Positions 1 to 64,000 of a DNA stretch of 64,000 bases are shown here, in pieces. Position 1 is the stretch's first letter. Every line of letters begins with the position of its first letter. This DNA is from Hyphomicrobiales bacterium (GTDB taxonomy: Bacteria > Pseudomonadota > Alphaproteobacteria > Rhizobiales > JAJFHB01). The DNA lies in the NCBI GenBank assembly GCA_021775755.1, contig JAJFHE010000033.1:248001-312000 (forward strand), in the 5' to 3' direction. Both the position numbers and the translations under genes were made by a program. The notes under the pieces were generated by a model that saw nothing but the letters and a program-made list of their open reading frames with translations, did not search any database and was not told the DNA's origin.

Positions 1-689
1 GCCACAAACGGCTGCAGCCTCGGCGAGATGTCGTAGCCAAGACGCAGCTCGCCGCCAGCTTCATAGTAGTTGCGGTCGGCATTGCTCTGCACTCCGCCGC
101 CGACGAGATCGACATCTTCAACGAGATTGTAATCGAAGGTGCCTTCCGCGCGCGCAGTCACACGGTTGAACTGGTGCTCGATGGCGCCGAGTGTCGCAAT
201 GCTGTGTTCGTTAGGCGGCTCGGCGGCGGCACCTGGAACGTCGACTTCACCGCGGCCTTCCTGATCGAGTGTGTAGGAAGCTTCCGTTTCAACGGTGGTG
301 CGCGAGAAAAGGTCAAGCCGCGTGCCAAGCACGACATTGACCCGGGTTTCGTCTTCACTTGGATTGCCGAAGAAAAACAGATGCCGCGACGACACTTCAA
401 ATCGTGTCTGATGCCGCGCCCAGTCGCTTTCGACACGCAATTCCGGCGCGACGAAATAGCCAACATCGCTGACCCGGCCGGTGTTGGCGGCGAATACGTT
501 ATCGGTGATCTCTAGGCCCGTTTCCACGGACGGATAGGCGATGAACGCACCAGCCCCGACCCCTCCGGGCTGGTACGCATCATCCGTAACGGGCGCAGGC
601 GTAACCTGCTGTGCCCGGGCAGCGCCCTGCATGCCGTACGCAAGACCCAAAGCGGCTGAGACCACTGCCACGAATCGATACAGACTCAT
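1..689 (-). CDS. Outer-membrane beta-barrel protein (BBP2_2-like), N-terminal part
   Basis: This minus-strand reading frame is open from the ATG at 689 to the window edge (about 229 codons), so the C-terminus is missing. Residues 1-26 form a typical signal peptide ending in ARA before QQVTPAP. The mature part has alternating polar/hydrophobic stretches with a conserved-looking opening (YPSVETGLEITDNVFAANTG) followed by APELRVESDWARH. These resemble the putative beta-barrel porin 2 family, whose members are often linked to exopolysaccharide export. The protein should sit in the outer membrane. It is divergent from glpD. Family assignment is from remembered patterns and no search was run. Confidence 0.7.
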   Translation of the reverse strand, partial: MSLYRFVAVVSAALGLAYGMQGAARAQQVTPAPVTDDAYQPGGVGAGAFIAYPSVETGLEITDNVFAANTGRVSDVGYFVAPELRVESDWARHQTRFEVSSRHLFFFGNPSEDETRVNVVLGTRLDLFSRTTVETEASYTLDQEGRGEVDVPGAAAEPPNEHSIATLGAIEHQFNRVTARAEGTFDYNLVEDVDLVGGGVQSNADRNYYEAGGELRLGYDISPRLQPFV

Positions 690-816
690 TATAAACACGC
701 GCTTTCAACGCAAACTCACACACCTGATCCGCACAACATTCCGGTACAACGGCCCGGCAAACTGAACAGCGGAACACGGGAGAAAAACTAGAGATTCATG
801 GTTAATAAGTTGTGTA

Positions 817-828
817 GTGCACGTGCAC
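817..828. promoter_or_regulatory. 12-bp perfect palindrome in the divergent glpD/barrel promoter
   Basis: GTGCACGTGCAC is a perfect palindrome lying 49 bases before the glpD ATG and 128 bases before the start of the divergent outer-membrane protein gene. The position suits an operator for a dimeric regulator. The same 10-base core, TGCACGTGCA, recurs at 31071-31080 in front of the TRAP operon. Function is inferred. Confidence 0.35.
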
Positions 829-877
829 GCACGGCACGGTACAAGCGGGCAACGGAAACACCGGACAATTGGCACCC

Positions 878-2392
878 ATGACACAGGAAGTCGACCTGTT
901 CATTGTCGGCGGCGGCATCAATGGCGCCGCCGTTGCGCGTGACGCCGCGGGTCGTGGACTCAAGGTCATGCTGGCGGAAAAAAACGACTATGGCAGCGCC
1001 ACGTCCTCTGCATCCTCCAAGCTAATCCATGGCGGGCTGCGCTATCTCGAACACCGCGAGTTCCCGCTGGTCAGGGAATCACTGCACGAACGCGCCGCAC
1101 TGCTTGAAATGGCGCCACATCTCGTAACGCCCATGCGGTTTCTCGTGCCCCTGACGTACGGGCGCTCGCGGCCCTCCTTCATCGTGCGCGCCGGGCTCCT
1201 GCTCTACGATCTCCTTGCCGGCCGCCGCCGCATCGAATGGAGCGGGCGACTGTCACGCGATGAAACCGATGCGCTTCCGCGTCTCCGCAAAGAGGGCCTG
1301 ACGAGCGTTCTGCACTATCCCGACTGTTGGGCCGACGATGCCCGGCTTGTTCTGGAAACCCTGCTCGATGCGCGCGCACGTGGTGCGGATGTCGCCAACC
1401 GCCGCGAGGTGACAGCCATCTCGCCGACTGAAAACGGCTATGCGGTATCGTATCTGCAAGACGGGCACACTCGGGATGCTATGGCCCGCTTCGTCGTCAA
1501 TGCGGCCGGGCCGTGGACAAACAAGGTGCTCGATAAGGTATCGTCCACACCGCCACGCCGCCAGTTGCGCCTGGTGCGCGGCAGCCACATCGTAATCGCC
1601 ATGCCGCAACCCTCCGACACCACGGCCTTCACGCTGCAGAACCCCGACGGCCGCGTCGTTTTCACCATTCCCTGGCAGAACGGGCGCTATCTCGTCGTCG
1701 GCACAACCGATGCCCCACACGACGGTAATCCGGAAGACGCTGCCTGCTCGATTGCCGAGCGCGACTATCTTCTGGAAGCCTATAACCGCTATTTCGATCA
1801 TCCAGGCGCACCGGCCGCGGCACAGGACGTGGTCTGGACCTGGTCGGGCGTGCGCCCGCTTGTCGATGACGGTGCCAAGGACCCAAGCAAGGTAACGCGG
1901 GACTCGCAACTGCTTGTCTCGCGTGCCGGCACCGGCGCCCTCGTCTCAATCTACGGCGGCAAGCTCACAACCCACCGTGCACTTGCCGACAAGGTCATGA
2001 AGCGCCTGAAGATTCTCGGCGCAAACATTGGCGGCTCGTGGACGGCGGCGTCGCCGCTGCATGGTGGCGAACTCAACGCAGAAGAACTCGCGCGATGGTG
2101 CGAGCATACGGCGCGTGCTCATCCCGGCCTGCCGGTCACTCGCTGGACCCACACCTATGGCAGTCACGCACAGACACTTCTCGATCACGTCCGCGTCAAA
2201 GACGGAGCGAATACCGCAACCGTGGGCGGCGTCCTCCATGCAGAGCTTGAGTACGCAATGCAGGTCGAGGACGTCAAATGCGCCGAAGACTTCCTTTACC
2301 GCAGAACCAAACTCTTTCTTGACGTCGGCACGGAAGCATCAGCCGAAATTGACGAGTGGATCCAGGACCCAAAGACAGGCATCGTCAAGTAG
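878..2392 (+). CDS. glpD: Aerobic glycerol-3-phosphate dehydrogenase (FAD)
   Basis: It oxidises sn-glycerol 3-phosphate to dihydroxyacetone phosphate and passes electrons to quinone at the inner membrane. The 504-residue length matches the GlpD family (about 500). The FAD-binding Rossmann motif GGGINGAAVARDAAGRG starts at residue 11. The block SSASSKLIHGGLRYLE follows near residue 48, and the second FAD contact SIYGGKLTTH lies near residue 360, followed by the C-terminal DAO_C-type domain. ATG at 878 is preferred over an in-frame TTG nine bases upstream, although neither has a strong ribosome site. No glpK, glpF or glpR lies beside it, so it is a stand-alone gene. Confidence 0.95.
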   Translation: MTQEVDLFIVGGGINGAAVARDAAGRGLKVMLAEKNDYGSATSSASSKLIHGGLRYLEHREFPLVRESLHERAALLEMAPHLVTPMRFLVPLTYGRSRPSFIVRAGLLLYDLLAGRRRIEWSGRLSRDETDALPRLRKEGLTSVLHYPDCWADDARLVLETLLDARARGADVANRREVTAISPTENGYAVSYLQDGHTRDAMARFVVNAAGPWTNKVLDKVSSTPPRRQLRLVRGSHIVIAMPQPSDTTAFTLQNPDGRVVFTIPWQNGRYLVVGTTDAPHDGNPEDAACSIAERDYLLEAYNRYFDHPGAPAAAQDVVWTWSGVRPLVDDGAKDPSKVTRDSQLLVSRAGTGALVSIYGGKLTTHRALADKVMKRLKILGANIGGSWTAASPLHGGELNAEELARWCEHTARAHPGLPVTRWTHTYGSHAQTLLDHVRVKDGANTATVGGVLHAELEYAMQVEDVKCAEDFLYRRTKLFLDVGTEASAEIDEWIQDPKTGIVK

Positions 2393-2664
2393 ATCAGAGA
2401 TGGTTTACTCGATTTTAACCAATATATTCACTAGAATATATTATTAATACGAAATACTGAATAAATGTAAACGTGTACTTTTGAATATAAATTACGTAAT
2501 GATCTATTAACTATAAAATTCCGATAACATCATCCACCCGGTTCAACGCATTCCAGTTAGCTATTATTTAGATTTCCCTTGATAATTTCGTCTCTGACAG
2601 CGTGCCCTAGTGGGCCGCAGATGAGGATTTCAACGGGGCGAGCAATGCTCCCAGGGGGTCTGTA
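2393..2664. other. AT-rich intergenic spacer with a perfect inverted repeat
   Basis: I see no gene here. Bases 2400-2580 are strikingly A/T-rich compared with the GC-rich genes on both sides. Within it, AATATATTC (2421-2429) and GAATATATT (2434-2442) form a perfect 9-bp inverted repeat around a 4-base centre. The spacer follows glpD and precedes the stator genes. It probably holds the stator promoter and may also be bound by an AT-preferring nucleoid protein. A strong site for ribosome binding, CAGGGGG, lies just before the stator ATG. Confidence 0.6.
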
Positions 2665-3432
2665 ATGGATCTGGCTACTATTATCGGGATCGTGCTCGGG
2701 GCAGCAATCGTCTGCGCCGCGATTTTCATGGGCGGCAGTTTCATGACCTTCGTGAACGTCCCCTCGATGCTCATCGTGATCGGCGGCTCCATCGCCGCGA
2801 CTGTCCTGCGGTTCCCCCTGTCGGGTGTTATGTCTTCACTGAGCATCGGCGGCAAACTTGCGTTTACTCAGAAAAAGTCGAACCCGCGCGAGCTCATCGA
2901 CGAAGTCGCCAGCCTTGCCGACATCATCCGCAAGAACGGCCCGCTCGGTCTGGAAAGCGTTGAGATCGAAGACGATTTTTTGTCGAAAGGCGTGCAGTAC
3001 ATCGCCGATGGTTACGAGGCTTCCTTCATTTTTGAGTCTCTTGAGCGCGAACGCGACCTGATGCTCGAGCGGCTTGAAGAGGGCAAACGGTTCTTCAAAG
3101 CGCTTGGCGACAGCGCGCCCGCATTCGGCATGATCGGCACTCTGGTCGGACTGGTGCAGATGCTGAGCACCATGGACGACCCCTCAACCATCGGGCCGTC
3201 CATGGCGATCGCGCTTTTGACCACGCTGTACGGCGCGCTGATCGCCAACCTGATCTGCCTGCCGATCGCCGACAAGCTCGACGCCAAATTCAAGGTCCAA
3301 AGTGTCAACCTGACGCTCGCGATCGACGGCATCATGCAGATCCGTGAGAACAAGAGCCCGGACATCATCAAGGAAATGCTCGTTGCCTACCTGCCCGAGA
3401 AGCAGCGGCTGGAGCTCGTAGAGGCCGCCTGA
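2665..3432 (+). CDS. motA: Flagellar stator subunit MotA/PomA
   Basis: This is the ion-channel A subunit of the flagellar motor stator, located in the inner membrane. The 255 residues contain four membrane segments: about 3-22, 30-48, and the closing pair formed by FGMIGTLVGLVQML (about 153-166) and MAIALLTTLYGALIANL (about 181-197). The large cytoplasmic loop between segments 2 and 3 has the charged ERERDLMLERLEEGKRFF stretch that contacts FliG in this family. Length and layout match sodium-type PomA (253 residues) better than E. coli MotA (295), so Na+ coupling is plausible but inferred. It is followed 34 bases later by the B subunit. No other flagellar gene is in the window. Confidence 0.92.
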   Translation: MDLATIIGIVLGAAIVCAAIFMGGSFMTFVNVPSMLIVIGGSIAATVLRFPLSGVMSSLSIGGKLAFTQKKSNPRELIDEVASLADIIRKNGPLGLESVEIEDDFLSKGVQYIADGYEASFIFESLERERDLMLERLEEGKRFFKALGDSAPAFGMIGTLVGLVQMLSTMDDPSTIGPSMAIALLTTLYGALIANLICLPIADKLDAKFKVQSVNLTLAIDGIMQIRENKSPDIIKEMLVAYLPEKQRLELVEAA

Positions 3433-3466
3433 GGCGCCTCTCCGTAAACGGAACTCGGATTAAACC

Positions 3467-4357
3467 ATGGCGAAGGGCAAAGGACCCGTTATCCAGGAGG
3501 GCGCACCGGAGTGGATCGTCACGTTCGCCGATCTGATGTCCCTGCTCGTCTGCTTTTTCGTGCTGATCATCTCGTTCTCCATCCAGGACAAGGAGAAGCT
3601 GCAGATTGTCGCCGGTTCGATGCGAGAGGCTTTCGGCGTCAAACAGACCATGATCAAAGCCGGCATGATCGAAATCGAAGGTGTGCCGGTGCGCGACTTC
3701 GTCAAGCAGCTGGCTCAGATCGAGCGCCCCAACGACACCGACTTCGCCGACATCAGCCACGACCAGAACACACGCCAGGGTTCGGAGGCCAATACGCACG
3801 ACTACGAACAGGCCGCCATCGACCAGCCGCGCAGTTTCGCGCTGGCGGCGGCATCTCTGCGCCAGGCCTGGCAGGAACTGCCTGAAATACTTGAGCTTTC
3901 CACCAACATCATCGTTGAGGAAACACCTGATGGTCTGAATGTGCAACTGATCGATCAGGACGGGCGTGCCATGTTCCATCCCGGAACGGCTGAGCCCTAC
4001 ACGCACATGCGCGCGCTTCTGGAGAAGATGGCGCCGGTGCTCGCGCAGATGCCCAACCGGGTGCGCATTACCGGCCACAGTGATGCTACGCGGCTCTATC
4101 GCGCTGACGGTTACGGGCTATGGGAACTGACCGCGGACCGGGCCAATATGGCGCGCCGCATTCTCGGTGAGACGGGTTTGCCGTCGGACCAGATTGCCTC
4201 GGTTGTCGGCAAGGCTGACACCGAACCGCTGTTCCCCGACGACACGTTTCTTGCCGCCAACAGACGCATCTCCATCCTGATCCTGCATGAAGATCCGCCG
4301 CTCAACCCCGACGGCGATCTGTTCGGTGCCGGCCGCACTGTGCAGCCGCAGGAATAG
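3467..4357 (+). CDS. motB: Flagellar stator subunit MotB/PomB with OmpA-like domain
   Basis: It pairs with the preceding A subunit to form the stator and anchors it to peptidoglycan. The N-terminal motif PEWIVTFADLMSLLVCFFVL contains the ion-binding aspartate, here Asp22, at the start of the single membrane helix (about 17-37). The C-terminal OmpA-like peptidoglycan-binding domain spans roughly residues 190-285 and shows RITGHSDATRLY and ADRANMARRILGETGL. The 296-residue length is normal. Its stop lies 1 base from the convergent stop of the NfeD gene. Confidence 0.92.
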   Translation: MAKGKGPVIQEGAPEWIVTFADLMSLLVCFFVLIISFSIQDKEKLQIVAGSMREAFGVKQTMIKAGMIEIEGVPVRDFVKQLAQIERPNDTDFADISHDQNTRQGSEANTHDYEQAAIDQPRSFALAAASLRQAWQELPEILELSTNIIVEETPDGLNVQLIDQDGRAMFHPGTAEPYTHMRALLEKMAPVLAQMPNRVRITGHSDATRLYRADGYGLWELTADRANMARRILGETGLPSDQIASVVGKADTEPLFPDDTFLAANRRISILILHEDPPLNPDGDLFGAGRTVQPQE

Positions 4358-4358
4358 G

Positions 4359-4805
4359 TTACTCTTGCGTTTCAACCGTGAACCGGCGGCCATCGACGCC
4401 GGTCACGCGGACGCGTGTTCCCTCTTCGGCATCTGGACCACGCACCTCCCAGATTGTGTCGTCAATGCGGACTGAGCCCACACCGTTACGGATCGCCTTT
4501 TTCAGCACAAAGCTTTCCCCCACATGGTTCAGCATGCGGCGGTTGAGATTCGGCTGATCGCTCTGCGCGCCCTTGCCGGTAAACAGGAAACGCGAGGCGA
4601 AAAGCGAGATGATCGACAAAATCGCGAATGCAGCGATTTCCCCCTGCCACGGCAGGTCGATCACAAGTTCCGCGGCGCCAACCAGAATGGCCGCGATCCC
4701 CAGCCACAAAAAGAACACGCCGGGAGCGAGCAGTTCGAGCGCAAACAGCACCGCCGCAACGATCCACCAGGTCCACCCCCCCATCGCCGAAAGCAGCTCT
4801 TCCAT
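4359..4805 (-). CDS. NfeD family membrane protein
   Basis: This is a short NfeD-type protein of 148 residues with three hydrophobic segments (about 12-30, 33-52 and 57-75) and a C-terminal OB-fold. The latter includes HVGESFVLKKAIRNGVGSVRIDD and TRVRVTGVDGRRFTVE. In this family the protein partners with an SPFH protein in membrane microdomains, and the SPFH gene lies directly upstream in the same direction (59-base gap). The pairing supports a two-gene operon. No catalytic Ser protease domain is present, as expected for the short NfeD class. Confidence 0.85.
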   Translation of the reverse strand: MEELLSAMGGWTWWIVAAVLFALELLAPGVFFLWLGIAAILVGAAELVIDLPWQGEIAAFAILSIISLFASRFLFTGKGAQSDQPNLNRRMLNHVGESFVLKKAIRNGVGSVRIDDTIWEVRGPDAEEGTRVRVTGVDGRRFTVETQE

Positions 4806-4864
4806 ATTGTCCGGTCTCCAAACCTCTCGTCACGGCCGTGCGCGATCAGCACCCGGCTTCTCGA

Positions 4865-5860
4865 TCACGATCCCGTATTCGGCGTTCGGCCGCCACGTCC
4901 CGGGCGCCCGGCCGCGCCATCGTCTCCATTGCCGAGCGCCTCGCGGGCAATCTCCGCGATCCCGCCAATCGACCCGATCACCGACGCAGCTTCCACAGGA
5001 AGCATCAGTACTTTCTGATTTGGCGACGCCGCAAGCGCTTGCAAGGCCTCAATGTACTTGTTGGCGACAAAATAGTTCACCGCCTGCATAGAGCCATTGG
5101 CAATGGCATCGCTGACCATCGTGGTTGCCTTGCCTTCAGCCTCAGCCTCGCGTTCGCGTGCTTCCGCCTCGCGGAACGCAGCTTCGCGCTGACCTTCAGC
5201 CGCCAGCACAACGGCCTGTTTTTCGCCTTCCGCCTTGAGGATGGCCGCCTGGCGTTCGCCCTCAGCCTCGAGCACGACGGCGCGCTTTTCACGCTCGGCC
5301 TTCATCTGACGCGCCATCGCCTCGACCAGGTCGCGCGGTGGATTGATGTCCTTGATCTCGATGCGTGTCACCTTGATGCCCCACGGCGAGGTCGCCTTGT
5401 CGACAACCGCTAACAGCCGCTGATTGATCTCGTCGCGCTGGGACAGCAGTTCGTCGAGATCCATGCTGCCCATTACCGTTCGTGTATTCGTCATCGTCAG
5501 ATTGAGCACGGCGATTTCAAGGTGATTGACCTCATAGGTCGCCTGAGCCGCATCGAGCACCTGATAAAACGCAACGCCATCCGCCGTTATCATGGCGTTG
5601 TCGCGCGTAATCACCTCCTGGCTCGGCACTTCCATGACCTGTTCCATCATGTTCATCTTCGATCCGATGCGGTCGACGAACGGGATGATAATGTTCAGCC
5701 CCGGCGTGAGGGTACGTGTGTATCTGCCAAGCCGTTCAACAGTGTAGTTGAACCCCTGAGGCACGATTTTAACCGACTGAAACAGCAGGATGATGAACAG
5801 TGCCAGCAGGATAAGGACAAACAGGCTGACGCCTTCGAAGATCATTAGGTTTTCAAGCAT
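4865..5860 (-). CDS. qmcA: SPFH/band 7 protein, QmcA-like stomatin
   Basis: A membrane scaffold protein that oligomerises in the inner membrane and is thought to modulate proteases such as FtsH. It has one N-terminal membrane helix (about 7-28), then the band 7 domain (about 30-190) with [19 protein letters not shown] and [17 protein letters not shown] long helical segment rich in Ala-Glu repeats ([20 protein letters not shown]) follows, and the tail is glycine-rich and disordered. The 331 residues fit QmcA/YbbK-type stomatins (about 300). It is the first gene of a pair with the NfeD gene. Confidence 0.88.
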
Positions 5861-5949
5861 GGGCCGCTCCTCACACTCCGGTTTTACTGGTGCGTGAGCT
5901 TAAACCGATTCTCTCACCCGCCGGTCGGGCAAACGAGAAGCTGCAAGAA

Positions 5950-6984
5950 TCAAATCCAGCCCTGGAGTTCCCGGTCGACGATGTGAGCCATCATGTCGAT
6001 TGAGGCATCCGTGTCGTTGAGACACGGTATGAGCGTGAAATTCTCGCCACCGTTTTCATAAAAGGTCTGCGCCGCCTGCAGGGCGATCTCTTCCAGGGTT
6101 TCGACACAGTCCGCCGCAAAACCCGGCGTGACGACCGCCAGATTGTGCACACCCGATTTGGCCAGTTCGGCGATCGTGACATCCGTATAGGGCTTAAGCC
6201 ATTCCGCCCGCCCGACCCGGGACTGAAACGTCACAAGGAACTCGTCCTCCCCAAACCCTAGTGTTTCACGCATGAGGCGGCCGGTTTTCTGGCAATGGCA
6301 ATAATAGGGGTCGCCCTTGTCGCAGAACTCCTGGGGAAGCCCGTGAAAGGACGCGACGATCGTGTCAGGGGCCCACGCAAGTGTTTCAAAATGCTCGCGC
6401 ATGGTGGCGGCGAGGGCGAGAATGTACGTCCTCTCGTCATGATAGGGCGGCGCACCTCGAATGGCCGGTTGCCAGCGCATGGTCTTCAGGGCGTCAAAGG
6501 CCTTGTCCATGACGGTGGCGGTGGTCGCGGCGCTGTATTGTGGATAAAGCGGAAATATCAGAATGCGTTCGCAGCCTTTGCTTCGCAACGCCTCCAGCCC
6601 TTCAGCGATCGGCGGCTTGCCATACCGCATGGCCCAGTCGACCTCGATCTGCGGATGCGCCTGAGCGAGTTTTCGCGCAAGTTTTTCAGATTGTGAGCGG
6701 GTGGTGGTCCGCAACGGCGATTCGTCGAGGTCCCGGTTCCATATTTCATCATAAGCCGCACCGCTTCGCTTCGGCCGCGTCGTGAGAATGACGCCGTTCA
6801 GCAATGGCCACCAGATGTAGCGGGGCGCTTCGATAACCCGCGGGTCGCTCAGAAACTCCTTGAGATAGCGCCGCATCGACCAGTAGTCGGTGGCGTCGGG
6901 TGTTCCCAGATTGACGATCAGCACACCGATACGCCGCTCCGGCAGGTTTGGATGACCGGATGGCCGGTGGTCGCGCTCTGTCAA
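5950..6984 (-). CDS. hemH: Ferrochelatase
   Basis: It inserts ferrous iron into protoporphyrin IX, the last step of haem b synthesis. The N-terminal motif GVLIVNLGTPDATDYWSMRRY is typical. The catalytic histidine sits in VASFHGLPQEFCDKGDPYYC, and the conserved glutamate motif CVETLEEI is present near residue 300. Length (344) is normal. The start is a TTG at 6984 preceded by AGGAG eight bases upstream, which is clearer support than any later ATG. It stands alone between the SPFH gene and a permease gene. Confidence 0.93.
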   Translation of the reverse strand: MTERDHRPSGHPNLPERRIGVLIVNLGTPDATDYWSMRRYLKEFLSDPRVIEAPRYIWWPLLNGVILTTRPKRSGAAYDEIWNRDLDESPLRTTTRSQSEKLARKLAQAHPQIEVDWAMRYGKPPIAEGLEALRSKGCERILIFPLYPQYSAATTATVMDKAFDALKTMRWQPAIRGAPPYHDERTYILALAATMREHFETLAWAPDTIVASFHGLPQEFCDKGDPYYCHCQKTGRLMRETLGFGEDEFLVTFQSRVGRAEWLKPYTDVTIAELAKSGVHNLAVVTPGFAADCVETLEEIALQAAQTFYENGGENFTLIPCLNDTDASIDMMAHIVDRELQGWI

Positions 6985-7054
6985 GGTGGAGGCTCCTGCG
7001 GATTAGCGTTCTGGCGACAATCAACCGCGAAATCGCGGCAAAGTCCAGCCGCGC

Positions 7055-8269
7055 TCACTCAAACAGGAGGTAGTAGGCATAGGCGAAGATCAGTGCCGGC
7101 ACGGCGGAATAAAGCGTTGCCACGACCGCGGCCCTCGGTGCCAGCGCAATCGCGGGGAACAGGGCGTCGCCATCGTTGCTGATCGAATTGCCGATCTGGG
7201 CTGACAGCGGCACAAGGCCCGAGAGATAAAGTGTCGTCACCACGATCTGCGGCCCGCATCCAGGCAGGAAGCCGACGACAACCCCCATAAGCGGCACGAA
7301 CGGCGCCCAGACATGGAAGAAGTTTTCGATGCCGGAGCCGGCAAGGTGGGTGCCTATCTCATAGACAAGAAACCCTAAGATCACCCAGGTGGTGATGAAG
7401 TTGGTGTCTTTGATGATGCGCCGCCAGGTCGGTTGCTGGCCGATGGAAAAGCTCTGGCTGCCGGAGTGGGTATTGCCACCCGGCGAGAACACCCACATCA
7501 GGAAACACATAGCGGCGGCAAGAAAACCGAACCACATGGTGGGTTCATGAAGGCCAAATGCGCCAAAGAAGGCGTCCGTATCAACCTGAAAGGCGATAAA
7601 CAGGCCGAGCACGATGCCTGGTACGAGCAATACAATCCAGAGCGTGCTGAATTTGTTCAGAAAGGAAGCAAGACTTGCATGTGGCGGGTGCGCGGGAGAA
7701 GCCTCCCCGGCTTCGGCAAGCGCCCGCGCGGCCACCGCATCCGCGCGCATGAAACCGGCGCCGTGGATCATGTCGACAATCCAGCCCGACAGCGAGCCCA
7801 CGACGAAACCGAGAGCGAATATTGCAAGCCCCGTCATCGGCTCGCGCGCCAGCAGCAGGAAGGCCGCATCTCCCATCGTTGCGACGAGCACGGCGACAAC
7901 ACTGCCGAAGGACACGTAGCCCCGGGTGTACTGTGTCACGACGATGATCGCCCCGCCGCAACCGGGCAATGCGCCGAGAAATGAGGCAAGCGGTGCCTGA
8001 AAGGGACCGGACCGGTCGAGGAACCGGCCGATATCGCCCCGCAGAAGGTTTTCCAGCCCGTAGACGATTGCCAGGGTACCGGCGACGAACACCGTCACCT
8101 GAAGATAGGCATCGGCCATGGCCGACATCGTCAGGTCGCGCAGATCCGGTGAAATGGACAGAAGCAGTACCAGCACGAGAACAGCCGCAAGGCGCCAACC
8201 CATGCTTGACAACTGCAGGTCCTGCGGTCCGAAGAGACGCCGGCCTGCAGCAAGTACATACTCGGTCAT
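7055..8269 (-). CDS. Putative 10-TM heavy-metal (manganese/arsenic-type) exporter
   Basis: An integral membrane protein of 404 residues with about ten hydrophobic segments, resembling the ArsP_2-type putative metal exporters, some annotated as manganese transporters. It contains two related half-sites: LGALPGCGGAIIVV near residue 98 and VGFLPGCGPQIVVTT near residue 335. Each is followed by a TM segment with a GD pair (TMGDAAFLLLA; ISNDGDALFPAIA). This internal duplication suggests two inverted repeats that together build a metal path with the Cys and Asp residues. The substrate cannot be told from sequence. It is a single gene, 70 bases upstream of hemH and in the same direction. Confidence 0.65.
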   Translation of the reverse strand: MTEYVLAAGRRLFGPQDLQLSSMGWRLAAVLVLVLLLSISPDLRDLTMSAMADAYLQVTVFVAGTLAIVYGLENLLRGDIGRFLDRSGPFQAPLASFLGALPGCGGAIIVVTQYTRGYVSFGSVVAVLVATMGDAAFLLLAREPMTGLAIFALGFVVGSLSGWIVDMIHGAGFMRADAVAARALAEAGEASPAHPPHASLASFLNKFSTLWIVLLVPGIVLGLFIAFQVDTDAFFGAFGLHEPTMWFGFLAAAMCFLMWVFSPGGNTHSGSQSFSIGQQPTWRRIIKDTNFITTWVILGFLVYEIGTHLAGSGIENFFHVWAPFVPLMGVVVGFLPGCGPQIVVTTLYLSGLVPLSAQIGNSISNDGDALFPAIALAPRAAVVATLYSAVPALIFAYAYYLLFE

Positions 8270-8490
8270 TCACACAAATCCCGTGGCTGAACCGCCTAGC
8301 GGCAGTCTGTTGCAGTTTGGAAGCATTATAAAGATGGGAATCCTTCATGCAATTGCAAATTATTCTTAACTGAAGGGAATTGTCTCAATAATTCAGCTTG
8401 TTACTGCATGATAACGCATATATGAGGCCATTCGCCGCAAGGACCTGATAAACTCTCAGCTGCTTGAAACAACACACCGAGAGGCCACCG

Positions 8491-9270
8491 ATGCAGAGAA
8501 CCATTAAGCTCAACGGGAAGCTTGCGGCATTGTTTGCGGTGATGTTTGCAGTACAGATCGCAACCACGGTCGGCACGCGCGCGGAAGCTGGTATTTCAGC
8601 CCAGAACGTGGACTATTCGGGCGACGGCGTCAGCACTGGCTATATGGCGTATCCTGAAAATGCCACGAACGCGCCGGCCATCATTCTGATCCACGAATGG
8701 TGGGGTCTCAACGATCAGATCAAGGGAGTTGCCCGCCGCTTCGCGGAAGCGGGTTATGTGGCATTGGCAATCGATCTTTACGGCGGCGAGGTCGCGACAA
8801 CCCGGGACCGGGCGCGCGAACTTGCCGGCGGTGTCAGCCGTGCCAGCGACGTGGCGTTTGCCAATCTTGGCGCCGCCGTTGACTATCTGAAAAGCCAGCC
8901 CCGGGTGGACCCCGACCGCCTCGCCTCAACAGGTTGGTGCTTCGGTGGCGGCTGGTCCTACAAGATGGCGCTCAACAATCTCGGCACGCGCGCCAGCGTC
9001 ATCTATTACGGTTTTTTCAATCCGAGCGATGATCTGTCGAAAATGCGCGCCCGCATTCTCGGGCATTTCGGAGAGGCGGACCGCGCAATCAAGGTCGACA
9101 ACGTGCGCACGTTCGAGGCCAATCTCGCCACGCATAGCGGCGACCATCGGATCTTCATCTACCCCAATGCAGGGCACTCTTTCGCCAACGAGACGGGAGC
9201 GAACTACGACCGGGACGCGGCCGAAGACGCCTGGCAGCGCACTCTGGAGTTTCTGGAAAAGCACTTGTGA
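8491..9270 (+). CDS. Secreted dienelactone hydrolase family protein
   Basis: An alpha/beta hydrolase of the dienelactone hydrolase family with an N-terminal signal peptide (about residues 1-32). It is therefore predicted to be periplasmic, unlike classical cytoplasmic DLH. The Cys-His-Asp triad is visible: nucleophile in GWCFGGG, acid in GHFGEADRAI and His in NAGHSFANETG. The substrate-side motif HEWWGLNDQIKGVARRFAEA is typical. ATG at 8491 with GAGAGG six bases upstream is chosen; an earlier in-frame TTG at 8464 is rejected. The real substrate is unknown; hydrolysis of lactones or esters is the family role. Confidence 0.88.
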   Translation: MQRTIKLNGKLAALFAVMFAVQIATTVGTRAEAGISAQNVDYSGDGVSTGYMAYPENATNAPAIILIHEWWGLNDQIKGVARRFAEAGYVALAIDLYGGEVATTRDRARELAGGVSRASDVAFANLGAAVDYLKSQPRVDPDRLASTGWCFGGGWSYKMALNNLGTRASVIYYGFFNPSDDLSKMRARILGHFGEADRAIKVDNVRTFEANLATHSGDHRIFIYPNAGHSFANETGANYDRDAAEDAWQRTLEFLEKHL

Positions 9271-9287
9271 AAGCACCGGTCGCTTGT

Positions 9288-9317
9288 CGACACTCATTGA
9301 TGCATCAATGGGTGTCG
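9288..9317. terminator. Bidirectional hairpin between convergent genes
   Basis: A 30-base near-perfect palindrome (CGACAC at 9288, GTGTCG ending at 9317, centred on ATGCAT) has a single non-Watson-Crick position that would be a U-G wobble. It lies between the convergent stops of the hydrolase and the PaaK-like ligase. No T-run follows on either side, so it may act as a transcript-end stabiliser. Confidence 0.5.
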
Positions 9318-9330
9318 GAGAGCATGCAGG

Positions 9331-10569
9331 TCAGGAGTAGTCGCGCTCGTCCGAGATGACCTTGCCGTCGTTCGGCAGCGCGCCTTCGGACACGATCTCC
9401 ACCGCGCCGCGCACCTTGCAGACCGCCTGAATGCTTTCAGCCACTGCCGCGTTCAGACCACCGTCCGCCACGCCGGATTCCGCTTTCAGGACCATAACGT
9501 CCTGCTCGTTCTCGCGGCCGACCACAAGCCGCAGACGGCCGAGCTCCGGGTGCCGTTTGGCGATCTCGTTAATCTGTGCGGGGTCGATGAACATGCCCTT
9601 GACCTTGGTGCGCTGGTCGGCGCGGCCCATCCAGCCCTTGATGCGCATGTTGGTGCGCCCGCACGGGCTCGGCCCCGGCAACACGGCGGAGAGATCGCCC
9701 GTGCCGAAGCGGATCATCGGATAGGATTTGGAGAAAGTCGTCACCACAACCTCGCCGACATCGCCTTCAGCCACCGGTTCGCCGGTACCCGGCTTGACGA
9801 TCTCGACGATAACGCCCTCATCCACCGTCATGCCTTCAAGCGCCGCGGTTTCGTAGGCGATCAGGCCGACATCGGCCGTCGCATAACTCTGCAGCGCGGC
9901 AATGCCCCGCCCCTTCAGTTCCTCGCGCAGACTTGCCGGCAGCGCAGCGCCGCCGGTCAGCGCCTTCGTAATCGAAGACGCGTCCTTGCCAAGTTCCACC
10001 GCCTTGTCGAGCAGGATCTTCAGAAAGTCAGGCGTGCCGGTATAGGCGTTGGGGCGCAGGCGCTCGATGACGTCGACCTGCAATTCGGTATTGCCAACGC
10101 CGGCCGGGATCACGGCGCAGCCCATGGCAACGGCAGCCGTATCCATGATGAACCCGCCGGGCGTCAGATGATAGGCAAGGGTGTTGTGCACGATGTCGCC
10201 CTTGCGGAATCCGGCCGCATGGAGTGCCCGCGCACCGCGCCAGGGATCGCTGACGTCGCCCTGCGGCTCGAAAATCGGACCCGGCGACATGAACAGCCTG
10301 CCCGCGTCGCCCGGCGCACAGGCTGCAAACCCGCCGAACGGCGGATTTTCATGTTGCCGCGCCATGAGTTCTGCCTTGTGAAAGACCGGCAGGGCGGCGA
10401 GTGCCTCGCGCGAACTTATAGCGTCAGGATCGACCCCTGCCAGATGCGAAGCCCAGCCCGGCGCCTTGTCCATGGCATGCCGGATCTGGCCCGTCAGCGC
10501 GCCGAACAGTTCCGCTTCGCGTTCCTGCGGATCGCGCGTTTCAAGTTTATCGAAATGGGTGTCCGTCAT
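9331..10569 (-). CDS. Phenylacetate-CoA ligase-like (PaaK family) acyl/aryl-CoA ligase
   Basis: An adenylate-forming ligase of the PaaK type, expected to activate a carboxylic acid with ATP and CoA. The 412 residues show TGGAALPASLREEL, ATADVGLIAYE, FGTGDLSAVLPGPSPCGRTN and the C-terminal hinge KGWMGRADQRTKVKGMFI, all in the usual PaaK order. ATG at 10569 has GGAGG eight bases upstream. It is the last gene of a seven-gene minus-strand operon with a Liv-type ABC importer. This suggests that it activates the imported acid, although phenylacetate itself is not proven. Confidence 0.82.
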   Translation of the reverse strand: MTDTHFDKLETRDPQEREAELFGALTGQIRHAMDKAPGWASHLAGVDPDAISSREALAALPVFHKAELMARQHENPPFGGFAACAPGDAGRLFMSPGPIFEPQGDVSDPWRGARALHAAGFRKGDIVHNTLAYHLTPGGFIMDTAAVAMGCAVIPAGVGNTELQVDVIERLRPNAYTGTPDFLKILLDKAVELGKDASSITKALTGGAALPASLREELKGRGIAALQSYATADVGLIAYETAALEGMTVDEGVIVEIVKPGTGEPVAEGDVGEVVVTTFSKSYPMIRFGTGDLSAVLPGPSPCGRTNMRIKGWMGRADQRTKVKGMFIDPAQINEIAKRHPELGRLRLVVGRENEQDVMVLKAESGVADGGLNAAVAESIQAVCKVRGAVEIVSEGALPNDGKVISDERDYS

Positions 10570-10634
10570 TGGCGACCTCCGCACGTCCGTTACCGGATCT
10601 TTGAGTGGTTACAGGGCGTTGCGGCCGCGGTTCG

Positions 10635-11453
10635 TCAAGCCAGCCAGCGTTTGCGCCGCTTGTAGTGTTTGACTTCCTTGAACGATTTGCGGTTATCGCC
10701 GGCAATGCCGAGATAGAACTCTTTTACGTCCTCGTTCTCACGCAACGCGGCGGCATCGCCATCCATGACGACCCGGCCGTTTTCCAGGATGTAGCCGTAC
10801 TTGGCATACTTGAGAGCCACATTGGTATTCTGTTCGGCAAGCAGGAAACTCACTTCTTCCTGCTCGTTCAGCCGCTTCACGATCTCGAAGATCTCTTCCA
10901 CAAGCTGCGGCGCTAGACCCATGGAAGGTTCATCGAGCAAAATCATGTCGGGTCGCGACATCAGCGCCCGCCCAATCGCGCACATCTGCTGTTCGCCGCC
11001 GGAAATGTAACCGGCAAGCGAGGTGCGGCGCTCCTTGAGGCGCGGAAAATATGTGTAAACCAGTTCGATGTCCGCGGAGATGGCACCGCGGCCGTCCTTG
11101 CGCGTGAACGCGCCGGTCAGCAGGTTTTCCTCGACCGTGAGATGTTCAATACAATGGCGGCCTTCCATGACCTGAATGCAGCCGCGGCGCACAAGCTCGT
11201 TTGGATTGAGCTTCTCGATGCGCTCGCCCTTGAATTCGATGGACCCCTTGGTTACCTCACCGCGCTCTGCATGGAGCAGATTGGATATAGCCTTAAGGGT
11301 TGTTGTCTTGCCGGCCCCGTTCGCCCCGAGAATGGCTACGATGCCTTTCTCGGGGACTTCAAGCGACACGCCCTTCAACACGAGGATAACGTGATCGTAG
11401 ATCGCCTCGATGTTGTTGATTCTCAGAACTGGTGTCTGACCGTTGTCGCTCAC
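10635..11453 (-). CDS. livF: Branched-chain amino-acid-type ABC importer ATPase, LivF-like
   Basis: One of the two ATPases of the Liv-type importer. Walker A is GANGAGKTT (about residue 43), the signature is SGGEQQMCAIGRAL (about 151) and Walker B is DMILLDEPSMG. The 272 residues exceed the usual LivF (about 235) because of a basic C-terminal tail ending KEVKHYKRRKRWLA. The start is GTG at 11453 with CGGAG eight bases upstream. It follows the binding-protein gene by 42 bases. Confidence 0.9.
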   Translation of the reverse strand: MSDNGQTPVLRINNIEAIYDHVILVLKGVSLEVPEKGIVAILGANGAGKTTTLKAISNLLHAERGEVTKGSIEFKGERIEKLNPNELVRRGCIQVMEGRHCIEHLTVEENLLTGAFTRKDGRGAISADIELVYTYFPRLKERRTSLAGYISGGEQQMCAIGRALMSRPDMILLDEPSMGLAPQLVEEIFEIVKRLNEQEEVSFLLAEQNTNVALKYAKYGYILENGRVVMDGDAAALRENEDVKEFYLGIAGDNRKSFKEVKHYKRRKRWLA

Positions 11454-11495
11454 CGGGTTACTCCGTTGTTTAATCGAACAATTTAGTTCGACGTC

Positions 11496-12815
11496 TTAGT
11501 TACAGGTCTGCGTCTGCCAGTCGGGCTTGTCAGCGGTATATTCGACCGCCGCAGCTTCGAGCAGAGGACGCACCCGGTCACGCATCGGGGTAAACCAGTC
11601 GGACACAGCATTCCAACCCGAACCCGTCCACTGCTGGAGGTAGATCGGATGCGCACCGGCATGATCTTCACACGTCACCCGGATAGCATTGGTGAAACCG
11701 GCCAGGCCGAGTTCGGCAAGACGCTCTTCCGACAGGTTCAGATTCTCAAGACCAACACGCATGTCAGCACCTGAGATCGACACATTGCCGGTGATCGTCT
11801 GAGCGGTATGGATGGCTTCGGCGATAAGCACCGAATTCATCATGCCACGGTTGTAGTAGTTGTCACCAACCGTATCAGCGCTCGCCTGGCTCATGCCTTT
11901 GTTTACGACATGGGTCAGGATGTCCTGGATCGCCGGAAAGTCCGTGCCCGTGGCATGGAAGTTGGCCGACATGTAGCCGGTTCCATCTTCGCCAGCCGGG
12001 TTCAGGTCAACGTTTCCGCCCGACCACCACACGCCGATGAAGTGATCCATCGGATAGCGGATCTTGGCGGCTTCCTTGATGGCTGTCGGGTTCATTGCAC
12101 CCCAGCCCCACATGATCATCCAGTCGGGCTTTTCGCGGCGGACCTGCAGCCAATGCGACGACTGGCTCTGCATTTCCTTCACGCCGACGGGAACCAGCAT
12201 GACCTCGAAGCCCATGTCGACTGCGAGCTGTTCAAGAAGCGGAATCGGCTCACGGCCGTAACCGACGTCAAGATAGATGAAACCGATCTTCTTGCCGGAA
12301 ACACCGCCATCCTGGGTATCGATGTACTTGATGATCGCGGACATCTGGCTCCAGTAAGTCGCAGGAGCATTAAATGTCCACGGGAACGTGGCGCCGACCG
12401 CCGTTGCCGACAGGCCATAACCCATCGACAGGATCGGAATCTGGTCGATCGGTGCCTTCGGGATCAGCTGCAGCGTAATGCCGGTCGAAAACGGGTTGTA
12501 AACGACCGCACCATTGTGGTTGCCCTTGGTGCTTTCGTAGCATTCCACACCCTTCTGGGCGTTGTAACCGGTTTCGCATTCTTCAACGATCAGTGTCGCA
12601 CCGCCGATGCCGCCGTCACGCTCGTTGAGCATGGTGAGATAGTCGTGCAGACCATCTGCGATCGGCGTGCCGCTACCGGCGAACGGGCCGGTACGGTAGG
12701 TCAGCAGCGGGATATAGACACTGTCTTCCGCCTGGGCCGGGGTTGCAGATGCCAGAAGCCCGCTTCCGAGCATCGCAGCAGCTGCTACGCCTAAGGCCAG
12801 TTTCTTCAAGCTCAT
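11496..12815 (-). CDS. Liv-type ABC importer periplasmic binding protein
   Basis: The extracytoplasmic receptor for the importer. Residues 1-29 form a signal peptide (LALGVAAAAMLGSGLLASATPAQA, AQA cleavage). The mature chain is of the periplasmic type-I binding fold, opening with YIPLLTYRTGPFAGSGTPIA. ATG at 12815 has GGAGGAT six bases upstream. At 439 residues it is longer than LivJ/LivK (about 370) and matches the large receptors found beside acyl-CoA ligases in proteobacteria. Ligand is unknown; organic or aromatic acids are a better guess than branched-chain amino acids given the neighbours. Confidence 0.88.
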   Translation of the reverse strand: MSLKKLALGVAAAAMLGSGLLASATPAQAEDSVYIPLLTYRTGPFAGSGTPIADGLHDYLTMLNERDGGIGGATLIVEECETGYNAQKGVECYESTKGNHNGAVVYNPFSTGITLQLIPKAPIDQIPILSMGYGLSATAVGATFPWTFNAPATYWSQMSAIIKYIDTQDGGVSGKKIGFIYLDVGYGREPIPLLEQLAVDMGFEVMLVPVGVKEMQSQSSHWLQVRREKPDWMIMWGWGAMNPTAIKEAAKIRYPMDHFIGVWWSGGNVDLNPAGEDGTGYMSANFHATGTDFPAIQDILTHVVNKGMSQASADTVGDNYYNRGMMNSVLIAEAIHTAQTITGNVSISGADMRVGLENLNLSEERLAELGLAGFTNAIRVTCEDHAGAHPIYLQQWTGSGWNAVSDWFTPMRDRVRPLLEAAAVEYTADKPDWQTQTCN

Positions 12816-12899
12816 GGGTAATCCTCCACTTTCTTGCTTTATGCCCGGTCCTCGCGACACGCGATTTGCCGGATTTATTCACCATTTCCGGTGTCTATG

Positions 12900-12916
12900 G
12901 CGGGCAGTCAGCCCGC
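12900..12916. repeat. Hairpin upstream of the binding-protein gene
   Basis: GCGGGC (12900-12905) and GCCCGC (12911-12916) form a 6-bp stem with a 5-base loop in the 181-base gap between the LivM gene and the binding-protein gene. Such intergenic stem-loops often allow higher expression of the receptor than of the permease. No T-run follows. Confidence 0.3.
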
Positions 12917-12996
12917 TATGGTGAAATCGTATCACCCCACTCCGAAATGGTAAAATCCCAAAAAGGTTTAACTCCTAAACGCGCCCGCCTTCCCCG

Positions 12997-14073
12997 CTAG
13001 TAGGGGAACGGCCAGCGCCGTAATTTTTCCTTCGCGATCGACCACAATCGTGCCAGCCCGTTCGGCTCAACGATAAGAAAGAAGATGATCAATCCGCCGA
13101 CAATCATGAACTGGACATGCTCAACTGTTGCCGCATTGATGTCGGCGCCGAAGTACTTCGGCATGGCGCGCAGTAAAATAGGCAGGTTCCAGATGAACGC
13201 CGCGCCAAGGAACGAACCGAGGATACTTCCAAGCCCGCCAATGATCACCATGAACAAGATGAGGAACGAATGGTTGATGTCGAAGCTTTCGACCTCCGCC
13301 GCGCCGAGCCACATGAAGACCATCAGCGCACCGGCGACGCCGGCATAGTAGGAGCTGATCGAAAATGCCAGCAGCTTGGTGGGCAACAGTCTGATGCCTA
13401 TCAGTTCCGCGGCGATGTCCATGTCGCGAACCGCCATCCATGCCCGTCCGAAACGGCCGCGCACCAAATTTGATGCAATCAGCGCCAGCGCAACAACGAT
13501 GGTCAGCACAATGATGTAGCGCGTGACAGAACTAGCCGGTGCGCCGGCGATTGCAACGCCGAACAGATACTGGTTTGGAACCTCGATGGCGCCGGAAGGG
13601 TTGTAGTTGTAGAGCCACGCGACACGCCCGAAGGCCCATTCAAGGAAGAACTGCGAGGCAAGCGTCGCAACGGCCAGGTAGAAGCCTTTGATACGCAGAC
13701 TCGGCAGCCCGAAGAGGAAGCCGACACCGGCGGCAAAAAATCCCGACAACAGGATATGGATGAGCACGTTCACTTCGGGGAAGATGGTTACGAGCTTGTA
13801 GCACGCATAGGCACCGACCCCCATGAAACCGCCAGTACCCAATGACAATTGGCCGGCGTAACCGGTCAGGATGTTAAGGCCGATCGCCGCCAACGCGAAG
13901 ATCATTGTCGGGATCATGATGGCGTTGAGCCAGTAGTCGTTGAACGTAAACGGCACGACAAGGAACAGCACCGCCAGAAGCGCGGCGATGCCGATAAAAT
14001 CCTGACGGATCGGGAACACCGCTTGATCGGCGCGGTAATTGGTCTTGAACTGACCTGCTTCGCGATACAACAT
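12997..14073 (-). CDS. livM: Liv-type ABC importer permease, LivM-like
   Basis: An inner-membrane permease of 358 residues with about ten hydrophobic segments. It has the LivM motif GYAGQLSLGTGGFMGVGAYA (about residue 70) and the EAA-type loop VRDMDIAAELIGIRLLPTKLLAF (about residue 215). ATG at 14073 is preceded by TAGGAG. It follows the LivH gene by 12 bases in the same operon. Confidence 0.92.
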   Translation of the reverse strand: MLYREAGQFKTNYRADQAVFPIRQDFIGIAALLAVLFLVVPFTFNDYWLNAIMIPTMIFALAAIGLNILTGYAGQLSLGTGGFMGVGAYACYKLVTIFPEVNVLIHILLSGFFAAGVGFLFGLPSLRIKGFYLAVATLASQFFLEWAFGRVAWLYNYNPSGAIEVPNQYLFGVAIAGAPASSVTRYIIVLTIVVALALIASNLVRGRFGRAWMAVRDMDIAAELIGIRLLPTKLLAFSISSYYAGVAGALMVFMWLGAAEVESFDINHSFLILFMVIIGGLGSILGSFLGAAFIWNLPILLRAMPKYFGADINAATVEHVQFMIVGGLIIFFLIVEPNGLARLWSIAKEKLRRWPFPY

Positions 14074-14085
14074 GACGCGGCGCTC

Positions 14086-15042
14086 CTAAACGCGATCGAT
14101 GATCTTCTCGCCGAACAGGCCTTGAGGCCTGAACCACAGGAAGATCAGTGCAAGGAAATAGGGGAACCAGCTTTCGATGCTGCCGCCAACCAGCGGACCC
14201 CAGTAAAATTCAGCCAGCTTCTCGCTGAAACCGATAATCAGGCCGCCGATAATGGCGCCCGGGATCGACGTGAACCCGCCGAGGATCAGCACCGGCAGCG
14301 CCTTCAGGGCGACGATCGAAAGCGCAAAACTCACATCCGAACGCGCACCCCACATGATGCCCGTCGCAAGCGCCACGATACCGGCCGCAAACCACACGAT
14401 GCGCCAGATCTGGTTTAACGAAATGCCGACCGATAGCGCAGCCTGGTGATCGTCGGCAACCGCCCGCAACGCGCGGCCGATACGGGTCTTGTTGAAGAAT
14501 ATCGCAAGGCCGCCGACCAGAATGCCGGCGATGATCGCAGCCGCCGCGTCGATACGCTGAATGCTGACAAACCCACCCAGCATCTCAAAATCCCAGGCAC
14601 CTTTCGGTAGTCCGAGTTCTTCGGTGATCATCGTCTTCGGCTCGCCGCCAAAGATCATTTCACCAAGACCGATGAGGAAGTAGTTGAGGCCGATCGTTGC
14701 CATAAAAAGGATGATCGGCTCCTGGTTGACGAGCGGTCTGAGCACGACGCGTTCGACCGAATAGGCCAGAACGCCCATGATGGCGATTGACAGAATGAGT
14801 GCCAGATAGGCCGGGACACCGAAGGCATATAGGCCGACCAGGGACAAGGCGCCGAACACCACCATGATGCCCTGCGCGAAGTTGAACACGCCCGAGGCCT
14901 TGAAGATCAGCACGAAACCCAGCGCAATCAGCGCGTAGAGCGTCCCCGATACGAAACCTTCCCACAAGACCTGTACAAGCAGGTCCGGAAACTCCCACAT
15001 CTGCACGAAGGGATCGACGAAAATACCGTAAAGCAATTCCAT
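14086..15042 (-). CDS. livH: Liv-type ABC importer permease, LivH-like
   Basis: The partner permease, 318 residues, with about eight membrane segments. ALGFVLIFKASGVFNFAQG (about residue 40) and the loop RIGRALRAVADDHQAALSVGI (about 187) are characteristic of LivH. It starts at an ATG with GGGGA seven bases upstream and sits 16 bases downstream of the LivG gene. Confidence 0.92.
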   Translation of the reverse strand: MELLYGIFVDPFVQMWEFPDLLVQVLWEGFVSGTLYALIALGFVLIFKASGVFNFAQGIMVVFGALSLVGLYAFGVPAYLALILSIAIMGVLAYSVERVVLRPLVNQEPIILFMATIGLNYFLIGLGEMIFGGEPKTMITEELGLPKGAWDFEMLGGFVSIQRIDAAAAIIAGILVGGLAIFFNKTRIGRALRAVADDHQAALSVGISLNQIWRIVWFAAGIVALATGIMWGARSDVSFALSIVALKALPVLILGGFTSIPGAIIGGLIIGFSEKLAEFYWGPLVGGSIESWFPYFLALIFLWFRPQGLFGEKIIDRV

Positions 15043-15058
15043 TACGCGTCCCCACCCA

Positions 15059-15862
15059 TCAGTGCGTTTCGCCGAGATAGGCGTCGATCACATTTTGATC
15101 TTTTCTCACCTCATCCGGCGTGCCATCGGCAATCTTCTGACCGTAGTCGAGCACAACCACGCGGTCCGACAGATCCATCACGACCCCCATGTCGTGTTCG
15201 ATCAGCGCAATTGTCGTGCCGAACTGAGCGCTCACATCGAGAACGAAGCGCGACATGTCTTCTTTTTCTTCAAGGTTCATCCCCGCCATCGGCTCATCGA
15301 GCAGCAGAAGATCCGGCTCCATCGCCAGCGCCCGGCCAAGTTCGACGCGCTTTTGCAGTCCGTACGGCAAACGCCCGACCGGTGTCTTGCGGATTGCTTC
15401 GATCTCGAGGAACCCGATGATGTGCTCGACGAATTCGCGGTGGTCTAGTTCTTCGTTCTCTGCCGGACCCCAGCGCCACAAATGCCAAAACAGGTTCGAG
15501 TTCATCTTGAGTGAGCGGCCGGTCATGATGTTGTCGAGTGTCGACATGCCGCGAAACAGCGCCACGTTCTGAAACGTCCGCGCGATACCCTGGGAAGCGG
15601 CGATATAGGGCCGCATGTCCTGCCGCGTTTCGCCCTTGTAGGTGATGGAACCTTCCTGGGGGTGGTAAAATCCGTTGATGACGTTAAGCATCGACGTCTT
15701 GCCGGCACCGTTCGGCCCGATGATGGCGCGGATTTCGCCCTTCATCACGTCGAAACTCACGTCGCGGATTGCCTTGACGCCGCCGAATGACAGCGACACG
15801 TTCTCTATATTGAGAATTTTCTCCTGGGCACCATTGGCCTCGACCGCCTCAGCCGCGCTCAT
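15059..15862 (-). CDS. livG: Liv-type ABC importer ATPase, LivG-like
   Basis: The second ATPase, 267 residues. Walker A is GPNGAGKTS (about residue 51), the LivG-specific signature is YGLQKRVELGRALAMEP (about 167) and Walker B is LLLLDEPMAGMN. Its ATG overlaps the TGA of the upstream acyl-CoA ligase (ATGA at 15859-15862), so the two are translationally coupled. Confidence 0.92.
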   Translation of the reverse strand: MSAAEAVEANGAQEKILNIENVSLSFGGVKAIRDVSFDVMKGEIRAIIGPNGAGKTSMLNVINGFYHPQEGSITYKGETRQDMRPYIAASQGIARTFQNVALFRGMSTLDNIMTGRSLKMNSNLFWHLWRWGPAENEELDHREFVEHIIGFLEIEAIRKTPVGRLPYGLQKRVELGRALAMEPDLLLLDEPMAGMNLEEKEDMSRFVLDVSAQFGTTIALIEHDMGVVMDLSDRVVVLDYGQKIADGTPDEVRKDQNVIDAYLGETH

Positions 15863-17850
15863 TCGGCCGCCTCTTGCAGGGCCGCCTGTTCGACCGGGAA
15901 GGTTTCCACGCTCCTGATCTCGACCTCGGCGTCAAGCTTGCCCTTGCGGCCGTCCTCGAAGGTCACTTCGGTGCTGATGTGCTGCCGTTCCTTCTTTTCA
16001 TCATAGAGCGCATCAATGAGAGGCTTGTAGCGTTCATTAACCGTTGAGCGGCGCACCTTTCGCGTACGAGTGATTTCACCGTCATCGGGGTCGAGCTCTT
16101 TGTGCAGTATCAAGAAGCGCTTGATCTGCCCGCCGGCTACATCCGGCTCCCCAGCGAGATCTTTGTTCACCTTCTCGATATTTTCCTGGATCATCGAATA
16201 GACATCCGGGTGTGCTGCCAGCTCCTGATAGCTCCCGTAGGATACGTTGTTGCGCTCCGCCCAGTTGCCCACTGCATCAAGGTCAATGTTGATGAAGGCA
16301 GTGGAGAAGTCCCTGTCGTGACCGAACGCCACGGCTTCCTTAATGTTGGGGAAGAACTTGAGCTTGTTTTCGATATATTTCGGCGGGAACAAGGTGCCAT
16401 CGTTGAGATGCCCAACATCCTTGGCCCGGTCGATGATACGCAAGTGACCCATGCCGTCGATAAATCCGACGTCGCCGGTGTGCACCCAGCCGTCCTTGGT
16501 CTTGGTCTCTTTCGTCGCCTTGGCGTTTTTGTAGTACTCCACAAACACACCCGGCGAGCGGTAGAGCACTTCGCCGCTATCGGCGATCTTGAGCTCGACA
16601 TCGGGGCCCGGAGGTCCGACCGTATCGGAGCGGATCTCACCGTCCGGCTGGATCGTTACAAAGACACTCGCTTCGGTCTGGCCGTAAAGCTGCTTGAGGT
16701 TCATACCGAGCGAACGATAGAAGCGGAACATCTCCGGCCCAATCGCTTCGCCTGCCGTGTAGCCGATCTTAACGCGCGAGAAGCCGAGATTGTTGAGCAG
16801 CGGTCCATAAACCAGGAAACGTCCAATGGCATAGAGCACGCGGTCCTTGAAGGACACCTTCTCGCCGTTGAGAATGGGCTCGCCGACGCGTTCCGCCACG
16901 CCGAGAAAATACTTGAACATCTTCTGCTTGAGCGGACTGGCGTCCTCCATCCGGATCATCACCGTGGTGAGAACATTTTCAAAGACACCTGGTGGCGCAA
17001 AGTAATAGGTCGGGCCGATCTCACGCAGATCCTGAATGATCGTCTCGGGGCTTTCCGGACAGGCCACACAGAAGCCGGCCGTGTAAGACTGGCCGAATGA
17101 GAAGATGTGATCGCCAACCCATGCCATCGGCAGATAGGCGATAATCTCGTCTGTTTCGTTGAGGCCTTCGAACTTACAGGCGTTGCGCGCCGAGATCAGG
17201 ATATTGTCAGCGGATAACACGACCCCCTTGGGGCGGCCGGTCGTGCCGGACGTATAGAGCATGACCGAAGTGTCGGTGCCTTTGCCCTTTGCAATGCCAT
17301 CGAGCCATTTCGTTTCGACATCGGGAGAACCCGCAAGCGCCTTGCGGCCAATCTCCTGCACATCCTCGAACGAGTGCAGTCCCTTTACCGTGTATTCTTC
17401 GAGACCGCGCGGATCGTCGTACAAAATAAGAGCGAGCTTGTCATTGTCTTCCCGGATCTGAAGGACTTTATCGACTTGCTCCTGATCCTCCGCCACGACA
17501 ACCGTTACCTCGGCGTGTTCGAGCACGTAGCCCATCTCTTCGGCAACGGAGTCCTGATAGACCGGTACAGGGATGGCGCCAATGCTTTGCGCAATGGCGA
17601 CTGTCCAGTAAAGCCTCGGCCTGTTGTCGCCAACAATGGCGACCTTGACGCCGGGCTTGACGCCGAGCCGCTGCAGGCCGATGGCGCAGGCTCTTACCTC
17701 ATCGAGGACTTGCGACCAGGTCCATGTCTGCCAGATGCCAAGGTCTTTCTCCCGCATGGCAGGGCGATTGGCGTAAATCTTTGCATTGCGCAGCAACAGC
17801 TTCGGAAAGGTATCTTCCGTGGATGCCGCGGGCGTGTGATCCGTGCCCAC
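15859..17850 (-). CDS. Long-chain-type acyl-CoA ligase (AMP-binding)
   Basis: An AMP-forming acyl-CoA synthetase, 663 residues. The nucleotide loop is MLYTSGTTGRPKGVVLS (about residue 210) and the hinge region is HTGDVGFIDGMGHLRIIDR (about 460). Its length and sequence resemble FadD15-like long-chain ligases. The start is GTG at 17850, preceded by GGAGGGAGG, rather than an upstream TTG. It is the first gene of the operon acyl-CoA ligase, livG, livH, livM, binding protein, livF, PaaK-like ligase, so imported acids may be activated as they arrive. Confidence 0.9.
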   Translation of the reverse strand: MGTDHTPAASTEDTFPKLLLRNAKIYANRPAMREKDLGIWQTWTWSQVLDEVRACAIGLQRLGVKPGVKVAIVGDNRPRLYWTVAIAQSIGAIPVPVYQDSVAEEMGYVLEHAEVTVVVAEDQEQVDKVLQIREDNDKLALILYDDPRGLEEYTVKGLHSFEDVQEIGRKALAGSPDVETKWLDGIAKGKGTDTSVMLYTSGTTGRPKGVVLSADNILISARNACKFEGLNETDEIIAYLPMAWVGDHIFSFGQSYTAGFCVACPESPETIIQDLREIGPTYYFAPPGVFENVLTTVMIRMEDASPLKQKMFKYFLGVAERVGEPILNGEKVSFKDRVLYAIGRFLVYGPLLNNLGFSRVKIGYTAGEAIGPEMFRFYRSLGMNLKQLYGQTEASVFVTIQPDGEIRSDTVGPPGPDVELKIADSGEVLYRSPGVFVEYYKNAKATKETKTKDGWVHTGDVGFIDGMGHLRIIDRAKDVGHLNDGTLFPPKYIENKLKFFPNIKEAVAFGHDRDFSTAFINIDLDAVGNWAERNNVSYGSYQELAAHPDVYSMIQENIEKVNKDLAGEPDVAGGQIKRFLILHKELDPDDGEITRTRKVRRSTVNERYKPLIDALYDEKKERQHISTEVTFEDGRKGKLDAEVEIRSVETFPVEQAALQEAAE

Positions 17851-17923
17851 CTGTCGCCTCCCTCCTGTTATCGGCAAGCGGTCGTTTCGCTTAAGTCAGC
17901 TGCGCTTCATAGCTTATGTCGCG

Positions 17924-17977
17924 TTACGCTTTCAAGCGGTACTTGCCATTTTTTGTATCGTAACCGTCACCCCCCAT
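17924..17977 (-). CDS. Possible 17-codon leader peptide upstream of the acyl-CoA ligase
   Basis: ATG at 17977 is preceded by GGAGGG four bases upstream and opens a 17-residue frame, MGGDGYDTKNGKYRLKA, ending in TAA 73 bases before the ligase GTG. The ribosome site lies in the loop, and the ATG in the stem, of a perfect inverted repeat (CCCCATCAA at 17972-17980 and TTGATGGGG at 17988-17996, 7-base loop). If transcribed, the hairpin could control its translation. This is a weak candidate with no homology support. Confidence 0.25.
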   Translation of the reverse strand: MGGDGYDTKNGKYRLKA

Positions 17978-18130
17978 CAAACCCTCCTTGATGGGGACTG
18001 CGTTTTCTATCACTCCCGGCAACGAGAGTATAGCTGTCACTTGGATGTACTCAAGCGGTTGTGATGTGCACGGATCGGGTGCGCCGTCGCTGTTCGGTCC
18101 CGGGCCGCGGGGCAGCGCGCCGCAAGATTA

Positions 18131-21100
18131 TCACGCAGCGGCACGGCGCTTGGACGAAGCAGCCTTAAACTGTTCAAAAAGCTCACGTTCCTTCTGCCGC
18201 GCCTCATCGAGATGCCGAGCCTTGACGTGACCATAACCCCTTATGTGCTCGGGAATGCTGGCGATCTCCACTGCGACCTCGAGGTTACTCTTGCTCAACG
18301 ATGTAAGCAGCCGCTTGACCGTCGCTTCATATTCGCCAATAAGCCCTCGCTCCATGCGCCGCTCCGCCGTGTAGCCGAACGGATCGAATGCCGTGCCGCG
18401 CAGGACCTTAAGCGGCGCAAGCAGCCGGAACGCACCGAGTATCCAGGCACCGAACTCCGTCTTCTTCGGTTCGCCACTGTCTAGATCGCGGCGCCCGAGC
18501 AGCGGCGGCGCAAGATGCAGTTTCAGTCTGTAATTCCCGCTGAACTGTTGGGCAACGGAGCGCACAAAACTGCCATCCGTATAGAGCCGTGCGACTTCGT
18601 ACTCGTCCTTGTAGGCGAGCAGCTTGAAATAGTAGCGCGCCACCGCTTCCGAGAGCCCCGTTTGCCCGGGCGCAACAGCCGTCTCGGCCTGTGCAACCTT
18701 ATCGACCAGCGAGCGGTAGCGCTCTCCATAGGCGGCGTTCTGGTAGCCGGTCAGAAACGCCACACGGCGCTCGACGAAAGAAGCAAAGTCATCGCCTTCC
18801 CCATCATCGGGGACGGCCACGTCTTCATCCGGGGCAACGATTGCTTCAACGCTCGCAAGGTCGGCGGCCGCCCGGCGCCCCCAGGTGAAAGCTTCACGGT
18901 TCATCGCAACCGCGACACCATTGAGCTCAATCGCCCGCTCGATCGCGTGCGCACTCACCGGCAGCAAGCCGCGCTGCGATGCAAAGCCGACGATGAACAG
19001 ATTGGATCCGATCGAATCTCCAAGCAGCGCCGTTGCCAGACGGTGTGCGTCGACCAGCTCGACATTCTTGCGCCGTGCCCGCGCTTCGATGGCGATCCGC
19101 AAACGCTCCGTTGGCAGGCTGAAATCCGCATCGCGCGTGAACTGCGCCGTCATCTGCTCGTGACTGTTGACAACCACGCGGGTATGGCCGGGCCGGAACG
19201 TGCTGAGGTTTTTCTCCGCGCCCGTGGTCACAAGATCGCAGCCGAGCACAAGGTCCGAGTCGCCCGCTGCCAGCCGGATCGTCTGGATGTCTTCCGGTTT
19301 CGCACCGATCTTCATGTGCGTCACCACCGAGCCGTTCTTCTGCGACAGTCCCGCCATGTCGATCATGCCGGCGCCCTTGCCTTCCAGATGCGCCGCCATG
19401 CCGATGATCTGGCCGAGCGTGACGACCCCGGTGCCGCCGATGCCGGTGATCAAAATGCCGTAGGGACGCTCAAGGGCCGGTTGTTCCGGCTCCGGCAAAT
19501 CCGCGAACTCAACTTGCGGAAGCGCCTTCTTCTGCGCCGCCTGGCCAAGCGCCAGTTCACCGCCATGCACCGTAACGAAGCTCGGACAGAACCCGTTTAC
19601 GCAGGAGTAATCCTTGTTGCATACGGATTGATCGATACGCCGCTTGCGGCCGAATTCGGTTTCCGACGGCACCACGGCGACGCAGTTCGATTTGACGCCG
19701 CAGTCTCCGCAACCCTCGCAAACGAGCTCATTGATGAAAACGCGCTTGGGCGGATCGGGAAACAGGCCGCGCTTGCGCCGCCGCCGCTTTTCCGCTGCAC
19801 AGGTCTGGTCGTAGATGAGGACCGTGACCCCGGCAATTTCCTGCAGCTCTTCCTGCACTTTCTCAAGCTCGTCACGATGATAGAACGTGGTGAACTGCGG
19901 GAAGCCGGCGCTGGGTGCATATTTGTCCGGCTCATCGCTCACCACGACAACGCGCTTTGCGCCTTCCGCCGCGACCTGCCGGGCAATCATCGGCACGGTC
20001 AGCGAGCCCTCATGCGGCTGGCCGCCGGTCATGGCCACGGCATCGTTGTAAAGGATCTTGTAGGTGACGTTCACATTCGCCGCCACGCAGGCTCTGAGCG
20101 CCATGATGCCTGAGTGATTGTAGGTGCCATCGCCGAGATTCTGGAATATGTGCTCACGCGTCGAGAACGGCGCCTCGCCGATCCAATTGGCGCCCTCGCC
20201 GCCCATATGAGTGGCGCCCTCGGTATTGCGTTCTGGAATGTACTGAACCATCCAGTGGCATCCGATGCCCGCATAGGCGCGCGCGCCGTCGGGGATCGTG
20301 GTCGAGCTGTTATGCGGACAACCGGCACAGAAATAGGGAATGCGCGAGGCCACATCGGGCGTATTGCGCACGTTGCCTTCCGCCGTTTCGAGCCGTTCAA
20401 GTTCCTGCGCGATGCGTTCATCGGGCTGGCGCGGCAAAATCCGGCTGGCCAGCGCGATGGCGATCTGATTGGGATCGAGAGCGCCCTTGGCCGGAAACAG
20501 GTTGTGACCGTCCTCATCCTTCTTGCCGATGATCGCCGGAGCCTTGGCGGTGCCATATAGTTGCTCGCGCACTTGCGTTTCGATCAGCGAGCGCTTTTCT
20601 TCCACGACAATGATCATGTCGAGACCGCGCGCGAACTTGGCGATTATTTCCGGATCGAGGGGCCACACCATGCCGATCTTCAAAAGCCGGATGCCGAGTT
20701 TCGAGGCGCGCACTTCGTCGATGCCAAGCTCGTCAAGCGCCTCGCGCACATCGAGGTAGCTCTTGCCCGTCGACACGATGCCGATTTTCGGCGCCCGCCC
20801 GCCCCCGAACACGATGCGGTCGAGGTTGTTGGCGCGGGCAAAGGCGACGGCGGCAAAGCGCTTTTGTTCGTGAATGCGCTCTTCCTGCTCGTGCCGGTCG
20901 TCCCAGGGCCGGATATTGAGGCCGCCCTCGGGCATGTCGAAATCGCCCGGAAGATTGATCTTGATGCGGTTCGGATCCGCATCCGCCACGGTTGTCGACT
21001 CAACCGTGTCCTTCATGCATTTGAGGCCGACCCAGCAGCCGCTATAGCGCGACAGCGCCCAACCGTAGATGCCGTAGTCGAGGAGTTCCTGAACGCCGGC

Positions 21101-21619
21101 CGGATTGAGGATCGGCATCATCACGTCGACAAGAATAAACTCGCTTTGATGCGGCACCGTGGAGGATTCCGCCGTGTGGTCGTCGCCCATGAGGACCAGT
21201 ACGCCGCCATTCTTTGAACTGCCGGCCATGTTGGCATGGCGGAAAATATCACCGCAACGGTCAACGCCCGGGCCCTTGCCGTACCAGATGCCGAACACGC
21301 CGTCATGTTTGCCTTCGCCGCGCATCTCGGCCTGCTGCGTCCCCCAAAGCGCGGTTGCCGCCATATCCTCGTTGAGGCCCGGCTGAAACTTCACATTGTA
21401 GGGCTCAAGCGCCGCCTTGGAGCGTGCGAACTGCTGATCAAGCCCGCCGAGTGGCGAACCGCGATAGCCCGACACATAGCCCGCCGTATTCAGGCCCTCG
21501 CCCTTGTCGCGTGTGCGCTGCATCATGGTCAGGCGGACGATCGCCTGGGTCCCCGAAAGCAGTACTTTTTTCTTGGTCAGGTCGTATCGGTCCGAAAGGC
21601 TCACATCAGCGAGCGTCAT
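18131..21619 (-). CDS. Fused indolepyruvate ferredoxin oxidoreductase (IorA-IorB type)
   Basis: It decarboxylates aryl or branched 2-oxo acids to acyl-CoA using thiamine diphosphate and Fe-S clusters. The 1162-residue chain is the single-polypeptide form common in proteobacteria. An N-terminal pyrimidine-type domain (GYVSGYRGSPLGGLDQQF near residue 45) is followed by the TPP site GDGTYNHSGIMAL (about 500). A cysteine-rich Fe-S segment comes next (CEGCGDCGVKSNC about 640, then CNKDYSCVNGFCPSF), then a gamma-type domain opening GILITGIGGTGVVTLGQIIG. ATG at 21619 has GGGAAGA upstream. It may feed acyl-CoA into the neighbouring acyl-CoA dehydrogenase genes. Confidence 0.9.
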   Translation of the reverse strand: MTLADVSLSDRYDLTKKKVLLSGTQAIVRLTMMQRTRDKGEGLNTAGYVSGYRGSPLGGLDQQFARSKAALEPYNVKFQPGLNEDMAATALWGTQQAEMRGEGKHDGVFGIWYGKGPGVDRCGDIFRHANMAGSSKNGGVLVLMGDDHTAESSTVPHQSEFILVDVMMPILNPAGVQELLDYGIYGWALSRYSGCWVGLKCMKDTVESTTVADADPNRIKINLPGDFDMPEGGLNIRPWDDRHEQEERIHEQKRFAAVAFARANNLDRIVFGGGRAPKIGIVSTGKSYLDVREALDELGIDEVRASKLGIRLLKIGMVWPLDPEIIAKFARGLDMIIVVEEKRSLIETQVREQLYGTAKAPAIIGKKDEDGHNLFPAKGALDPNQIAIALASRILPRQPDERIAQELERLETAEGNVRNTPDVASRIPYFCAGCPHNSSTTIPDGARAYAGIGCHWMVQYIPERNTEGATHMGGEGANWIGEAPFSTREHIFQNLGDGTYNHSGIMALRACVAANVNVTYKILYNDAVAMTGGQPHEGSLTVPMIARQVAAEGAKRVVVVSDEPDKYAPSAGFPQFTTFYHRDELEKVQEELQEIAGVTVLIYDQTCAAEKRRRRKRGLFPDPPKRVFINELVCEGCGDCGVKSNCVAVVPSETEFGRKRRIDQSVCNKDYSCVNGFCPSFVTVHGGELALGQAAQKKALPQVEFADLPEPEQPALERPYGILITGIGGTGVVTLGQIIGMAAHLEGKGAGMIDMAGLSQKNGSVVTHMKIGAKPEDIQTIRLAAGDSDLVLGCDLVTTGAEKNLSTFRPGHTRVVVNSHEQMTAQFTRDADFSLPTERLRIAIEARARRKNVELVDAHRLATALLGDSIGSNLFIVGFASQRGLLPVSAHAIERAIELNGVAVAMNREAFTWGRRAAADLASVEAIVAPDEDVAVPDDGEGDDFASFVERRVAFLTGYQNAAYGERYRSLVDKVAQAETAVAPGQTGLSEAVARYYFKLLAYKDEYEVARLYTDGSFVRSVAQQFSGNYRLKLHLAPPLLGRRDLDSGEPKKTEFGAWILGAFRLLAPLKVLRGTAFDPFGYTAERRMERGLIGEYEATVKRLLTSLSKSNLEVAVEIASIPEHIRGYGHVKARHLDEARQKERELFEQFKAASSKRRAAA

Positions 21620-21818
21620 GGCATGTCTTCCCGAAACTGCCACCCGGCCAGGCCGCCGGGGGTCTTGCCCTAATAGGTAAGCAATATTGACATATAATAA
21701 CGTCCTAAGTCAACTCAACTCCCCGCGGGCACAGCCGTTATGCGGCATCGAAGGTATGCCACCGGCGCGCCCGGCGCCAGTCCATCACGTGGAATAACCG
21801 TTCACATTTGCCGGCGCG

Positions 21819-23024
21819 CTAAACGCCCCAGCGCCAGAAATCGAGGCCCTCTTTCCGGTAGGCCCGCGACAGCACCATTTTGTGGACTTCCGACGCCCCG
21901 TCCACCAGCCTGGCGCAACGGGCATATCGATAAATCCACTCAAGTACGGTGTCCTGAGAATAGCCCTTTGCTCCGCACAGCTGGATCGCCGTATCGCAGG
22001 CCTTGTGGATCGTATCGGCAACGTGAATCTTCGCCATCGACACCTCTTTGCGCGCATAGTCGCCCTGGTCGATCTTCCATGCCGCATTCATGGTGAGAAG
22101 ACGGCCGATGTGGATGTCCTTGGAAACGTCCCCCAGCATCATCTGCACCGACTCCCTGTCGGCCAGTTTGATGCCGAAGGATTCACGTTCCGATATGTAG
22201 TCATTGGCGATCTCAAGGCAGCGCTTGGCAAGACCAAGCCAGCGCATGCAATGTGTCAGCCGCGCCGGCCCGAGCCGCATTTGAGTGATGCGCAAACCGT
22301 CGCCCTCTTCCAGAAGCCGGTGTTCGTCGGGGATCTCCAGTCCGTCGAATTCAACCTCGCAGACGCCGCCGTGCTCGTCGGGGCCCATATTCGCGATGCG
22401 CCGCGTGATGCGCCAGCCGGGATCGTCCTTGTGGTACAAAAATGTACTCAGACCCCGGCGCGGATCATCCGAAGTGCGCGCCATCAAGATAAAATGGCTC
22501 GCCACTTCAGCGCCGGAGATGAACCACTTGTTGCCATGAACAACCCAGCCATCGCCCTTGCGTTCCGCCTTGGTCAGCATCATGCCACCGGGGTCGGAAC
22601 CCGATCCCGGGTGAGGTTCGGTCATCACAAACGATGAACGCACATCGCCGTCGATGATTGGTTGCAGCCACTTGTCCTTCATGGACTCGCTTGGCAGGAT
22701 CTTGTTGAGCACGCTCATATTGCCATCGTCCGGCGCCTGGCAGTTGATGCACACAGGCCCGAATATGGAGCGGTTGGCTTCTTCATAAAGCGCCGCCCAG
22801 CCGATGACCCGCAATCCCATGCCGCCACGCTCCTTCGGCATCTGCGGCGCCCACAGACCCGCCGCGCGCGCTTTCGCACGCATCGTTGCCAATACACTCA
22901 GCTTGATGTTGTCGTATTCGTTGTAATTGGCGCGGTCCGCTTCAAGCGGCACAACTTCCTCGGCAATGAATTCGCGCACCCTGAGGCGCAGGGCGTCGAT
23001 TTCAGGCGGCAGATTGAAATCCAT
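21819..23024 (-). CDS. Acyl-CoA dehydrogenase
   Basis: An FAD enzyme that makes 2-enoyl-CoA and passes electrons to ETF, whose genes are at 55.9-57.6 kb. It has 401 residues. FVMTEPHPGSGSDPGGM (about residue 135) is the FAD/substrate loop, and the C-terminal YARCARLVDGASEVHKMVLS motif is typical of the ACAD10/11-like group. ATG at 23024 has AAGGAA upstream. It lies 26 bases behind the SDR gene at the end of the TRAP operon, implying that the imported acid is oxidised as a CoA ester. Confidence 0.9.
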   Translation of the reverse strand: MDFNLPPEIDALRLRVREFIAEEVVPLEADRANYNEYDNIKLSVLATMRAKARAAGLWAPQMPKERGGMGLRVIGWAALYEEANRSIFGPVCINCQAPDDGNMSVLNKILPSESMKDKWLQPIIDGDVRSSFVMTEPHPGSGSDPGGMMLTKAERKGDGWVVHGNKWFISGAEVASHFILMARTSDDPRRGLSTFLYHKDDPGWRITRRIANMGPDEHGGVCEVEFDGLEIPDEHRLLEEGDGLRITQMRLGPARLTHCMRWLGLAKRCLEIANDYISERESFGIKLADRESVQMMLGDVSKDIHIGRLLTMNAAWKIDQGDYARKEVSMAKIHVADTIHKACDTAIQLCGAKGYSQDTVLEWIYRYARCARLVDGASEVHKMVLSRAYRKEGLDFWRWGV

Positions 23025-23050
23025 GATGTTCCTTTCACAACTCTCGCGGT

Positions 23051-23833
23051 TCAGACTCCAAGGCCATGACCGCCATCAACCGTAATCACCGAGCCGGTCA
23101 TGAAACTTGAAGCCTCTGAGGCGAGCAACAGCACGATACCGTCCAGTTCGGATGGGTCGGCAACACGGCGTTGCGGAATCATGCGGATGAAGGGTTCGGC
23201 CTGGGGCGATTCAAAAAATGCCTCGTTCATCTCCGTCAATATGTAACCCGGCGCGATCGCATTGACGCGGATGCGATGCCGCGCCAGTTCAAGCGCCATT
23301 GCCTTGGTCAGTTGAATAACGGCTGCCTTGGACGCCGAATAGGCGCTGAGCGCGCGGGTTACGCGCAACCCCAGCAGCGATGCAATGTTGACAATACTGC
23401 CGCCGGTCTCGGCCTCTGTCATGCGGCGCGCGGCCTCCTGCGCAACGTGCCAAACTGCATCGAGATTGACATCCATGGTTTTGCGCCAGTCGTCTGCGGT
23501 CATATCCAGCACGGATTTCTGCACTGCAAGTCCTGCATTGTTGATCACAATGGTAACGGTGCCGAACGCGTTCTCGGCAGTGTTGAACGCATCCTCGATT
23601 TGCGAGGTTTGTGCGACATCCAGCGCCACTGGCAAGGCGGTCCCGCCGTCGGCCTCGATCTCTTTCACAAGCTCTTCCAAGCGCTCAAGACGCCGTGCCG
23701 CAACCACGACGCGCGCGCCATGCGCGGCGAGGACACGGGCGAACCTGCGGCCAAGACCGCTCGAAGCGCCGGTCACCAGCGCCGTCCGCCCGGCGATGTC
23801 GAAAAGATCGGAAGGTGATTTTATCTCACTCAC
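23051..23833 (-). CDS. SDR family NAD(P)-dependent oxidoreductase
   Basis: A classical short-chain dehydrogenase of 260 residues. The cofactor motif TGASSGLGRRFA begins near residue 20, followed by NNAG (about 98) and the catalytic YSASK (about 165). The start is GTG at 23833 with AAGGG upstream. Similar enzymes act as 3-hydroxyacyl-CoA or alcohol dehydrogenases; the substrate cannot be read here. It is flanked by the TRAP large permease and the acyl-CoA dehydrogenase in one transcription direction. Confidence 0.88.
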   Translation of the reverse strand: MSEIKSPSDLFDIAGRTALVTGASSGLGRRFARVLAAHGARVVVAARRLERLEELVKEIEADGGTALPVALDVAQTSQIEDAFNTAENAFGTVTIVINNAGLAVQKSVLDMTADDWRKTMDVNLDAVWHVAQEAARRMTEAETGGSIVNIASLLGLRVTRALSAYSASKAAVIQLTKAMALELARHRIRVNAIAPGYILTEMNEAFFESPQAEPFIRMIPQRRVADPSELDGIVLLLASEASSFMTGSVITVDGGHGLGV

Positions 23834-23866
23834 TCGGGGAACCCTTCCTGATGTACAAAAACGCGG

Positions 23867-25471
23867 TCACAAACCATAAAGCGCCTCCGGCAACCAGGTC
23901 GCAAGGTGCGGGATGAACCAAACGATGGCAAGTGCCACCAGCTGCAGCGCGACGAACGGCGCCACCCCTTTATAGATATCGGTGGTGCGCACATCCGGCG
24001 GCGCCACACCGCGCAGGTAGAACAGGGCAAACCCGAACGGCGGCGTCAGAAACGACGTCTGCAGATTGAGCGCAAACAGTACCCCGAGCCAGACCGGCGT
24101 AATCGTAAAACCGGCTTCGGGTGGCATTTGCAACAGCACCGGCGCCACGACCGGCACGACGATGAACATGATCTCGAGAAAATCTAGAAAGAATCCCATA
24201 ACGAACATCACGGCCATTACCGTGAGAAGCGCGCCCGCCGGCCCCCCCGGCAAATCGCTCAGGAAACGCTCGATCATGTGATCGCCGCCAAAGCCGCGCA
24301 GCACCAACGCAAACAGCGAAGCGCCGATCACGATGGCGAAGATCATCGCCGAAAGCACCAGCGTGGCGCGGATGATCTCCGGCAACAACCTCCCGCCGCC
24401 CTCGCTGCCGGGTGCGGAAAAGAGCGCCCGCAGCGCCACGGCAAGCCCGGCAACACCGAGGCCTGTCAGGATGAACGCCACCGCCGAGCGCACGACAACG
24501 AATGCGCCGCCCCCGGCCCGGGCTTCGCGCAGATCGAAGGCGATGGCGAGCACGAAAAGAACGAGCCAGGCCAGCAGGCCAATTGTGATCGCCGCCCGGC
24601 CGCGCGCTGCAACCTTATGCCCTGCGAGCATCAGCGCGCCGACCGCGCCAACGCTTGATGCTTCAACGGCAGGTGCAATGCCCGAGAGAATCGAACCCAG
24701 TACCGCAACAATCAAAAACACCGGTGCGAACAGCACGCGGCATAATTGACCGAAGGACGCGCGCTCAGCCGCCTCGCGCATTGGCGGCGCGCGGTCGGGG
24801 CGCAGTCTTGCGTAGAAAATCTGGAACCCGATGTAGAGCGCAACCAGCATCAGACCGGGAACGAGCGCGCCCGCAAACAGCTCTTTCACAGTGATGGTTT
24901 CCGGCGCCGAAATACCGAGATCGAACTGCGCGGTCTGATAGGCGATGGAGAGTTGATCGGCGAGCAGCACAAGAATAATGGACGGCGGAATGATCTGCCC
25001 CAGAGTTCCGCAGGCCGCAATCGACCCACAGGAAAAGGCAGCGCCATAGCCGCGCTTCAACATCACCGGCAGCGCCAGGAGCCCCATGGTGACAACCGTT
25101 GCCCCGACGATGCCGGTCGATGCGGCCATGAGCATGCCGACAATGCTGACCGCATAGGCCATGCCGCCTGGAAAGCGCCCAAACAGCCCGCCCATCGCTT
25201 CTAGCAAATCGCGCGCGGTGCGCGAGCGCTCCAGCGCAACGCCCATAAGAATGAACAGCGGCACGGCGATCCAGATCTCAGCCGACATGGTTGCGAAGAC
25301 GCGCTGCGGGAACGCCCCGAGAAGGGTGAGGTCGAACACACCCATCGCATTGCCCGCAAGCGCAAATCCAAGCGCCGTGCCCGCAAGCACGAAAGCCACG
25401 GGGATCCCGGTCATCAACAGGGCGACAACGCCCGTCAGCATTAACAGACAAATGAACTCCGCCAGTTGCAT
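23867..25471 (-). CDS. dctM: TRAP transporter large permease (second set)
   Basis: The membrane subunit that drives Na+-coupled uptake. It has 534 residues and about 14 hydrophobic segments. GATVVTMGLLALPVMLKRGY, GTLGQIIPPSIILVLLADQL and LQTSFLTPPFGFALFYLRGV are DctM hallmarks of the FcbT3-like branch. It is longer than the usual 430 residues because of an inserted region at roughly 290-390 with extra membrane segments. It starts four bases after the small-permease stop. Confidence 0.9.
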   Translation of the reverse strand: MQLAEFICLLMLTGVVALLMTGIPVAFVLAGTALGFALAGNAMGVFDLTLLGAFPQRVFATMSAEIWIAVPLFILMGVALERSRTARDLLEAMGGLFGRFPGGMAYAVSIVGMLMAASTGIVGATVVTMGLLALPVMLKRGYGAAFSCGSIAACGTLGQIIPPSIILVLLADQLSIAYQTAQFDLGISAPETITVKELFAGALVPGLMLVALYIGFQIFYARLRPDRAPPMREAAERASFGQLCRVLFAPVFLIVAVLGSILSGIAPAVEASSVGAVGALMLAGHKVAARGRAAITIGLLAWLVLFVLAIAFDLREARAGGGAFVVVRSAVAFILTGLGVAGLAVALRALFSAPGSEGGGRLLPEIIRATLVLSAMIFAIVIGASLFALVLRGFGGDHMIERFLSDLPGGPAGALLTVMAVMFVMGFFLDFLEIMFIVVPVVAPVLLQMPPEAGFTITPVWLGVLFALNLQTSFLTPPFGFALFYLRGVAPPDVRTTDIYKGVAPFVALQLVALAIVWFIPHLATWLPEALYGL

Positions 25472-25474
25472 GGC

Positions 25475-25984
25475 CTAACGCGGACCCGAGAACCGCCGCG
25501 CGGCGGAAGTCGCCATCGAAACAGCTTGCAAAAACAGCGCCAGCGCGGCAATCCAGATTGCCGTCTTGTAGAGAAATACGAGCGGCACGCCCGCCCCTTC
25601 GCTGGTGCCTTCGAGCACCGCCCACGATCCCAGGACATAGCCCCGCGAACCGGCGAACAGCAGCACGCTCAAAGGCGCGATGAAAACGACCGCCGCACAG
25701 ATGTCGATTGCCGCCCGCGCCCGTTCACCGGCCGAACGGTAGAAGATGTCGACCCGGACATGCCGGTCGAGCAGCAGCGCATACGCCAGTCCCATGATGC
25801 AGAAGACACCGTTGATGTAGCGAAGATTGATCTGTTGCCAGACAAACCCGGTATCGAACACGTGCCTCAACACCATGACGCCGAACTGACCGAGGGCAAC
25901 GATGAGGACGAGCCAGGCGACACCGTGCGCAACCCCGCGGTTCACACGGTCGATAGTGTCGGACGCTTTGCGCAGGGAATTCAT
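25475..25984 (-). CDS. dctQ: TRAP transporter small permease (second set)
   Basis: The small membrane subunit, about 169 residues with four hydrophobic segments. RHVFDTGFVWQQINLRYINGVFCIMG and LLLDRHVRVDIFYRSA are typical DctQ features. ATG at 25984 is used; ATG at 25996 is also possible because neither has a clear ribosome site. It pairs with the following large permease. There is no binding-protein gene next to it, so it must share the upstream receptor or use a distant one. Confidence 0.85.
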   Translation of the reverse strand: MNSLRKASDTIDRVNRGVAHGVAWLVLIVALGQFGVMVLRHVFDTGFVWQQINLRYINGVFCIMGLAYALLLDRHVRVDIFYRSAGERARAAIDICAAVVFIAPLSVLLFAGSRGYVLGSWAVLEGTSEGAGVPLVFLYKTAIWIAALALFLQAVSMATSAARRFSGPR

Positions 25985-26046
25985 GGCAACGCCCATGTGG
26001 CACAGCGTGCACACATATTACAAGCCGGGCGCCGGGCGGTTAAGCC

Positions 26047-28710
26047 TCAGAAGCTGAGCGACAGGTCGCGGTGATGCGACAGGCATGCCGCAACATCGGT
26101 CGCCCGATCGATGTCCAGACGCTCCTGCAGCCTGACGCCAATGGTGTCGCTGATCGACGCTTCATATGTGGCAAGGCCGGTGCCTATGCCGCTCGATGCC
26201 TGTTGCCGCCACACGACTTCGGCATCGTAGAGCTCAAGCGCTTCGGCAAGGAACCCGGCGGACGCCTCGCGGTCCGGCTCGTCGCCCTTCATCTTGCGCC
26301 GTGCCTTGGAAAGCTTCGCATTGATGGCGCTCGTACCTTCAACCGTGCGCAACAGATCCTGAACCGCCTTGATGGTTTCCATCGCCGGCTCCGACGCCTC
26401 GGCGGCTATCACCGATGAAAGGCCCGCGATATCATCTCTCATACCGCCCAGGGCCTCGGCGCCGTCAAGCAGATTGCCGAGCACCTCGACGGGTTCATAC
26501 GCGTCGTCGACATTCCGGCGGTAATCGCGCCGTGCCTTCTCCAACGCCTTTTCAAGTTCCAGATAGGCCGCACGCTCGCTCTCCCAGTTGGCGGGGACTT
26601 GCGCCTCGATCTGTTCGACATGCGCTTTGAGGGAGGCGATCTGCGCGTCCATATCGGCCAGTTGCTCTTCGGTCGATGCATCGTCGCCGGAAAGGCGCCG
26701 TCTGCGGCGTTCCAGCTTTTCGATGTCCGACGAGCTGCGGATGGCATCGCGTTGGATATTGCGCACATTGCCATGCAGTTCGCGGTAACCGGGCACGAAC
26801 TCTGCAAGCCTGGCCTCCGCCTCCCGCACCCCCGCGACGCGGTCGAATGTGGCGCGCGCGCGTTCGATGCCGGTTTCCAGATTGCCGCGGTGCTCATCGG
26901 GCAACGAGGAAAGATCGAGGGTCGCAAACCGATCGATACTGGTACGCAGTTCGTCGGCCCGCTCATCATAGGCGACGAATAGCTGATCTTCGAGGCAGAG
27001 CTGGAGCCGCGGGTTTTGCGGTGGTGGCGCAGTATCGGACGTTAGATAGACGCGATTCGGCAGGTAGTTCACGAGGCTTGGATACATGCCGACCACAGCA
27101 AGCCCCATGAGCTGAAGAATGATGAAGGGCACAACGCCCTTGTACATGGCGATCGTCGTCACATTTGGTGGTGCCACGCCTCGAAGATAGAACAGCGCAA
27201 AACCGAACGGTGGCGTCAGGAACGACGTCTGGATGTTCACACCGATCATCACGCCCAGCCAAACGGCGGTGACATTTGCGGAAGGATCGGCAAGCAGGAT
27301 TGGCGCAATGATCGGCACGACCACAACCGCGATTTCAATGAAATCCAGGAAGAAGCCGAGAAGAAAGATCACCGCCATGACAACGATGAACTTGCCCATG
27401 AACCCGCCCGGCAGACCGGTCAGGAAGTCGCGAACCAGTTCTTCGCCGCCGAACGCGCGAAATGCCGCGGTCAGCATCGCCGCGCCGAGCAGGATGATGA
27501 ACACTAAAGAACTCGTCTTGGCGGTCTCGACCATCACCCACATCAAGGTGTTTTCGGCCCTGTAGGCACGCCACGCACTCCAGAACACCGAAATCAGCAA
27601 AACCGTCACCGCAATGGCCGCCAGCGTGACGGCAAAGCTGTCTTCAGCGGTTGCAATATTCTTCACATTGATCGTGTAGGTGTTCAAAAGCAGAATGATC
27701 GCGACCACCGAACCGACCGCCAGAATGGCCGGCCAATACTGCCGGGGCTTACCCTCCTTAAGCCGGTAGCCCGCCATGATCATCGCGCCCACCGCACCGA
27801 TGGCACCGGCCTGGTTCACGGTTGCGATACCAGCGATGATTGACCCCAGAACCGCAACGATGAGGGTTAGAGGCGGCACCAGCACGACGAAAACGCGCAA
27901 CGCGAATTTCGTATCGTACTTGCCTTTGTAGGGCACTGGCGGCGCAAGCTTCGGCCGCAAAAGCGCAAGCACCAGGATATAGGCCATATAGATCCCGACC
28001 AGTACCATGCCGGGCAGGAAAGCGCCGAGGAACATATCGCCCGCACTCGTCGACGTCAGGCCGAGTTCAACCGGCAGCGACGTGTTGCCGGTAAGAGCCT
28101 TGAATTCCGCCGCGCGAATGGTGAGCGCCTGATCGGTTGCGCTCGAAAGCTGGTCGGCCAGAATGATCAGAACGATCGACGGCGGAATGATCTGGCCCAG
28201 TGTTCCGGACGCCGCGATCGTGCCGGTTGCGAGCGACTGCGAATAGTTGTTGCGCAGCATCACCGGGAGCGAGATCAGCCCCATCGCTATGACGGTCGCG
28301 CCCACAATGCCGGTCGTTGCCGCAAGCAGCGCGCCGACAAATACGACGGAAATACCGAGGCCGCCGGGAACCGGACCGAAAAGCTGTGCCATCGTCATCA
28401 GCAGATCTTCGGCGATCTTGGAGCGCTCCAGCATGATGCCCATGAAGACAAACAGCGGGATCGCAATCAAAGTATCTCGCTCAGGCTCCCAGTAAACGCC
28501 TCGGAAATTCGTCACCCCGGCATTGAGCCACTGAATGGGATCGCCTTGCGCAAAAAAGGCGCCCATTTCGCCGCCGAAGATGAGGCCGGCGATGGCGGCC
28601 AGCAGAATGGTCACGATCGCCGCACCCGGCAACGCGAAAGCCACCGGATAGCCCGACCCCAGGGCAGCCACCATGGTCACGATAAGGATTGCAAGAAACA
28701 GGAGTTCCAT
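26047..28710 (-). CDS. TRAP large permease with about 320-residue C-terminal coiled-coil extension
   Basis: Residues 1 to about 565 are a DctM/FcbT3-type permease: GATVIAMGLISLPVMLRNNY, GTLGQIIPPSIVLIILADQL and IQTSFLTPPFGFALFYLRGV. They carry the same mid-protein insertion as the second large permease. From about residue 566 (NPRLQLCLEDQLFVAYDERA) to 887 the chain is charged and helical, with long Arg/Glu/Asp-rich heptad-like stretches around residues 640-750. It lacks further membrane segments. One open frame covers all of it, so this is a fusion and not two genes. The role of the extension is unknown; a cytoplasmic regulatory or scaffold domain is possible. Standard DctM is about 430 residues. 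Confidence 0.88.
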   Translation of the reverse strand: MELLFLAILIVTMVAALGSGYPVAFALPGAAIVTILLAAIAGLIFGGEMGAFFAQGDPIQWLNAGVTNFRGVYWEPERDTLIAIPLFVFMGIMLERSKIAEDLLMTMAQLFGPVPGGLGISVVFVGALLAATTGIVGATVIAMGLISLPVMLRNNYSQSLATGTIAASGTLGQIIPPSIVLIILADQLSSATDQALTIRAAEFKALTGNTSLPVELGLTSTSAGDMFLGAFLPGMVLVGIYMAYILVLALLRPKLAPPVPYKGKYDTKFALRVFVVLVPPLTLIVAVLGSIIAGIATVNQAGAIGAVGAMIMAGYRLKEGKPRQYWPAILAVGSVVAIILLLNTYTINVKNIATAEDSFAVTLAAIAVTVLLISVFWSAWRAYRAENTLMWVMVETAKTSSLVFIILLGAAMLTAAFRAFGGEELVRDFLTGLPGGFMGKFIVVMAVIFLLGFFLDFIEIAVVVVPIIAPILLADPSANVTAVWLGVMIGVNIQTSFLTPPFGFALFYLRGVAPPNVTTIAMYKGVVPFIILQLMGLAVVGMYPSLVNYLPNRVYLTSDTAPPPQNPRLQLCLEDQLFVAYDERADELRTSIDRFATLDLSSLPDEHRGNLETGIERARATFDRVAGVREAEARLAEFVPGYRELHGNVRNIQRDAIRSSSDIEKLERRRRRLSGDDASTEEQLADMDAQIASLKAHVEQIEAQVPANWESERAAYLELEKALEKARRDYRRNVDDAYEPVEVLGNLLDGAEALGGMRDDIAGLSSVIAAEASEPAMETIKAVQDLLRTVEGTSAINAKLSKARRKMKGDEPDREASAGFLAEALELYDAEVVWRQQASSGIGTGLATYEASISDTIGVRLQERLDIDRATDVAACLSHHRDLSLSF

Positions 28711-28714
28711 GGGC

Positions 28715-29824
28715 CTACACTTCCGCCGTTTCAGGCGCGGTTGATGCCTCGTCTCCCGACCCCTCGTCCAGATCCGGCTCGCCTAGCAGGTCGGCGGCGC
28801 TGCTCAGGCAATAGCTCACGAATTGGATCAGCATGGTCAGGGCGTAGATCACCAGGAATCCCGCCATAAAGTATTTTACGAATAGTCCGAAACCGCTCTG
28901 CGTCACTTCGAAATTGAGGAGCGGCCCATTGATGACGTTGGTCTTGCCCCACATACCGCGCGTCAGGATTATCCAGCACAGCGGGATACCGAGGATCAGC
29001 GAACCGAAGAAGTTGGTAAGCGCTTTCCCGCGCCGGGTGAAGCTGGTGTAGAGGATGTCGACCCGAACATGACCTTCGGTTATCAGCGTATAAGCACTGG
29101 CAAACAGGAACAGCGCGCCATACCAGAACCGCACCAGATCAGCCATGAACGCCTGTTCATAAGAGAATACGAACCGTGCGATTACGATCTGCAGCTCGGC
29201 AATAACAATAAAAAACGCAAGCCAGACAAAGCCCAGTGTGCGTGTGAAAGCGGCGACAATGAACGACACGAGAATAAGCGGATAGTGGACATAGGTGCCG
29301 CGGAATGTCGAGCGGCCCAGGTCCTGCGCAAGATCCTCACCGACTATACCGGCCAACAGTTCCTCAACCCGGAGGAACGAAATCGCCATGTCGGCGAGTC
29401 CGATGAACAGCACACTCCAGAACGCACCGCGCGCAATATAGGCGGAAAACGCCGTCAGACGCTCCGCATCCTCGCGCAGGCCGCGATCGGGTGACCGCTG
29501 AACCAGCAAGACACTCAGCCCAATGACGACGAAGTAGAGAAGGAACTGAATCCACCCCTTCGTAACGTCACCAACCTCAAGCGGCGTACGCAGCGGCCCG
29601 AGCCCAAGCAGCTCATGGTGTGCAAAGAGCTGCGGAATGCCCGGCCAGTCCTGCCAGAAATTCAGATAATTGTTGAAAATGAAGAACAGGGCGGCTCCCA
29701 CCGTGGAAAGCCCGAGGGCACGCAGCACGAATACCTTGCCCGGCCCATTCGTCGCTTGTTCCCCCTGCGCAGGCGCCGCACCCTCATGCGCACCCGTCGC
29801 GATCTCTTCATACGACGGTGTCAT
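28715..29824 (-). CDS. TRAP small permease, long form
   Basis: 369 residues from ATG 29824 (a GTG at 29830 is nearer the AGGAA site and also possible). That is about twice a normal DctQ. The C-terminal half has the DctQ pattern RFWYGALFLFASAYTLITEG then HVRVDILYTSFTRRGKALTN. The N-terminal half adds membrane segments near 36-55, 90-108, 130-150 and 178-215. This long form belongs to the FcbT2-like group that accompanies mannitol/chloroaromatic-type TRAP receptors. It ends four bases before the 887-residue large permease. Confidence 0.85.
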   Translation of the reverse strand: MTPSYEEIATGAHEGAAPAQGEQATNGPGKVFVLRALGLSTVGAALFFIFNNYLNFWQDWPGIPQLFAHHELLGLGPLRTPLEVGDVTKGWIQFLLYFVVIGLSVLLVQRSPDRGLREDAERLTAFSAYIARGAFWSVLFIGLADMAISFLRVEELLAGIVGEDLAQDLGRSTFRGTYVHYPLILVSFIVAAFTRTLGFVWLAFFIVIAELQIVIARFVFSYEQAFMADLVRFWYGALFLFASAYTLITEGHVRVDILYTSFTRRGKALTNFFGSLILGIPLCWIILTRGMWGKTNVINGPLLNFEVTQSGFGLFVKYFMAGFLVIYALTMLIQFVSYCLSSAADLLGEPDLDEGSGDEASTAPETAEV

Positions 29825-29833
29825 TGTCACCAC

Positions 29834-29848
29834 TGGTTCCTGGAACCA
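29834..29848. promoter_or_regulatory. 15-base palindrome over the small-permease ribosome site
   Basis: TGGTTCC-T-GGAACCA is a perfect 7-bp-arm inverted repeat. On the minus-strand transcript it contains the AGGAA ribosome site of the long small permease, so folding could reduce its translation relative to the binding protein. Function is inferred. Confidence 0.3.
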
Positions 29849-29884
29849 CCGGCCCCTCGCCCGTGTTTCCTGTGTTCAGAAGTC

Positions 29885-29913
29885 GGGAAGCGGAGCAACT
29901 TGCTCCGCTTCCC
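29885..29913 (-). terminator. Strong hairpin between binding-protein and permease genes
   Basis: GGGAAGCGGAGCA (29885-29897) pairs perfectly with TGCTCCGCTTCCC (29901-29913), a 13-bp stem with a 3-base loop. It lies just after the dctP stop and has no T-run. Such hairpins typically attenuate read-through and stabilise the receptor mRNA. Confidence 0.6.
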
Positions 29914-29935
29914 CTGTTCGAGTGTCGTGGTGACG

Positions 29936-31027
29936 TCAGACGCCGAGCACGCGGTTGCGCTGGGCGATGTACGACTGAATCGTAAGCTTCGACCAGGCAC
30001 CAAGATCGGTACGCGCGGCACGGAAGCTGTCGTCGATACGATGGGCCAGTTCACTGTGATCGCGCACGGTTTCGAAGACTTCTTCGGAAGCTTCGAAGAA
30101 CGCATCATAAACGTCGTCGTTGAACTCGCGCAGCTGGACGCCCTGGTTTTCGACCAGATCCTTGAGCGCAGCACCCGACTTGGCGTTGTATTCCGCCATC
30201 ATCAGATCGTTCTCCTGCGACGCGGCGGCGTTGATCAGTGCCTGGTCGGTCTTCGACAGACCGCCCCACCAGGACGCGTTCATGCCGAATGCGAGCATCG
30301 AGCCCGGCTCGTGCATGCCCGGATAGTAGTAGTACTTGGCAGCTTCATAGAACTTCATGAAGCTGTCGTTCCACGGGCCGACCCACTCGGTCGCGTCGAT
30401 CGCGCCGGACACGAGGTTTTCGTAAATCTGGCCGCCCGGCAGCGATACCGGCGATGCGCCAAGCTTGGCCATGACGTCGCCGCCGAGGCCCGGAATACGC
30501 ATCTTCAGACCCTTGAGGTCGTCGGGTGAGTTGATTTCCTTGTTGAACCAGCCGCCCATCTGCACGCCGGTGTTGCCGGCAGCGAGGCACTTGAGGCCGA
30601 ATTCACCGGCCAGCTCATCCCACAATTCCTGTCCGCCACCGAAGTGGATCCAGGCGTTGATTTCGTCATAGGTGAGGCCGAACGGCACGGCTGTGAAGTA
30701 GCCCCAGCCAAGGTGCTTGCCCTTCCAGTAGTAGTCGGCAGCGTGATAGGCCTGCGCGTTGCCCGACGCCACTTCGTCGAACGAGTCGAATGCACCGACG
30801 CGCTCGCCGGCGGCGAAATACTCGACCTGAATGCGGCCGTCGCTCATGTCCGAAAGGTTCTGGGCAAGACGCTGCGCACCGGTTCCAAGACCCGGGAAGT
30901 CGCGCGGCCAGGTCGAAACCATGACCATTTCAACGCGTTCTTGCGCGATTGCCGGAGCGGCCAGCGTGGTCGCAGCCGCTGCACCGGTCGCAAGACCCGC
31001 ATTTTTGATGAATTTACGACGATCCAT
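29936..31027 (-). CDS. dctP: TRAP transporter substrate-binding protein, TakP/FcbT1-like
   Basis: The periplasmic receptor, 363 residues. The N-terminus MDRRKFIKNAG is a twin-arginine (Tat) signal with AIAQE cleavage near residue 29, so it is exported folded. GNTGVQMGGWF (Gln156), LKGLKMRIPG (Arg177) and IDATEWVGPWND (Trp215) match the 2-oxo-acid-binding TakP group, in which the conserved Arg holds the carboxylate. ATG at 31027 has GAGGGAGA upstream. It heads an operon of dctP, long dctQ, extended dctM, dctQ, dctM, SDR and acyl-CoA dehydrogenase. The ligand is probably a monocarboxylic or 2-oxo acid. Confidence 0.92.
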   Translation of the reverse strand: MDRRKFIKNAGLATGAAAATTLAAPAIAQERVEMVMVSTWPRDFPGLGTGAQRLAQNLSDMSDGRIQVEYFAAGERVGAFDSFDEVASGNAQAYHAADYYWKGKHLGWGYFTAVPFGLTYDEINAWIHFGGGQELWDELAGEFGLKCLAAGNTGVQMGGWFNKEINSPDDLKGLKMRIPGLGGDVMAKLGASPVSLPGGQIYENLVSGAIDATEWVGPWNDSFMKFYEAAKYYYYPGMHEPGSMLAFGMNASWWGGLSKTDQALINAAASQENDLMMAEYNAKSGAALKDLVENQGVQLREFNDDVYDAFFEASEEVFETVRDHSELAHRIDDSFRAARTDLGAWSKLTIQSYIAQRNRVLGV

Positions 31028-31367
31028 ATTTTGTGTCTCCCTCAAGGTTTCTTATTTTCGCACAGCGCGTTGCACGTGCAGCGAAATCGTTGATCGCCCG
31101 GCATATGGAACAGCGTCGTTAGTGCATGCTCACAAAGCCGGCATTCAACATGGCTGTCATTTAAAGACCATGAAGCATCAAATGACAAGCACAACCATTA
31201 AGCAGGTAGCCGCCGTTGGAACAGTGCGTTTCCCACGTTACGGATTGTTGCACATGAATTTTTCCGGTCCGGCGGCGAAGCAGTAAGCGCCGGTTTCCAT
31301 GCAGATCGAGATGGATTTGTGATCCGGTATGCAGTATCTCTTCGCGCAGTGACGCAGCTAGGGACAG
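31028..31367. promoter_or_regulatory. Divergent promoter region dctP / amidotransferase-like gene
   Basis: No gene is visible in these 340 bases. TGCACGTGCA at 31071-31080 is a perfect palindrome 44 bases before the dctP start and repeats the core seen before glpD. TGTCATTT (31155-31162) and AAATGACA (31180-31187) form an 8-bp inverted repeat with 17 bases between them. Both could be operators for the TRAP operon or the divergent gene. Confidence 0.4.
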
Positions 31368-32183
31368 ATGCAGCACATGACCAAAACACAAGCCGAACCA
31401 ACGCCTCTCATCGGCCTGCCCGCGGATGCGTTTACCCATGCAAAGCTGCCGTTTCACGGCGTTGGCGACAAATACGTGCGCGCCGTGGCAGAGGCCTGCC
31501 AGGCAACGCCCGTCATCATTCCAGCGCTGGGATCGCTGATCAGGCTGCCGCAGCTGATCGCCTCACTTGACGCAATAGTGATCACCGGATCAATCTCGAA
31601 CGTGCACCCGATGCGCTATGGCACGGCACCAACGCCCGCCGCCGAACCCTATGACGAATCCCGCGATGCCACATCGCTCGACCTCATCCGCATCACCCTT
31701 GACCACGCCATCCCGATGTTCTGCATCTGCCGTGGCATTCAGGAATTGAACGTCGCGCTTGGCGGAACCTTGCAGTCGGAAGTGCAAACCGTGCCCGGCA
31801 AACTCGATCACCGGGAAGTCGACAGCGAAAACCCGGACGTCCGTTATGGCCCGCAGCACAAGATCACGCTGGCGCCGGGCGGCGTGCTCGCGCAGATTCT
31901 CGATGCCAAGGAAATTGAAGTGAATTCGCTGCACCGCCAGGCCATCGCCCGCCTTGCGGCACCGCTGCAGGTCGAAGCCACCGCTTCCGATGGCACAATC
32001 GAAGCGGTGTCGGTGAAGAAGGCGGAGGACTTTGCACTCGGCGTCCAGTGGCACCCTGAGTACAAGGTTATGGACAATCCGCAATCCCTGCAGATGTTCG
32101 AGGCCTTTGGCGACGCGGCGCGGACGCGCGCCACTGCGCGGGCCCGGGGCGGCGTAGAGCCGGCTCAAGCTGTTTCCGCCTAA
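31368..32183 (+). CDS. Class-I glutamine amidotransferase-like hydrolase (peptidase C26, PuuD-like)
   Basis: 271 residues of the gamma-glutamyl-GABA hydrolase group, which cleaves gamma-glutamyl amides in putrescine breakdown. The nucleophile is Cys121 in MFCICRGIQELNVALGG, and the His-Glu pair is in GVQWHPEYK near residue 229. TGSISNVHPMRYG is the usual substrate loop. The start is uncertain between ATG 31368 and ATG 31377, since AGGGA is three and twelve bases away respectively. No other putrescine genes are adjacent. Its stop overlaps the convergent haloacid dehalogenase by four bases. Confidence 0.88.
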   Translation: MQHMTKTQAEPTPLIGLPADAFTHAKLPFHGVGDKYVRAVAEACQATPVIIPALGSLIRLPQLIASLDAIVITGSISNVHPMRYGTAPTPAAEPYDESRDATSLDLIRITLDHAIPMFCICRGIQELNVALGGTLQSEVQTVPGKLDHREVDSENPDVRYGPQHKITLAPGGVLAQILDAKEIEVNSLHRQAIARLAAPLQVEATASDGTIEAVSVKKAEDFALGVQWHPEYKVMDNPQSLQMFEAFGDAARTRATARARGGVEPAQAVSA

Positions 32184-32869
32184 AGTCCGACGATCGCGGG
32201 AAGATCGGTCAGGCTGTCGAGCAGCGCCAGCGGCCGGCCGGGTATATTGTCATCGCGCAGGCCAAATCGGTTGATGCGCGCCACTTGAAATCCGAAATTC
32301 GCTCCCGCCTGCGCGTCCCAGGTGTTGGCGGAGACGAAACAGATGTTGGGTGCCGAGGCAACGCCCATGCGCTCAACGGCCCGCGCGTAGACGCGCCCGT
32401 CCGGTTTGTAGATCCCGACCTCCTCGATAGAAATCACGTGGTCGAGAAGCGCGCCGAGCTCGCCGGAATCCACCGCACCGCCGAGCATCTTGGGACTGCC
32501 GTTCGACAGGATGCCCGTCTGCATGCCGCCATCCTTGAGAACCGTCAGCGCCGTGCGCGCGTCGTCATAGGTGTCGAGTGCGAAATAGAGCTTCATCAGA
32601 TCTTCCCGCAGGGCGGCATCGTCAATGCCGAAGAAGGCGAGGGCATAATCAAGTGCCTCGCCCGTGACCTGCCAGAAGTCCGCATGCGCGCCCATCAGAC
32701 TGCGCAGCCAAGTGTACTCAAGCTGTTTCTGGCGCCACAATTTCGACAGGTCATCCGCATTCTCGCCGATACGCGATGCCATTTGTGCGACCGGTGCGTG
32801 CACGTTGAACAAGGTGCCGTAGGCATCAAAGACGCAGGCCTCTATATCCTGCAATCGCACATCGCTCAT
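32180..32869 (-). CDS. (S)-2-haloacid dehalogenase, type II (HAD superfamily)
   Basis: It hydrolyses the carbon-halogen bond of 2-haloalkanoic acids to 2-hydroxy acids. 229 residues from ATG 32869, which has GGAGG upstream. The nucleophile Asp15 is in FDAYGTLFN, motif 2 is ILSNGSP, the conserved lysine is in [10 protein letters not shown], and [15 protein letters not shown] is the type-II dehalogenase signature. This signature separates it from general HAD phosphatases. It is divergent from the nitrile hydratase operon. Together with the haloalkane dehalogenase at 52.4 kb it suggests use of halogenated compounds. Confidence 0.88.
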
Positions 32870-33003
32870 GGCTTCCGCCCTCCCGTTGTTGGCGCGCCGC
32901 AACCGCTCACAATTTTGCAATCCGGGCTCGCCGCTGTGGCATTCCTCTAAGATGCAGTGGTAACATTGCAAATTCAATTGCACGTCAGCGAGAGTTCCAC
33001 ATC

Positions 33004-33645
33004 ATGGCACATGACCATTCCCACGATCATGACGAAGGCTCAGCCCTTTCCGATACGGCGCTGCGCGTGCGCGCGCTGGAATCGCTGCTTGTCGAGAAAG
33101 GCTATGTCGAACCGGAAGCCCTCGACGCCCTGATCGACATCTACGAGCACAAGGTCGGGCCGCGCAACGGCGCCGCGGTCGTCGCCAAGGCATGGAGCGA
33201 TCCGGATTATTATGCCCGGCTGATGGATGACGCCACGGCGGCAATCGCCGAACTGGATTTCACCGGCCGGCAGGGCGAACACATGGTTGTCGTCGAGAAT
33301 ACGCCGGATACTCACAACATGGTCGTGTGCACGTTGTGCTCTTGTTATCCCTGGCCAGTGCTCGGGCTGCCGCCGGTCTGGTACAAGTCACCGCCCTACC
33401 GCTCCCGCGCCGTTTCCGACCCGCGCGGCGTGCTTGCCGATTTCGGCGTGTCCCTCCCCGATGGAACCGCTGTCCGCGTCTGGGACTCAACAGCCGAAGT
33501 CCGCTACCTCGTGCTGCCAATGCGCCCCGACGGCACCGAGGGGTGGAGCGAGGAAGACCTTGCCGCCCTCGTCACCCGTGACGCCATGATCGGCACCGGA
33601 CTGTCGTTGACACCCGATCAGGCCGCCGCGGCGGCAGCGGAATGA
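33004..33645 (+). CDS. Nitrile hydratase alpha subunit, cobalt type
   Basis: It hydrates nitriles to amides. 213 residues with the metal site [10 protein letters not shown], cysteines 109, 112 and 114. In this family the two later cysteines are oxidised to sulfinic and sulfenic acid. Thr110 and the following Tyr indicate the cobalt type (the iron type has Ser and Thr). The N-terminus is His-rich ([10 protein letters not shown]), which may help metal handling. ATG at 33004 follows GCGAGAG. Its last codon overlaps the start of beta-1 (ATGA), so the four genes alpha, beta-1, beta-2 and activator are tightly coupled. Confidence 0.95.
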
Positions 33646-34313
33646 ACGGCATTCACGACATGGGCGGCATGCACGGGTTCGGACCCGTAGTACGCGAGGC
33701 CGGCGAGCCGGTGTTTCACGCAGATTGGGAACGGCGTGCGTTCGCCTTGATGTCGGTGACACCGGGGCCATGGAGCATAGATGAGGATCGTCACGCCTGC
33801 GAGGATCGGCCGCCGTCTGAATATCTGGCTCTGAGGTATTATGAAGTCTGGCTCTCGGCAATGCAGCGCCTGCTCCTCAGACACGCCATGATCACCGAGG
33901 CAGAGCTGCTCGAGGGGCGTGCGCTCACACCGCCTGTCGCCGGCATGTCGGCCATTACACGCGAGCAGGTCGGCGCCCTTGTGTACGACGCGGAAAAGCC
34001 CAATCGCACCACCGCCGCGCCAGCGATCTATTGTGTTGACGACGCGGTCAGGGCGCGGAACGTTCACCCGAGGGGACACACCCGGCTGCCGCGATATGCG
34101 CGCGGCGCCAAAGGACGCATCACGCGCATCCATGGCTGCCAGCCTTTCCCCGACACAAGCGCGCGCGGCGACGGCGAAGATCCGCAATGGCTGTATTGCG
34201 TGGAGTTTGCAGCCAGCGCCCTTTGGGGACGGGACGCACACGCCGATGACAGTGTTTGCATAGACATGTGGGAACCTTATCTGGAACCGGCGCACGGGGA
34301 GATTACACCATGA
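33642..34313 (+). CDS. Nitrile hydratase beta subunit 1 (divergent copy)
   Basis: 223 residues, starting [16 protein letters not shown] as NHase beta chains do. The two arginines that contact the oxidised cysteines in the family appear to be kept: [10 protein letters not shown] (first) and [11 protein letters not shown] (second). It is less canonical than the second copy: [12 protein letters not shown] replaces the usual GECP-x-LYTVRF, and an insertion-like HADDSV occurs near the C-terminus. It may be an alternative or accessory beta chain. It overlaps both neighbours by four bases. Confidence 0.88.
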
Positions 34314-34969
34314 ACGGTGCCCAGGATCTGGGCGGCATGCACGGCTTCGGACCGGTTGAACCCGAACCGGACGAGCCCGTGTTTCATGCCGCATGGGAAA
34401 GACAGTCCTTCGCCCTGACACTCGCGATGGGCTTCACCGGCCAGTGGAACATCGATGCATCGCGTCATGCACGCGAATCCCTGCCGCCGGCAGAGTACCT
34501 GTCGAGCAGCTATTATCGCATTTGGGCGCGTGGCCTTGAAACCCTGCTGCTTGAGCGCGGCCTTGTCAGCGAAGAAGAACTCGCTGGCGGAAAGAGCCTG
34601 AACAATGCCGGCAAGATTGCCCGCATTCTCATGGCGCCGGATGTCCAGAAGGTTCTGGCACATGGCGGCCCGGCGGAGCGCGAGACCAATTCAAAGCCTG
34701 TCTTCGCAGAGGGCGCGCATGTACGCGCCATCAACATGAACCCGGCCGGCCACACCCGCCTGCCGCGCTATGTTCGCGGCAAGAGAGGCATTGTCGAACG
34801 GATCCACGGCCACCATGTGTTTCCCGACGCAAACGCGCGCGGCGACGGCGAATGCCCGCGGTGGCTTTATTCGGTGCGCTTCGAGGCCGGCGAACTCTGG
34901 GGACCTGACGGCCGTAGCTCCGATGCCGTTTTCGTCGATCTTTGGGAGTCTTATCTCAATGCCGAATGA
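34310..34969 (+). CDS. Nitrile hydratase beta subunit 2 (canonical copy)
   Basis: 219 residues, again starting [36 protein letters not shown] and [14 protein letters not shown] keep the claw-setting arginines. GECPRWLYSVRFEAGELWGP is the standard C-terminal pattern. ATG at 34310 lies inside the beta-1 stop (ATGA). An in-frame upstream ATG at 34256 is inside beta-1 coding and is rejected. Two full-length tandem beta genes after one alpha gene is unusual; the normal unit is one alpha and one beta. Confidence 0.92.
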   Translation: MNGAQDLGGMHGFGPVEPEPDEPVFHAAWERQSFALTLAMGFTGQWNIDASRHARESLPPAEYLSSSYYRIWARGLETLLLERGLVSEEELAGGKSLNNAGKIARILMAPDVQKVLAHGGPAERETNSKPVFAEGAHVRAINMNPAGHTRLPRYVRGKRGIVERIHGHHVFPDANARGDGECPRWLYSVRFEAGELWGPDGRSSDAVFVDLWESYLNAE

Positions 34970-35357
34970 CACATCTGACCAGTTGGGCCGGCAGATTGCA
35001 TCGCTGCCGCGTGACGAAGACGGCCCGGTGTTTCGCGAGCCCTGGGAGGCGCAGGCGTTTGCGATGACGGTGAAACTGCATGAGCGCGGACTGTTCACCT
35101 GGAACGAGTGGGCCGAAACGCTCGGCGCGGAGATCGCCGCCGCCGGGCCGGACGATACCGCGGAAAACTATTATCTCCGATGGCTCGCCGCCCTCGAAAC
35201 GCTGGTGGCGGCAAAGGGCACTCTTGCGGCCGCGGAGATTGCCGAGCGCAAGGATGCCTGGGACCGTGCAGCGCGCGCGACACCGCATGGCGAACCCATA
35301 GAGCTTGGCCGCGAATTGCGCGCGGACGCCCTGAAACAAGACCAGCCGCATGGCTGA
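34959..35357 (+). CDS. Nitrile hydratase activator/accessory protein
   Basis: 132 residues, beginning MPNDTSDQLGRQIASLPRDE and containing PVFREPWEAQAFAMTVKLHE then GLFTWNEWAETLGAEI. It resembles the N-terminal half of a beta subunit and matches the NHase accessory family (P14K/NhhG-like), which inserts cobalt or delivers a maturation subunit exchange. It overlaps beta-2 by 11 bases. Longer upstream starts would run inside the beta-2 gene and are rejected. Confidence 0.88.
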   Translation: MPNDTSDQLGRQIASLPRDEDGPVFREPWEAQAFAMTVKLHERGLFTWNEWAETLGAEIAAAGPDDTAENYYLRWLAALETLVAAKGTLAAAEIAERKDAWDRAARATPHGEPIELGRELRADALKQDQPHG

Positions 35358-35470
35358 GTCCTGCTGCAAATCGTGGCGAAGCCGCCATGCACATATTGTC
35401 TCATTGCCGCGCATTGCCGGTTCCGCTACGTCATTAAAGTGACGAACCCCCATCAGGATCACAAAACCTC

Positions 35471-36340
35471 ATGAGTTCCCCTCTTGGCACGGACCTCGGT
35501 CCACGGGAAAAGCCGCTCCTGGTTTTCGGCGGAATTTACGGCAACTTCGAAGCTCTTGGGGCACTCCTGCACACTGCGCACGAACTCGGGCTTACCGCCG
35601 CGGACATGGTGCACACCGGCGACGTCGCTGCATACTGTGCCGACACGCACGCCTGTGCCACACGGCTGCGCGATCTTGCTATTCCGTCGATCAAGGGAAA
35701 TGTCGAGCAACAGCTCGCGGCCAGCGCCGGCGATTGCGGCTGCGGCTTCGATGAGGGTTCGCAGTGCGACGCCCTCTCCGCCAAGTGGTATGCCCGCGCC
35801 AATGCGCAGACAACGCCCGAATTGCGCGGTTGGATGGCGGACCTGCCCGATCACATCACGTTTCAGATGAACGGCGTTTCATGCCATGTGATCCACGGTG
35901 GGTTTTCAGACATTTCACGCTTCATGTTCGAATCGGTTACGGGAACCGCGTTCGAGCAGGAGATGTCCGCGACCGCCGCCGACTGTGTGATTGCCGGGCA
36001 TACCGGCATCCCGTTCACACGGCCCGTCGGCACCCGCCTTTGGCACAACTCAGGCGCACTCGGCATGCCCGCGAACGACGCCACCCGGCGCGCCTGGTTC
36101 TCGCTGATCAGCCCACATGGGAGCGGCATCGAGATCGCCCAGCATGCTATCTCATATGACGCGGCAACCACCGCCCAGAAAACCCGCGCCGCGGGCCTGC
36201 CGGAAGAGTACGCCCGCGCACTGGAAACGGGTCTTTGGCCCAACACCGACCATCTCCCCGCCGCCGAAACCGCAAACAGCGGCAAAGAACTGCCAACCGG
36301 CTCGTTTGTGTGGCAGCCCATCCGTGTGGCTGCCGAGTAA
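35471..36340 (+). CDS. Metallophosphoesterase-like protein with altered first metal motif
   Basis: 289 residues of the calcineurin-like phosphoesterase fold. GD (Asp51 in VHTGDVAAYC), GNVEQ (Asn77), a His in CHVIHGGFS and the last motif IAGHTGIPF are kept. The first motif, normally D-x-H-G-N, reads GGIYGNFEAL, so the metal-binding Asp and His are Gly21 and Tyr23. It is either inactive, uses one metal, or has a changed chemistry. It follows the nitrile hydratase operon by 113 bases in the same direction. The cysteines in GDCGCGFDEGSQC and CADTHAC are also notable. Confidence 0.8.
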   Translation: MSSPLGTDLGPREKPLLVFGGIYGNFEALGALLHTAHELGLTAADMVHTGDVAAYCADTHACATRLRDLAIPSIKGNVEQQLAASAGDCGCGFDEGSQCDALSAKWYARANAQTTPELRGWMADLPDHITFQMNGVSCHVIHGGFSDISRFMFESVTGTAFEQEMSATAADCVIAGHTGIPFTRPVGTRLWHNSGALGMPANDATRRAWFSLISPHGSGIEIAQHAISYDAATTAQKTRAAGLPEEYARALETGLWPNTDHLPAAETANSGKELPTGSFVWQPIRVAAE

Positions 36341-36505
36341 GCCGTCGGAAGAAAATCCTTTTGAATCGATCACGCTGCACTCGGCCCGGCGCAACGCACT
36401 TGCCTGGACGATGACCCCCGGGGCGGGGCGGTAATTTCGCGCTTGACGCCGCACCGCTCACCGCTCATCACTCCGCTCTCACGCTCAACTCGCAAAGGCG
36501 CATCC

Positions 36506-37162
36506 ATGATCGACGGCCCTCGCTTGGCCCCCGCCTCGGGCGGCGCTGCAAAACAGCTGATAATTTTTGCGCACGGCTTCGGCGCCGACGGCAACGATCT
36601 GATTTCGCTTGGCCGCGAGTGGCAGGCGTTCCTGCCCGATGCCGCCTTTGTCTCCCCGCACGCACCCGAGCCCTGCGCCGGCGCACCCATGGGCCGGCAG
36701 TGGTTTCCGATTACCAAGCTCGACCCGAACGAATACTGGGACGGTGTGCGCCATGCCGCGCCGGCGCTGGAAGAGTTCATCGACCACGAGCTTGCAGGGT
36801 TGGGGCTTGAGGCGTCCGCGCTCGGCCTCGTCGGCTTCTCGCAGGGCACTATGATGTCGTTGCATGTGGGCCTGCGCCGCGCCGCGCCTCCTGCCGCGAT
36901 CGTCGGCTATTCGGGCATCCTTGCCGGCCCCGAAAAACTCGAAGCGGAGCTTGCCGGTAAACCGCCGGTGCTGCTCGTGCACGGCGACGGCGATGAGGTC
37001 ATCCCCGTGCAGGCGCTGTTCCAGACGGCGCAGGCGCTTGGCAATTCAGGGCTTTCGGTACGCTGGCATGCCTCGCCCGGCATCGGCCACGGCATCGACC
37101 CCACGGGACTGCTAATGGGCGGCACGTTTCTGCGCGATGCGTTTGCCGGGAGGCTTGGCTGA
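36506..37162 (+). CDS. Phospholipase/carboxylesterase family hydrolase
   Basis: An alpha/beta hydrolase of 218 residues. The serine nucleophile is in GLVGFSQGTMMSL, the Asp in LVHGDGDEVIPV and the His in PGIGHGIDPTG. HGFGADGNDLISLGREW and the WFPI region match the bacterial carboxylesterase family (Pfam Abhydrolase_2). ATG at 36506 with AAGG upstream is used instead of an earlier TTG. Substrate unknown. Confidence 0.88.
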   Translation: MIDGPRLAPASGGAAKQLIIFAHGFGADGNDLISLGREWQAFLPDAAFVSPHAPEPCAGAPMGRQWFPITKLDPNEYWDGVRHAAPALEEFIDHELAGLGLEASALGLVGFSQGTMMSLHVGLRRAAPPAAIVGYSGILAGPEKLEAELAGKPPVLLVHGDGDEVIPVQALFQTAQALGNSGLSVRWHASPGIGHGIDPTGLLMGGTFLRDAFAGRLG

Positions 37163-37282
37163 CGCAGCCGCCGAAAACGACCGCAACGGCTCGGTCTTTC
37201 ACATAGCTGTCACACCAGATATAGTAACGTCTTCGCGGCGTTACGGATCACCGGCGCCGCCCTTGTGCAGGAGATCGTTCGC

Positions 37283-37843
37283 GTGTCCATGGCCTTTACA
37301 ACCCCGGAAAGCTGTCCGGCATTGGTGCTCAATGCCGACTACCGGCCGTTGAGCTACTATCCCTTGTCGCTGTGGTCATGGCAGGACGCGGTCAAGGCGG
37401 TGTTTCTCGACCGTGTCAACATCGTGTCGCATTACGATCAGATCGTGCACTCGCCCTCGCTCGAGCTCAAGCTGCCGAGCGTCGTGTCGCTCAAGACCTA
37501 TGTGAAGCCGGCGCGCTATCCGGCCTTTACCCGGTTCAACCTGTTCCTGCGCGACAAGTTCACTTGCCAGTATTGCGGCATCGGTGACGACCTCACCTTC
37601 GATCACATGATCCCGCGCTCGCGCGGCGGCAAGACCACCTGGGACAATGTCGTCACTGCGTGCTCGCCGTGCAATCTGCGCAAGGGCGGCAAGCACCCGC
37701 GCGAAATACGCATGTGGCCGCACCAGATGCCGGTGCGCCCGACGGTGCACGACCTGCACCGCAACGGGCGCATGTTCCCGCCGAACTATCTGCATGACAG
37801 CTGGCAGGACTATCTCTACTGGGATACCGAACTCGAACCTTGA
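37283..37843 (+). CDS. HNH endonuclease
   Basis: 186 residues. The HNH core is CQYCGIGDDLTFDHMIPRSR, then WDNVVTACSPCN; two CxxC pairs bind a structural zinc, with the catalytic His in FDHMIP. This short, widely conserved alphaproteobacterial HNH protein is usually a stand-alone chromosomal gene with no proven role. The start is GTG 37283 (AGGAG nine bases upstream) or ATG 37289. Its 3' end overlaps the convergent YeeE-like gene by 28 bases. Confidence 0.88.
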   Translation: MSMAFTTPESCPALVLNADYRPLSYYPLSLWSWQDAVKAVFLDRVNIVSHYDQIVHSPSLELKLPSVVSLKTYVKPARYPAFTRFNLFLRDKFTCQYCGIGDDLTFDHMIPRSRGGKTTWDNVVTACSPCNLRKGGKHPREIRMWPHQMPVRPTVHDLHRNGRMFPPNYLHDSWQDYLYWDTELEP

Positions 37844-38256
37844 GCCGGCCCCTCGCGCAAACGTCGCGCACCCCACATGCCAAGCAGCATGGCGGGAACG
37901 AAGACGAATGTGCCATGCGCCAGCAATGTCAGGCTCGCTAACGCCGGTCCGGGACAAAACCCGCCAAGCCCCCACCCGAGCCCGAAAAGCGCCGCGCCGG
38001 TTAGCAGCGGGCGGTCGATATCGCGCGCCATTGGCCACGCGAAGCTCTCCGCAAAGAGTGGCTTGGAACGCCCGCGCAGCACGCGAAAGCCGAAGAAGGC
38101 CACCGCCACCGCGCCGCCCATGACGAACGCCAGGCTCGGATCCCAGGTACCGGCGATATCGAGAAAATTCAAAACCTTTGCCGGATCGCTCATGCCGGAA
38201 ACCGCTAAGCCGACGCCGAACATAAGACCGGCGATCAGGGCCGAAAGGACACGCAT
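37816..38256 (-). CDS. YeeE/YedE-type membrane protein, C-terminal half protein
   Basis: 146 residues, four hydrophobic segments. MRVLSALIAGLMFGVGLAVSG, then PAKVLNFLDIAGTWDPSLAF and GLGWGLGGFCPGPALASL mark the DUF6691/YeeE half. Its ATG overlaps the TAA of the upstream half protein by one base (TAATG), so the two are coupled and likely form one YeeE-like sulfur-compound (thiosulfate-type) transporter from two chains, as PmpA/PmpB-like pairs do. The conserved cysteine in GFCPGPA fits sulfur relay. Confidence 0.85.
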   Translation of the reverse strand: MRVLSALIAGLMFGVGLAVSGMSDPAKVLNFLDIAGTWDPSLAFVMGGAVAVAFFGFRVLRGRSKPLFAESFAWPMARDIDRPLLTGAALFGLGWGLGGFCPGPALASLTLLAHGTFVFVPAMLLGMWGARRLREGPAQGSSSVSQ

Positions 38257-38690
38257 TAGATCGTCCCCCAGATTACATGGCGCATGACATAGACGGTAAT
38301 GCCGGCAACGCCGATAAACGTGACGGTGGCCACAGCCGAACGCCACGACAACCGCGCCAGACCGCACACCCCGTGACCACTTGTGCATCCGGCCCCCCGA
38401 ACGGAACCGAAGCCGACAAGCCCGCCGGCAACCGCCATCAGGGGAAGATTGTAGGAAACCGTCTGCGCAATGAACTGGCCTGAGATTTCTTCATAGAGCG
38501 CAGGCGCTGCAACGAGGCCCACGACGAATGCGATCTTGGACCAAAGATCGCCACGATCCGCCGGCGGCAACAACCTGCTCACAATGCCGCTGATACCCGC
38601 AATCCGCCCATTGGCCGCCATCAGGATAACCGCGGCAATGCCGATCAAAACACCGCCCAGAAGCGAGGCGAAAGGCGTAAATTCCGTCAT
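38256..38690 (-). CDS. YeeE/YedE-type membrane protein, N-terminal half protein
   Basis: 144 residues with four to five membrane segments. GRIAGISGIVSRLL and GFGSVRGAGCTSGHGVCGLA are the sulfur-transporter motifs, the second with the functional cysteines. It is the first gene of the split pair. The window has no BigR-type repressor or sulfur dioxygenase beside it, unlike the bigR operon. Confidence 0.87.
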   Translation of the reverse strand: MTEFTPFASLLGGVLIGIAAVILMAANGRIAGISGIVSRLLPPADRGDLWSKIAFVVGLVAAPALYEEISGQFIAQTVSYNLPLMAVAGGLVGFGSVRGAGCTSGHGVCGLARLSWRSAVATVTFIGVAGITVYVMRHVIWGTI

Positions 38691-38785
38691 ACGATACTTC
38701 CCCGATTGAAGGTTCGCGTAACACTTGGCCCCTCACCGCCGCGCTGGCAAGCCGGTGGGACAAACTGCCCTGACCTGAAGTGGCG

Positions 38786-39565
38786 TCAGTTTCCACCGGT
38801 GATATGTTCAATCAGCAGTTTCCGGGTGAAATGAACCCTGACAGCCTGCAGTTCGTCATCGGAGATTTTTTCCGCGACAATGTAGAAGGGAAGCGGCAGG
38901 GGATACTGGACTAGCCCCATGCTGTCGAACAGCCGCTCCTCCTCATCGGTCCAAACGATCTCGTTCAATTGACCAATGATCTCTGTGTTCTTCAGGAGAA
39001 ACTGATAACGCGCGGTATCTTGAATACACGTGTTATACTGTTCCGCCGTCCCGCCAGCAGATTCAAACGTCTCGAACAAGAGAGGCTCCCATACTTCCTG
39101 CTCATATGACCGGGGCGTATCGGCGACACCGTTTGCAAATTTGGCCAGAAAGCGCAGTGCCTTTTGCCAGGACATAGCTTGGGAGCCGCAGCTCGCAAGC
39201 AGAACCGACGCAGCATCCGTCGGAGTTTCTAGGTAGTGGCGAACGATAAGGCCGAAGCCGTGCGAGCTTACAAGCCTGTAAAACTCCTCGATTTCAGTGG
39301 CAATAAACTTCCTGCATTGCGGGCATCCGATCAGCCCGTAATAGACGACAAATTTTTCCTTTTCCGCTCCGATAACGATGTCGTAGTTCTCATTGAAAAC
39401 GATCCGTTGAGTGAAATCGTAGGCGCCGCGCCCGTGAGCATTCTGCTCCAGCGCCTCGGCACGCGCAGGCCGGTCGGCAACGGACAGATGGAGCGCCACA
39501 ACCAAGCCGCAAAAGAAGCGAAAAGCATGAGCTAACATCGAACGGTTCCCCGGGTTAGACCGCAT
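38786..39565 (-). CDS. Secreted thioredoxin-fold protein with CPQC motif
   Basis: 259 residues from ATG 39565 (GAGG nine bases upstream, overlapping the preceding stop by 11 bases); ATG 39538 is also possible. A signal peptide covers about 10-37. FVVYYGLIGCPQCRKFIA puts a CPQC pair at 81/84, as in DsbA/DsbC-like redox proteins. Two more cysteines (ASCGSQ and NTCIQD) follow. VQYPLPLPFYIV may be the cis-proline strand. It probably acts on disulfides in the periplasm. It lies 95 bases upstream of the YeeE pair in the same direction and could donate reducing power to it. Confidence 0.65.
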   Translation of the reverse strand: MRSNPGNRSMLAHAFRFFCGLVVALHLSVADRPARAEALEQNAHGRGAYDFTQRIVFNENYDIVIGAEKEKFVVYYGLIGCPQCRKFIATEIEEFYRLVSSHGFGLIVRHYLETPTDAASVLLASCGSQAMSWQKALRFLAKFANGVADTPRSYEQEVWEPLLFETFESAGGTAEQYNTCIQDTARYQFLLKNTEIIGQLNEIVWTDEEERLFDSMGLVQYPLPLPFYIVAEKISDDELQAVRVHFTRKLLIEHITGGN

Positions 39566-40391
39566 GGGACTGCACCTCGAGCAGACGCTTCATCAGCGGA
39601 ACGGCGATGACGGCGGACACCGCCCATGCGATCGGCGAAACGGCGATCAGGAACATCGTGGTCGAGAGTGATGCGTTTGTCCCCGCGGCATCGCTCAGCA
39701 AGATCTCACCAAGGATGCCGGTGACCATGGACACGACGAAGCCGGCCCACCAGTAGGCCGCCAGATTGCCGGTTTGGACCCGCAGGGCCTGCGCGATGCG
39801 TTTCAGGTCCCGATAGGGCATCCAGAGATTTACGACCGGAATGAAGTATCGCACGACGACAAGCCAGGTGGGCAGAGCGTGCCGGCCATCCGTGCGGAAA
39901 TACGCGTTCGCATTCGTCCGGGCGATAAACACGGAAAACGAGATGACCGCCACGATAGAAGCAATCCAGTAGAGCGGAGCTGAAAACGCCCGGTCATAAA
40001 TGCCGTATTTGTCCTCGAGCGGCGCAGCGATCAGCCAGATACCAATCAGAGCGGAGTAGAAGGCGTCGATGTAGAACGCGATCCTCATGACCTTGAACAC
40101 ACCTGTATTGTTGGAGTATTCGGCAGTCTGGCCCGAGGGCGCCGGCTGCGATGCGGCACGCGCCGGCTGTTGCTGCCGCCCGGCATCCCCGGGCAACGGG
40201 GGCGGCGCAACTTCTTCACCCCCCAGCAACTCCTTCAATGCGGTTTTGTAGGCGGGCATCCACTCGTCGAGGTCTTCGCTCCAGACGAGAGTGTGGGCGC
40301 CGATCACATCCGTCTCGACAAGCGCGCCGATCTGTTGCTCTTCCACGGGGCCGAGCTGCTTGTCGCCTCTTTGATAGTACCACTTCGTCAT
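39555..40391 (-). CDS. GYF-domain membrane protein (GYF_2 plus DUF4328-like)
   Basis: 278 residues. The N-terminal GYF_2-type domain (about 2-48) reads KWYYQRGDKQLGPVEEQQIG then TLVWSEDLDEWMPA. A Pro/Gln-rich linker follows. A DUF4328-like membrane region (about 110-270) comes next, with six hydrophobic segments and PTWLVVVRYFIPVVNLWMPY. ATG at 40391 has GAGGAA upstream. The GYF domain would sit in the cytoplasm and bind proline-rich peptides; the partner is unknown. Confidence 0.75.
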   Translation of the reverse strand: MTKWYYQRGDKQLGPVEEQQIGALVETDVIGAHTLVWSEDLDEWMPAYKTALKELLGGEEVAPPPLPGDAGRQQQPARAASQPAPSGQTAEYSNNTGVFKVMRIAFYIDAFYSALIGIWLIAAPLEDKYGIYDRAFSAPLYWIASIVAVISFSVFIARTNANAYFRTDGRHALPTWLVVVRYFIPVVNLWMPYRDLKRIAQALRVQTGNLAAYWWAGFVVSMVTGILGEILLSDAAGTNASLSTTMFLIAVSPIAWAVSAVIAVPLMKRLLEVQSHAV

Positions 40392-40458
40392 GGGTTCCTC
40401 GCTGGAGCGCGGCCGCACCAAGCATGGTGCGCCGCTTCTTCAAACACGCATGGCATCG

Positions 40459-41037
40459 TCAAAACGTCGAGCAGCGGGCTTCGGCGGTTGCGTTGTCGGA
40501 GTTGATCGTGGGCTCTGGAAACTTGATCGAAATGGTCTGCTGCTGGCCGTCGACGAGATGCACCGTTCGTTGCTTCGTGAAATCGCCCTCCGGACTCGAC
40601 AGCGTCACTTCAAGTGTTGCGTTGCCGGCGCGACCCTCCTGCTTGATGACAACGATCGCGGTGTAACCGAAATCCATCTCGCCATTAATAAGGAACGCGT
40701 CCGGCTTCAGTTCGAGTGTCTGCAGTTCACAGGCTCCCACCACATTTGCCGTGAAAGACGCGATAATGTCCGAGAATTTACCGCTGAGGATCAGCCAGCC
40801 GACCAAAACAACGCCGCCCACTTTCAGAACGTTCGAGACGATCTTTTCAACTTCGGGCTTTTCAACATCGGGGCCATCGCCGGATTGCGCCGCCTGGCCC
40901 GGCTCGCCGCCATCGCCGGAGGCCGACCCGCGAAACGGCATCGGCGGAACCACCGGTTTCTTGATACCGCAATGCGGACAGGTCTCCGCTTCCGAAGAAA
41001 CCTCCTTGCCGCATTCCCTGCATGGTGCGAGCGCCAT
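40459..41037 (-). CDS. Zinc-ribbon membrane protein of unknown function
   Basis: 192 residues. An N-terminal zinc ribbon (CRECGKEVSSEAETCPHC, Cys 6, 9, 20, 23) is followed by a Gly/Asp/Glu linker, one membrane helix (about 74-91) and a C-terminal beta-rich domain with two cysteines (GACELQ, ARCSTF). The C-terminal part would be periplasmic. ATG at 41037 has GGGGGAG nine bases upstream. It lies 67 bases upstream of the GYF gene. Function unknown. Confidence 0.7.
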   Translation of the reverse strand: MALAPCRECGKEVSSEAETCPHCGIKKPVVPPMPFRGSASGDGGEPGQAAQSGDGPDVEKPEVEKIVSNVLKVGGVVLVGWLILSGKFSDIIASFTANVVGACELQTLELKPDAFLINGEMDFGYTAIVVIKQEGRAGNATLEVTLSSPEGDFTKQRTVHLVDGQQQTISIKFPEPTINSDNATAEARCSTF

Positions 41038-41095
41038 AGATCCGGTCTCCCCCTGATTTACCGTCACAGCCGGTCACCGGCGGGCCCGGCCCTGA

Positions 41096-41114
41096 AGACT
41101 ACTCTTTTTAGTCT
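41096..41114. repeat. Short hairpin between the small membrane protein and zinc-ribbon genes
   Basis: AGACTA (41096-41101) and TAGTCT (41109-41114) form a 6-bp stem with a pyrimidine-rich loop. It may be a weak terminator or attenuator. Confidence 0.25.
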
Positions 41115-41203
41115 GCACCCGCCGCCACTGCAATCTGGGATTTTGGCCTTATGGGCATTTCCGCACATCCCTTTTCCGAAGCTCCGGTGCCTGGCGCCAC
41201 AGT

Positions 41204-41518
41204 TCATATTATGCCCGCCGCCAGCGTGACGCATCCGACACCGGCCGCGGCGCCAAACGCGATCCTGTTCGCATTACTCGTTCCATGTGCCGTGAAGCGG
41301 GACCTGTAGCCGTCGACAGCCCCCAGCGCGACCAGAACGCACGCCACACCCAGATGTGCCGATGTCGGCTCGCCCCCGGCCACAAGCGCGGTGATAATCA
41401 TGGAAACGTTGAAGCTGGTGCACCGCCAGCACAACGGGAAACACAGGCCGAGGAAGCGCGGAGCGGATCCGGCTCTTCCGTTACACAAGGGTTGGCGAAG
41501 ACAACGCATTTCGCTCAC
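41204..41518 (-). CDS. Small putative three-helix membrane protein
   Basis: 104 residues. Its ATG overlaps the stop of the upstream gene (ATGA at 41515-41518), which supports it being real. Three hydrophobic stretches are visible: about 22-45, SAHLGVACVLVALGAVDG (about 53-70) and ANRIAFGAAAGVGCVTLAAG (about 83-102). The N-terminal 38 residues are Cys/Arg-rich and unusual. No family is recognised; a shorter start at the internal ATG (residue 40) is possible. Confidence 0.4.
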   Translation of the reverse strand: MSEMRCLRQPLCNGRAGSAPRFLGLCFPLCWRCTSFNVSMIITALVAGGEPTSAHLGVACVLVALGAVDGYRSRFTAHGTSNANRIAFGAAAGVGCVTLAAGII

Positions 41519-41952
41519 GAACCCGATATGGTCAGCGACGACACCATCGCCCGGGTAAACCCGGCAAAAAATTCGGAAGGATTTTCGTGCGAGTATTCCT
41601 CGTATGCGTCGGAAATGTTCGGCGCAATCTCTGCCGCAAAGATCCGCTCAACCGCGCGCTGGCTGACATCGCTCCTGTATTTTTTTCCAAACAGCGTTAG
41701 GTGCGCCTTCACCTGTTTTGAGTTCCACAAACCTTCCCATTTGCGGATTGCCTGTTCACAGCGCGAAAACGTAAACGCGTCCGCAAATTCCGGAAACTCT
41801 TCCGCCAGAAGCTGCGCAAGTGCCTCCGGGCGCTTTGCCGCGGCAGCCTTCGCCTGCAACGCCCTTGCCGCTTCCTCATTGTCGCTTTGCGAAGACGCAA
41901 CGCCACACACAACAAACGCGATCACCGCCAGCAGTATGATGATAAGCCACAT
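41515..41952 (-). CDS. Single-pass membrane protein of unknown function
   Basis: 145 residues. A strong N-terminal membrane helix (MWLIIILLAVIAFVVCGVAS) is followed by a charged alpha-helical region, including AKRPEALAQLLAEEFPEFAD and KVHLTLFGKKYRSDVSQ-like helix, and a tail ending SLTISGS. ATG 41952 is used; an upstream TTG frame is rejected. The soluble part could be on either side of the membrane. No family recognised. It is coupled to the downstream three-helix protein. Confidence 0.6.
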   Translation of the reverse strand: MWLIIILLAVIAFVVCGVASSQSDNEEAARALQAKAAAAKRPEALAQLLAEEFPEFADAFTFSRCEQAIRKWEGLWNSKQVKAHLTLFGKKYRSDVSQRAVERIFAAEIAPNISDAYEEYSHENPSEFFAGFTRAMVSSLTISGS

Positions 41953-42378
41953 GTTACCGTCCAATTCGTCCCGGTAGTTTCGTCAACGGAGCCTGTCCGA
42001 ACGCTGGACCAGACCACCGCTCGAACCCGTGCGCGGTCGCGTCGAACCATCGAACATCGACGGTTTTCTATCAGGACATGGCGTGAGGGCGAATTGACCG
42101 TCGTTGACCGGTTTTGAGCGGCTGCGATGGGAGGCGAAGGACCCGCGAATGCTACTCCATCACCAAAGACTGTTGGCTCGGGCTCCAGCAGACAACCGTC
42201 GTGCTGCTCCGTCACACATGCGGATGATCGAGGGTCGGGCTTGGGGATGCGAACAAACGCCGCAAGACAACCGGCTGGGTCAAGCAGTTCGGGCCGAACG
42301 GCGAAGCCACAATGCCCGCCCGACGCACCAAAACATGTACGCGAGCAGGCACGGGGCCCACCAGAACGGTACTTCGGC
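41953..42378. other. Intergenic region, no gene seen
   Basis: Frames on both strands are short and lack ribosome sites or recognisable protein patterns. No repeat, tRNA-like cloverleaf or transposase remnant is convincing. It probably carries the promoter for the minus-strand gene at 41952. Confidence 0.5.
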
Positions 42379-42810
42379 TTATCTGCTTAGAACTATCTCG
42401 TGGAACCTCTCCCGCTCCAGATATTGCAAAACATTCTTTGCCGTCTCCTCATCTTCAATTTTGTACCAAGGCACTGCGACCAGGTCACAAAGGCCGGACA
42501 AAACTAAAATCACCCGTTCGGAGAGCCCGTTTTTCGTACCAATTGCAGCCTCTGACAATTCTGGATGCGCCATCCGTTCTCTTTCGAAATCATAGTCTTC
42601 GGGAACACAAATTTTGAACCCATTCAAATCGCCATATTCGTCAAGCCTTTGAAGTACATGACTATACGGGCTAAAATAACGCCACTCGGCTTGATTGACC
42701 TCTGCCAATTGTTCTGTTTCCGAGGCTACCTGTATAGGGCTGCCAAATACCATCAACGGAGCGGCAAAGACCGAAGCCAAGAGCGCGACGAACATCAGCA
42801 ATAATTTCAT
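42379..42810 (-). CDS. Small secreted protein, unknown function, lower GC
   Basis: 143 residues with a clear signal peptide (LLLMFVALLASVFAAPLMVF, cleavage near 24). The mature part is acidic and soluble, with two cysteines (FKICVPEDYDFE and SGLCDLVAVPWY) that may form a disulfide. ATG at 42810 has AGAGGAAAA upstream. The gene is visibly more A/T-rich than its neighbours, a hint of recent acquisition. No family recognised. Confidence 0.65.
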   Translation of the reverse strand: MKLLLMFVALLASVFAAPLMVFGSPIQVASETEQLAEVNQAEWRYFSPYSHVLQRLDEYGDLNGFKICVPEDYDFERERMAHPELSEAAIGTKNGLSERVILVLSGLCDLVAVPWYKIEDEETAKNVLQYLERERFHEIVLSR

Positions 42811-42973
42811 TTTCGTTTTCCTCTAACATCTAGGCTGCCATCCCCCAGATGGGTTTCTTCATAGCGAGAGACCGGCATGGACCATTCCTATTTCTAAGTC
42901 TGTTTTGGTTTGGCGGAGTATGTGACCTTTCTTCCGCGGACTTGATGCAATTCGGGTGGGATTTTTCCGGCTG

Positions 42974-43174
42974 TCAACGAATTTGGGCGGCGAAAAAAAG
43001 AAGACCCGCGCCAACCACAAGTATTCCCAGCGGACTGGCATCGCCGGAGGAGTTGGCCATGCCGGATGTGCCACCACAGCCGGTTGCGGTCGACGGCGTG
43101 TCGGCCAGCGCCAGCCACGAAGCCGTCTGATGACTGGCGCCGGCGATACGGGAGTCTATGTATGTCTCGCACAT
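42974..43174 (-). CDS. Possible 66-residue protein with C-terminal membrane anchor
   Basis: The frame ends in SGDASPLGILVVGAGLLFFA followed by AQIR, preceded by a small-residue stretch with GCGGTSG. This is the outline of a CTERM-type sorting tail or tail anchor: a Cys/Gly motif, one membrane helix and a final Arg. A stop lies nine codons upstream of the ATG, so it is not the visible end of a longer protein. The ribosome site is weak. Treat as a candidate only. Confidence 0.3.
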   Translation of the reverse strand: MCETYIDSRIAGASHQTASWLALADTPSTATGCGGTSGMANSSGDASPLGILVVGAGLLFFAAQIR

Positions 43175-43313
43175 GCTCGCGGACCTGTTTTGCGGATGCT
43201 ATTTATTGTGAACCCGGATTTGACACTCAACAGCCCATTCGCCTTCGGCGGTCCGGACAAATGTCGTTTCAGCCCGGACCGCCGGTCGCCATAACACGCG
43301 GATGAAACAGATA

Positions 43314-43337
43314 GGCGGCGGCTTTGCAGCCGCCGCC
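43314..43337 (-). terminator. GC-rich hairpin after the 42-residue gene
   Basis: GGCGGCGGCT (43314-43323) pairs with AGCCGCCGCC (43328-43337) around TTGC. It lies 16 bases after the stop of the small gene on the minus strand, followed by TATCTGTTTC. A likely intrinsic terminator. Confidence 0.7.
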
Positions 43338-43353
43338 CGGCGTCGTGGGGAGG

Positions 43354-43482
43354 TTACTTCTTCGAACCGTTGTTCCAGCCCTGCTGGTAGTTCTGGTACT
43401 CCTGGTGGGACTTGTTGCCCTGGGGCGCCATCGGCTTGCCCTGCTGGCCGTCTGTCTGTCCCTGTCTTTCACCGTTCGCCAT
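43354..43482 (-). CDS. 42-residue Q/N/G-rich hydrophilic protein
   Basis: ATG at 43482 has a perfect AAGGAG six bases upstream. The frame starts MANGERQGQTDGQQGKP, contains HQEYQNYQQGWNNGSKK at its end, and stops with TAA at 43354. A strong hairpin follows 16 bases later, so it has its own translation start and terminator and looks like an independent, highly expressed monocistronic gene. It is hydrophilic, without signal peptide or cysteines, and probably disordered. No family recognised; a stress or surface-binding small protein is only a guess. Confidence 0.7.
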   Translation of the reverse strand: MANGERQGQTDGQQGKPMAPQGNKSHQEYQNYQQGWNNGSKK

Positions 43483-43748
43483 GTTGATCTCCTTGGCTGC
43501 TGTTATCGCCCCCATCTCACGAGCGACAATTCTGTTCTAGCAGCGCAGGGACCTTCGGCGAATTGACCGGGATTGCCGTTTGTTGCGCACCGGCCGCAGG
43601 GAGCTGCACTCCCTTGCCAAAGGCTGTCCCGCTGAGCTTAAACAGCAAACGCAGTCACACGGTCCACGGCAAACCGTGGCAAGGCGCGGAGTGAGCGGGA
43701 GAGCCCCGCAGTTGCCGGGTTTACAGCCGCAAGCGGACGGTTCGGGTG

Positions 43749-45113
43749 TCACCCGTCCTTTGACAATGTGAGCTCGCAGCCATCATTGTTGTCAACCTTC
43801 GCGCGAATGTAACCGTCCTCCGCAATCTCGCCTCTGTAGTCAAATACATCGTTGGTGTCGGTAAACAGTGTAACCGGCACAGCTTGCGTCAGGTCCGCAC
43901 TGAGAATATTCAGCGTCGCTGCAACCGATCCGGAAGTACCGCCGGAGTAGCTGAACGTTCCGGCAATGCTTTGACCCTCCGCAGCCTCGGCTGTGAACCT
44001 TATCTGCCACTGCTCCCTGCGGCAAACCACGACACCCGTCCATCGCCCGAGATATGCCCGAACGGTATTGCTGCGCTCACTCATTACCTGAAGGCGCAAT
44101 TCGGTTATGGCCGCGTAGTTTCGCCCGTGCTGCTCCAGCGCGGAGATCAGTTGCTCCTGCAGCTCCATGAGCTCGTTTGATTCGCCGATCTGTTGCTTTA
44201 CGCTGGAGATCCGCGCTTCAAAGCCGACCTCAAGTTCTTTGATTTCGCCAGCCTGACGCGCCCGGATTTCAGCAAGTCTCTCACTGTGGTCGCGCTCCAG
44301 GTCCGCGAGCCGGGTTTCAAACTCTGAAACATTCGTTTCCTGCCGCGCGCGAAGATCCGCCACCCGGCCTTCATGCAGCGTGGTCTGCTCGGCAAGCTCC
44401 TCCTGAAAGCCCTTCTCAAGTTCCTGCCGGGCAACTTCGATCTCGCCTTTCAAGCGTTCCAGCTCCGGCGCCGAGCCTGACCTCAAAGCCTCAAGCCTTT
44501 CTGTCTGCTCGGCCTCCATCCGCTCAAGTTCGTGCCGATGCTCCGCCACGACTTCGGAGAGCCGCGCCTTGTGAGAAACCATCAGTTCCTGAATGTGGTT
44601 TTCCAATTGGTTGGTGAGTTCGCTCATGTGGGCGGAGCGCAACATTTCCGCGATCTGGTTGTGCCGATCCGAGCCGGCTACAATCACAGGGGTGGAGAAC
44701 ATGTCCACCGGCATGCCGAGGCCGCCGACTGGATTTTCGATTTCCACACTGCCTGACCAGACGCCGGCGGAATAGGACAGCTCCATGATTCCGAAAAGCC
44801 GTCTTCGCGTATCCGCCTCCAGACTGGGCGCGACGAGCGCGAAGGGGTCGACCCGCTGACCGGTTTCAAGGAAGAGCGGCAGGGTCGTGTGGGCGGTCGC
44901 CTCGTAGCGGATGATCGAAACCGGCGTCCTCACGTCTCCGGACTTTTCCTCCGCGACGATTTCAAGGCCGTCCACTTTCCAGTAACCCGGAAGCTGCTTG
45001 CTGAGATGCTGTACTAGGGCGGCATTGCCCGGCAATTCCTGCGACAAAGCCTGACCCGGCGCCCCGACGAGCCACAGGATTAAGGCAATAAAAAGCGAAT
45101 GCCGATGTTTCAT
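43749..45113 (-). CDS. Secreted coiled-coil protein of unknown function
   Basis: 454 residues. A signal peptide (about 1-24, LFIALILWLVGAPGQALS) is followed by an N-terminal beta-rich domain (about 25-145). A long parallel coiled coil runs from about 160 to 315, rich in RLEALRSGSAPELERLKGE-like heptads with repeating ARQ/LERD units. A C-terminal globular domain (about 345-454) has WTGVVVCRREQWQIRF and ends GCELTLSKDG; its two cysteines may pair. ATG at 45113 has GGGGGA seven bases upstream. It is predicted to be periplasmic. No family recognised with confidence. Confidence 0.7.
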   Translation of the reverse strand: MKHRHSLFIALILWLVGAPGQALSQELPGNAALVQHLSKQLPGYWKVDGLEIVAEEKSGDVRTPVSIIRYEATAHTTLPLFLETGQRVDPFALVAPSLEADTRRRLFGIMELSYSAGVWSGSVEIENPVGGLGMPVDMFSTPVIVAGSDRHNQIAEMLRSAHMSELTNQLENHIQELMVSHKARLSEVVAEHRHELERMEAEQTERLEALRSGSAPELERLKGEIEVARQELEKGFQEELAEQTTLHEGRVADLRARQETNVSEFETRLADLERDHSERLAEIRARQAGEIKELEVGFEARISSVKQQIGESNELMELQEQLISALEQHGRNYAAITELRLQVMSERSNTVRAYLGRWTGVVVCRREQWQIRFTAEAAEGQSIAGTFSYSGGTSGSVAATLNILSADLTQAVPVTLFTDTNDVFDYRGEIAEDGYIRAKVDNNDGCELTLSKDG

Positions 45114-45285
45114 GTAAGTGTCCCCCATCTTGTCTCACGGCATAATATGAGCGTTGCCGCGCCTTTGAGTTGTACTTCATCCGTCTGGCCCACAACCCGT
45201 TTTGTGCACCAGAGCAGCACGTGTTTAGTTTGGATTGTGAGCCGCCCGGACGGCAACTCACGGTCGAACACGTTTGCCAGGCAGC

Positions 45286-46101
45286 TTACTGGCACGAGTA
45301 ACCACCATCGTCTGTAGCAGCAAACATGAGATCCGATACTAACGCTGTGTGATCTCCGCCACTGCTTCTCATCATCGGAACTCCGCGAAGATCGCTCTCC
45401 GAGAATCGCCGCCCGATGCACCGGCAGAACGCCGGCGCCTTATCGTCTGGAACATCAAATATCGATGCACGATTCAGGCATTGCGCTTCTCCGAACCCGC
45501 GCAACCCTTCGCGATCGAAACACTCCGGGTTGGCGTCGCCATCATGCGCCTCATTGTGCAATTGGTTAGCGTCGTGCACAACCGCCACACCTGCGGCCAC
45601 GTTGTCCCTGTATGTTTGAGCAAGGCAGGCACAGTCATAGGCAACGTCGACATGAGAGTAGTACTCACAAGATTCAACAAGCTCGGCTGCAATCTGCTCC
45701 ACCTGGCTTTGGGCCACCGTATCGTGCGCTTTCATGGAGTACATGCTTTCCGCAAATCTGGCGATCATGTCCTCGGGAGCGTCGGTTGGAACAATGGCCG
45801 CATGGCAAATACCCGCTTGCGCATGCCCCAACGACTCCTCAAGCGAATCCAATCGGAAGCGGTAGCCGAAACGTATTCCCTTTTCAGCAAAGAAGGACGG
45901 CGGCGTGTAGCCGGGATAAACGCAGACATCGAGCTGGCCCAGATAGGTCACATTGTCGATATCTTCCCTGTAGGCAAAATAGTAGTTGCCCTCCACATCG
46001 TACAACGGCCGGACATCGGCCGATCGCGCTGAATCCGGCCCCGCGGTGAGCGAAATCAGAAACAATGCGACTGCAAATCCGACAGTCCAATTCACCTTCA
46101 T
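45286..46101 (-). CDS. Secreted ten-cysteine protein of unknown function
   Basis: 271 residues with a signal peptide (VGFAVALFLISLTAGPDSARS, cleavage about 27). The mature part has ten cysteines, an even number, spread as VCVYPGY, GICHAA, ESCEYY, YDCACLA, PECFD, AQCLN, FCRCIG and YSCQ. It is likely disulfide-stabilised in the periplasm. ATG at 46101 has AGGAT close upstream and GAGAGGG further up. It is 52 bases behind the HTH gene and 172 bases ahead of the coiled-coil gene, so the three may share a transcript. No family recognised. Confidence 0.65.
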   Translation of the reverse strand: MKVNWTVGFAVALFLISLTAGPDSARSADVRPLYDVEGNYYFAYREDIDNVTYLGQLDVCVYPGYTPPSFFAEKGIRFGYRFRLDSLEESLGHAQAGICHAAIVPTDAPEDMIARFAESMYSMKAHDTVAQSQVEQIAAELVESCEYYSHVDVAYDCACLAQTYRDNVAAGVAVVHDANQLHNEAHDGDANPECFDREGLRGFGEAQCLNRASIFDVPDDKAPAFCRCIGRRFSESDLRGVPMMRSSGGDHTALVSDLMFAATDDGGYSCQ

Positions 46102-46153
46102 ATCCTGTGCCCTCTCGTTTTCCAGGCGGCCCGCGCCTTCCTTGCGCAGTCGC

Positions 46154-47011
46154 TCATCCGACGTAGTAATCCGCACACATGACCATCGTTTCGCATTCCG
46201 CGTCCTCCTCGCACTGCAGGACCCGGTCGCTCATTTCGATCAGCAGATGATCGGAAACCTGTGAGAACTTGTTGAGTTCGGAATCGAAAGACGGAAACGG
46301 AAGGTCCACCTTCGCGCTCGTCCAGATCGCGATCAGGCGGTAGGAGCCGGTCGGCGCGCGAATGCGGAAATGATTTGAAAGCTCCGGGTCGGGGATGCGC
46401 AGCGGGCTTTCGGCCGAACGCAGCAGCCTCGAGTAAGACGATGGCTTGAGGCAGGAAATCTTGTCTCCGACCCGTTCATTCAGAACCACAAGCTGGCCGG
46501 AACTGGGCGTTCGGATTTCCGCATAGACCAGATCCCTGACCTTGAACGTGAGCTGCCCGTCATCGGTTTCGCCATCGTCATCGGGGCCCATGCCACCATC
46601 GCGGCGTTCGTCTTCGGCAATGGCGATTGTGATTCTTGACTGGTTCTTCTTGCCGCGCGCATGAAGTTTCTGGCGCGCACCGGCGGATGCCTCAATGCCA
46701 TAAGTGCCGAGTTTGGCATCCGCCAGCGCCGCCTTGAATTCCTTCAGAGGCTTCAGAAACACGGAATAATCAAAGACATGAGCAAGATCGTACCATTTGA
46801 TCAGGATGGACAGCTCACGATTGTGCACCGGGCGGCGTCCGGCGAATTTTCGGCTGAGTTCCGGGCTCGAAATGCCGAGCCACTGCGCAATCTGGGTATT
46901 GCGGAAGTACGACGCGGGAAACTGATAACCGATCACACCTTCAAGGACCTTGATCTTCTTGCCGAAGTCCTCGACCCCATCCGGCGTGTCTTTCTTATCC
47001 GGCTGGCCCAT
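46154..47011 (-). CDS. HTH protein with DUF4384-like C-terminal domain
   Basis: 285 residues from ATG 47011 (GGGGGAG eight bases upstream). Residues about 33-75 (NTQIAQWLGISSPELSRKFA, RRPVHNRELSILIKWYDL) look like a helix-turn-helix of the Cro/C1 sort. A Gly/Asp-rich linker follows. Residues about 160-245 (LTFKVRDLVYAEIRTPSSG, QLVVLNERVGDKISCLKP) match the DUF4384 pattern found with caspase-like and kinase proteins. The last 45 residues contain three cysteines. It lies 104 bases downstream of the CHAT protease gene and may regulate or partner it. Confidence 0.6.
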   Translation of the reverse strand: MGQPDKKDTPDGVEDFGKKIKVLEGVIGYQFPASYFRNTQIAQWLGISSPELSRKFAGRRPVHNRELSILIKWYDLAHVFDYSVFLKPLKEFKAALADAKLGTYGIEASAGARQKLHARGKKNQSRITIAIAEDERRDGGMGPDDDGETDDGQLTFKVRDLVYAEIRTPSSGQLVVLNERVGDKISCLKPSSYSRLLRSAESPLRIPDPELSNHFRIRAPTGSYRLIAIWTSAKVDLPFPSFDSELNKFSQVSDHLLIEMSDRVLQCEEDAECETMVMCADYYVG

Positions 47012-47115
47012 GTCCAACACTCCCCCGCACCTTGTTTCAACGGCTGATTGCATTCCCGCTCGTTTTTCACATCGCCCGCAGAAGTGCAATTGATCAATGT
47101 TGATCACCGCACCAC

Positions 47116-49950
47116 TCAGGCGGAATAAACGGTGAACCCCGCCCAGTGATAAGGATGCGAAAGATCGGGCGGATCGGATACCGCTGCACGATCTCCCTCA
47201 ACACCATCGCGAAGGCTGGACTGTGCCCGCCGCAGCGCCGCGGCCGGTCCCGTCGCATCGAGAGCGGCATAGAAACGCTCGGCCAAAAGAACCGTGCTCG
47301 TATCGGATACGGGCCATAGCGAGGCGATGACCGTCCGCGCGCCCTTGCGGGCAAGAAGCTGCGCGAGGCTTTCCGGTCCTGCCCGGCTGTGACCCTGGAC
47401 ACCGGTGTCGCACGCCGAGAGCCAGACGAGACGCGCCGCACCCAGATCGATGCGGTCGTCTCTTAAACGGTGAATGGCGAAAGTCCTGTCCGATCCAAGC
47501 GCAAACCACGATCTGTCGATGTCTTCTGGAACAAGATTGAAATGACCCGCAAGGTGCACGACGTCCGGACCCATGGCGAGAGCATCAATGAGCGCCTCCT
47601 CCGTCAGACCCTCATTGTGCAGCACTGTAGTCCGGGCGAACCTCCGTTGCACGGCTTCAAGCTCTCGTCCGATGCGCGGAAGGGACGGCAGCCGCGCATA
47701 GGTATCGGAACCGGCCGCCAACGCACGGCACACGCCCGGGTCAAAACCCGAAGCGCGGCCGCGCCCCACACCCGGCCATAACGCGATTTCGTGGCTGTCG
47801 CCAAGCAAGGCCGTGCCACTGCTAAGACATGCGAACGGGACAGACGCGATCGGGCCGTTCGCCGCGATCAGCAAACGGGTCTTGCCGGCGGCCAGATGTT
47901 CAACCGGCCTGACGAGCACGTCGTAGAGTTCGCCCGCCGGCCCTCGCCACAACGCGTCTTTGGCGCTTACACGCACCACCAGATCGAAAATCGTGGATCG
48001 CAGGGCGGCCCCATCGATCTCTTTCAATACATGGCCGTGATCTTCCGATGTCGCATACTCGATAACCAGTGCCGTGCGGCCCGGCAGGAACTTCAAAACA
48101 AGTGTATCCGGCGCGGCTTCAATAACTGTGTCTTCGAATTGTTCAGCGCCGGTTTCACCTTGCTCTACCCAGGCCTCACTCAAAATATCGACCAATAGTG
48201 TCGCCGCGTCGCCCTCCTCCGCCGAAACGCCAGTTGCATCGGGCGGGGAAGCTTCAAGTCGCGGGAAGGCGTTTGCCTCACGCCCTTTCCGGGCTGTCTC
48301 ATAGAATTGCTTCAGTCTGCCTGTCACGGTCGCCTCGTCGGCGCGCAGCGAAACCCCGCCGAACGATTTCAGGTCGCCAATGCCTTTGGCGGCAAACACC
48401 GTGGCGCGTTGGGCCATGTGCCGGTTTTGTGCGCGGCCGGCCTCCCCCAACCGGTTTGCGGCCAACAGCTGGGAAACCAGCATGGAGACAGTCTGCGATG
48501 TTTGTCCGGAAAGCGCGGCGAGCTCGAAGCGGTTCGACTTGAAGGGCCTGAGCTTTTCCGCAACCAATTCCAGCGCCAGCTTTGTGAACAGCACGGCGGC
48601 ATTTGCCGCACCGTTCGTTTCAGCCAACGCTCCCAGCGCCGCATAGAGCTCATAAAGATGCTGCACCTGACCGCGCGTCGCTTCGGTGGCAAATGCCGCG
48701 CCGAGCCATTCTCCCGCCCGGCTGGTATCGCCTTCGCGAAGCGCCCAACTCCCCAGATGCGTCAGCACCGGCACGAGGCTCAAGCCGTCAAACCCGTCCG
48801 TTCCGCCATCTATCAGCTCTTTGAGATGATCCAGGGCACGTTTGCGCTCGCCCGCATTCGAAATCAGCCGTGCGCGGTCGCACACGGCCGATACATAGTC
48901 GTCGCTGCGGCTGCCGGTAACGTTGCAGGTCAGGTGTTCGAGCTCTGCCAGATACTCTTCCGCATCTTGTGTCCGGCCCTCATGCCACGCGATGTCGGCA
49001 TTCAGTTCAAGGGCACCCTTGCGGCAGGCATAGGGTACCTGCGTGCCGACGACGACTTCGCACAACCGCGCGCTCAGGTCCTCCGCCTCATTGACATGGC
49101 CAAGCGCGAGCTTGCAATGGGCGGAGTTGGAAAGCACGTTGACCATGGTCGATTGGGCGACAGGCGTAAGATCGTCGAACAGGGCCTGCGCCTCGTCAAA
49201 GGCATCGCAGGCGGTTTTGTAGGTGCCGAACCTTTCTTCCAGTAAAGCGAACGCGTTCAGCCAGCGCAAACGTTTGTCCGGGTCACCATCGCCCGGTTCG
49301 ATTTGCTCCAGCAGGGCACGCGATGCGGCAGACAGACCGGCATCCTGCAGAGCGTTGGAAAGCCGAAGCCTTACGGAGAAAATCTGATTTGAGTCACCGC
49401 CCGCAACGGCATGGTTCTCCGCTTTCTGCTGCGCCTCGGCGGCGTCGAGCCATCGATCGAGCGCCTGATGAGCGAGCCCGAGGTTCGACCACGCATCCGC
49501 CTTTTGCGTGCGCGGTATGTCCGCCGCATCCTCCGCCGCTTGTGCCATGCGCTCGAAAATGACCTTCGCCGCGGCAAGGTCATTGCGGTACCACGCATGG
49601 ATGCCGAGCACACCGTGGGCGCGCAATCTGGCGGAGGCAAAAAGATCCCCGTCCGGCAGGTTATGCAGCCCCGTGCAGGCAAGAAAGGCGGCAAACCCGC
49701 GCTGTCCCCTAACCAGATAGATGTCGGCCAGGTATACGCACACCTCCGAAGCGTGCTGGCGGTGCCGGGGCGACGTTCTGTCCAGGCACCGAAAAGCGCA
49801 GCGAAAGCCGTCGAACGCGGCGGAATTGCGGCCCTCCCGGTTCGCTGCTTTCGCCCGTTCGATATGGCCTTCGAACTCTTCAGGCAGCGGCTCTGGCAAT
49901 TTTGTGCTGCTCACGTCCCCGGTTTCGCAAGTTCTCAAGGAGTGCGGCAT
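47116..49950 (-). CDS. TPR-CHAT protease (caspase-like peptidase)
   Basis: About 944 residues from ATG 49950; a GTG about 15 codons later or an upstream ATG at 50004 are alternatives. Residues about 30-480 are all-helical TPR-like repeats (for example DAWSNLGLAHQALDRWLDAA). The C-terminal CHAT domain (about 620-944) has the catalytic His803 in VVHLAGHFNL and Cys847 in VWLSACDTGVQ, and ends in WPVSDTSTVLLAERFY and HPYHWAGFTVY, the usual CHAT closing blocks. CHAT peptidases cleave a partner after TPR-mediated activation. It heads the minus-strand run with the HTH/DUF4384 gene; no gasdermin-like target is obvious. Confidence 0.88.
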   Translation of the reverse strand: MPHSLRTCETGDVSSTKLPEPLPEEFEGHIERAKAANREGRNSAAFDGFRCAFRCLDRTSPRHRQHASEVCVYLADIYLVRGQRGFAAFLACTGLHNLPDGDLFASARLRAHGVLGIHAWYRNDLAAAKVIFERMAQAAEDAADIPRTQKADAWSNLGLAHQALDRWLDAAEAQQKAENHAVAGGDSNQIFSVRLRLSNALQDAGLSAASRALLEQIEPGDGDPDKRLRWLNAFALLEERFGTYKTACDAFDEAQALFDDLTPVAQSTMVNVLSNSAHCKLALGHVNEAEDLSARLCEVVVGTQVPYACRKGALELNADIAWHEGRTQDAEEYLAELEHLTCNVTGSRSDDYVSAVCDRARLISNAGERKRALDHLKELIDGGTDGFDGLSLVPVLTHLGSWALREGDTSRAGEWLGAAFATEATRGQVQHLYELYAALGALAETNGAANAAVLFTKLALELVAEKLRPFKSNRFELAALSGQTSQTVSMLVSQLLAANRLGEAGRAQNRHMAQRATVFAAKGIGDLKSFGGVSLRADEATVTGRLKQFYETARKGREANAFPRLEASPPDATGVSAEEGDAATLLVDILSEAWVEQGETGAEQFEDTVIEAAPDTLVLKFLPGRTALVIEYATSEDHGHVLKEIDGAALRSTIFDLVVRVSAKDALWRGPAGELYDVLVRPVEHLAAGKTRLLIAANGPIASVPFACLSSGTALLGDSHEIALWPGVGRGRASGFDPGVCRALAAGSDTYARLPSLPRIGRELEAVQRRFARTTVLHNEGLTEEALIDALAMGPDVVHLAGHFNLVPEDIDRSWFALGSDRTFAIHRLRDDRIDLGAARLVWLSACDTGVQGHSRAGPESLAQLLARKGARTVIASLWPVSDTSTVLLAERFYAALDATGPAAALRRAQSSLRDGVEGDRAAVSDPPDLSHPYHWAGFTVYSA

Positions 49951-50067
49951 CCCTGAGCTGAATTGAACGGAAATGCAGTTCCTTAAGACAGTCAACAATG
50001 GCATAGCTGGGGGGGAAATATCCACCGCATTCGAGCCGTGACACCCCGGAGGCGATGGGAGAGCAAT

Positions 50068-50871
50068 ATGTCAACAGACCAAACTTCGACCTTCCAGCCG
50101 TTCACGCCGCCGCCGCATGTGCGTGGTCTGCTGCGGCAGACGTTTTATGCGCGCGGAGAGGCCGGCTACTTGCAGGACAAGATCCTGCCTAACGGTCTGG
50201 CAGCGGCAGTCTTTATGACCGGTGCGCCGTACCGCGTCGGCAAGTCCGTGCAACCGGCCGACAATCCGTCCTTTGAGCACAGCTTCCTGCACGGCGTTCA
50301 GACGACGCCGGTTCATAATGCCGCTGGCGGCGAGAGCCAGGTACTCGGCATCGTGTTTGAGCCTCCTGGCATGCACGGTTTGTTCGGCACCGACATGGAG
50401 CAGCTGTGCGAGCGCACGGTCGATGCCCGTGACGTGTTGCCTGAAGATGTGATTGCCGGCATCGAGGCGCTGCTGCCGCGTGCCGCGGAGAAGGGAACCC
50501 ACGAAGAACTGGTTCGCCTCCTGATCAAGGACCGCGTCCCCAGAATGCCGGCCTGGCTGCCGGCGCTCTACGCTGACATCGTCGCGACCCAGGGCCGCTT
50601 GAGCCTGATCGAAGCTTACATACGTTTCGGCCTGAGTCCCGACCATGTCAGCGAAGGCTTCAGGCGCGCCGTCGGCGTCTCACCGGAGGATCTCAGCCGC
50701 ATCTGCCGCCTGCAGGCACTTGTCAAACATATCGATCCGGCCGCGCCCGTTGCCTGGAAACAGCTGATCGACCGGTTCGACTTCCCCGACCTGCAGAGCT
50801 TCGCGCGGGACTTCCACGCATTTAGCGGCGAAATGCCGGATGAGTATCTCGATCGCCTGATGGGAGCGTAG
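50068..50871 (+). CDS. AraC-type transcriptional regulator
   Basis: 267 residues. The N-terminal half (about 1-140) resembles the DUF6597-type sensor, with LPNGLAAAVFMTGAPYRVG, GVQTTPVHNAAGGESQVLGI and VFEPPGMHGLFG. The C-terminal half has two helix-turn-helix units (FGLSPDHVSEGFRRAVGVSP, then DFPDLQSFARDFHAFSGEMP) as in AraC proteins. ATG at 50068 has GGGAGA six bases upstream. It is divergent from the CHAT gene (117-base gap) and convergent with the helicase. It could control the CHAT operon or the helicase region, but no target is proven. Confidence 0.83.
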   Translation: MSTDQTSTFQPFTPPPHVRGLLRQTFYARGEAGYLQDKILPNGLAAAVFMTGAPYRVGKSVQPADNPSFEHSFLHGVQTTPVHNAAGGESQVLGIVFEPPGMHGLFGTDMEQLCERTVDARDVLPEDVIAGIEALLPRAAEKGTHEELVRLLIKDRVPRMPAWLPALYADIVATQGRLSLIEAYIRFGLSPDHVSEGFRRAVGVSPEDLSRICRLQALVKHIDPAAPVAWKQLIDRFDFPDLQSFARDFHAFSGEMPDEYLDRLMGA

Positions 50872-50891
50872 CCCACCAGGCGTGCTGAGTT

Positions 50892-52136
50892 CTAAGCCGC
50901 GCGGCGGTCGGGCCGGCGCGGCCTGCGGCGGCGCCTGTTGGTGTTCGCCGCCGGGCGTTTGGGTGCACCCTTGGATTTCTTGCGTGCCGGCGTCGCGGGT
51001 TCGGCCGGCACCTCTCCGATAACATCGAGCTGCCGGCGGATCAGCTTCTCGATCGAGCGCAGATGCGGGCGTTCTGAAAGGTCGCAAAACGAAATCGCAA
51101 TTCCTTCAGCACCGGCACGCGCCGTGCGCCCGATACGGTGCACATAACTTTCAGGCTCGTTCGGCAGTTCGTAGTTGATGACGTGAGAGACATCGTCGAT
51201 GTCGATGCCACGCGAGGCAATGTCGGTCGCCACCAGAACCCGCGAACGTCCGTTACGGAAGTTTTCAAGTGCCTTTTGCCGGGCCCCTTGAGACTTGTTG
51301 CCATGCAGGGCCTGAGCACTGACGCCGTGCTGCGAGAGGCGCTTCACAACCTGATCGGCACCGCGCTTGGTGCGCGTGAAGACAATCACCCTGGAAAGAT
51401 CCGGCGCCTCGAGAAGCTGCACAAGAAGGCCGCGCTTGGCGGTCTTGTCGAGATGGTGCACACGCTGTTCGATACTCTCCACCGCCACCGTCCTTGCGGC
51501 GATTTCGACACGCTCGGGCTGGTACAGAATCTCACCGGCAAGTTTGGCCACTTCGGCGGGCATTGTCGCGGAGAACAAGAGCGTCTGGCGCTCTTCCGGC
51601 AGCTGCGAGGCAATCTTGCGCACGTCGCGAATGAAACCCATGTCGAACATTCTGTCCGCCTCATCGAGAATCAGGTACTCGCATTGGCCAAGATTGGCAT
51701 GCCGCTGGTTGATGAGATCGAGCAGCCGGCCGGGGGTTGCTACCAGAATGTCAATGCCGCGGCGCAATGCATCGACCTGGGCTTTTTGTGAAACCCCGCC
51801 CATAACCACCGAGTGGCGCAGGCGCATGTGGCGGCCATAGGTCTTGATGCTGTCGGAAATCTGCAGGGCAAGCTCACGCGTCGGCGCAAGAATCAGGGCA
51901 CGCGGCGAACGCGGCCGGCACTTGATGCCATCCTCTTCGAGATTTTGCAGCAGTGGCAACGCGAAAGCCGCCGTCTTGCCGGTGCCCGTCTGGGCGATGC
52001 CAAGGAGATCGGCGCCCTCGAGCAGCATCGGTATAGCCTGCTGCTGGATCGGTGTTGGTTTTGTATACTGCGCATCCTTGAGTGCACGCAGCAGCCGCTC
52101 GGAAAGACCGAGTTCGGCAAATGTAGATATGGTCAC
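50892..52136 (-). CDS. rhlE: DEAD-box RNA helicase, RhlE-like
   Basis: 414 residues from GTG 52136 (AGGAC nine bases upstream). It has Q motif [12 protein letters not shown], Walker [27 protein letters not shown] ([14 protein letters not shown]), SATMP and [10 protein letters not shown]. The C-terminal tail is Lys/Arg-rich ([12 protein letters not shown]), as in RhlE. It unwinds structured RNA in ribosome assembly and mRNA decay. The start at the GTG fits the alignment start [10 protein letters not shown]. Confidence 0.92.
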
Positions 52137-52446
52137 TGATAAATAGTCCTTATTACGGCAGGCGGCCACGCACAATAGGGCGCCGCCGGCTTCCGCCGCT
52201 TCGTTCTTGATCCACGCGCACCTGGATCAGGATGGGTTTGGAAAAAAAGTCTCGAAACAATAACGCCCGTCTTTTAGGGGCGAACCGCGCGATCGCGAGA
52301 AAATCTGTTGCTCAAATGGGCCTGTGAGCCCGGAAAGTCAAGCTGTAAGACGAACTTACGAAGATTTGACTAACGCCATGCCCCGCCTGCACGCTATTCA
52401 TGGGTCCATGAACCAGAGCATAGCGGCCAGCCAACGGGAGCCTTCC
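52137..52446. promoter_or_regulatory. Divergent helicase/haloalkane dehalogenase promoter region
   Basis: About 310 bases with no gene. TGATCC and GGATCA (around 52208-52229) form an imperfect arm pair. The helicase transcript would have a long leader containing T-runs and this hairpin, as often seen for cold-induced DEAD-box genes. This is an inference, not a match to a known riboregulator. Confidence 0.3.
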
Positions 52447-53313
52447 ATGAGCGCCATCGACAAATATTTCGTAACCGTCAATGGCCGCCGGATGGCCTAT
52501 GTGGAACAAGGGTCCGGCGATCCGATCGTCTTCCTGCACGGCAACCCGGCCTCGTCCTATCTGTGGCGCAACGTGATCCCGCATGTCGCCGGTCTTGGAC
52601 GCTGCATCGCTCCCGACCTCATCGGCATGGGCGATTCCGACAAGCTCCCCGAGGGGGGACCCGGAAGTTACCGCTTCGTCGAGCACCGGGATTATCTTGA
52701 CGGACTGCTCGATCAGGTCGTGCCGGATGGTCCTGTGGTGCTGGTCGTTCACGACTGGGGGTCCGCGCTCGGCTTCGACTGGGCCAACCGCCACCGCGAT
52801 CGAGTGCGCGGCATCTGTTACATGGAAGGCATCGTGCGCCCGATGGAGTGGGACGAGTTCAGCCAGTCCGCACGGCCGGTCTTCGAGGGCTTCCGCTCAC
52901 CCGCCGGTGAAGACATGATTCTTGAGAAGAACATGTTCGTGGAACGCGTGCTGCCGGGGTCGATCCTGCGCAAGCTGAGCGAAGAAGAGATGGCGGAATA
53001 CCGCCGCCCGTTCGCGAACGCCGGCGAAGACCGCCGCCCGACACTCACATGGCCGCGCCAGATCCCGCTTGGCGGCGAGCCGGCGGACGTTGTGGCGATC
53101 GTTGAAGACTATGGCCGCTGGCTCTCGGAAAGCGACGTGCCGAAACTCTTCGTCAACGCGGACCCGGCCGCCATTTTGATCGGCGGGCAGCGCGAATTCT
53201 GCCGCTCCTGGCCGAACCAGACGGAGATCACCGTTAAAGGCGTCCATTTTGTTCAGGAAGACAGTGCCGATGAAATCGGCTCGGCCCTGCGGGACTGGAT
53301 CCCCGGGCTTTAG
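52447..53313 (+). CDS. Haloalkane dehalogenase, HLD-II subfamily
   Basis: It hydrolyses haloalkanes to alcohols and halide. 288 residues from ATG 52447, with GGGAG six bases upstream. The nucleophile is Asp103 in [11 protein letters not shown], the halide-binding pair is Asn33 ([12 protein letters not shown]) and Trp104, the catalytic acid is Glu127 ([11 protein letters not shown]) and the base is His267 (GVHFVQED). Glu after strand 6 and Asn in the HGNP loop place it in HLD-II, with DhaA, LinB and DmbA. Longer upstream starts lack ribosome sites. It pairs biologically with the haloacid dehalogenase at 32.2 kb. Confidence 0.93.
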
Positions 53314-53319
53314 AAAATT

Positions 53320-53355
53320 AAACGCGCCGGCGGTGTGGATGCCACCGGCGCGTTT
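53320..53355. terminator. Bidirectional terminator between dehalogenase and barrel genes
   Basis: AAACGCGCCGG (53320-53330) pairs with CCGGCGCGTTT (53345-53355), an 11-bp stem. On the minus strand it is followed by AATTTTC, and on the plus strand by cgctga. It separates convergent genes at 53313 and 53383. Confidence 0.8.
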
Positions 53356-53382
53356 CGCTGATTGCTCAAGCGTCTGAGAGCG

Positions 53383-54075
53383 TCAATAGTGCGGGTTGAG
53401 ATACCAAGCGACACCCGCACGGACCAGATGCAAATCGTCCAGAGCCGTGTCGACAACCCCGGCACTGAAGTTGTAGCGCTGCTTATCGAGCTGGGCGTAG
53501 AGATACTCGAGCCTGAAGCTCACATCGTCGAGAAACGCGTGTTCAAGACCCGCACCGACGACGAACCCGTAGTGGGTTTCTGTTTCGGATTCTCCGAATG
53601 CCGGCAGTTTCATCTCGCCTTCCGCAATGGCAAGTCCGCCGGTCGCATAATAGAGCGTCCGGTCCGCCGCGTATCCGATGCGACCGCGCACGGTTGCGAG
53701 CCACCCTATGTCGTATCCCACGCCGTCCAGTGTGTTTCGCGCATTGATCTGGCCGTAGCTGAAGTCGCCCTCGATACCGCCGACAAACGTGCCCATCTGG
53801 AAATTGTAACCGGCCATTGCGCCGAACATGCCGCCACCGCCGTTCAGTTCCGGATCGGGGCCGGGGATCGGCGTATAGTCGGTTTCGAGAAATCCGACCG
53901 TACCGAGGACGCCGATATAAGGCCCGCTCCAGTCATGGAACGTTGGATAGTACTCAGGTGGCGGGGGCGGAGGAGGCGGCATATCGACCGCATTGGCGGT
54001 GGTTGCGGCAAGGCCGGAAGCAGCGGCACTCGCAAGCAAGAGCCATAGAACTTGTGATTTACGCACTGTACTCAT
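53383..54075 (-). CDS. Small outer-membrane beta-barrel porin-like protein
   Basis: 230 residues. Signal peptide (about 1-29, LLLASAAASGLAATTANA), then a proline-rich linker (DMPPPPPPPPEYYP) and a beta-barrel of the OMP_b-brl type: WSGPYIGVLGTVGF, GYNFQMGTFVGGIEGDFSY and a C-terminal strand ending AWYLNPHY. It resembles the Omp25/31-like small proteins of Alphaproteobacteria. ATG at 54075 has only an AGG just upstream. Function is structural or adhesin-like. Confidence 0.82.
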   Translation of the reverse strand: MSTVRKSQVLWLLLASAAASGLAATTANAVDMPPPPPPPPEYYPTFHDWSGPYIGVLGTVGFLETDYTPIPGPDPELNGGGGMFGAMAGYNFQMGTFVGGIEGDFSYGQINARNTLDGVGYDIGWLATVRGRIGYAADRTLYYATGGLAIAEGEMKLPAFGESETETHYGFVVGAGLEHAFLDDVSFRLEYLYAQLDKQRYNFSAGVVDTALDDLHLVRAGVAWYLNPHY

Positions 54076-54273
54076 CCTTCGACAAACTGAAATCTCACTT
54101 AACAAAGCTTGAAGGAAAATCGTGAACAAACGTTGAATCATATCCGTTTGCATATAATTGATTTGAGGCAAGGCCTGCGGCACCTTTCATTGCACTGTTG
54201 TCAACGCCGCACCGGCCATGAAATATGTGCACGCATCGGGCCAGCAACCGAAACGGACTGAGGAAACCGCACC

Positions 54274-54855
54274 ATGGTGGTATTGAACAAAATCTACACA
54301 AAGACCGGCGATGACGGCTCAACCGCGCTCGGAACCGGCGAGCGGTTGCCGAAGTTCCACTTGCGCATTACCGCCTACGGCACCGTCGATGAAACCAATG
54401 CCACCGTCGGCATGGCGCGCCAGCACACCGGAGGCGCGGAGCTTGCCGCCCTCGACGCCATGCTGGAGCGCATCCAGAACGATCTCTTCGATCTCGGCGC
54501 CGACCTTTGCACGCCCGACACCGGCGAGGACCTGGGTTACGAGCCGCTGCGCGTCACCGATGCACAGGTGGCGCGCCTTGAAACGGAGATCGACACATTG
54601 AACGGCGAACTCGCGCCGCTGCGCTCGTTCGTGCTGCCCGGCGGCAGCGCTGCGGCGGCGCACTTACACGTCTGCCGCACCGTGTCGCGCCGCGCCGAGC
54701 GGTTTGCGGTGGAACTCGCGCAAGGCGGCGACCAGGTAAGCGGTCCGGTGCTGCGCTATCTGAACCGGCTCTCCGATTTTTTCTTCGTCGCCAGCCGCCA
54801 CGCCAACAATAACGGCGCCGATGACGTGCTCTGGGTGCCCGGCGCAAACCGATAG
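54274..54855 (+). CDS. Cob(I)alamin adenosyltransferase, PduO type
   Basis: It makes adenosylcobalamin from cob(I)alamin and ATP. 193 residues. NKIYTKTGDDGSTALGTGER and the closing LNRLSDFFFVASRHANN are the PduO-type signatures, with AYGTVDETNA in between. ATG at 54274 has GAGGAA upstream. No B12 riboswitch element is visible before it. Followed by rhomboid, etfBA and hbd genes in the same direction, a conserved alphaproteobacterial order. Confidence 0.94.
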   Translation: MVVLNKIYTKTGDDGSTALGTGERLPKFHLRITAYGTVDETNATVGMARQHTGGAELAALDAMLERIQNDLFDLGADLCTPDTGEDLGYEPLRVTDAQVARLETEIDTLNGELAPLRSFVLPGGSAAAAHLHVCRTVSRRAERFAVELAQGGDQVSGPVLRYLNRLSDFFFVASRHANNNGADDVLWVPGANR

Positions 54856-54903
54856 TATCTGTCTGCGCCCTACAGTATTGTAGCCGGCGCACCGCCCGCG
54901 AGA

Positions 54904-55623
54904 ATGCATGAGGGACTCAAGACCGTGTTCGTGCCGCTTCACGACTCCAATCCTCTGGTCGTTATCCAGTTTCAGATCGTCACGGTCACGCTAATAGTCA
55001 TCAACGTGGCGGTCTTTCTTGCGTTCCATTTTGAAATTTTCAACCAGCGCGAGATCGTCGAAATCCTAACCTACGGCGTCATTCCGGCGGAAATCGTCGA
55101 CGGCGGCAATGTCTACAAGCTGCCGGTCCCGGTCGCCGAGGAGCTCACCCTCGTCTCCTATATGTTCCTGCATGGCGGCTGGATGCATCTCATCGGCAAC
55201 ATGCTGTTTCTGTGGGTGTTCGGCGACAATGTCGAAGATTCCATGGGCCATCTGCGATTCCTGGTGTTTTACCTCCTGTGCGGCGTCGCGGCAGCGCTCG
55301 CCCATATCTACTGGTCGCCGTCGTCTGAAACGCCGCTCGTCGGCGCCAGTGGCGCCATCGCCGGCGTGCTCGGCGCCTACCTGGTCCTGCATCCCAAGGC
55401 CCAGGTCTGGGTATTGCTGTTCATGCGAATCCCGGTGCGCCTGCCGGCCATGTGGGTGTTGGCGGGGTGGATCGGATTTCAGATCTTTTCCGCCTACGCC
55501 ACGGGGTCCGCCGTTGAGGGCGGTGAATCCGTCGCCTGGTGGGCTCATATCGGTGGTTTCATCGCCGGTGTGTTGCTCGTGTTCGTGTTCCGCTCGCGGC
55601 GGTCCGGTGCTGCCCCCGCTTGA
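54904..55623 (+). CDS. Rhomboid intramembrane serine protease
   Basis: 239 residues with six to seven membrane segments. The catalytic Ser149 is in LVGASGAIAGVLGAYL and His215 in AWWAHIGGFIAGVLL. FLHGGWMHLIGNMLFLWVFG is the usual WMH/GN block. It cleaves membrane proteins within the bilayer. It lies 48 bases after the cobalamin adenosyltransferase. Confidence 0.94.
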   Translation: MHEGLKTVFVPLHDSNPLVVIQFQIVTVTLIVINVAVFLAFHFEIFNQREIVEILTYGVIPAEIVDGGNVYKLPVPVAEELTLVSYMFLHGGWMHLIGNMLFLWVFGDNVEDSMGHLRFLVFYLLCGVAAALAHIYWSPSSETPLVGASGAIAGVLGAYLVLHPKAQVWVLLFMRIPVRLPAMWVLAGWIGFQIFSAYATGSAVEGGESVAWWAHIGGFIAGVLLVFVFRSRRSGAAPA

Positions 55624-55706
55624 GACCCAACGTCGCAGCCCAAAGGCGTAAGCCTTGCGCGATTGACTTCGCCAAGGGGGAGAATTAGTGTCCCGCCGCA
55701 CATGCA

Positions 55707-55734
55707 TCAACCACCTTGGTTGAGCAGGGTTTTT
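55707..55734 (+). terminator. Intrinsic terminator after the rhomboid gene
   Basis: TCAACCA (55707-55713) pairs with TGGTTGA (55717-55723) around CCT, followed by GCAGGG and a TTTTT run (55730-55734). It separates the rhomboid gene from etfB. Confidence 0.65.
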
Positions 55735-55858
55735 GGGAATTATTGCGCGCGACCAAGCGTTCTGAACTCAGCGAAACAAACGCAGTCAAGCATTGGCAAC
55801 GGCCGCCGGAAAACTGCCCCGCAAACGCACTCGGGCCCGGCGATAGGAGGCTGATCGG

Positions 55859-56608
55859 ATGAAAGTTATTGTGCCCGTAAAACGCGTTGTTGATTACAAC
55901 GTCAAGATCCGCGTCAAGGCGGATGGCAGCGGCGTTGAATTGAACAACGTCAAGATGTCGATGAACCCGTTCGACGAAATCTCCGTCGAAGAAGCGATCC
56001 GCATGAAGGAAGCCGGCACGGCCACGGAAGTGATCGCGGTTTCGGTTGGACCGCAGCAGGCGCAGGAGACGATCCGCACCGCGCTTGCCATGGGCGCCGA
56101 CCGCGGCATTCTCGTCAAGACCGACGAACTGACCGAACCGCTCGCGGTTGCCAAGATCCTCAAGGGTATTGTCGAGGAAGAAGGCCCGGGCCTGGTCATC
56201 GTCGGCAAGCAGGCGATCGACGACGACTGCAATCAGACCGGTCAGATGCTCGCCGCACTGCTCGGCTGGCCGCAGGGTACTTTCGCCTCCGAAATCACGA
56301 TGAATGGCGATCAGGCCGAAGTCGTGCGCGAGGTCGATGGCGGCCTGCAGACGATCAAGCTGAAGACACCGTTCATTGCAACGACGGACCTGCGCCTCAA
56401 CGAACCGCGATATGCATCGCTGCCGAACATCATGAAGGCGAAGAAAAAGCCGATCGACGAGAAAACGCCGGAAGACTACGGCGTCGACATCTCACCGCGC
56501 CTCACGGTGCTCTCAACGACCGAGCCGCCGAAGCGCGATGCCGGCATCATCGTTGAAAGCGTTGCCGAACTTGTCAGCAAACTCAAAAATGATGCGGGGG
56601 TGTTTTAG
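55859..56608 (+). CDS. etfB: Electron transfer flavoprotein beta subunit
   Basis: 249 residues. It carries AMP and part of the FAD site, passing electrons from acyl-CoA dehydrogenases to ETF-ubiquinone oxidoreductase. [32 protein letters not shown] and [17 protein letters not shown] are typical. ATG at 55859 has AGGAGG eight bases upstream. Its stop abuts the etfA start. Confidence 0.96.
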
Positions 56609-57550
56609 ATGTCCGTACTTCTCATCGCAGAACACGATAACGCGTCGCTCAAGGACGCGACCCACAAGACGCTTGCCGCGGCCGCGGGCCTTGGCGGCGA
56701 CATTCATGTGCTCGTTGCCGGCAACAACTGCTCGGGCGCTGCCGATGAAGCCGCAAAGCTTGACGGCGTCGCGAAGGTTCTGGTGTGCGACGACGCACAG
56801 TTCGAGCGTCCCATGGCGGAAGCCATGACGGCCCTCATCGTGCCGTTGATGGACGGTTACGACGCGCTCGTGGCACCGTCCACCACCAACGGCAAGAACT
56901 GCCTGCCGCGCATTGCAGCGACCCTTGACGTGGCACAAATTTCCGATGTGACGGCTATTGAAAGCGCCGACACGTTTGAGCGCCCGATCTACGCCGGCAA
57001 CGCCATCCAACGTGTCCAGTCGACGGATGCCAAGAAGGTCATCACTGTACGCACGGCGGGCTTTCAGGGCGTTGGCGAAGGCGGCTCGGCAGCAATTGAA
57101 AACATCGCCGCACCGGCTCCCACGGGCCTTTCTGAATATGTCGGCGAAGATGTGTCGAAGTCCGAACGCCCGGAACTGACCTCGGCCAAGATCATCATTT
57201 CCGGCGGCCGCGGCATGCAGTCGGGCGAGAATTTCGCCATGCTGGAAAAGGTTGCCGACAAACTTGGCGCCGCCGTCGGTGCAAGCCGTGCCGCGGTCGA
57301 TGCGGGCTTCGTGCCGAACGACTATCAGGTCGGTCAGACCGGTAAGGTCGTGGCTCCGGACCTTTATATCGCGGTCGGCATTTCAGGCGCCATTCAGCAC
57401 CTCGCGGGCATGAAGGATTCCAAGGTCATCGTCGCCATCAACAAGGACGAGGAGGCACCGATTTTCCAGGTCGCCGACTATGGCCTTGTGGCTGATCTCT
57501 TCAAAGCGGTGCCGGAATTGGAAGCGGAGCTTGAAAAAGCCGGGCTTTGA
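56609..57550 (+). CDS. etfA: Electron transfer flavoprotein alpha subunit
   Basis: 313 residues. The C-terminal FAD domain has [32 protein letters not shown] and [16 protein letters not shown]. It joins EtfB to form ETF and serves the acyl-CoA dehydrogenase at 21.8 kb among others. It starts immediately after etfB. Confidence 0.96.
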
Positions 57551-57568
57551 CCGCAGGATAAAGACCGC

Positions 57569-57604
57569 CCGGAGCGCGGCGCCAGAACGCGTTCCGGCAT
57601 TTTT
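57569..57604 (+). terminator. Intrinsic terminator after etfA
   Basis: CCGGAGCGCG (57569-57578) pairs with CGCGTTCCGG (57588-57597), one G-U wobble, 9-base loop, followed by CA and TTTTT (57600-57604). hbd is 50 bases on and has its own start. Confidence 0.8.
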
Positions 57605-57654
57605 GAATTGACGCACGGAGAACAGCCCGCGCGCCTGGCGCGGGAAACGGAAAT

Positions 57655-58530
57655 ATGAAGATACGCAAAGTTGGCGTTATTGGTGCGGGGCAGATGGGCA
57701 GCGGTATCGCGCATGTGTGCGCAGTGGCGGGCTTTGACGTCTGCCTGAACGATATCTCCCAGGACCGTATCGAAGCCGGGCTTGCCACGATTAACGGCAA
57801 TATGGCGCGCCAGGTCCGCTCCGACCGCCTCTCCGAAGAGGACCGCGACGCGGCGCTTGGCCGGATTATCCCCACCAACTCACTCGAAGGCCTCGCCGAT
57901 TGCGAACTGGTTATCGAATCGGCGGTTGAGGAAGAGGCGGTCAAACGCGAAATCTACGCGAACCTCTGTCCGCTGATCTCCGAAGACGCACTCGTTGCAA
58001 CCAACACATCGTCGATATCGATCACCCGGCTCGCGGCAACGACAGACCGGCCGGAAAAGTTCATGGGGATCCACTTCATGAACCCGGTTCCGGTGATGGA
58101 ACTGGTCGAACTGGTGCGCGGCATCGCCACCGATGACGATACCTTCACCACCGCCAAGGCGTTCGTCGCCGACCTGAACAAGACGGTGGCCGTGTCGGAA
58201 GACTTCCCGGCCTTTATGGTCAACCGCATTTTGTTGCCGATGATCAACGAGGCGGTCTACACGCTCTACGAAGGCGTCGGCAGCGTAGCTGCCATCGATA
58301 CCGCCATGCGGCTCGGCGCAAATCACCCGATGGGCCCGCTTGAACTCGCTGACTTTATCGGTCTCGACACCTGCCTCTACATCATGCAGGTGCTCTACGA
58401 GGGCCTCGCCGATACCAAATACCGCCCGTGCCCGCTGCTCGTGAAATATGTCGAAGCAGGCTGGCTCGGCCGCAAGACGCAGCGCGGCTTCTACGACTAT
58501 CGCGGCGATGAGCCGGTGCCGACGCGCTGA
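57655..58530 (+). CDS. hbdA: 3-hydroxybutyryl-CoA dehydrogenase
   Basis: 291 residues. NAD-binding [20 protein letters not shown] (about 7-26) and the [13 protein letters not shown] block with the catalytic His are standard. It interconverts acetoacetyl-CoA and 3-hydroxybutyryl-CoA, in beta-oxidation or polyhydroxybutyrate metabolism. ATG at 57655 has GGAAAT upstream. Follows etfBA, as in related genomes. Confidence 0.93.
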
Positions 58531-58608
58531 CACGCGTTTCGTTTCCTCGGTGTGCGAACGCACCGCCTTCCTGCCTTGAACACCGCTGATTGGGGAGCAA
58601 GACCCGTC

Positions 58609-60090
58609 ATGCCCATCGGACTTGAACGCGAGATCGTCGACCGCGACGCTTACGACCGGACCCTTGAGCGGTTCCGCGAGACAGACATCCGCCTGCCAAC
58701 AATTTCCCAGCTCGCCGACCCGTCGACACTCGATGCCTCGATTACCGATGGTCTTGAGACCGTCGATCCCGACACCGCCGACCCGCGCAACCTGTTTCGC
58801 GTCCACTGGTACAACTCCGACGACCGTCGCGGGCTTACCGAAACGCCCGCCCATATTGTGCTGCCCAGCGAACTGACGGGTGTCGACGCGAAAATCATTG
58901 TCGCCATCGGCGCCCGCTTTCCGATGATCCGAACGCACAAGGTGCTCGCCGCCTATGGCTGTCTGGTGCCGCGGCTTATCACCGGGCTGTTCGATCCGGT
59001 GCGCCACCGTGCGGTGTGGCCCTCCACCGGCAACTATTGCCGCGGCGGCGTTGCCATATCGCGCATTCTCGGCTGCCGAAGCGTCGCTGTGCTGCCCGAA
59101 GGCATGAGCCGCGAGCGCTTCGAATGGCTGGAAAACTGGGTCATCGATCCCGCCGACATAATGCGCACGCCTGGCACGGAGAGCAACGTCAAGGAAATCT
59201 ACGACGCCTGCCACGAACTGTCGAAGGATCCGGACAACGTAATCCTGAACCAGTTCAACGAGTTCGGAAACTACATCGTGCACCGCGCCGTCACCGGCCC
59301 GGCCATGGAAAGAGTGTTTCAGTCCGTGAAGGCCGGCGGCCCCTTGAAGGCCCGTGCGTTCGTCTCCGCTTCGGGCTCGTCCGGCACACTTGCCGCCGGC
59401 GATTACCTGAAACAGAGCCTCGGCAGCGCCACCGCCGTGGTCGAGGCATTGGAGTGCCCGACCCTGCTCTACAACGGCTACGGCGAGCACAATATCCAGG
59501 GCATCGGCGACAAGCACGTACCGTTCATTCACAATGTCATGAGTTCGGATTTCGTGGTCGGCGTGTCGGACCGCGCATCGGACACGCTCAACCTCGTATT
59601 CAACACCGTCGTCGGCCGCGAGTTTCTCGCCAACCGCAAAGGCTTGACGCAGCAACAGATCGCCGCGCTTGCCGATCTCGGCCTCTCATCGATCGCCAAT
59701 GTCCTCGGCGCCATCAAGATGGCCAAATACATGGGCCTCGGCTCCGACGACGCGGTGCTGACCGTGGCGACGGACGGCGCGGAAATGTACGGCACGGAAT
59801 TGGCCAAGACCTCCGCTGAAGTGTACGGCGACGGCTTCGATGCAGTGTCGGCGGCTGAGGCCTTCGGCCGGTACATGTCAGGCGCAACCACCGACAACAT
59901 GCTGGAAATGAACCAGCGCGACCGCGAGCGCGTGTTCAATCTCGGCTATTACACCTGGGTCGAGCAGCAAGGCGTCTCGGTTGCCGATTTCGACATCCGG
60001 CGCGACCCGGCGTTCTGGGACGGACTGATGGCCATGGTCCCGGTCTGGGATGAGGCGATTGGCCGGTTCAATGCGGAGGCTCGAGCGTAA
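58609..60090 (+). CDS. Fold-type II PLP-dependent enzyme (cysteine synthase/TrpB superfamily)
   Basis: 493 residues. Probable PLP lysine in [12 protein letters not shown] (about residue 110), phosphate-binding [16 protein letters not shown] (about 140), and [19 protein letters not shown] near the middle fit a cysteine-synthase-like fold. Its length and ending differ from threonine synthase, cysteine synthase and TrpB. It may act on an unusual amino acid or as a beta-subunit-like protein; the substrate is unclear. ATG at 58609 is used, GGGGAG twelve bases upstream. Confidence 0.7.
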
Positions 60091-60123
60091 GCACGTAATA
60101 CCAAGGACGAACCGGACTTCCTG

Positions 60124-60816
60124 TTACTGACCCATACCCGGATCTTTGTTCCAGGCCCGAAGGAACGACTGAACCATGCCGGCGCGGCCGCGGCGAAGCC
60201 GCGCCTCATCGAGCGCCTGCCTGAGCGCTGTCAGCTTGGACGATAGGGGGCGTCCCGACCGGGTCCGTTCCGTTGTCGGGTCGCGCCGCGCCCTATATTC
60301 TTCGTCCGCCAACTCCTGACTCAAGCGCTGGACGTCTCCGTTGAGAAGATCATATCGTGCATCATAGCGCTTCAAAGTGCGTTTCAGGATTCTTGCCCGC
60401 AACTCCCCGTTCCTCACCGTTGACATCCTGCGCAACAGGGTGCGGATGGTGCGCCGGTCGCGCGCTCCCGCCTCGATCAACGACGCCGACGCGTACTGCG
60501 GAAAGCCCTCGATGAAGACTGTCGTGTCCGCGCGGTTGTTCTTCTCCTCAAGCCGGTGCAGCTCGTTACGGGTCAGCCGCAAGAACTCCGGCACCGTGAC
60601 CCGCAGGATGGTTTTCGGCTCGTGCGCGGAAGGACCTTCGCCACCATCACCACCTTCGCCTTGGGCGTGAGCGACGTTGATGCCCATGAAGTTAACAGGC
60701 CCATGCTGAGGTGCGCTCAAAGAGAGCCCTTGAAAGACCAGTGTTGCGAGCGCCATCACACGGAACAACATCGCCGGCCCCCGGCGCACCGCCGTGCAAC
60801 CGAATACGTGCCTCAT
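60124..60816 (-). CDS. Secreted protein of unknown family, paralogue A
   Basis: 230 residues. A signal peptide at about 16-51 (MLFRVMALATLVFQGLSLSA) ends before AQGEGGDGGEGPSAHEPKTI. An arginine-rich helical region follows (ARDRRTIRTLLRRMSTVRNG) and the protein ends WNKDPGMGQ. Its ATG overlaps the TGA of paralogue B (ATGA at 60813-60816). It shares the GEGGDG opening, NLTRNEL/RLTRNEL helix, RDRRTIR block and PGMG ending with that neighbour. No known domain is recognised. Confidence 0.7.
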   Translation of the reverse strand: MRHVFGCTAVRRGPAMLFRVMALATLVFQGLSLSAPQHGPVNFMGINVAHAQGEGGDGGEGPSAHEPKTILRVTVPEFLRLTRNELHRLEEKNNRADTTVFIEGFPQYASASLIEAGARDRRTIRTLLRRMSTVRNGELRARILKRTLKRYDARYDLLNGDVQRLSQELADEEYRARRDPTTERTRSGRPLSSKLTALRQALDEARLRRGRAGMVQSFLRAWNKDPGMGQ

Positions 60817-61469
60817 GGCCGTCCCATACCGGGATGGATGAACCAGGTCTCCACAAAGCTCAGGACAACTCGTGCCGACAAGGCGCGGCCCTGTTGATCC
60901 AAAAGCGTCGCCTGCAGGGCTTTCAGGCGTGCGGACGGCACCACCGTGCGCGTAACGGAGTTGTCCCGAAGGCGTCCTTCCTCTTGCGAAATCTGCCGCT
61001 TCGTCTCCGCAACATCTCTGTCGAACAGTCTGATCCGGGTCTTCAGCCGCTGAAATTCCTCCTTGAGAATTTTTTGCCGTTCCTTATCCCTTGAAAACCG
61101 CGACAGCCTGCGCAAAATTCTTCTGATGGTACGTCTGTCCCGGATTGCGACATCCAGCAGAGAACTTGTCGCCCACCGCGGGAAGTTCTCAATCTCCACG
61201 ACTGTATCGTCACGCGAGTGAGTTTCTCTCAAGGTGATCAGCTCATTCCGCGTCAGATTCCGGAAAGTCGTCAGGCGGACCTTTCTGACGGTCTTGGGCT
61301 CGGCCCCCGACGGCCCATCGGCGCCATCGCCGCCTTCACCCTGCGCAAATGCCGCGCCGATTTCAAAGCTCACCAGCCTGCCGGGCTCCAATGCGGCACC
61401 GAACTGCCACAGTAAGACGGCCACGCCGACCGACGCGACAAGAGTGAAGCGGGAGAACAGTGCGCTCAT
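60813..61469 (-). CDS. Secreted protein of unknown family, paralogue B
   Basis: 218 residues from ATG 61469 with GGAGG eight bases upstream. A signal peptide (about 1-43) precedes AQGEGGDGADGPSGAEPKTV. NLTRNELITL, AIRDRRTIRRILRRLSRFSR and a Gln/Glu/Arg-rich coiled helix follow, ending FIHPGMGRP. It is the first gene of the pair and probably a product of tandem duplication. The two proteins should be periplasmic and basic. Confidence 0.7.
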   Translation of the reverse strand: MSALFSRFTLVASVGVAVLLWQFGAALEPGRLVSFEIGAAFAQGEGGDGADGPSGAEPKTVRKVRLTTFRNLTRNELITLRETHSRDDTVVEIENFPRWATSSLLDVAIRDRRTIRRILRRLSRFSRDKERQKILKEEFQRLKTRIRLFDRDVAETKRQISQEEGRLRDNSVTRTVVPSARLKALQATLLDQQGRALSARVVLSFVETWFIHPGMGRP

Positions 61470-61609
61470 GGTTTTCACCTCCGATTAAAGAGCCGTTGGA
61501 CTGGGCCGCAGGCCACGGTAGCTTCGAACAGGATTGCCTGCGGGCGCGTACCCGTCATCCGTCATTTGAAGGATGGCGGGGATAATTCTCAATTTTTGGC
61601 AAGTTCCGC

Positions 61610-62743
61610 TCACGTCTGTTGCGGCCCTTCCAAACCGGACAATCGAGCGACAACGCGGACCAGATCGGTCTGGCGCTCTATGCGCAGCTTCCGCAAAATG
61701 GCGCTCAACTGACTGCGCACCGTGGAAACCTTGACGCCGGCAAGCGACGCATAGGCGCTCGGCGTGGCACCGCGGGCAAGTGCCAGAGCCAACAAGGCCT
61801 CCGCCGGCGTCAATCCGAAAGCCTGGACAAGGGTCTCCTGGGCGGGGCCGGGCGCATTTGCCGGATCCCGAATAAGCAGCAACACCGTCGCACCGCCGCA
61901 AACTTCACGGTCGCGGCGGACAAACGGCATCGCCATAACCACATAGGCCGGCAGCCCGGATGGTCTTTTGATGGCGAACTCCACCGGTCCGTGTGTTTCG
62001 AGTCGATCCGGCGAAGACACCTCTGCGATCAACCGATGCAGATTTACATGATCGTCCGGCATCGCGGCGCGAACGGTGCCACCGTCGAACGAGAGACCGT
62101 CGGCATCGGAAAATATACGATTTGCCGCGAGATTTGCGTGCCTCAAATTGCCCGAAGCATCCATCAGGACAATTCCGTCCGCAAGCCTGTCCATCGCTTC
62201 GCTCAGATCGCCGACGGTTTTCTGCATCGCCGTCAAGCGATCCCAGATACCGGCCGCGCGCTGCAGATGAGGCACGAGCGTTTTGATCGCCTTAAGCTCG
62301 CCGTTCTGCATATGGCCTTGCCCGGCAGTGCGCTGCACGGAAAAACTGACGAGTTCGCGGGAATTGTGTTTCAGCGGTGCACCGGCGAAATACCGCATGC
62401 CGTAGGATGACAGAAATTCCGCATAGAACGGATCATGGTCGAGTTCCGCTTCGTCCATGATGTCGTAGTCTGTGATGATGAGGCCCGGCAGCAGCGGGGT
62501 TCTGAGCCGCGGATTGACCGCGTGAAACGCCTGCACATAGTCCGCATCCATGTCCGGCTCCGACGATGACGCGTAAGACCGCAACGAACCGGTTGTCTTG
62601 TCGACAATCTCAAGTGTGCAGAAAACGCCGTTCAGAAGCGTGGCGAGATCCTCAAGCGGTTTAGACCACGGTACGTGGCCGCTCGCGGCGTCATAAACCG
62701 CATCGACAGCCCCCAGGATGTCGTCCAACTGACCCATTGCCAT
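61610..62743 (-). CDS. LuxR-type transcriptional regulator with PAS-like sensor
   Basis: 377 residues. A sensor region (about 1-300) includes a PAS-like segment (LADGIVLMDASGNLRHANLA). The C-terminal LuxR helix-turn-helix reads LTPAEALLALALARGATPSA and AGVKVSTVRSQLSAILRKL. ATG 62743 is chosen; the longer frame runs into the promoter of the divergent aminotransferase. It probably regulates that gene. Confidence 0.85.
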   Translation of the reverse strand: MAMGQLDDILGAVDAVYDAASGHVPWSKPLEDLATLLNGVFCTLEIVDKTTGSLRSYASSSEPDMDADYVQAFHAVNPRLRTPLLPGLIITDYDIMDEAELDHDPFYAEFLSSYGMRYFAGAPLKHNSRELVSFSVQRTAGQGHMQNGELKAIKTLVPHLQRAAGIWDRLTAMQKTVGDLSEAMDRLADGIVLMDASGNLRHANLAANRIFSDADGLSFDGGTVRAAMPDDHVNLHRLIAEVSSPDRLETHGPVEFAIKRPSGLPAYVVMAMPFVRRDREVCGGATVLLLIRDPANAPGPAQETLVQAFGLTPAEALLALALARGATPSAYASLAGVKVSTVRSQLSAILRKLRIERQTDLVRVVARLSGLEGPQQT

Positions 62744-62942
62744 TGAGTTTGCAGCAAAATCCCATTTAGAACAGCAAAAAAATCGTGCGTGGTCCAATGA
62801 CCGAACGGCGTTTCCCGCAGCATCCGCGCGCCTGCGAGTTGCTACCGGAGGGGCTCGAGGGCAATGTAATCTCACGGCAAAACCAGTGCGGCGTGCGCCG
62901 ACAAGCCACAACGCGACGCCGCATCCAGAAAGGACACTTCCA

Positions 62943-64000
62943 ATGGCCAAAGCCGCTTCCGCCTCGTCGAACTTCGCCGCCTCTGGCCTGCCCAAGATCG
63001 CTTGGGGGCGCGGCGCTTACGTCTACGACGCCACCGGCAAACAGTATATCGACGGCTCCGGCGGACCGGCAGCGTTTTGTCTCGGCCACGGCAATGAAGA
63101 GGTCAACGCCGCGATTACCGCGCAACTTGACCGCATCGCGCACGGCTACCGCTATCTCTTTACGAGCGACCCACTGGAAGAGATGACCGCGCGCATCACC
63201 AAACTGACGGACGAGCATTTTCCCAACGCGGTCTATGTCACCGGCGGTTCCGAAGCCGTCGAATCCTGTCTCAAGATTGCCTTGCAATACTGCACGGCCA
63301 CGGGCGCTAAATCGAAGCGCCGGTTCATCGCACGCCGCCGCTCCTGGCACGGCAACACTCTGGGCGCCCTGTCGGTTTCTGAGTTCACCGAGCGCCGCGC
63401 ACCCTTTGAAGGCGCTCTGCTCGACACCATTCACATCTCGCCCGCCAACACCTACCGCCCGCCAGAAAATCTGACGCAAGAAGACCTGGCGGGAGAAGGT
63501 CTCATCCGCTTCCTCGGCGACGAGTTCGAAAGCGCAATCGACGAAGCGGGCGCGGAAACGATCGCGGCATTCATTTTCGAGCCCGTTGTCGGTGCCGCCG
63601 GCGGTGTTGTTCCGGCGCCCGACGGCTACGCCAAACGCATGCGCGAGATTTGCGACCGGCATGGCATCTTGATGATTTCGGACGAGGTTATGTGCGGCTC
63701 GGGCCGTTGCGGCACCTGGCGCGCCCTGGAACACGATGGCGTGGTGCCGGACATTATGGCAGTCGCCAAAGGCCTTGCCGGCGGTTACCAGCCGCTTGGC
63801 GCGGCGCTCTATACCGACGCGGTGAAACAGGTCATCGATGACGTTCATGGCGGCCCTCTCACCGGACACACCTTCACCGGCCACACGACAGCCTGCGCCG
63901 CCGGTGTCGCGGTGCAGGAAATCATCTACCGGGATGGGCTTGTCGCACGGGTAAAGGCCCGCGGCGCGGAGTTTATCGAGCACTTGCGTGACAGGCTTTC
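62943..64000 (+). CDS. Class-III pyridoxal-phosphate aminotransferase, cut by the window edge
   Basis: About 352 codons are present and the C-terminus is missing. YVTGGSEAVESCLKIALQYC binds the cofactor phosphate, LMISDEVMCGSGRCGTW contains the PLP aspartate, and AVAKGLAGGYQPLGAAL carries the Schiff-base lysine. It transfers amino groups between omega- or beta-amino acids and 2-oxo acids; the exact substrate is not readable. ATG at 62943 has AAGGA upstream. It is divergent from the LuxR regulator. Confidence 0.93.
   Translation, partial: MAKAASASSNFAASGLPKIAWGRGAYVYDATGKQYIDGSGGPAAFCLGHGNEEVNAAITAQLDRIAHGYRYLFTSDPLEEMTARITKLTDEHFPNAVYVTGGSEAVESCLKIALQYCTATGAKSKRRFIARRRSWHGNTLGALSVSEFTERRAPFEGALLDTIHISPANTYRPPENLTQEDLAGEGLIRFLGDEFESAIDEAGAETIAAFIFEPVVGAAGGVVPAPDGYAKRMREICDRHGILMISDEVMCGSGRCGTWRALEHDGVVPDIMAVAKGLAGGYQPLGAALYTDAVKQVIDDVHGGPLTGHTFTGHTTACAAGVAVQEIIYRDGLVARVKARGAEFIEHLRDRL

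Follow-up and report, generated by a model that had tools for sequence, protein, structure and literature searches.

The window (the whole stretch of DNA analysed, 64,000 nucleotides from a Hyphomicrobiales bacterium) contains a run of tightly packed genes, all on the minus strand. These are P, Q1, M1 with its tail, Q2 and M2, followed by an SDR gene, an acyl-CoA dehydrogenase gene and a gene of the indolepyruvate-ferredoxin-oxidoreductase family. Their positions in the window are listed below.

29936..31027 (or 31045), minus strand: P, TAT-exported substrate-binding protein, TakP-like (DctP, PF03480, E 6.3e-55; TAT signal)
28715..29833, minus strand: Q1, enlarged TRAP small permease, 372 aa (DctQ, PF04290, E 1.3e-9, at residues 217-339, in the C-terminal half)
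27046..28710, minus strand: TRAP large permease domain of M1, DctM/FcbT3-like, residues 1-555 (PF06808; aligns to the solved SiaM/SiaQM and DctMQ chains)
26047..27045, minus strand: C-terminal helical tail of M1, residues 556-887, predicted periplasmic arm (AlphaFold2; 55 homologues; no family or fold match)
25475..26014, minus strand: Q2, ordinary short TRAP small permease, 179 aa (DctQ, E 5.4e-12; of the type found in tail-less operons)
23867..25471, minus strand: M2, ordinary tail-less TRAP large permease, 534 aa, paralogue of M1 (DctM, E 2e-63)
23051-23833, minus strand: SDR gene
21819-23024, minus strand: acyl-CoA dehydrogenase gene
18131-21643, minus strand: indolepyruvate-ferredoxin-oxidoreductase-family gene

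Translation of the ORF at 26047-28710 (minus strand) gives a single protein of 887 residues. It comprises a TRAP large permease (residues 1-555), identified in the N-terminal part by a Pfam match to DctM (PF06808, E = 3.2e-60), and a soluble, all-helical tail (residues ~556-887). In this permease family a single insertion adds two hydrophobic segments (residues 329-347 and 358-376). The original prediction, which was made from the sequence, described a permease fused to a soluble, coiled-coil-like tail. This is borne out: the two parts share one frame and the residues from ~556 onwards include no membrane segments. The tail had been taken to start at residue 566, which is correct to within ten residues but slightly too late.

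Q1 is also enlarged. Its residues 1-199 (29237-29833) lie outside the DctQ model and, from hydropathy, include approximately four extra transmembrane (TM) helices. A long Q (317-383 aa) is present in every tailed locus with readable neighbours; two Q ORF calls beyond this range (522 and 423 aa) look like over-extended starts. In ten tail-less operons with 49-58% identical substrate-binding proteins (SBPs), Q is short (176-222 aa) and the permease is nearer to M2. Tail and long Q1 are found together in all loci that allow both to be judged, and the short form accompanies every tail-less M.

M2 is 42% identical to M1 and is placed with the tail-less permeases in the tree. The operon P-Q1-M1tail-Q2-M2 (23867-31045 of the window) has two Q-M pairs and one binding-protein gene. 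It had been suggested that the tail might tether the partner permease pair. This is unlikely, and was rejected, because a Q2-M2 pair lies beside the tailed system in just 4 of ~21 loci and most tailed loci have none. In the tree, the M2 of the window and of G001 is separate from that of Stappia/G043, and the two-pair arrangement may therefore have arisen twice.

Two further groups of genes in the window were noted. A nitrile hydratase alpha chain is encoded at 33004-33645 (PF02979, E 1.6e-91), and L043, L046 and L038 have a similar gene close to their tailed transporter. At 11496-15862, a branched-chain-amino-acid-type ABC importer set adjoins AMP-binding ligase genes; this arrangement is conserved beside the tailed locus in L052.

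Anatomy and distribution of the tail

The principal features of the tail, in the direction of translation, are as follows.

26995..27069, minus strand: conserved linker NYLPNRVYLTSDTAPPPQNPRLQLC, leading from permease to tail, residues 548-572 (invariant positions in 20 homologues)
26995..26997, minus strand: codon of Cys572, tail cysteine 1 (kept in 55/55 tails)
26686..26898, minus strand: long helix of the rod, residues 605-675, 71 residues, ~106 A if straight (AlphaFold2 secondary structure)
26083..26085, minus strand: codon of Cys876, tail cysteine 2 (kept in 55/55 tails)
26050..26073, minus strand: C-terminal motif H-R-D-[ILV]-S-L-x-F, residues 880-887 (consensus HRDISLxF)

When modelled alone with AlphaFold2 (residues 556-887, nine sequences), the tail is predicted to be all-helical (mean pLDDT 87.2, pTM 0.73). 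Helices are predicted at residues 567-596, 605-675, 681-703 and 709-749, with several shorter ones up to ~806 and a 40-residue helix at 814-853; a last helix (867-886) is less certain. Residues 544-887 include 44 K/R and 64 D/E. The label 'coiled coil' is appropriate for the variable middle, a rod at residues 605-703 (helices 605-675 and 681-703), but not for the remaining tail, which is a bundle of shorter helices.

Conservation is unevenly distributed. In the linker (consensus TAPPPxNPRLQxC), positions N548, L550, P551, T560-P564, N566, P567, L569 and C572 are invariant in the 20 homologues. Conserved positions in the tail middle are H646, R650, P706 and W709, together with RRNVDDAYEP, and those in the second bundle are G792, R804, W834 and R835. 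The C-terminal cap is also conserved (TIGLRxQ...AxCxSxHRDISLxF) and the terminal residue is F in 55/55 tails. The lowest conservation in the homologue alignment, and varying length, are found at the rod tip (residues ~651-700). The HRD[ILV]SLxF motif alternates hydrophobic residues and recalls the C-terminal peptides read by PDZ proteases or by the beta-barrel machinery.

The original prediction could not say whether a named family covers the tail. A family search with the tail gave no Pfam or NCBIfam match above the cut-off. Searches of Pfam, NCBIfam and PDB sequences returned chance-level coiled-coil matches alone (SMC, TolA_bind_tri, myosin fusions), a PDB fold search with the tail model returned nothing at E<=0.001, and the plasmid records searched gave no match. 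No description of the tail was found in the open-licence papers searched for a C-terminal domain of DctM.

The search for tails covered 61 related genomes, GTDB contigs and two wider surveys, of 385 genomes for the class and 399 for the phylum. Tails were found in 31 of the 385 genomes of the class survey and in 7 of the 399 of the phylum survey, with each match of the latter falling within the same class. Carriers include Kiloniellaceae, Rhodospirillales, Hyphomicrobiales and Stappia albiluteola. We extracted 55 distinct complete tails, all from Alphaproteobacteria and all fused to a permease; none is a free-standing protein. Since each of the 55 is in frame with its permease and has fixed motifs at both ends, the fusion is confirmed as a real feature, beyond chance or an accident of frame. 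Full-length tailed homologues have 876-893 residues; compared with M1, they are 69-81% identical in the permease part and 31-52% in the tail.

A maximum-likelihood tree built from the permease part unites the 20 full-length tailed permeases in a single clade (support 100/100); its outgroup branches are very long and leave the position of the root unsure. A recent or single-genome fusion was rejected because the tailed permeases form one clade, within which no loss of the tail was seen. The original prediction had allowed that such tails might be common among FcbT3-like permeases and have a known function. The tail is indeed fixed in one clade, but it is absent from other FcbT3-like permeases, and no known function for it was found.

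Side of the membrane

The M-subunit in the cryo-EM structure of PpSiaQM is N-out/C-out (PMC9971032). The FnSiaQM paper also places the C-terminus in the periplasm, there as a deduction from function (PMC11801797). The permease family profile aligns through residue 422 of the 427-residue PpSiaM chain, ~5 residues from its end, and the tail therefore begins where the solved chain ends. The two extra hydrophobic segments (329-347 and 358-376) preserve the topological parity of M1. With the C-out topology, the K/R-rich loops 251-273, 316-328 and 377-401 are located on the cytoplasmic side (positive-inside). Two other loops, both predicted to be periplasmic, are of interest here.

28471..28575, minus strand: loop between the second and third hydrophobic segments, residues 46-80, predicted periplasmic (alignment; positive-inside and N-out topology, PMC9971032)
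28045..28161, minus strand: loop residues 184-222, predicted periplasmic (alignment; positive-inside and N-out topology)

An alignment of tailed and tail-less permeases shows a 16-residue insertion in the former loop and a 14-residue insertion in the latter, both exclusive to tailed permeases.

The distribution of cysteines is equally regular. Every one of the 55 tails has exactly two, at fixed places in the first and last segments, with zero others in 17,702 residues, although this is a count over related sequences and not a simple probability. The equivalent of Cys876 is always 11 residues ahead of the last residue (55/55 tails). C572 and C876 are the sole cysteines among all 887 residues of M1, and the source genome encodes DsbB. 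This pattern is that expected of an exported, disulfide-clasped domain, and C572 and C876 are likely to form a disulfide. The predicted bond is based on conservation and not on model coordinates; AlphaFold2 gives low confidence over the C-terminal cap (pLDDT ~51-67).

The tail is very probably periplasmic rather than cytoplasmic, because the solved homologues are C-out, the tail has the two-cysteine pattern, and the insertions specific to tailed permeases occur in loops predicted to be outside. Its orientation with respect to the membrane is taken from homology and not from the predicted model. In the full-length AlphaFold2 model the permease has a pLDDT mostly below 50, which we attribute to a shallow, overly similar alignment.

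Possible role of the tail

The best PDB match of P is TakP (2hzk, E 4.8e-80), and it also matches the ketoacid-binding protein 7ug8. TakP binds pyruvate and a cation via Tyr100, Arg177 and the Trp215 region (PMC1839085). The TakP residues Y99, Y100, R177, E214, W215 and E240, which include pyruvate and cation ligands, are invariant in 28 SBPs (19 tailed and 9 tail-less). There is a good probability, judged from these sequences, that the substrate is an alpha-keto acid (2-oxo acid), for example pyruvate. An indolepyruvate-ferredoxin-oxidoreductase-family gene lies beside seven tailed loci (the window, at 18131-21643, L040, L042, L046, L049, L052 and L038). This fits a 2-oxo acid and is a hint of the aromatic or branched kinds.

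TakP is a helix-swapped dimer and its authors proposed that the dimer remains bound to its membrane partner (PMC1839085). P aligns with TakP to TakP residue 352, that is, into the swapped-helix region (326-365). Eleven SBP positions separate tailed from tail-less systems; they were set aside as a tail-linked signal because ancestry explains them equally well. Extra TakP-like SBP genes (69-74% identical) are present at L104:3596-4687 and L105:5091-6194, in two genomes that both have a tailed transporter. Neither has a matching Q or M gene beside it within the stretch fetched.

On the reading we propose, the elevator domain carries the tail as a disulfide-clasped helical arm in the periplasm, where it docks or steadies a TakP-like, probably dimeric, binding protein. 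We give this proposal as a whole an even chance of being correct and infer with moderate confidence, again at about one chance in two, that the tail docks the binding protein. The last permease helix would end outside, and the TAPPPxNPRLQxC linker would raise the chain off the membrane. The chain would then go out and back as a long helical hairpin, which would bring the C-terminal cap (..AxCxSxHRDISLxF) to the base again, and there C876 probably bonds with C572. TM10-12 of the solved TRAP M-subunit are part of the transport (elevator) domain (PMC9971032). Since the last helices of PpSiaQM belong to this domain, the arm should ride on the moving elevator part of M1. Joined by the enlarged Q1 and by the two loop insertions, which are on its face of the membrane, it could form a platform where the binding protein docks and is captured or steadied through the elevator stroke. 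The result might be a higher efficiency or selectivity of substrate hand-over. Conservation is high at the base and ends and is low, with variable length, at the rod tip, which would fit a working surface at the base or the ends. Tail-less cousins with a related binding protein exist, and the tail is therefore dispensable for keto-acid TRAP transport as such.

A periplasmic arm could also be purely structural. It might hold Q1 and M1 together, oligomerise transporters or anchor them to the cell wall or outer membrane, all without contacting the binding protein. The strict pairing with an enlarged Q1, the ~106 A length of the rod, the invariant C-terminal Phe (55/55 tails) and a weak TolA_bind_tri-like coiled-coil similarity (E 0.0019, below the cut-off) would suit such a role. 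However, an anchor would use the rod tip, which is the least conserved and length-variable part, and no peptidoglycan-binding or outer-membrane-anchor domain was found with Pfam or NCBIfam. We consider this reading rather unlikely. A regulatory role in the periplasm, in which the tail senses redox state or a signal and the cysteine pair switches the arm and so gates transport, is quite improbable. The presence of exactly two invariant tail cysteines and no others, in a genome encoding DsbB, is compatible with a switch, but each lies within a rigid conserved motif at one end of the domain, as in structural clasps. In addition, no sensor domain was found and no redox-sensing gene stood out among the compared neighbours.

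The original prediction assumed the other side of the membrane, where the tail could sense a cytoplasmic signal or recruit the downstream enzymes. The tail is soluble and charged, and in the window, as in some relatives, it is followed downstream by genes for an indolepyruvate-ferredoxin-oxidoreductase-like protein, an SDR and an acyl-CoA dehydrogenase. Neither suggestion is supported, since both need a cytoplasmic tail whereas the C-out M-subunits of the solved homologues and the two-cysteine pattern point to the periplasm. The SDR and acyl-CoA dehydrogenase genes, moreover, are missing near most tailed permeases; the dehydrogenases were rejected as recruited partners because they adjoin the tailed transporter in a minority of loci. 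A cytoplasmic tail is thus very unlikely. That the tail is a passive remnant or a misassembled fusion without function is scarcely credible. It does change faster than the permease (31-52% compared with 69-81% identity), but there are 55 distinct tails with invariant ends, and no loss was seen within a clade supported at 100/100.

The strict coupling of a secondary transporter to its binding protein is still poorly understood (PMC9971032). An elevator-fixed periplasmic arm present across a whole clade would provide a natural handle on this coupling. For a region outside all family models, we offer the annotation of a predicted two-cysteine periplasmic arm with an enlarged Q. More speculatively, one class of DctP-type TRAP transporters may have independently gained a periplasmic helical arm on the moving elevator domain that grips a dimeric binding protein, which stays bound throughout the transport cycle. 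In 2007 a pathway with a membrane-bound dimer was proposed for TakP; the arm and the enlarged Q would then be the hardware missing from it. We regard this extension as tentative and rather unlikely.

Comparison with known systems

The FcbT2/FcbT3-like permeases (~530-560 aa) share the permease architecture, including the two-TM insertion, and M2 is an ordinary relative of this type. They differ from M1 and Q1 in having no tail, a short Q and neither the 16- nor the 14-residue periplasmic loop insertion. The TakPQM/SmoM-type alpha-keto acid TRAP transporter of Rhodobacter sphaeroides (PMC1839085; 2hzk, 2hzl) is alike in its binding protein, in the ligand residues examined and in its P-Q-M operon. 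By comparison with TakPQM, the tailed M and the enlarged Q are features of the present locus, the length of the R. sphaeroides TakM being outside the comparison; within the same order there are also tail-less operons whose SBPs are 49-58% identical. In the maltose ABC importer, the permease contacts its binding protein through the periplasmic domain MalF P2 (a comparison made in PMC11574862). The transporter and the fold are unrelated, and this is an analogy only.

The nearest parallel in design is VcGluQM, the TAXI-TRAP glutamate transporter of Vibrio cholerae, which has a C-terminal periplasmic DUF3394 claw with a predicted contact to the binding protein (PMC11574862). Both the claw and the present tail are C-terminal extensions of the transport domain that place a soluble domain in the periplasm (here as a prediction). 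The claw-bearing permease, in a TAXI system, has three extra TM helices, and the claw, which is mainly beta, occupies the loop that joins the last two of them. The present tail, in a DctP-type system, is all-helical, follows the last TM helix, has 330 residues and contains two conserved cysteines; no TM helix follows it (hydropathy). DUF3394 gave no match at E<=10 in the whole 887-residue protein and is not among the 25 best matches listed for the tail. The tail would be an analogue, and not a member, of the DUF3394 claw in the DctP-type branch. The authors of the VcGluQM study state that such a claw is unreported for DctP-type systems (PMC11574862). A periplasmic arm on M1, if correct, would contradict the view that C-terminal periplasmic extensions are specific to TAXI systems (PMC11574862).
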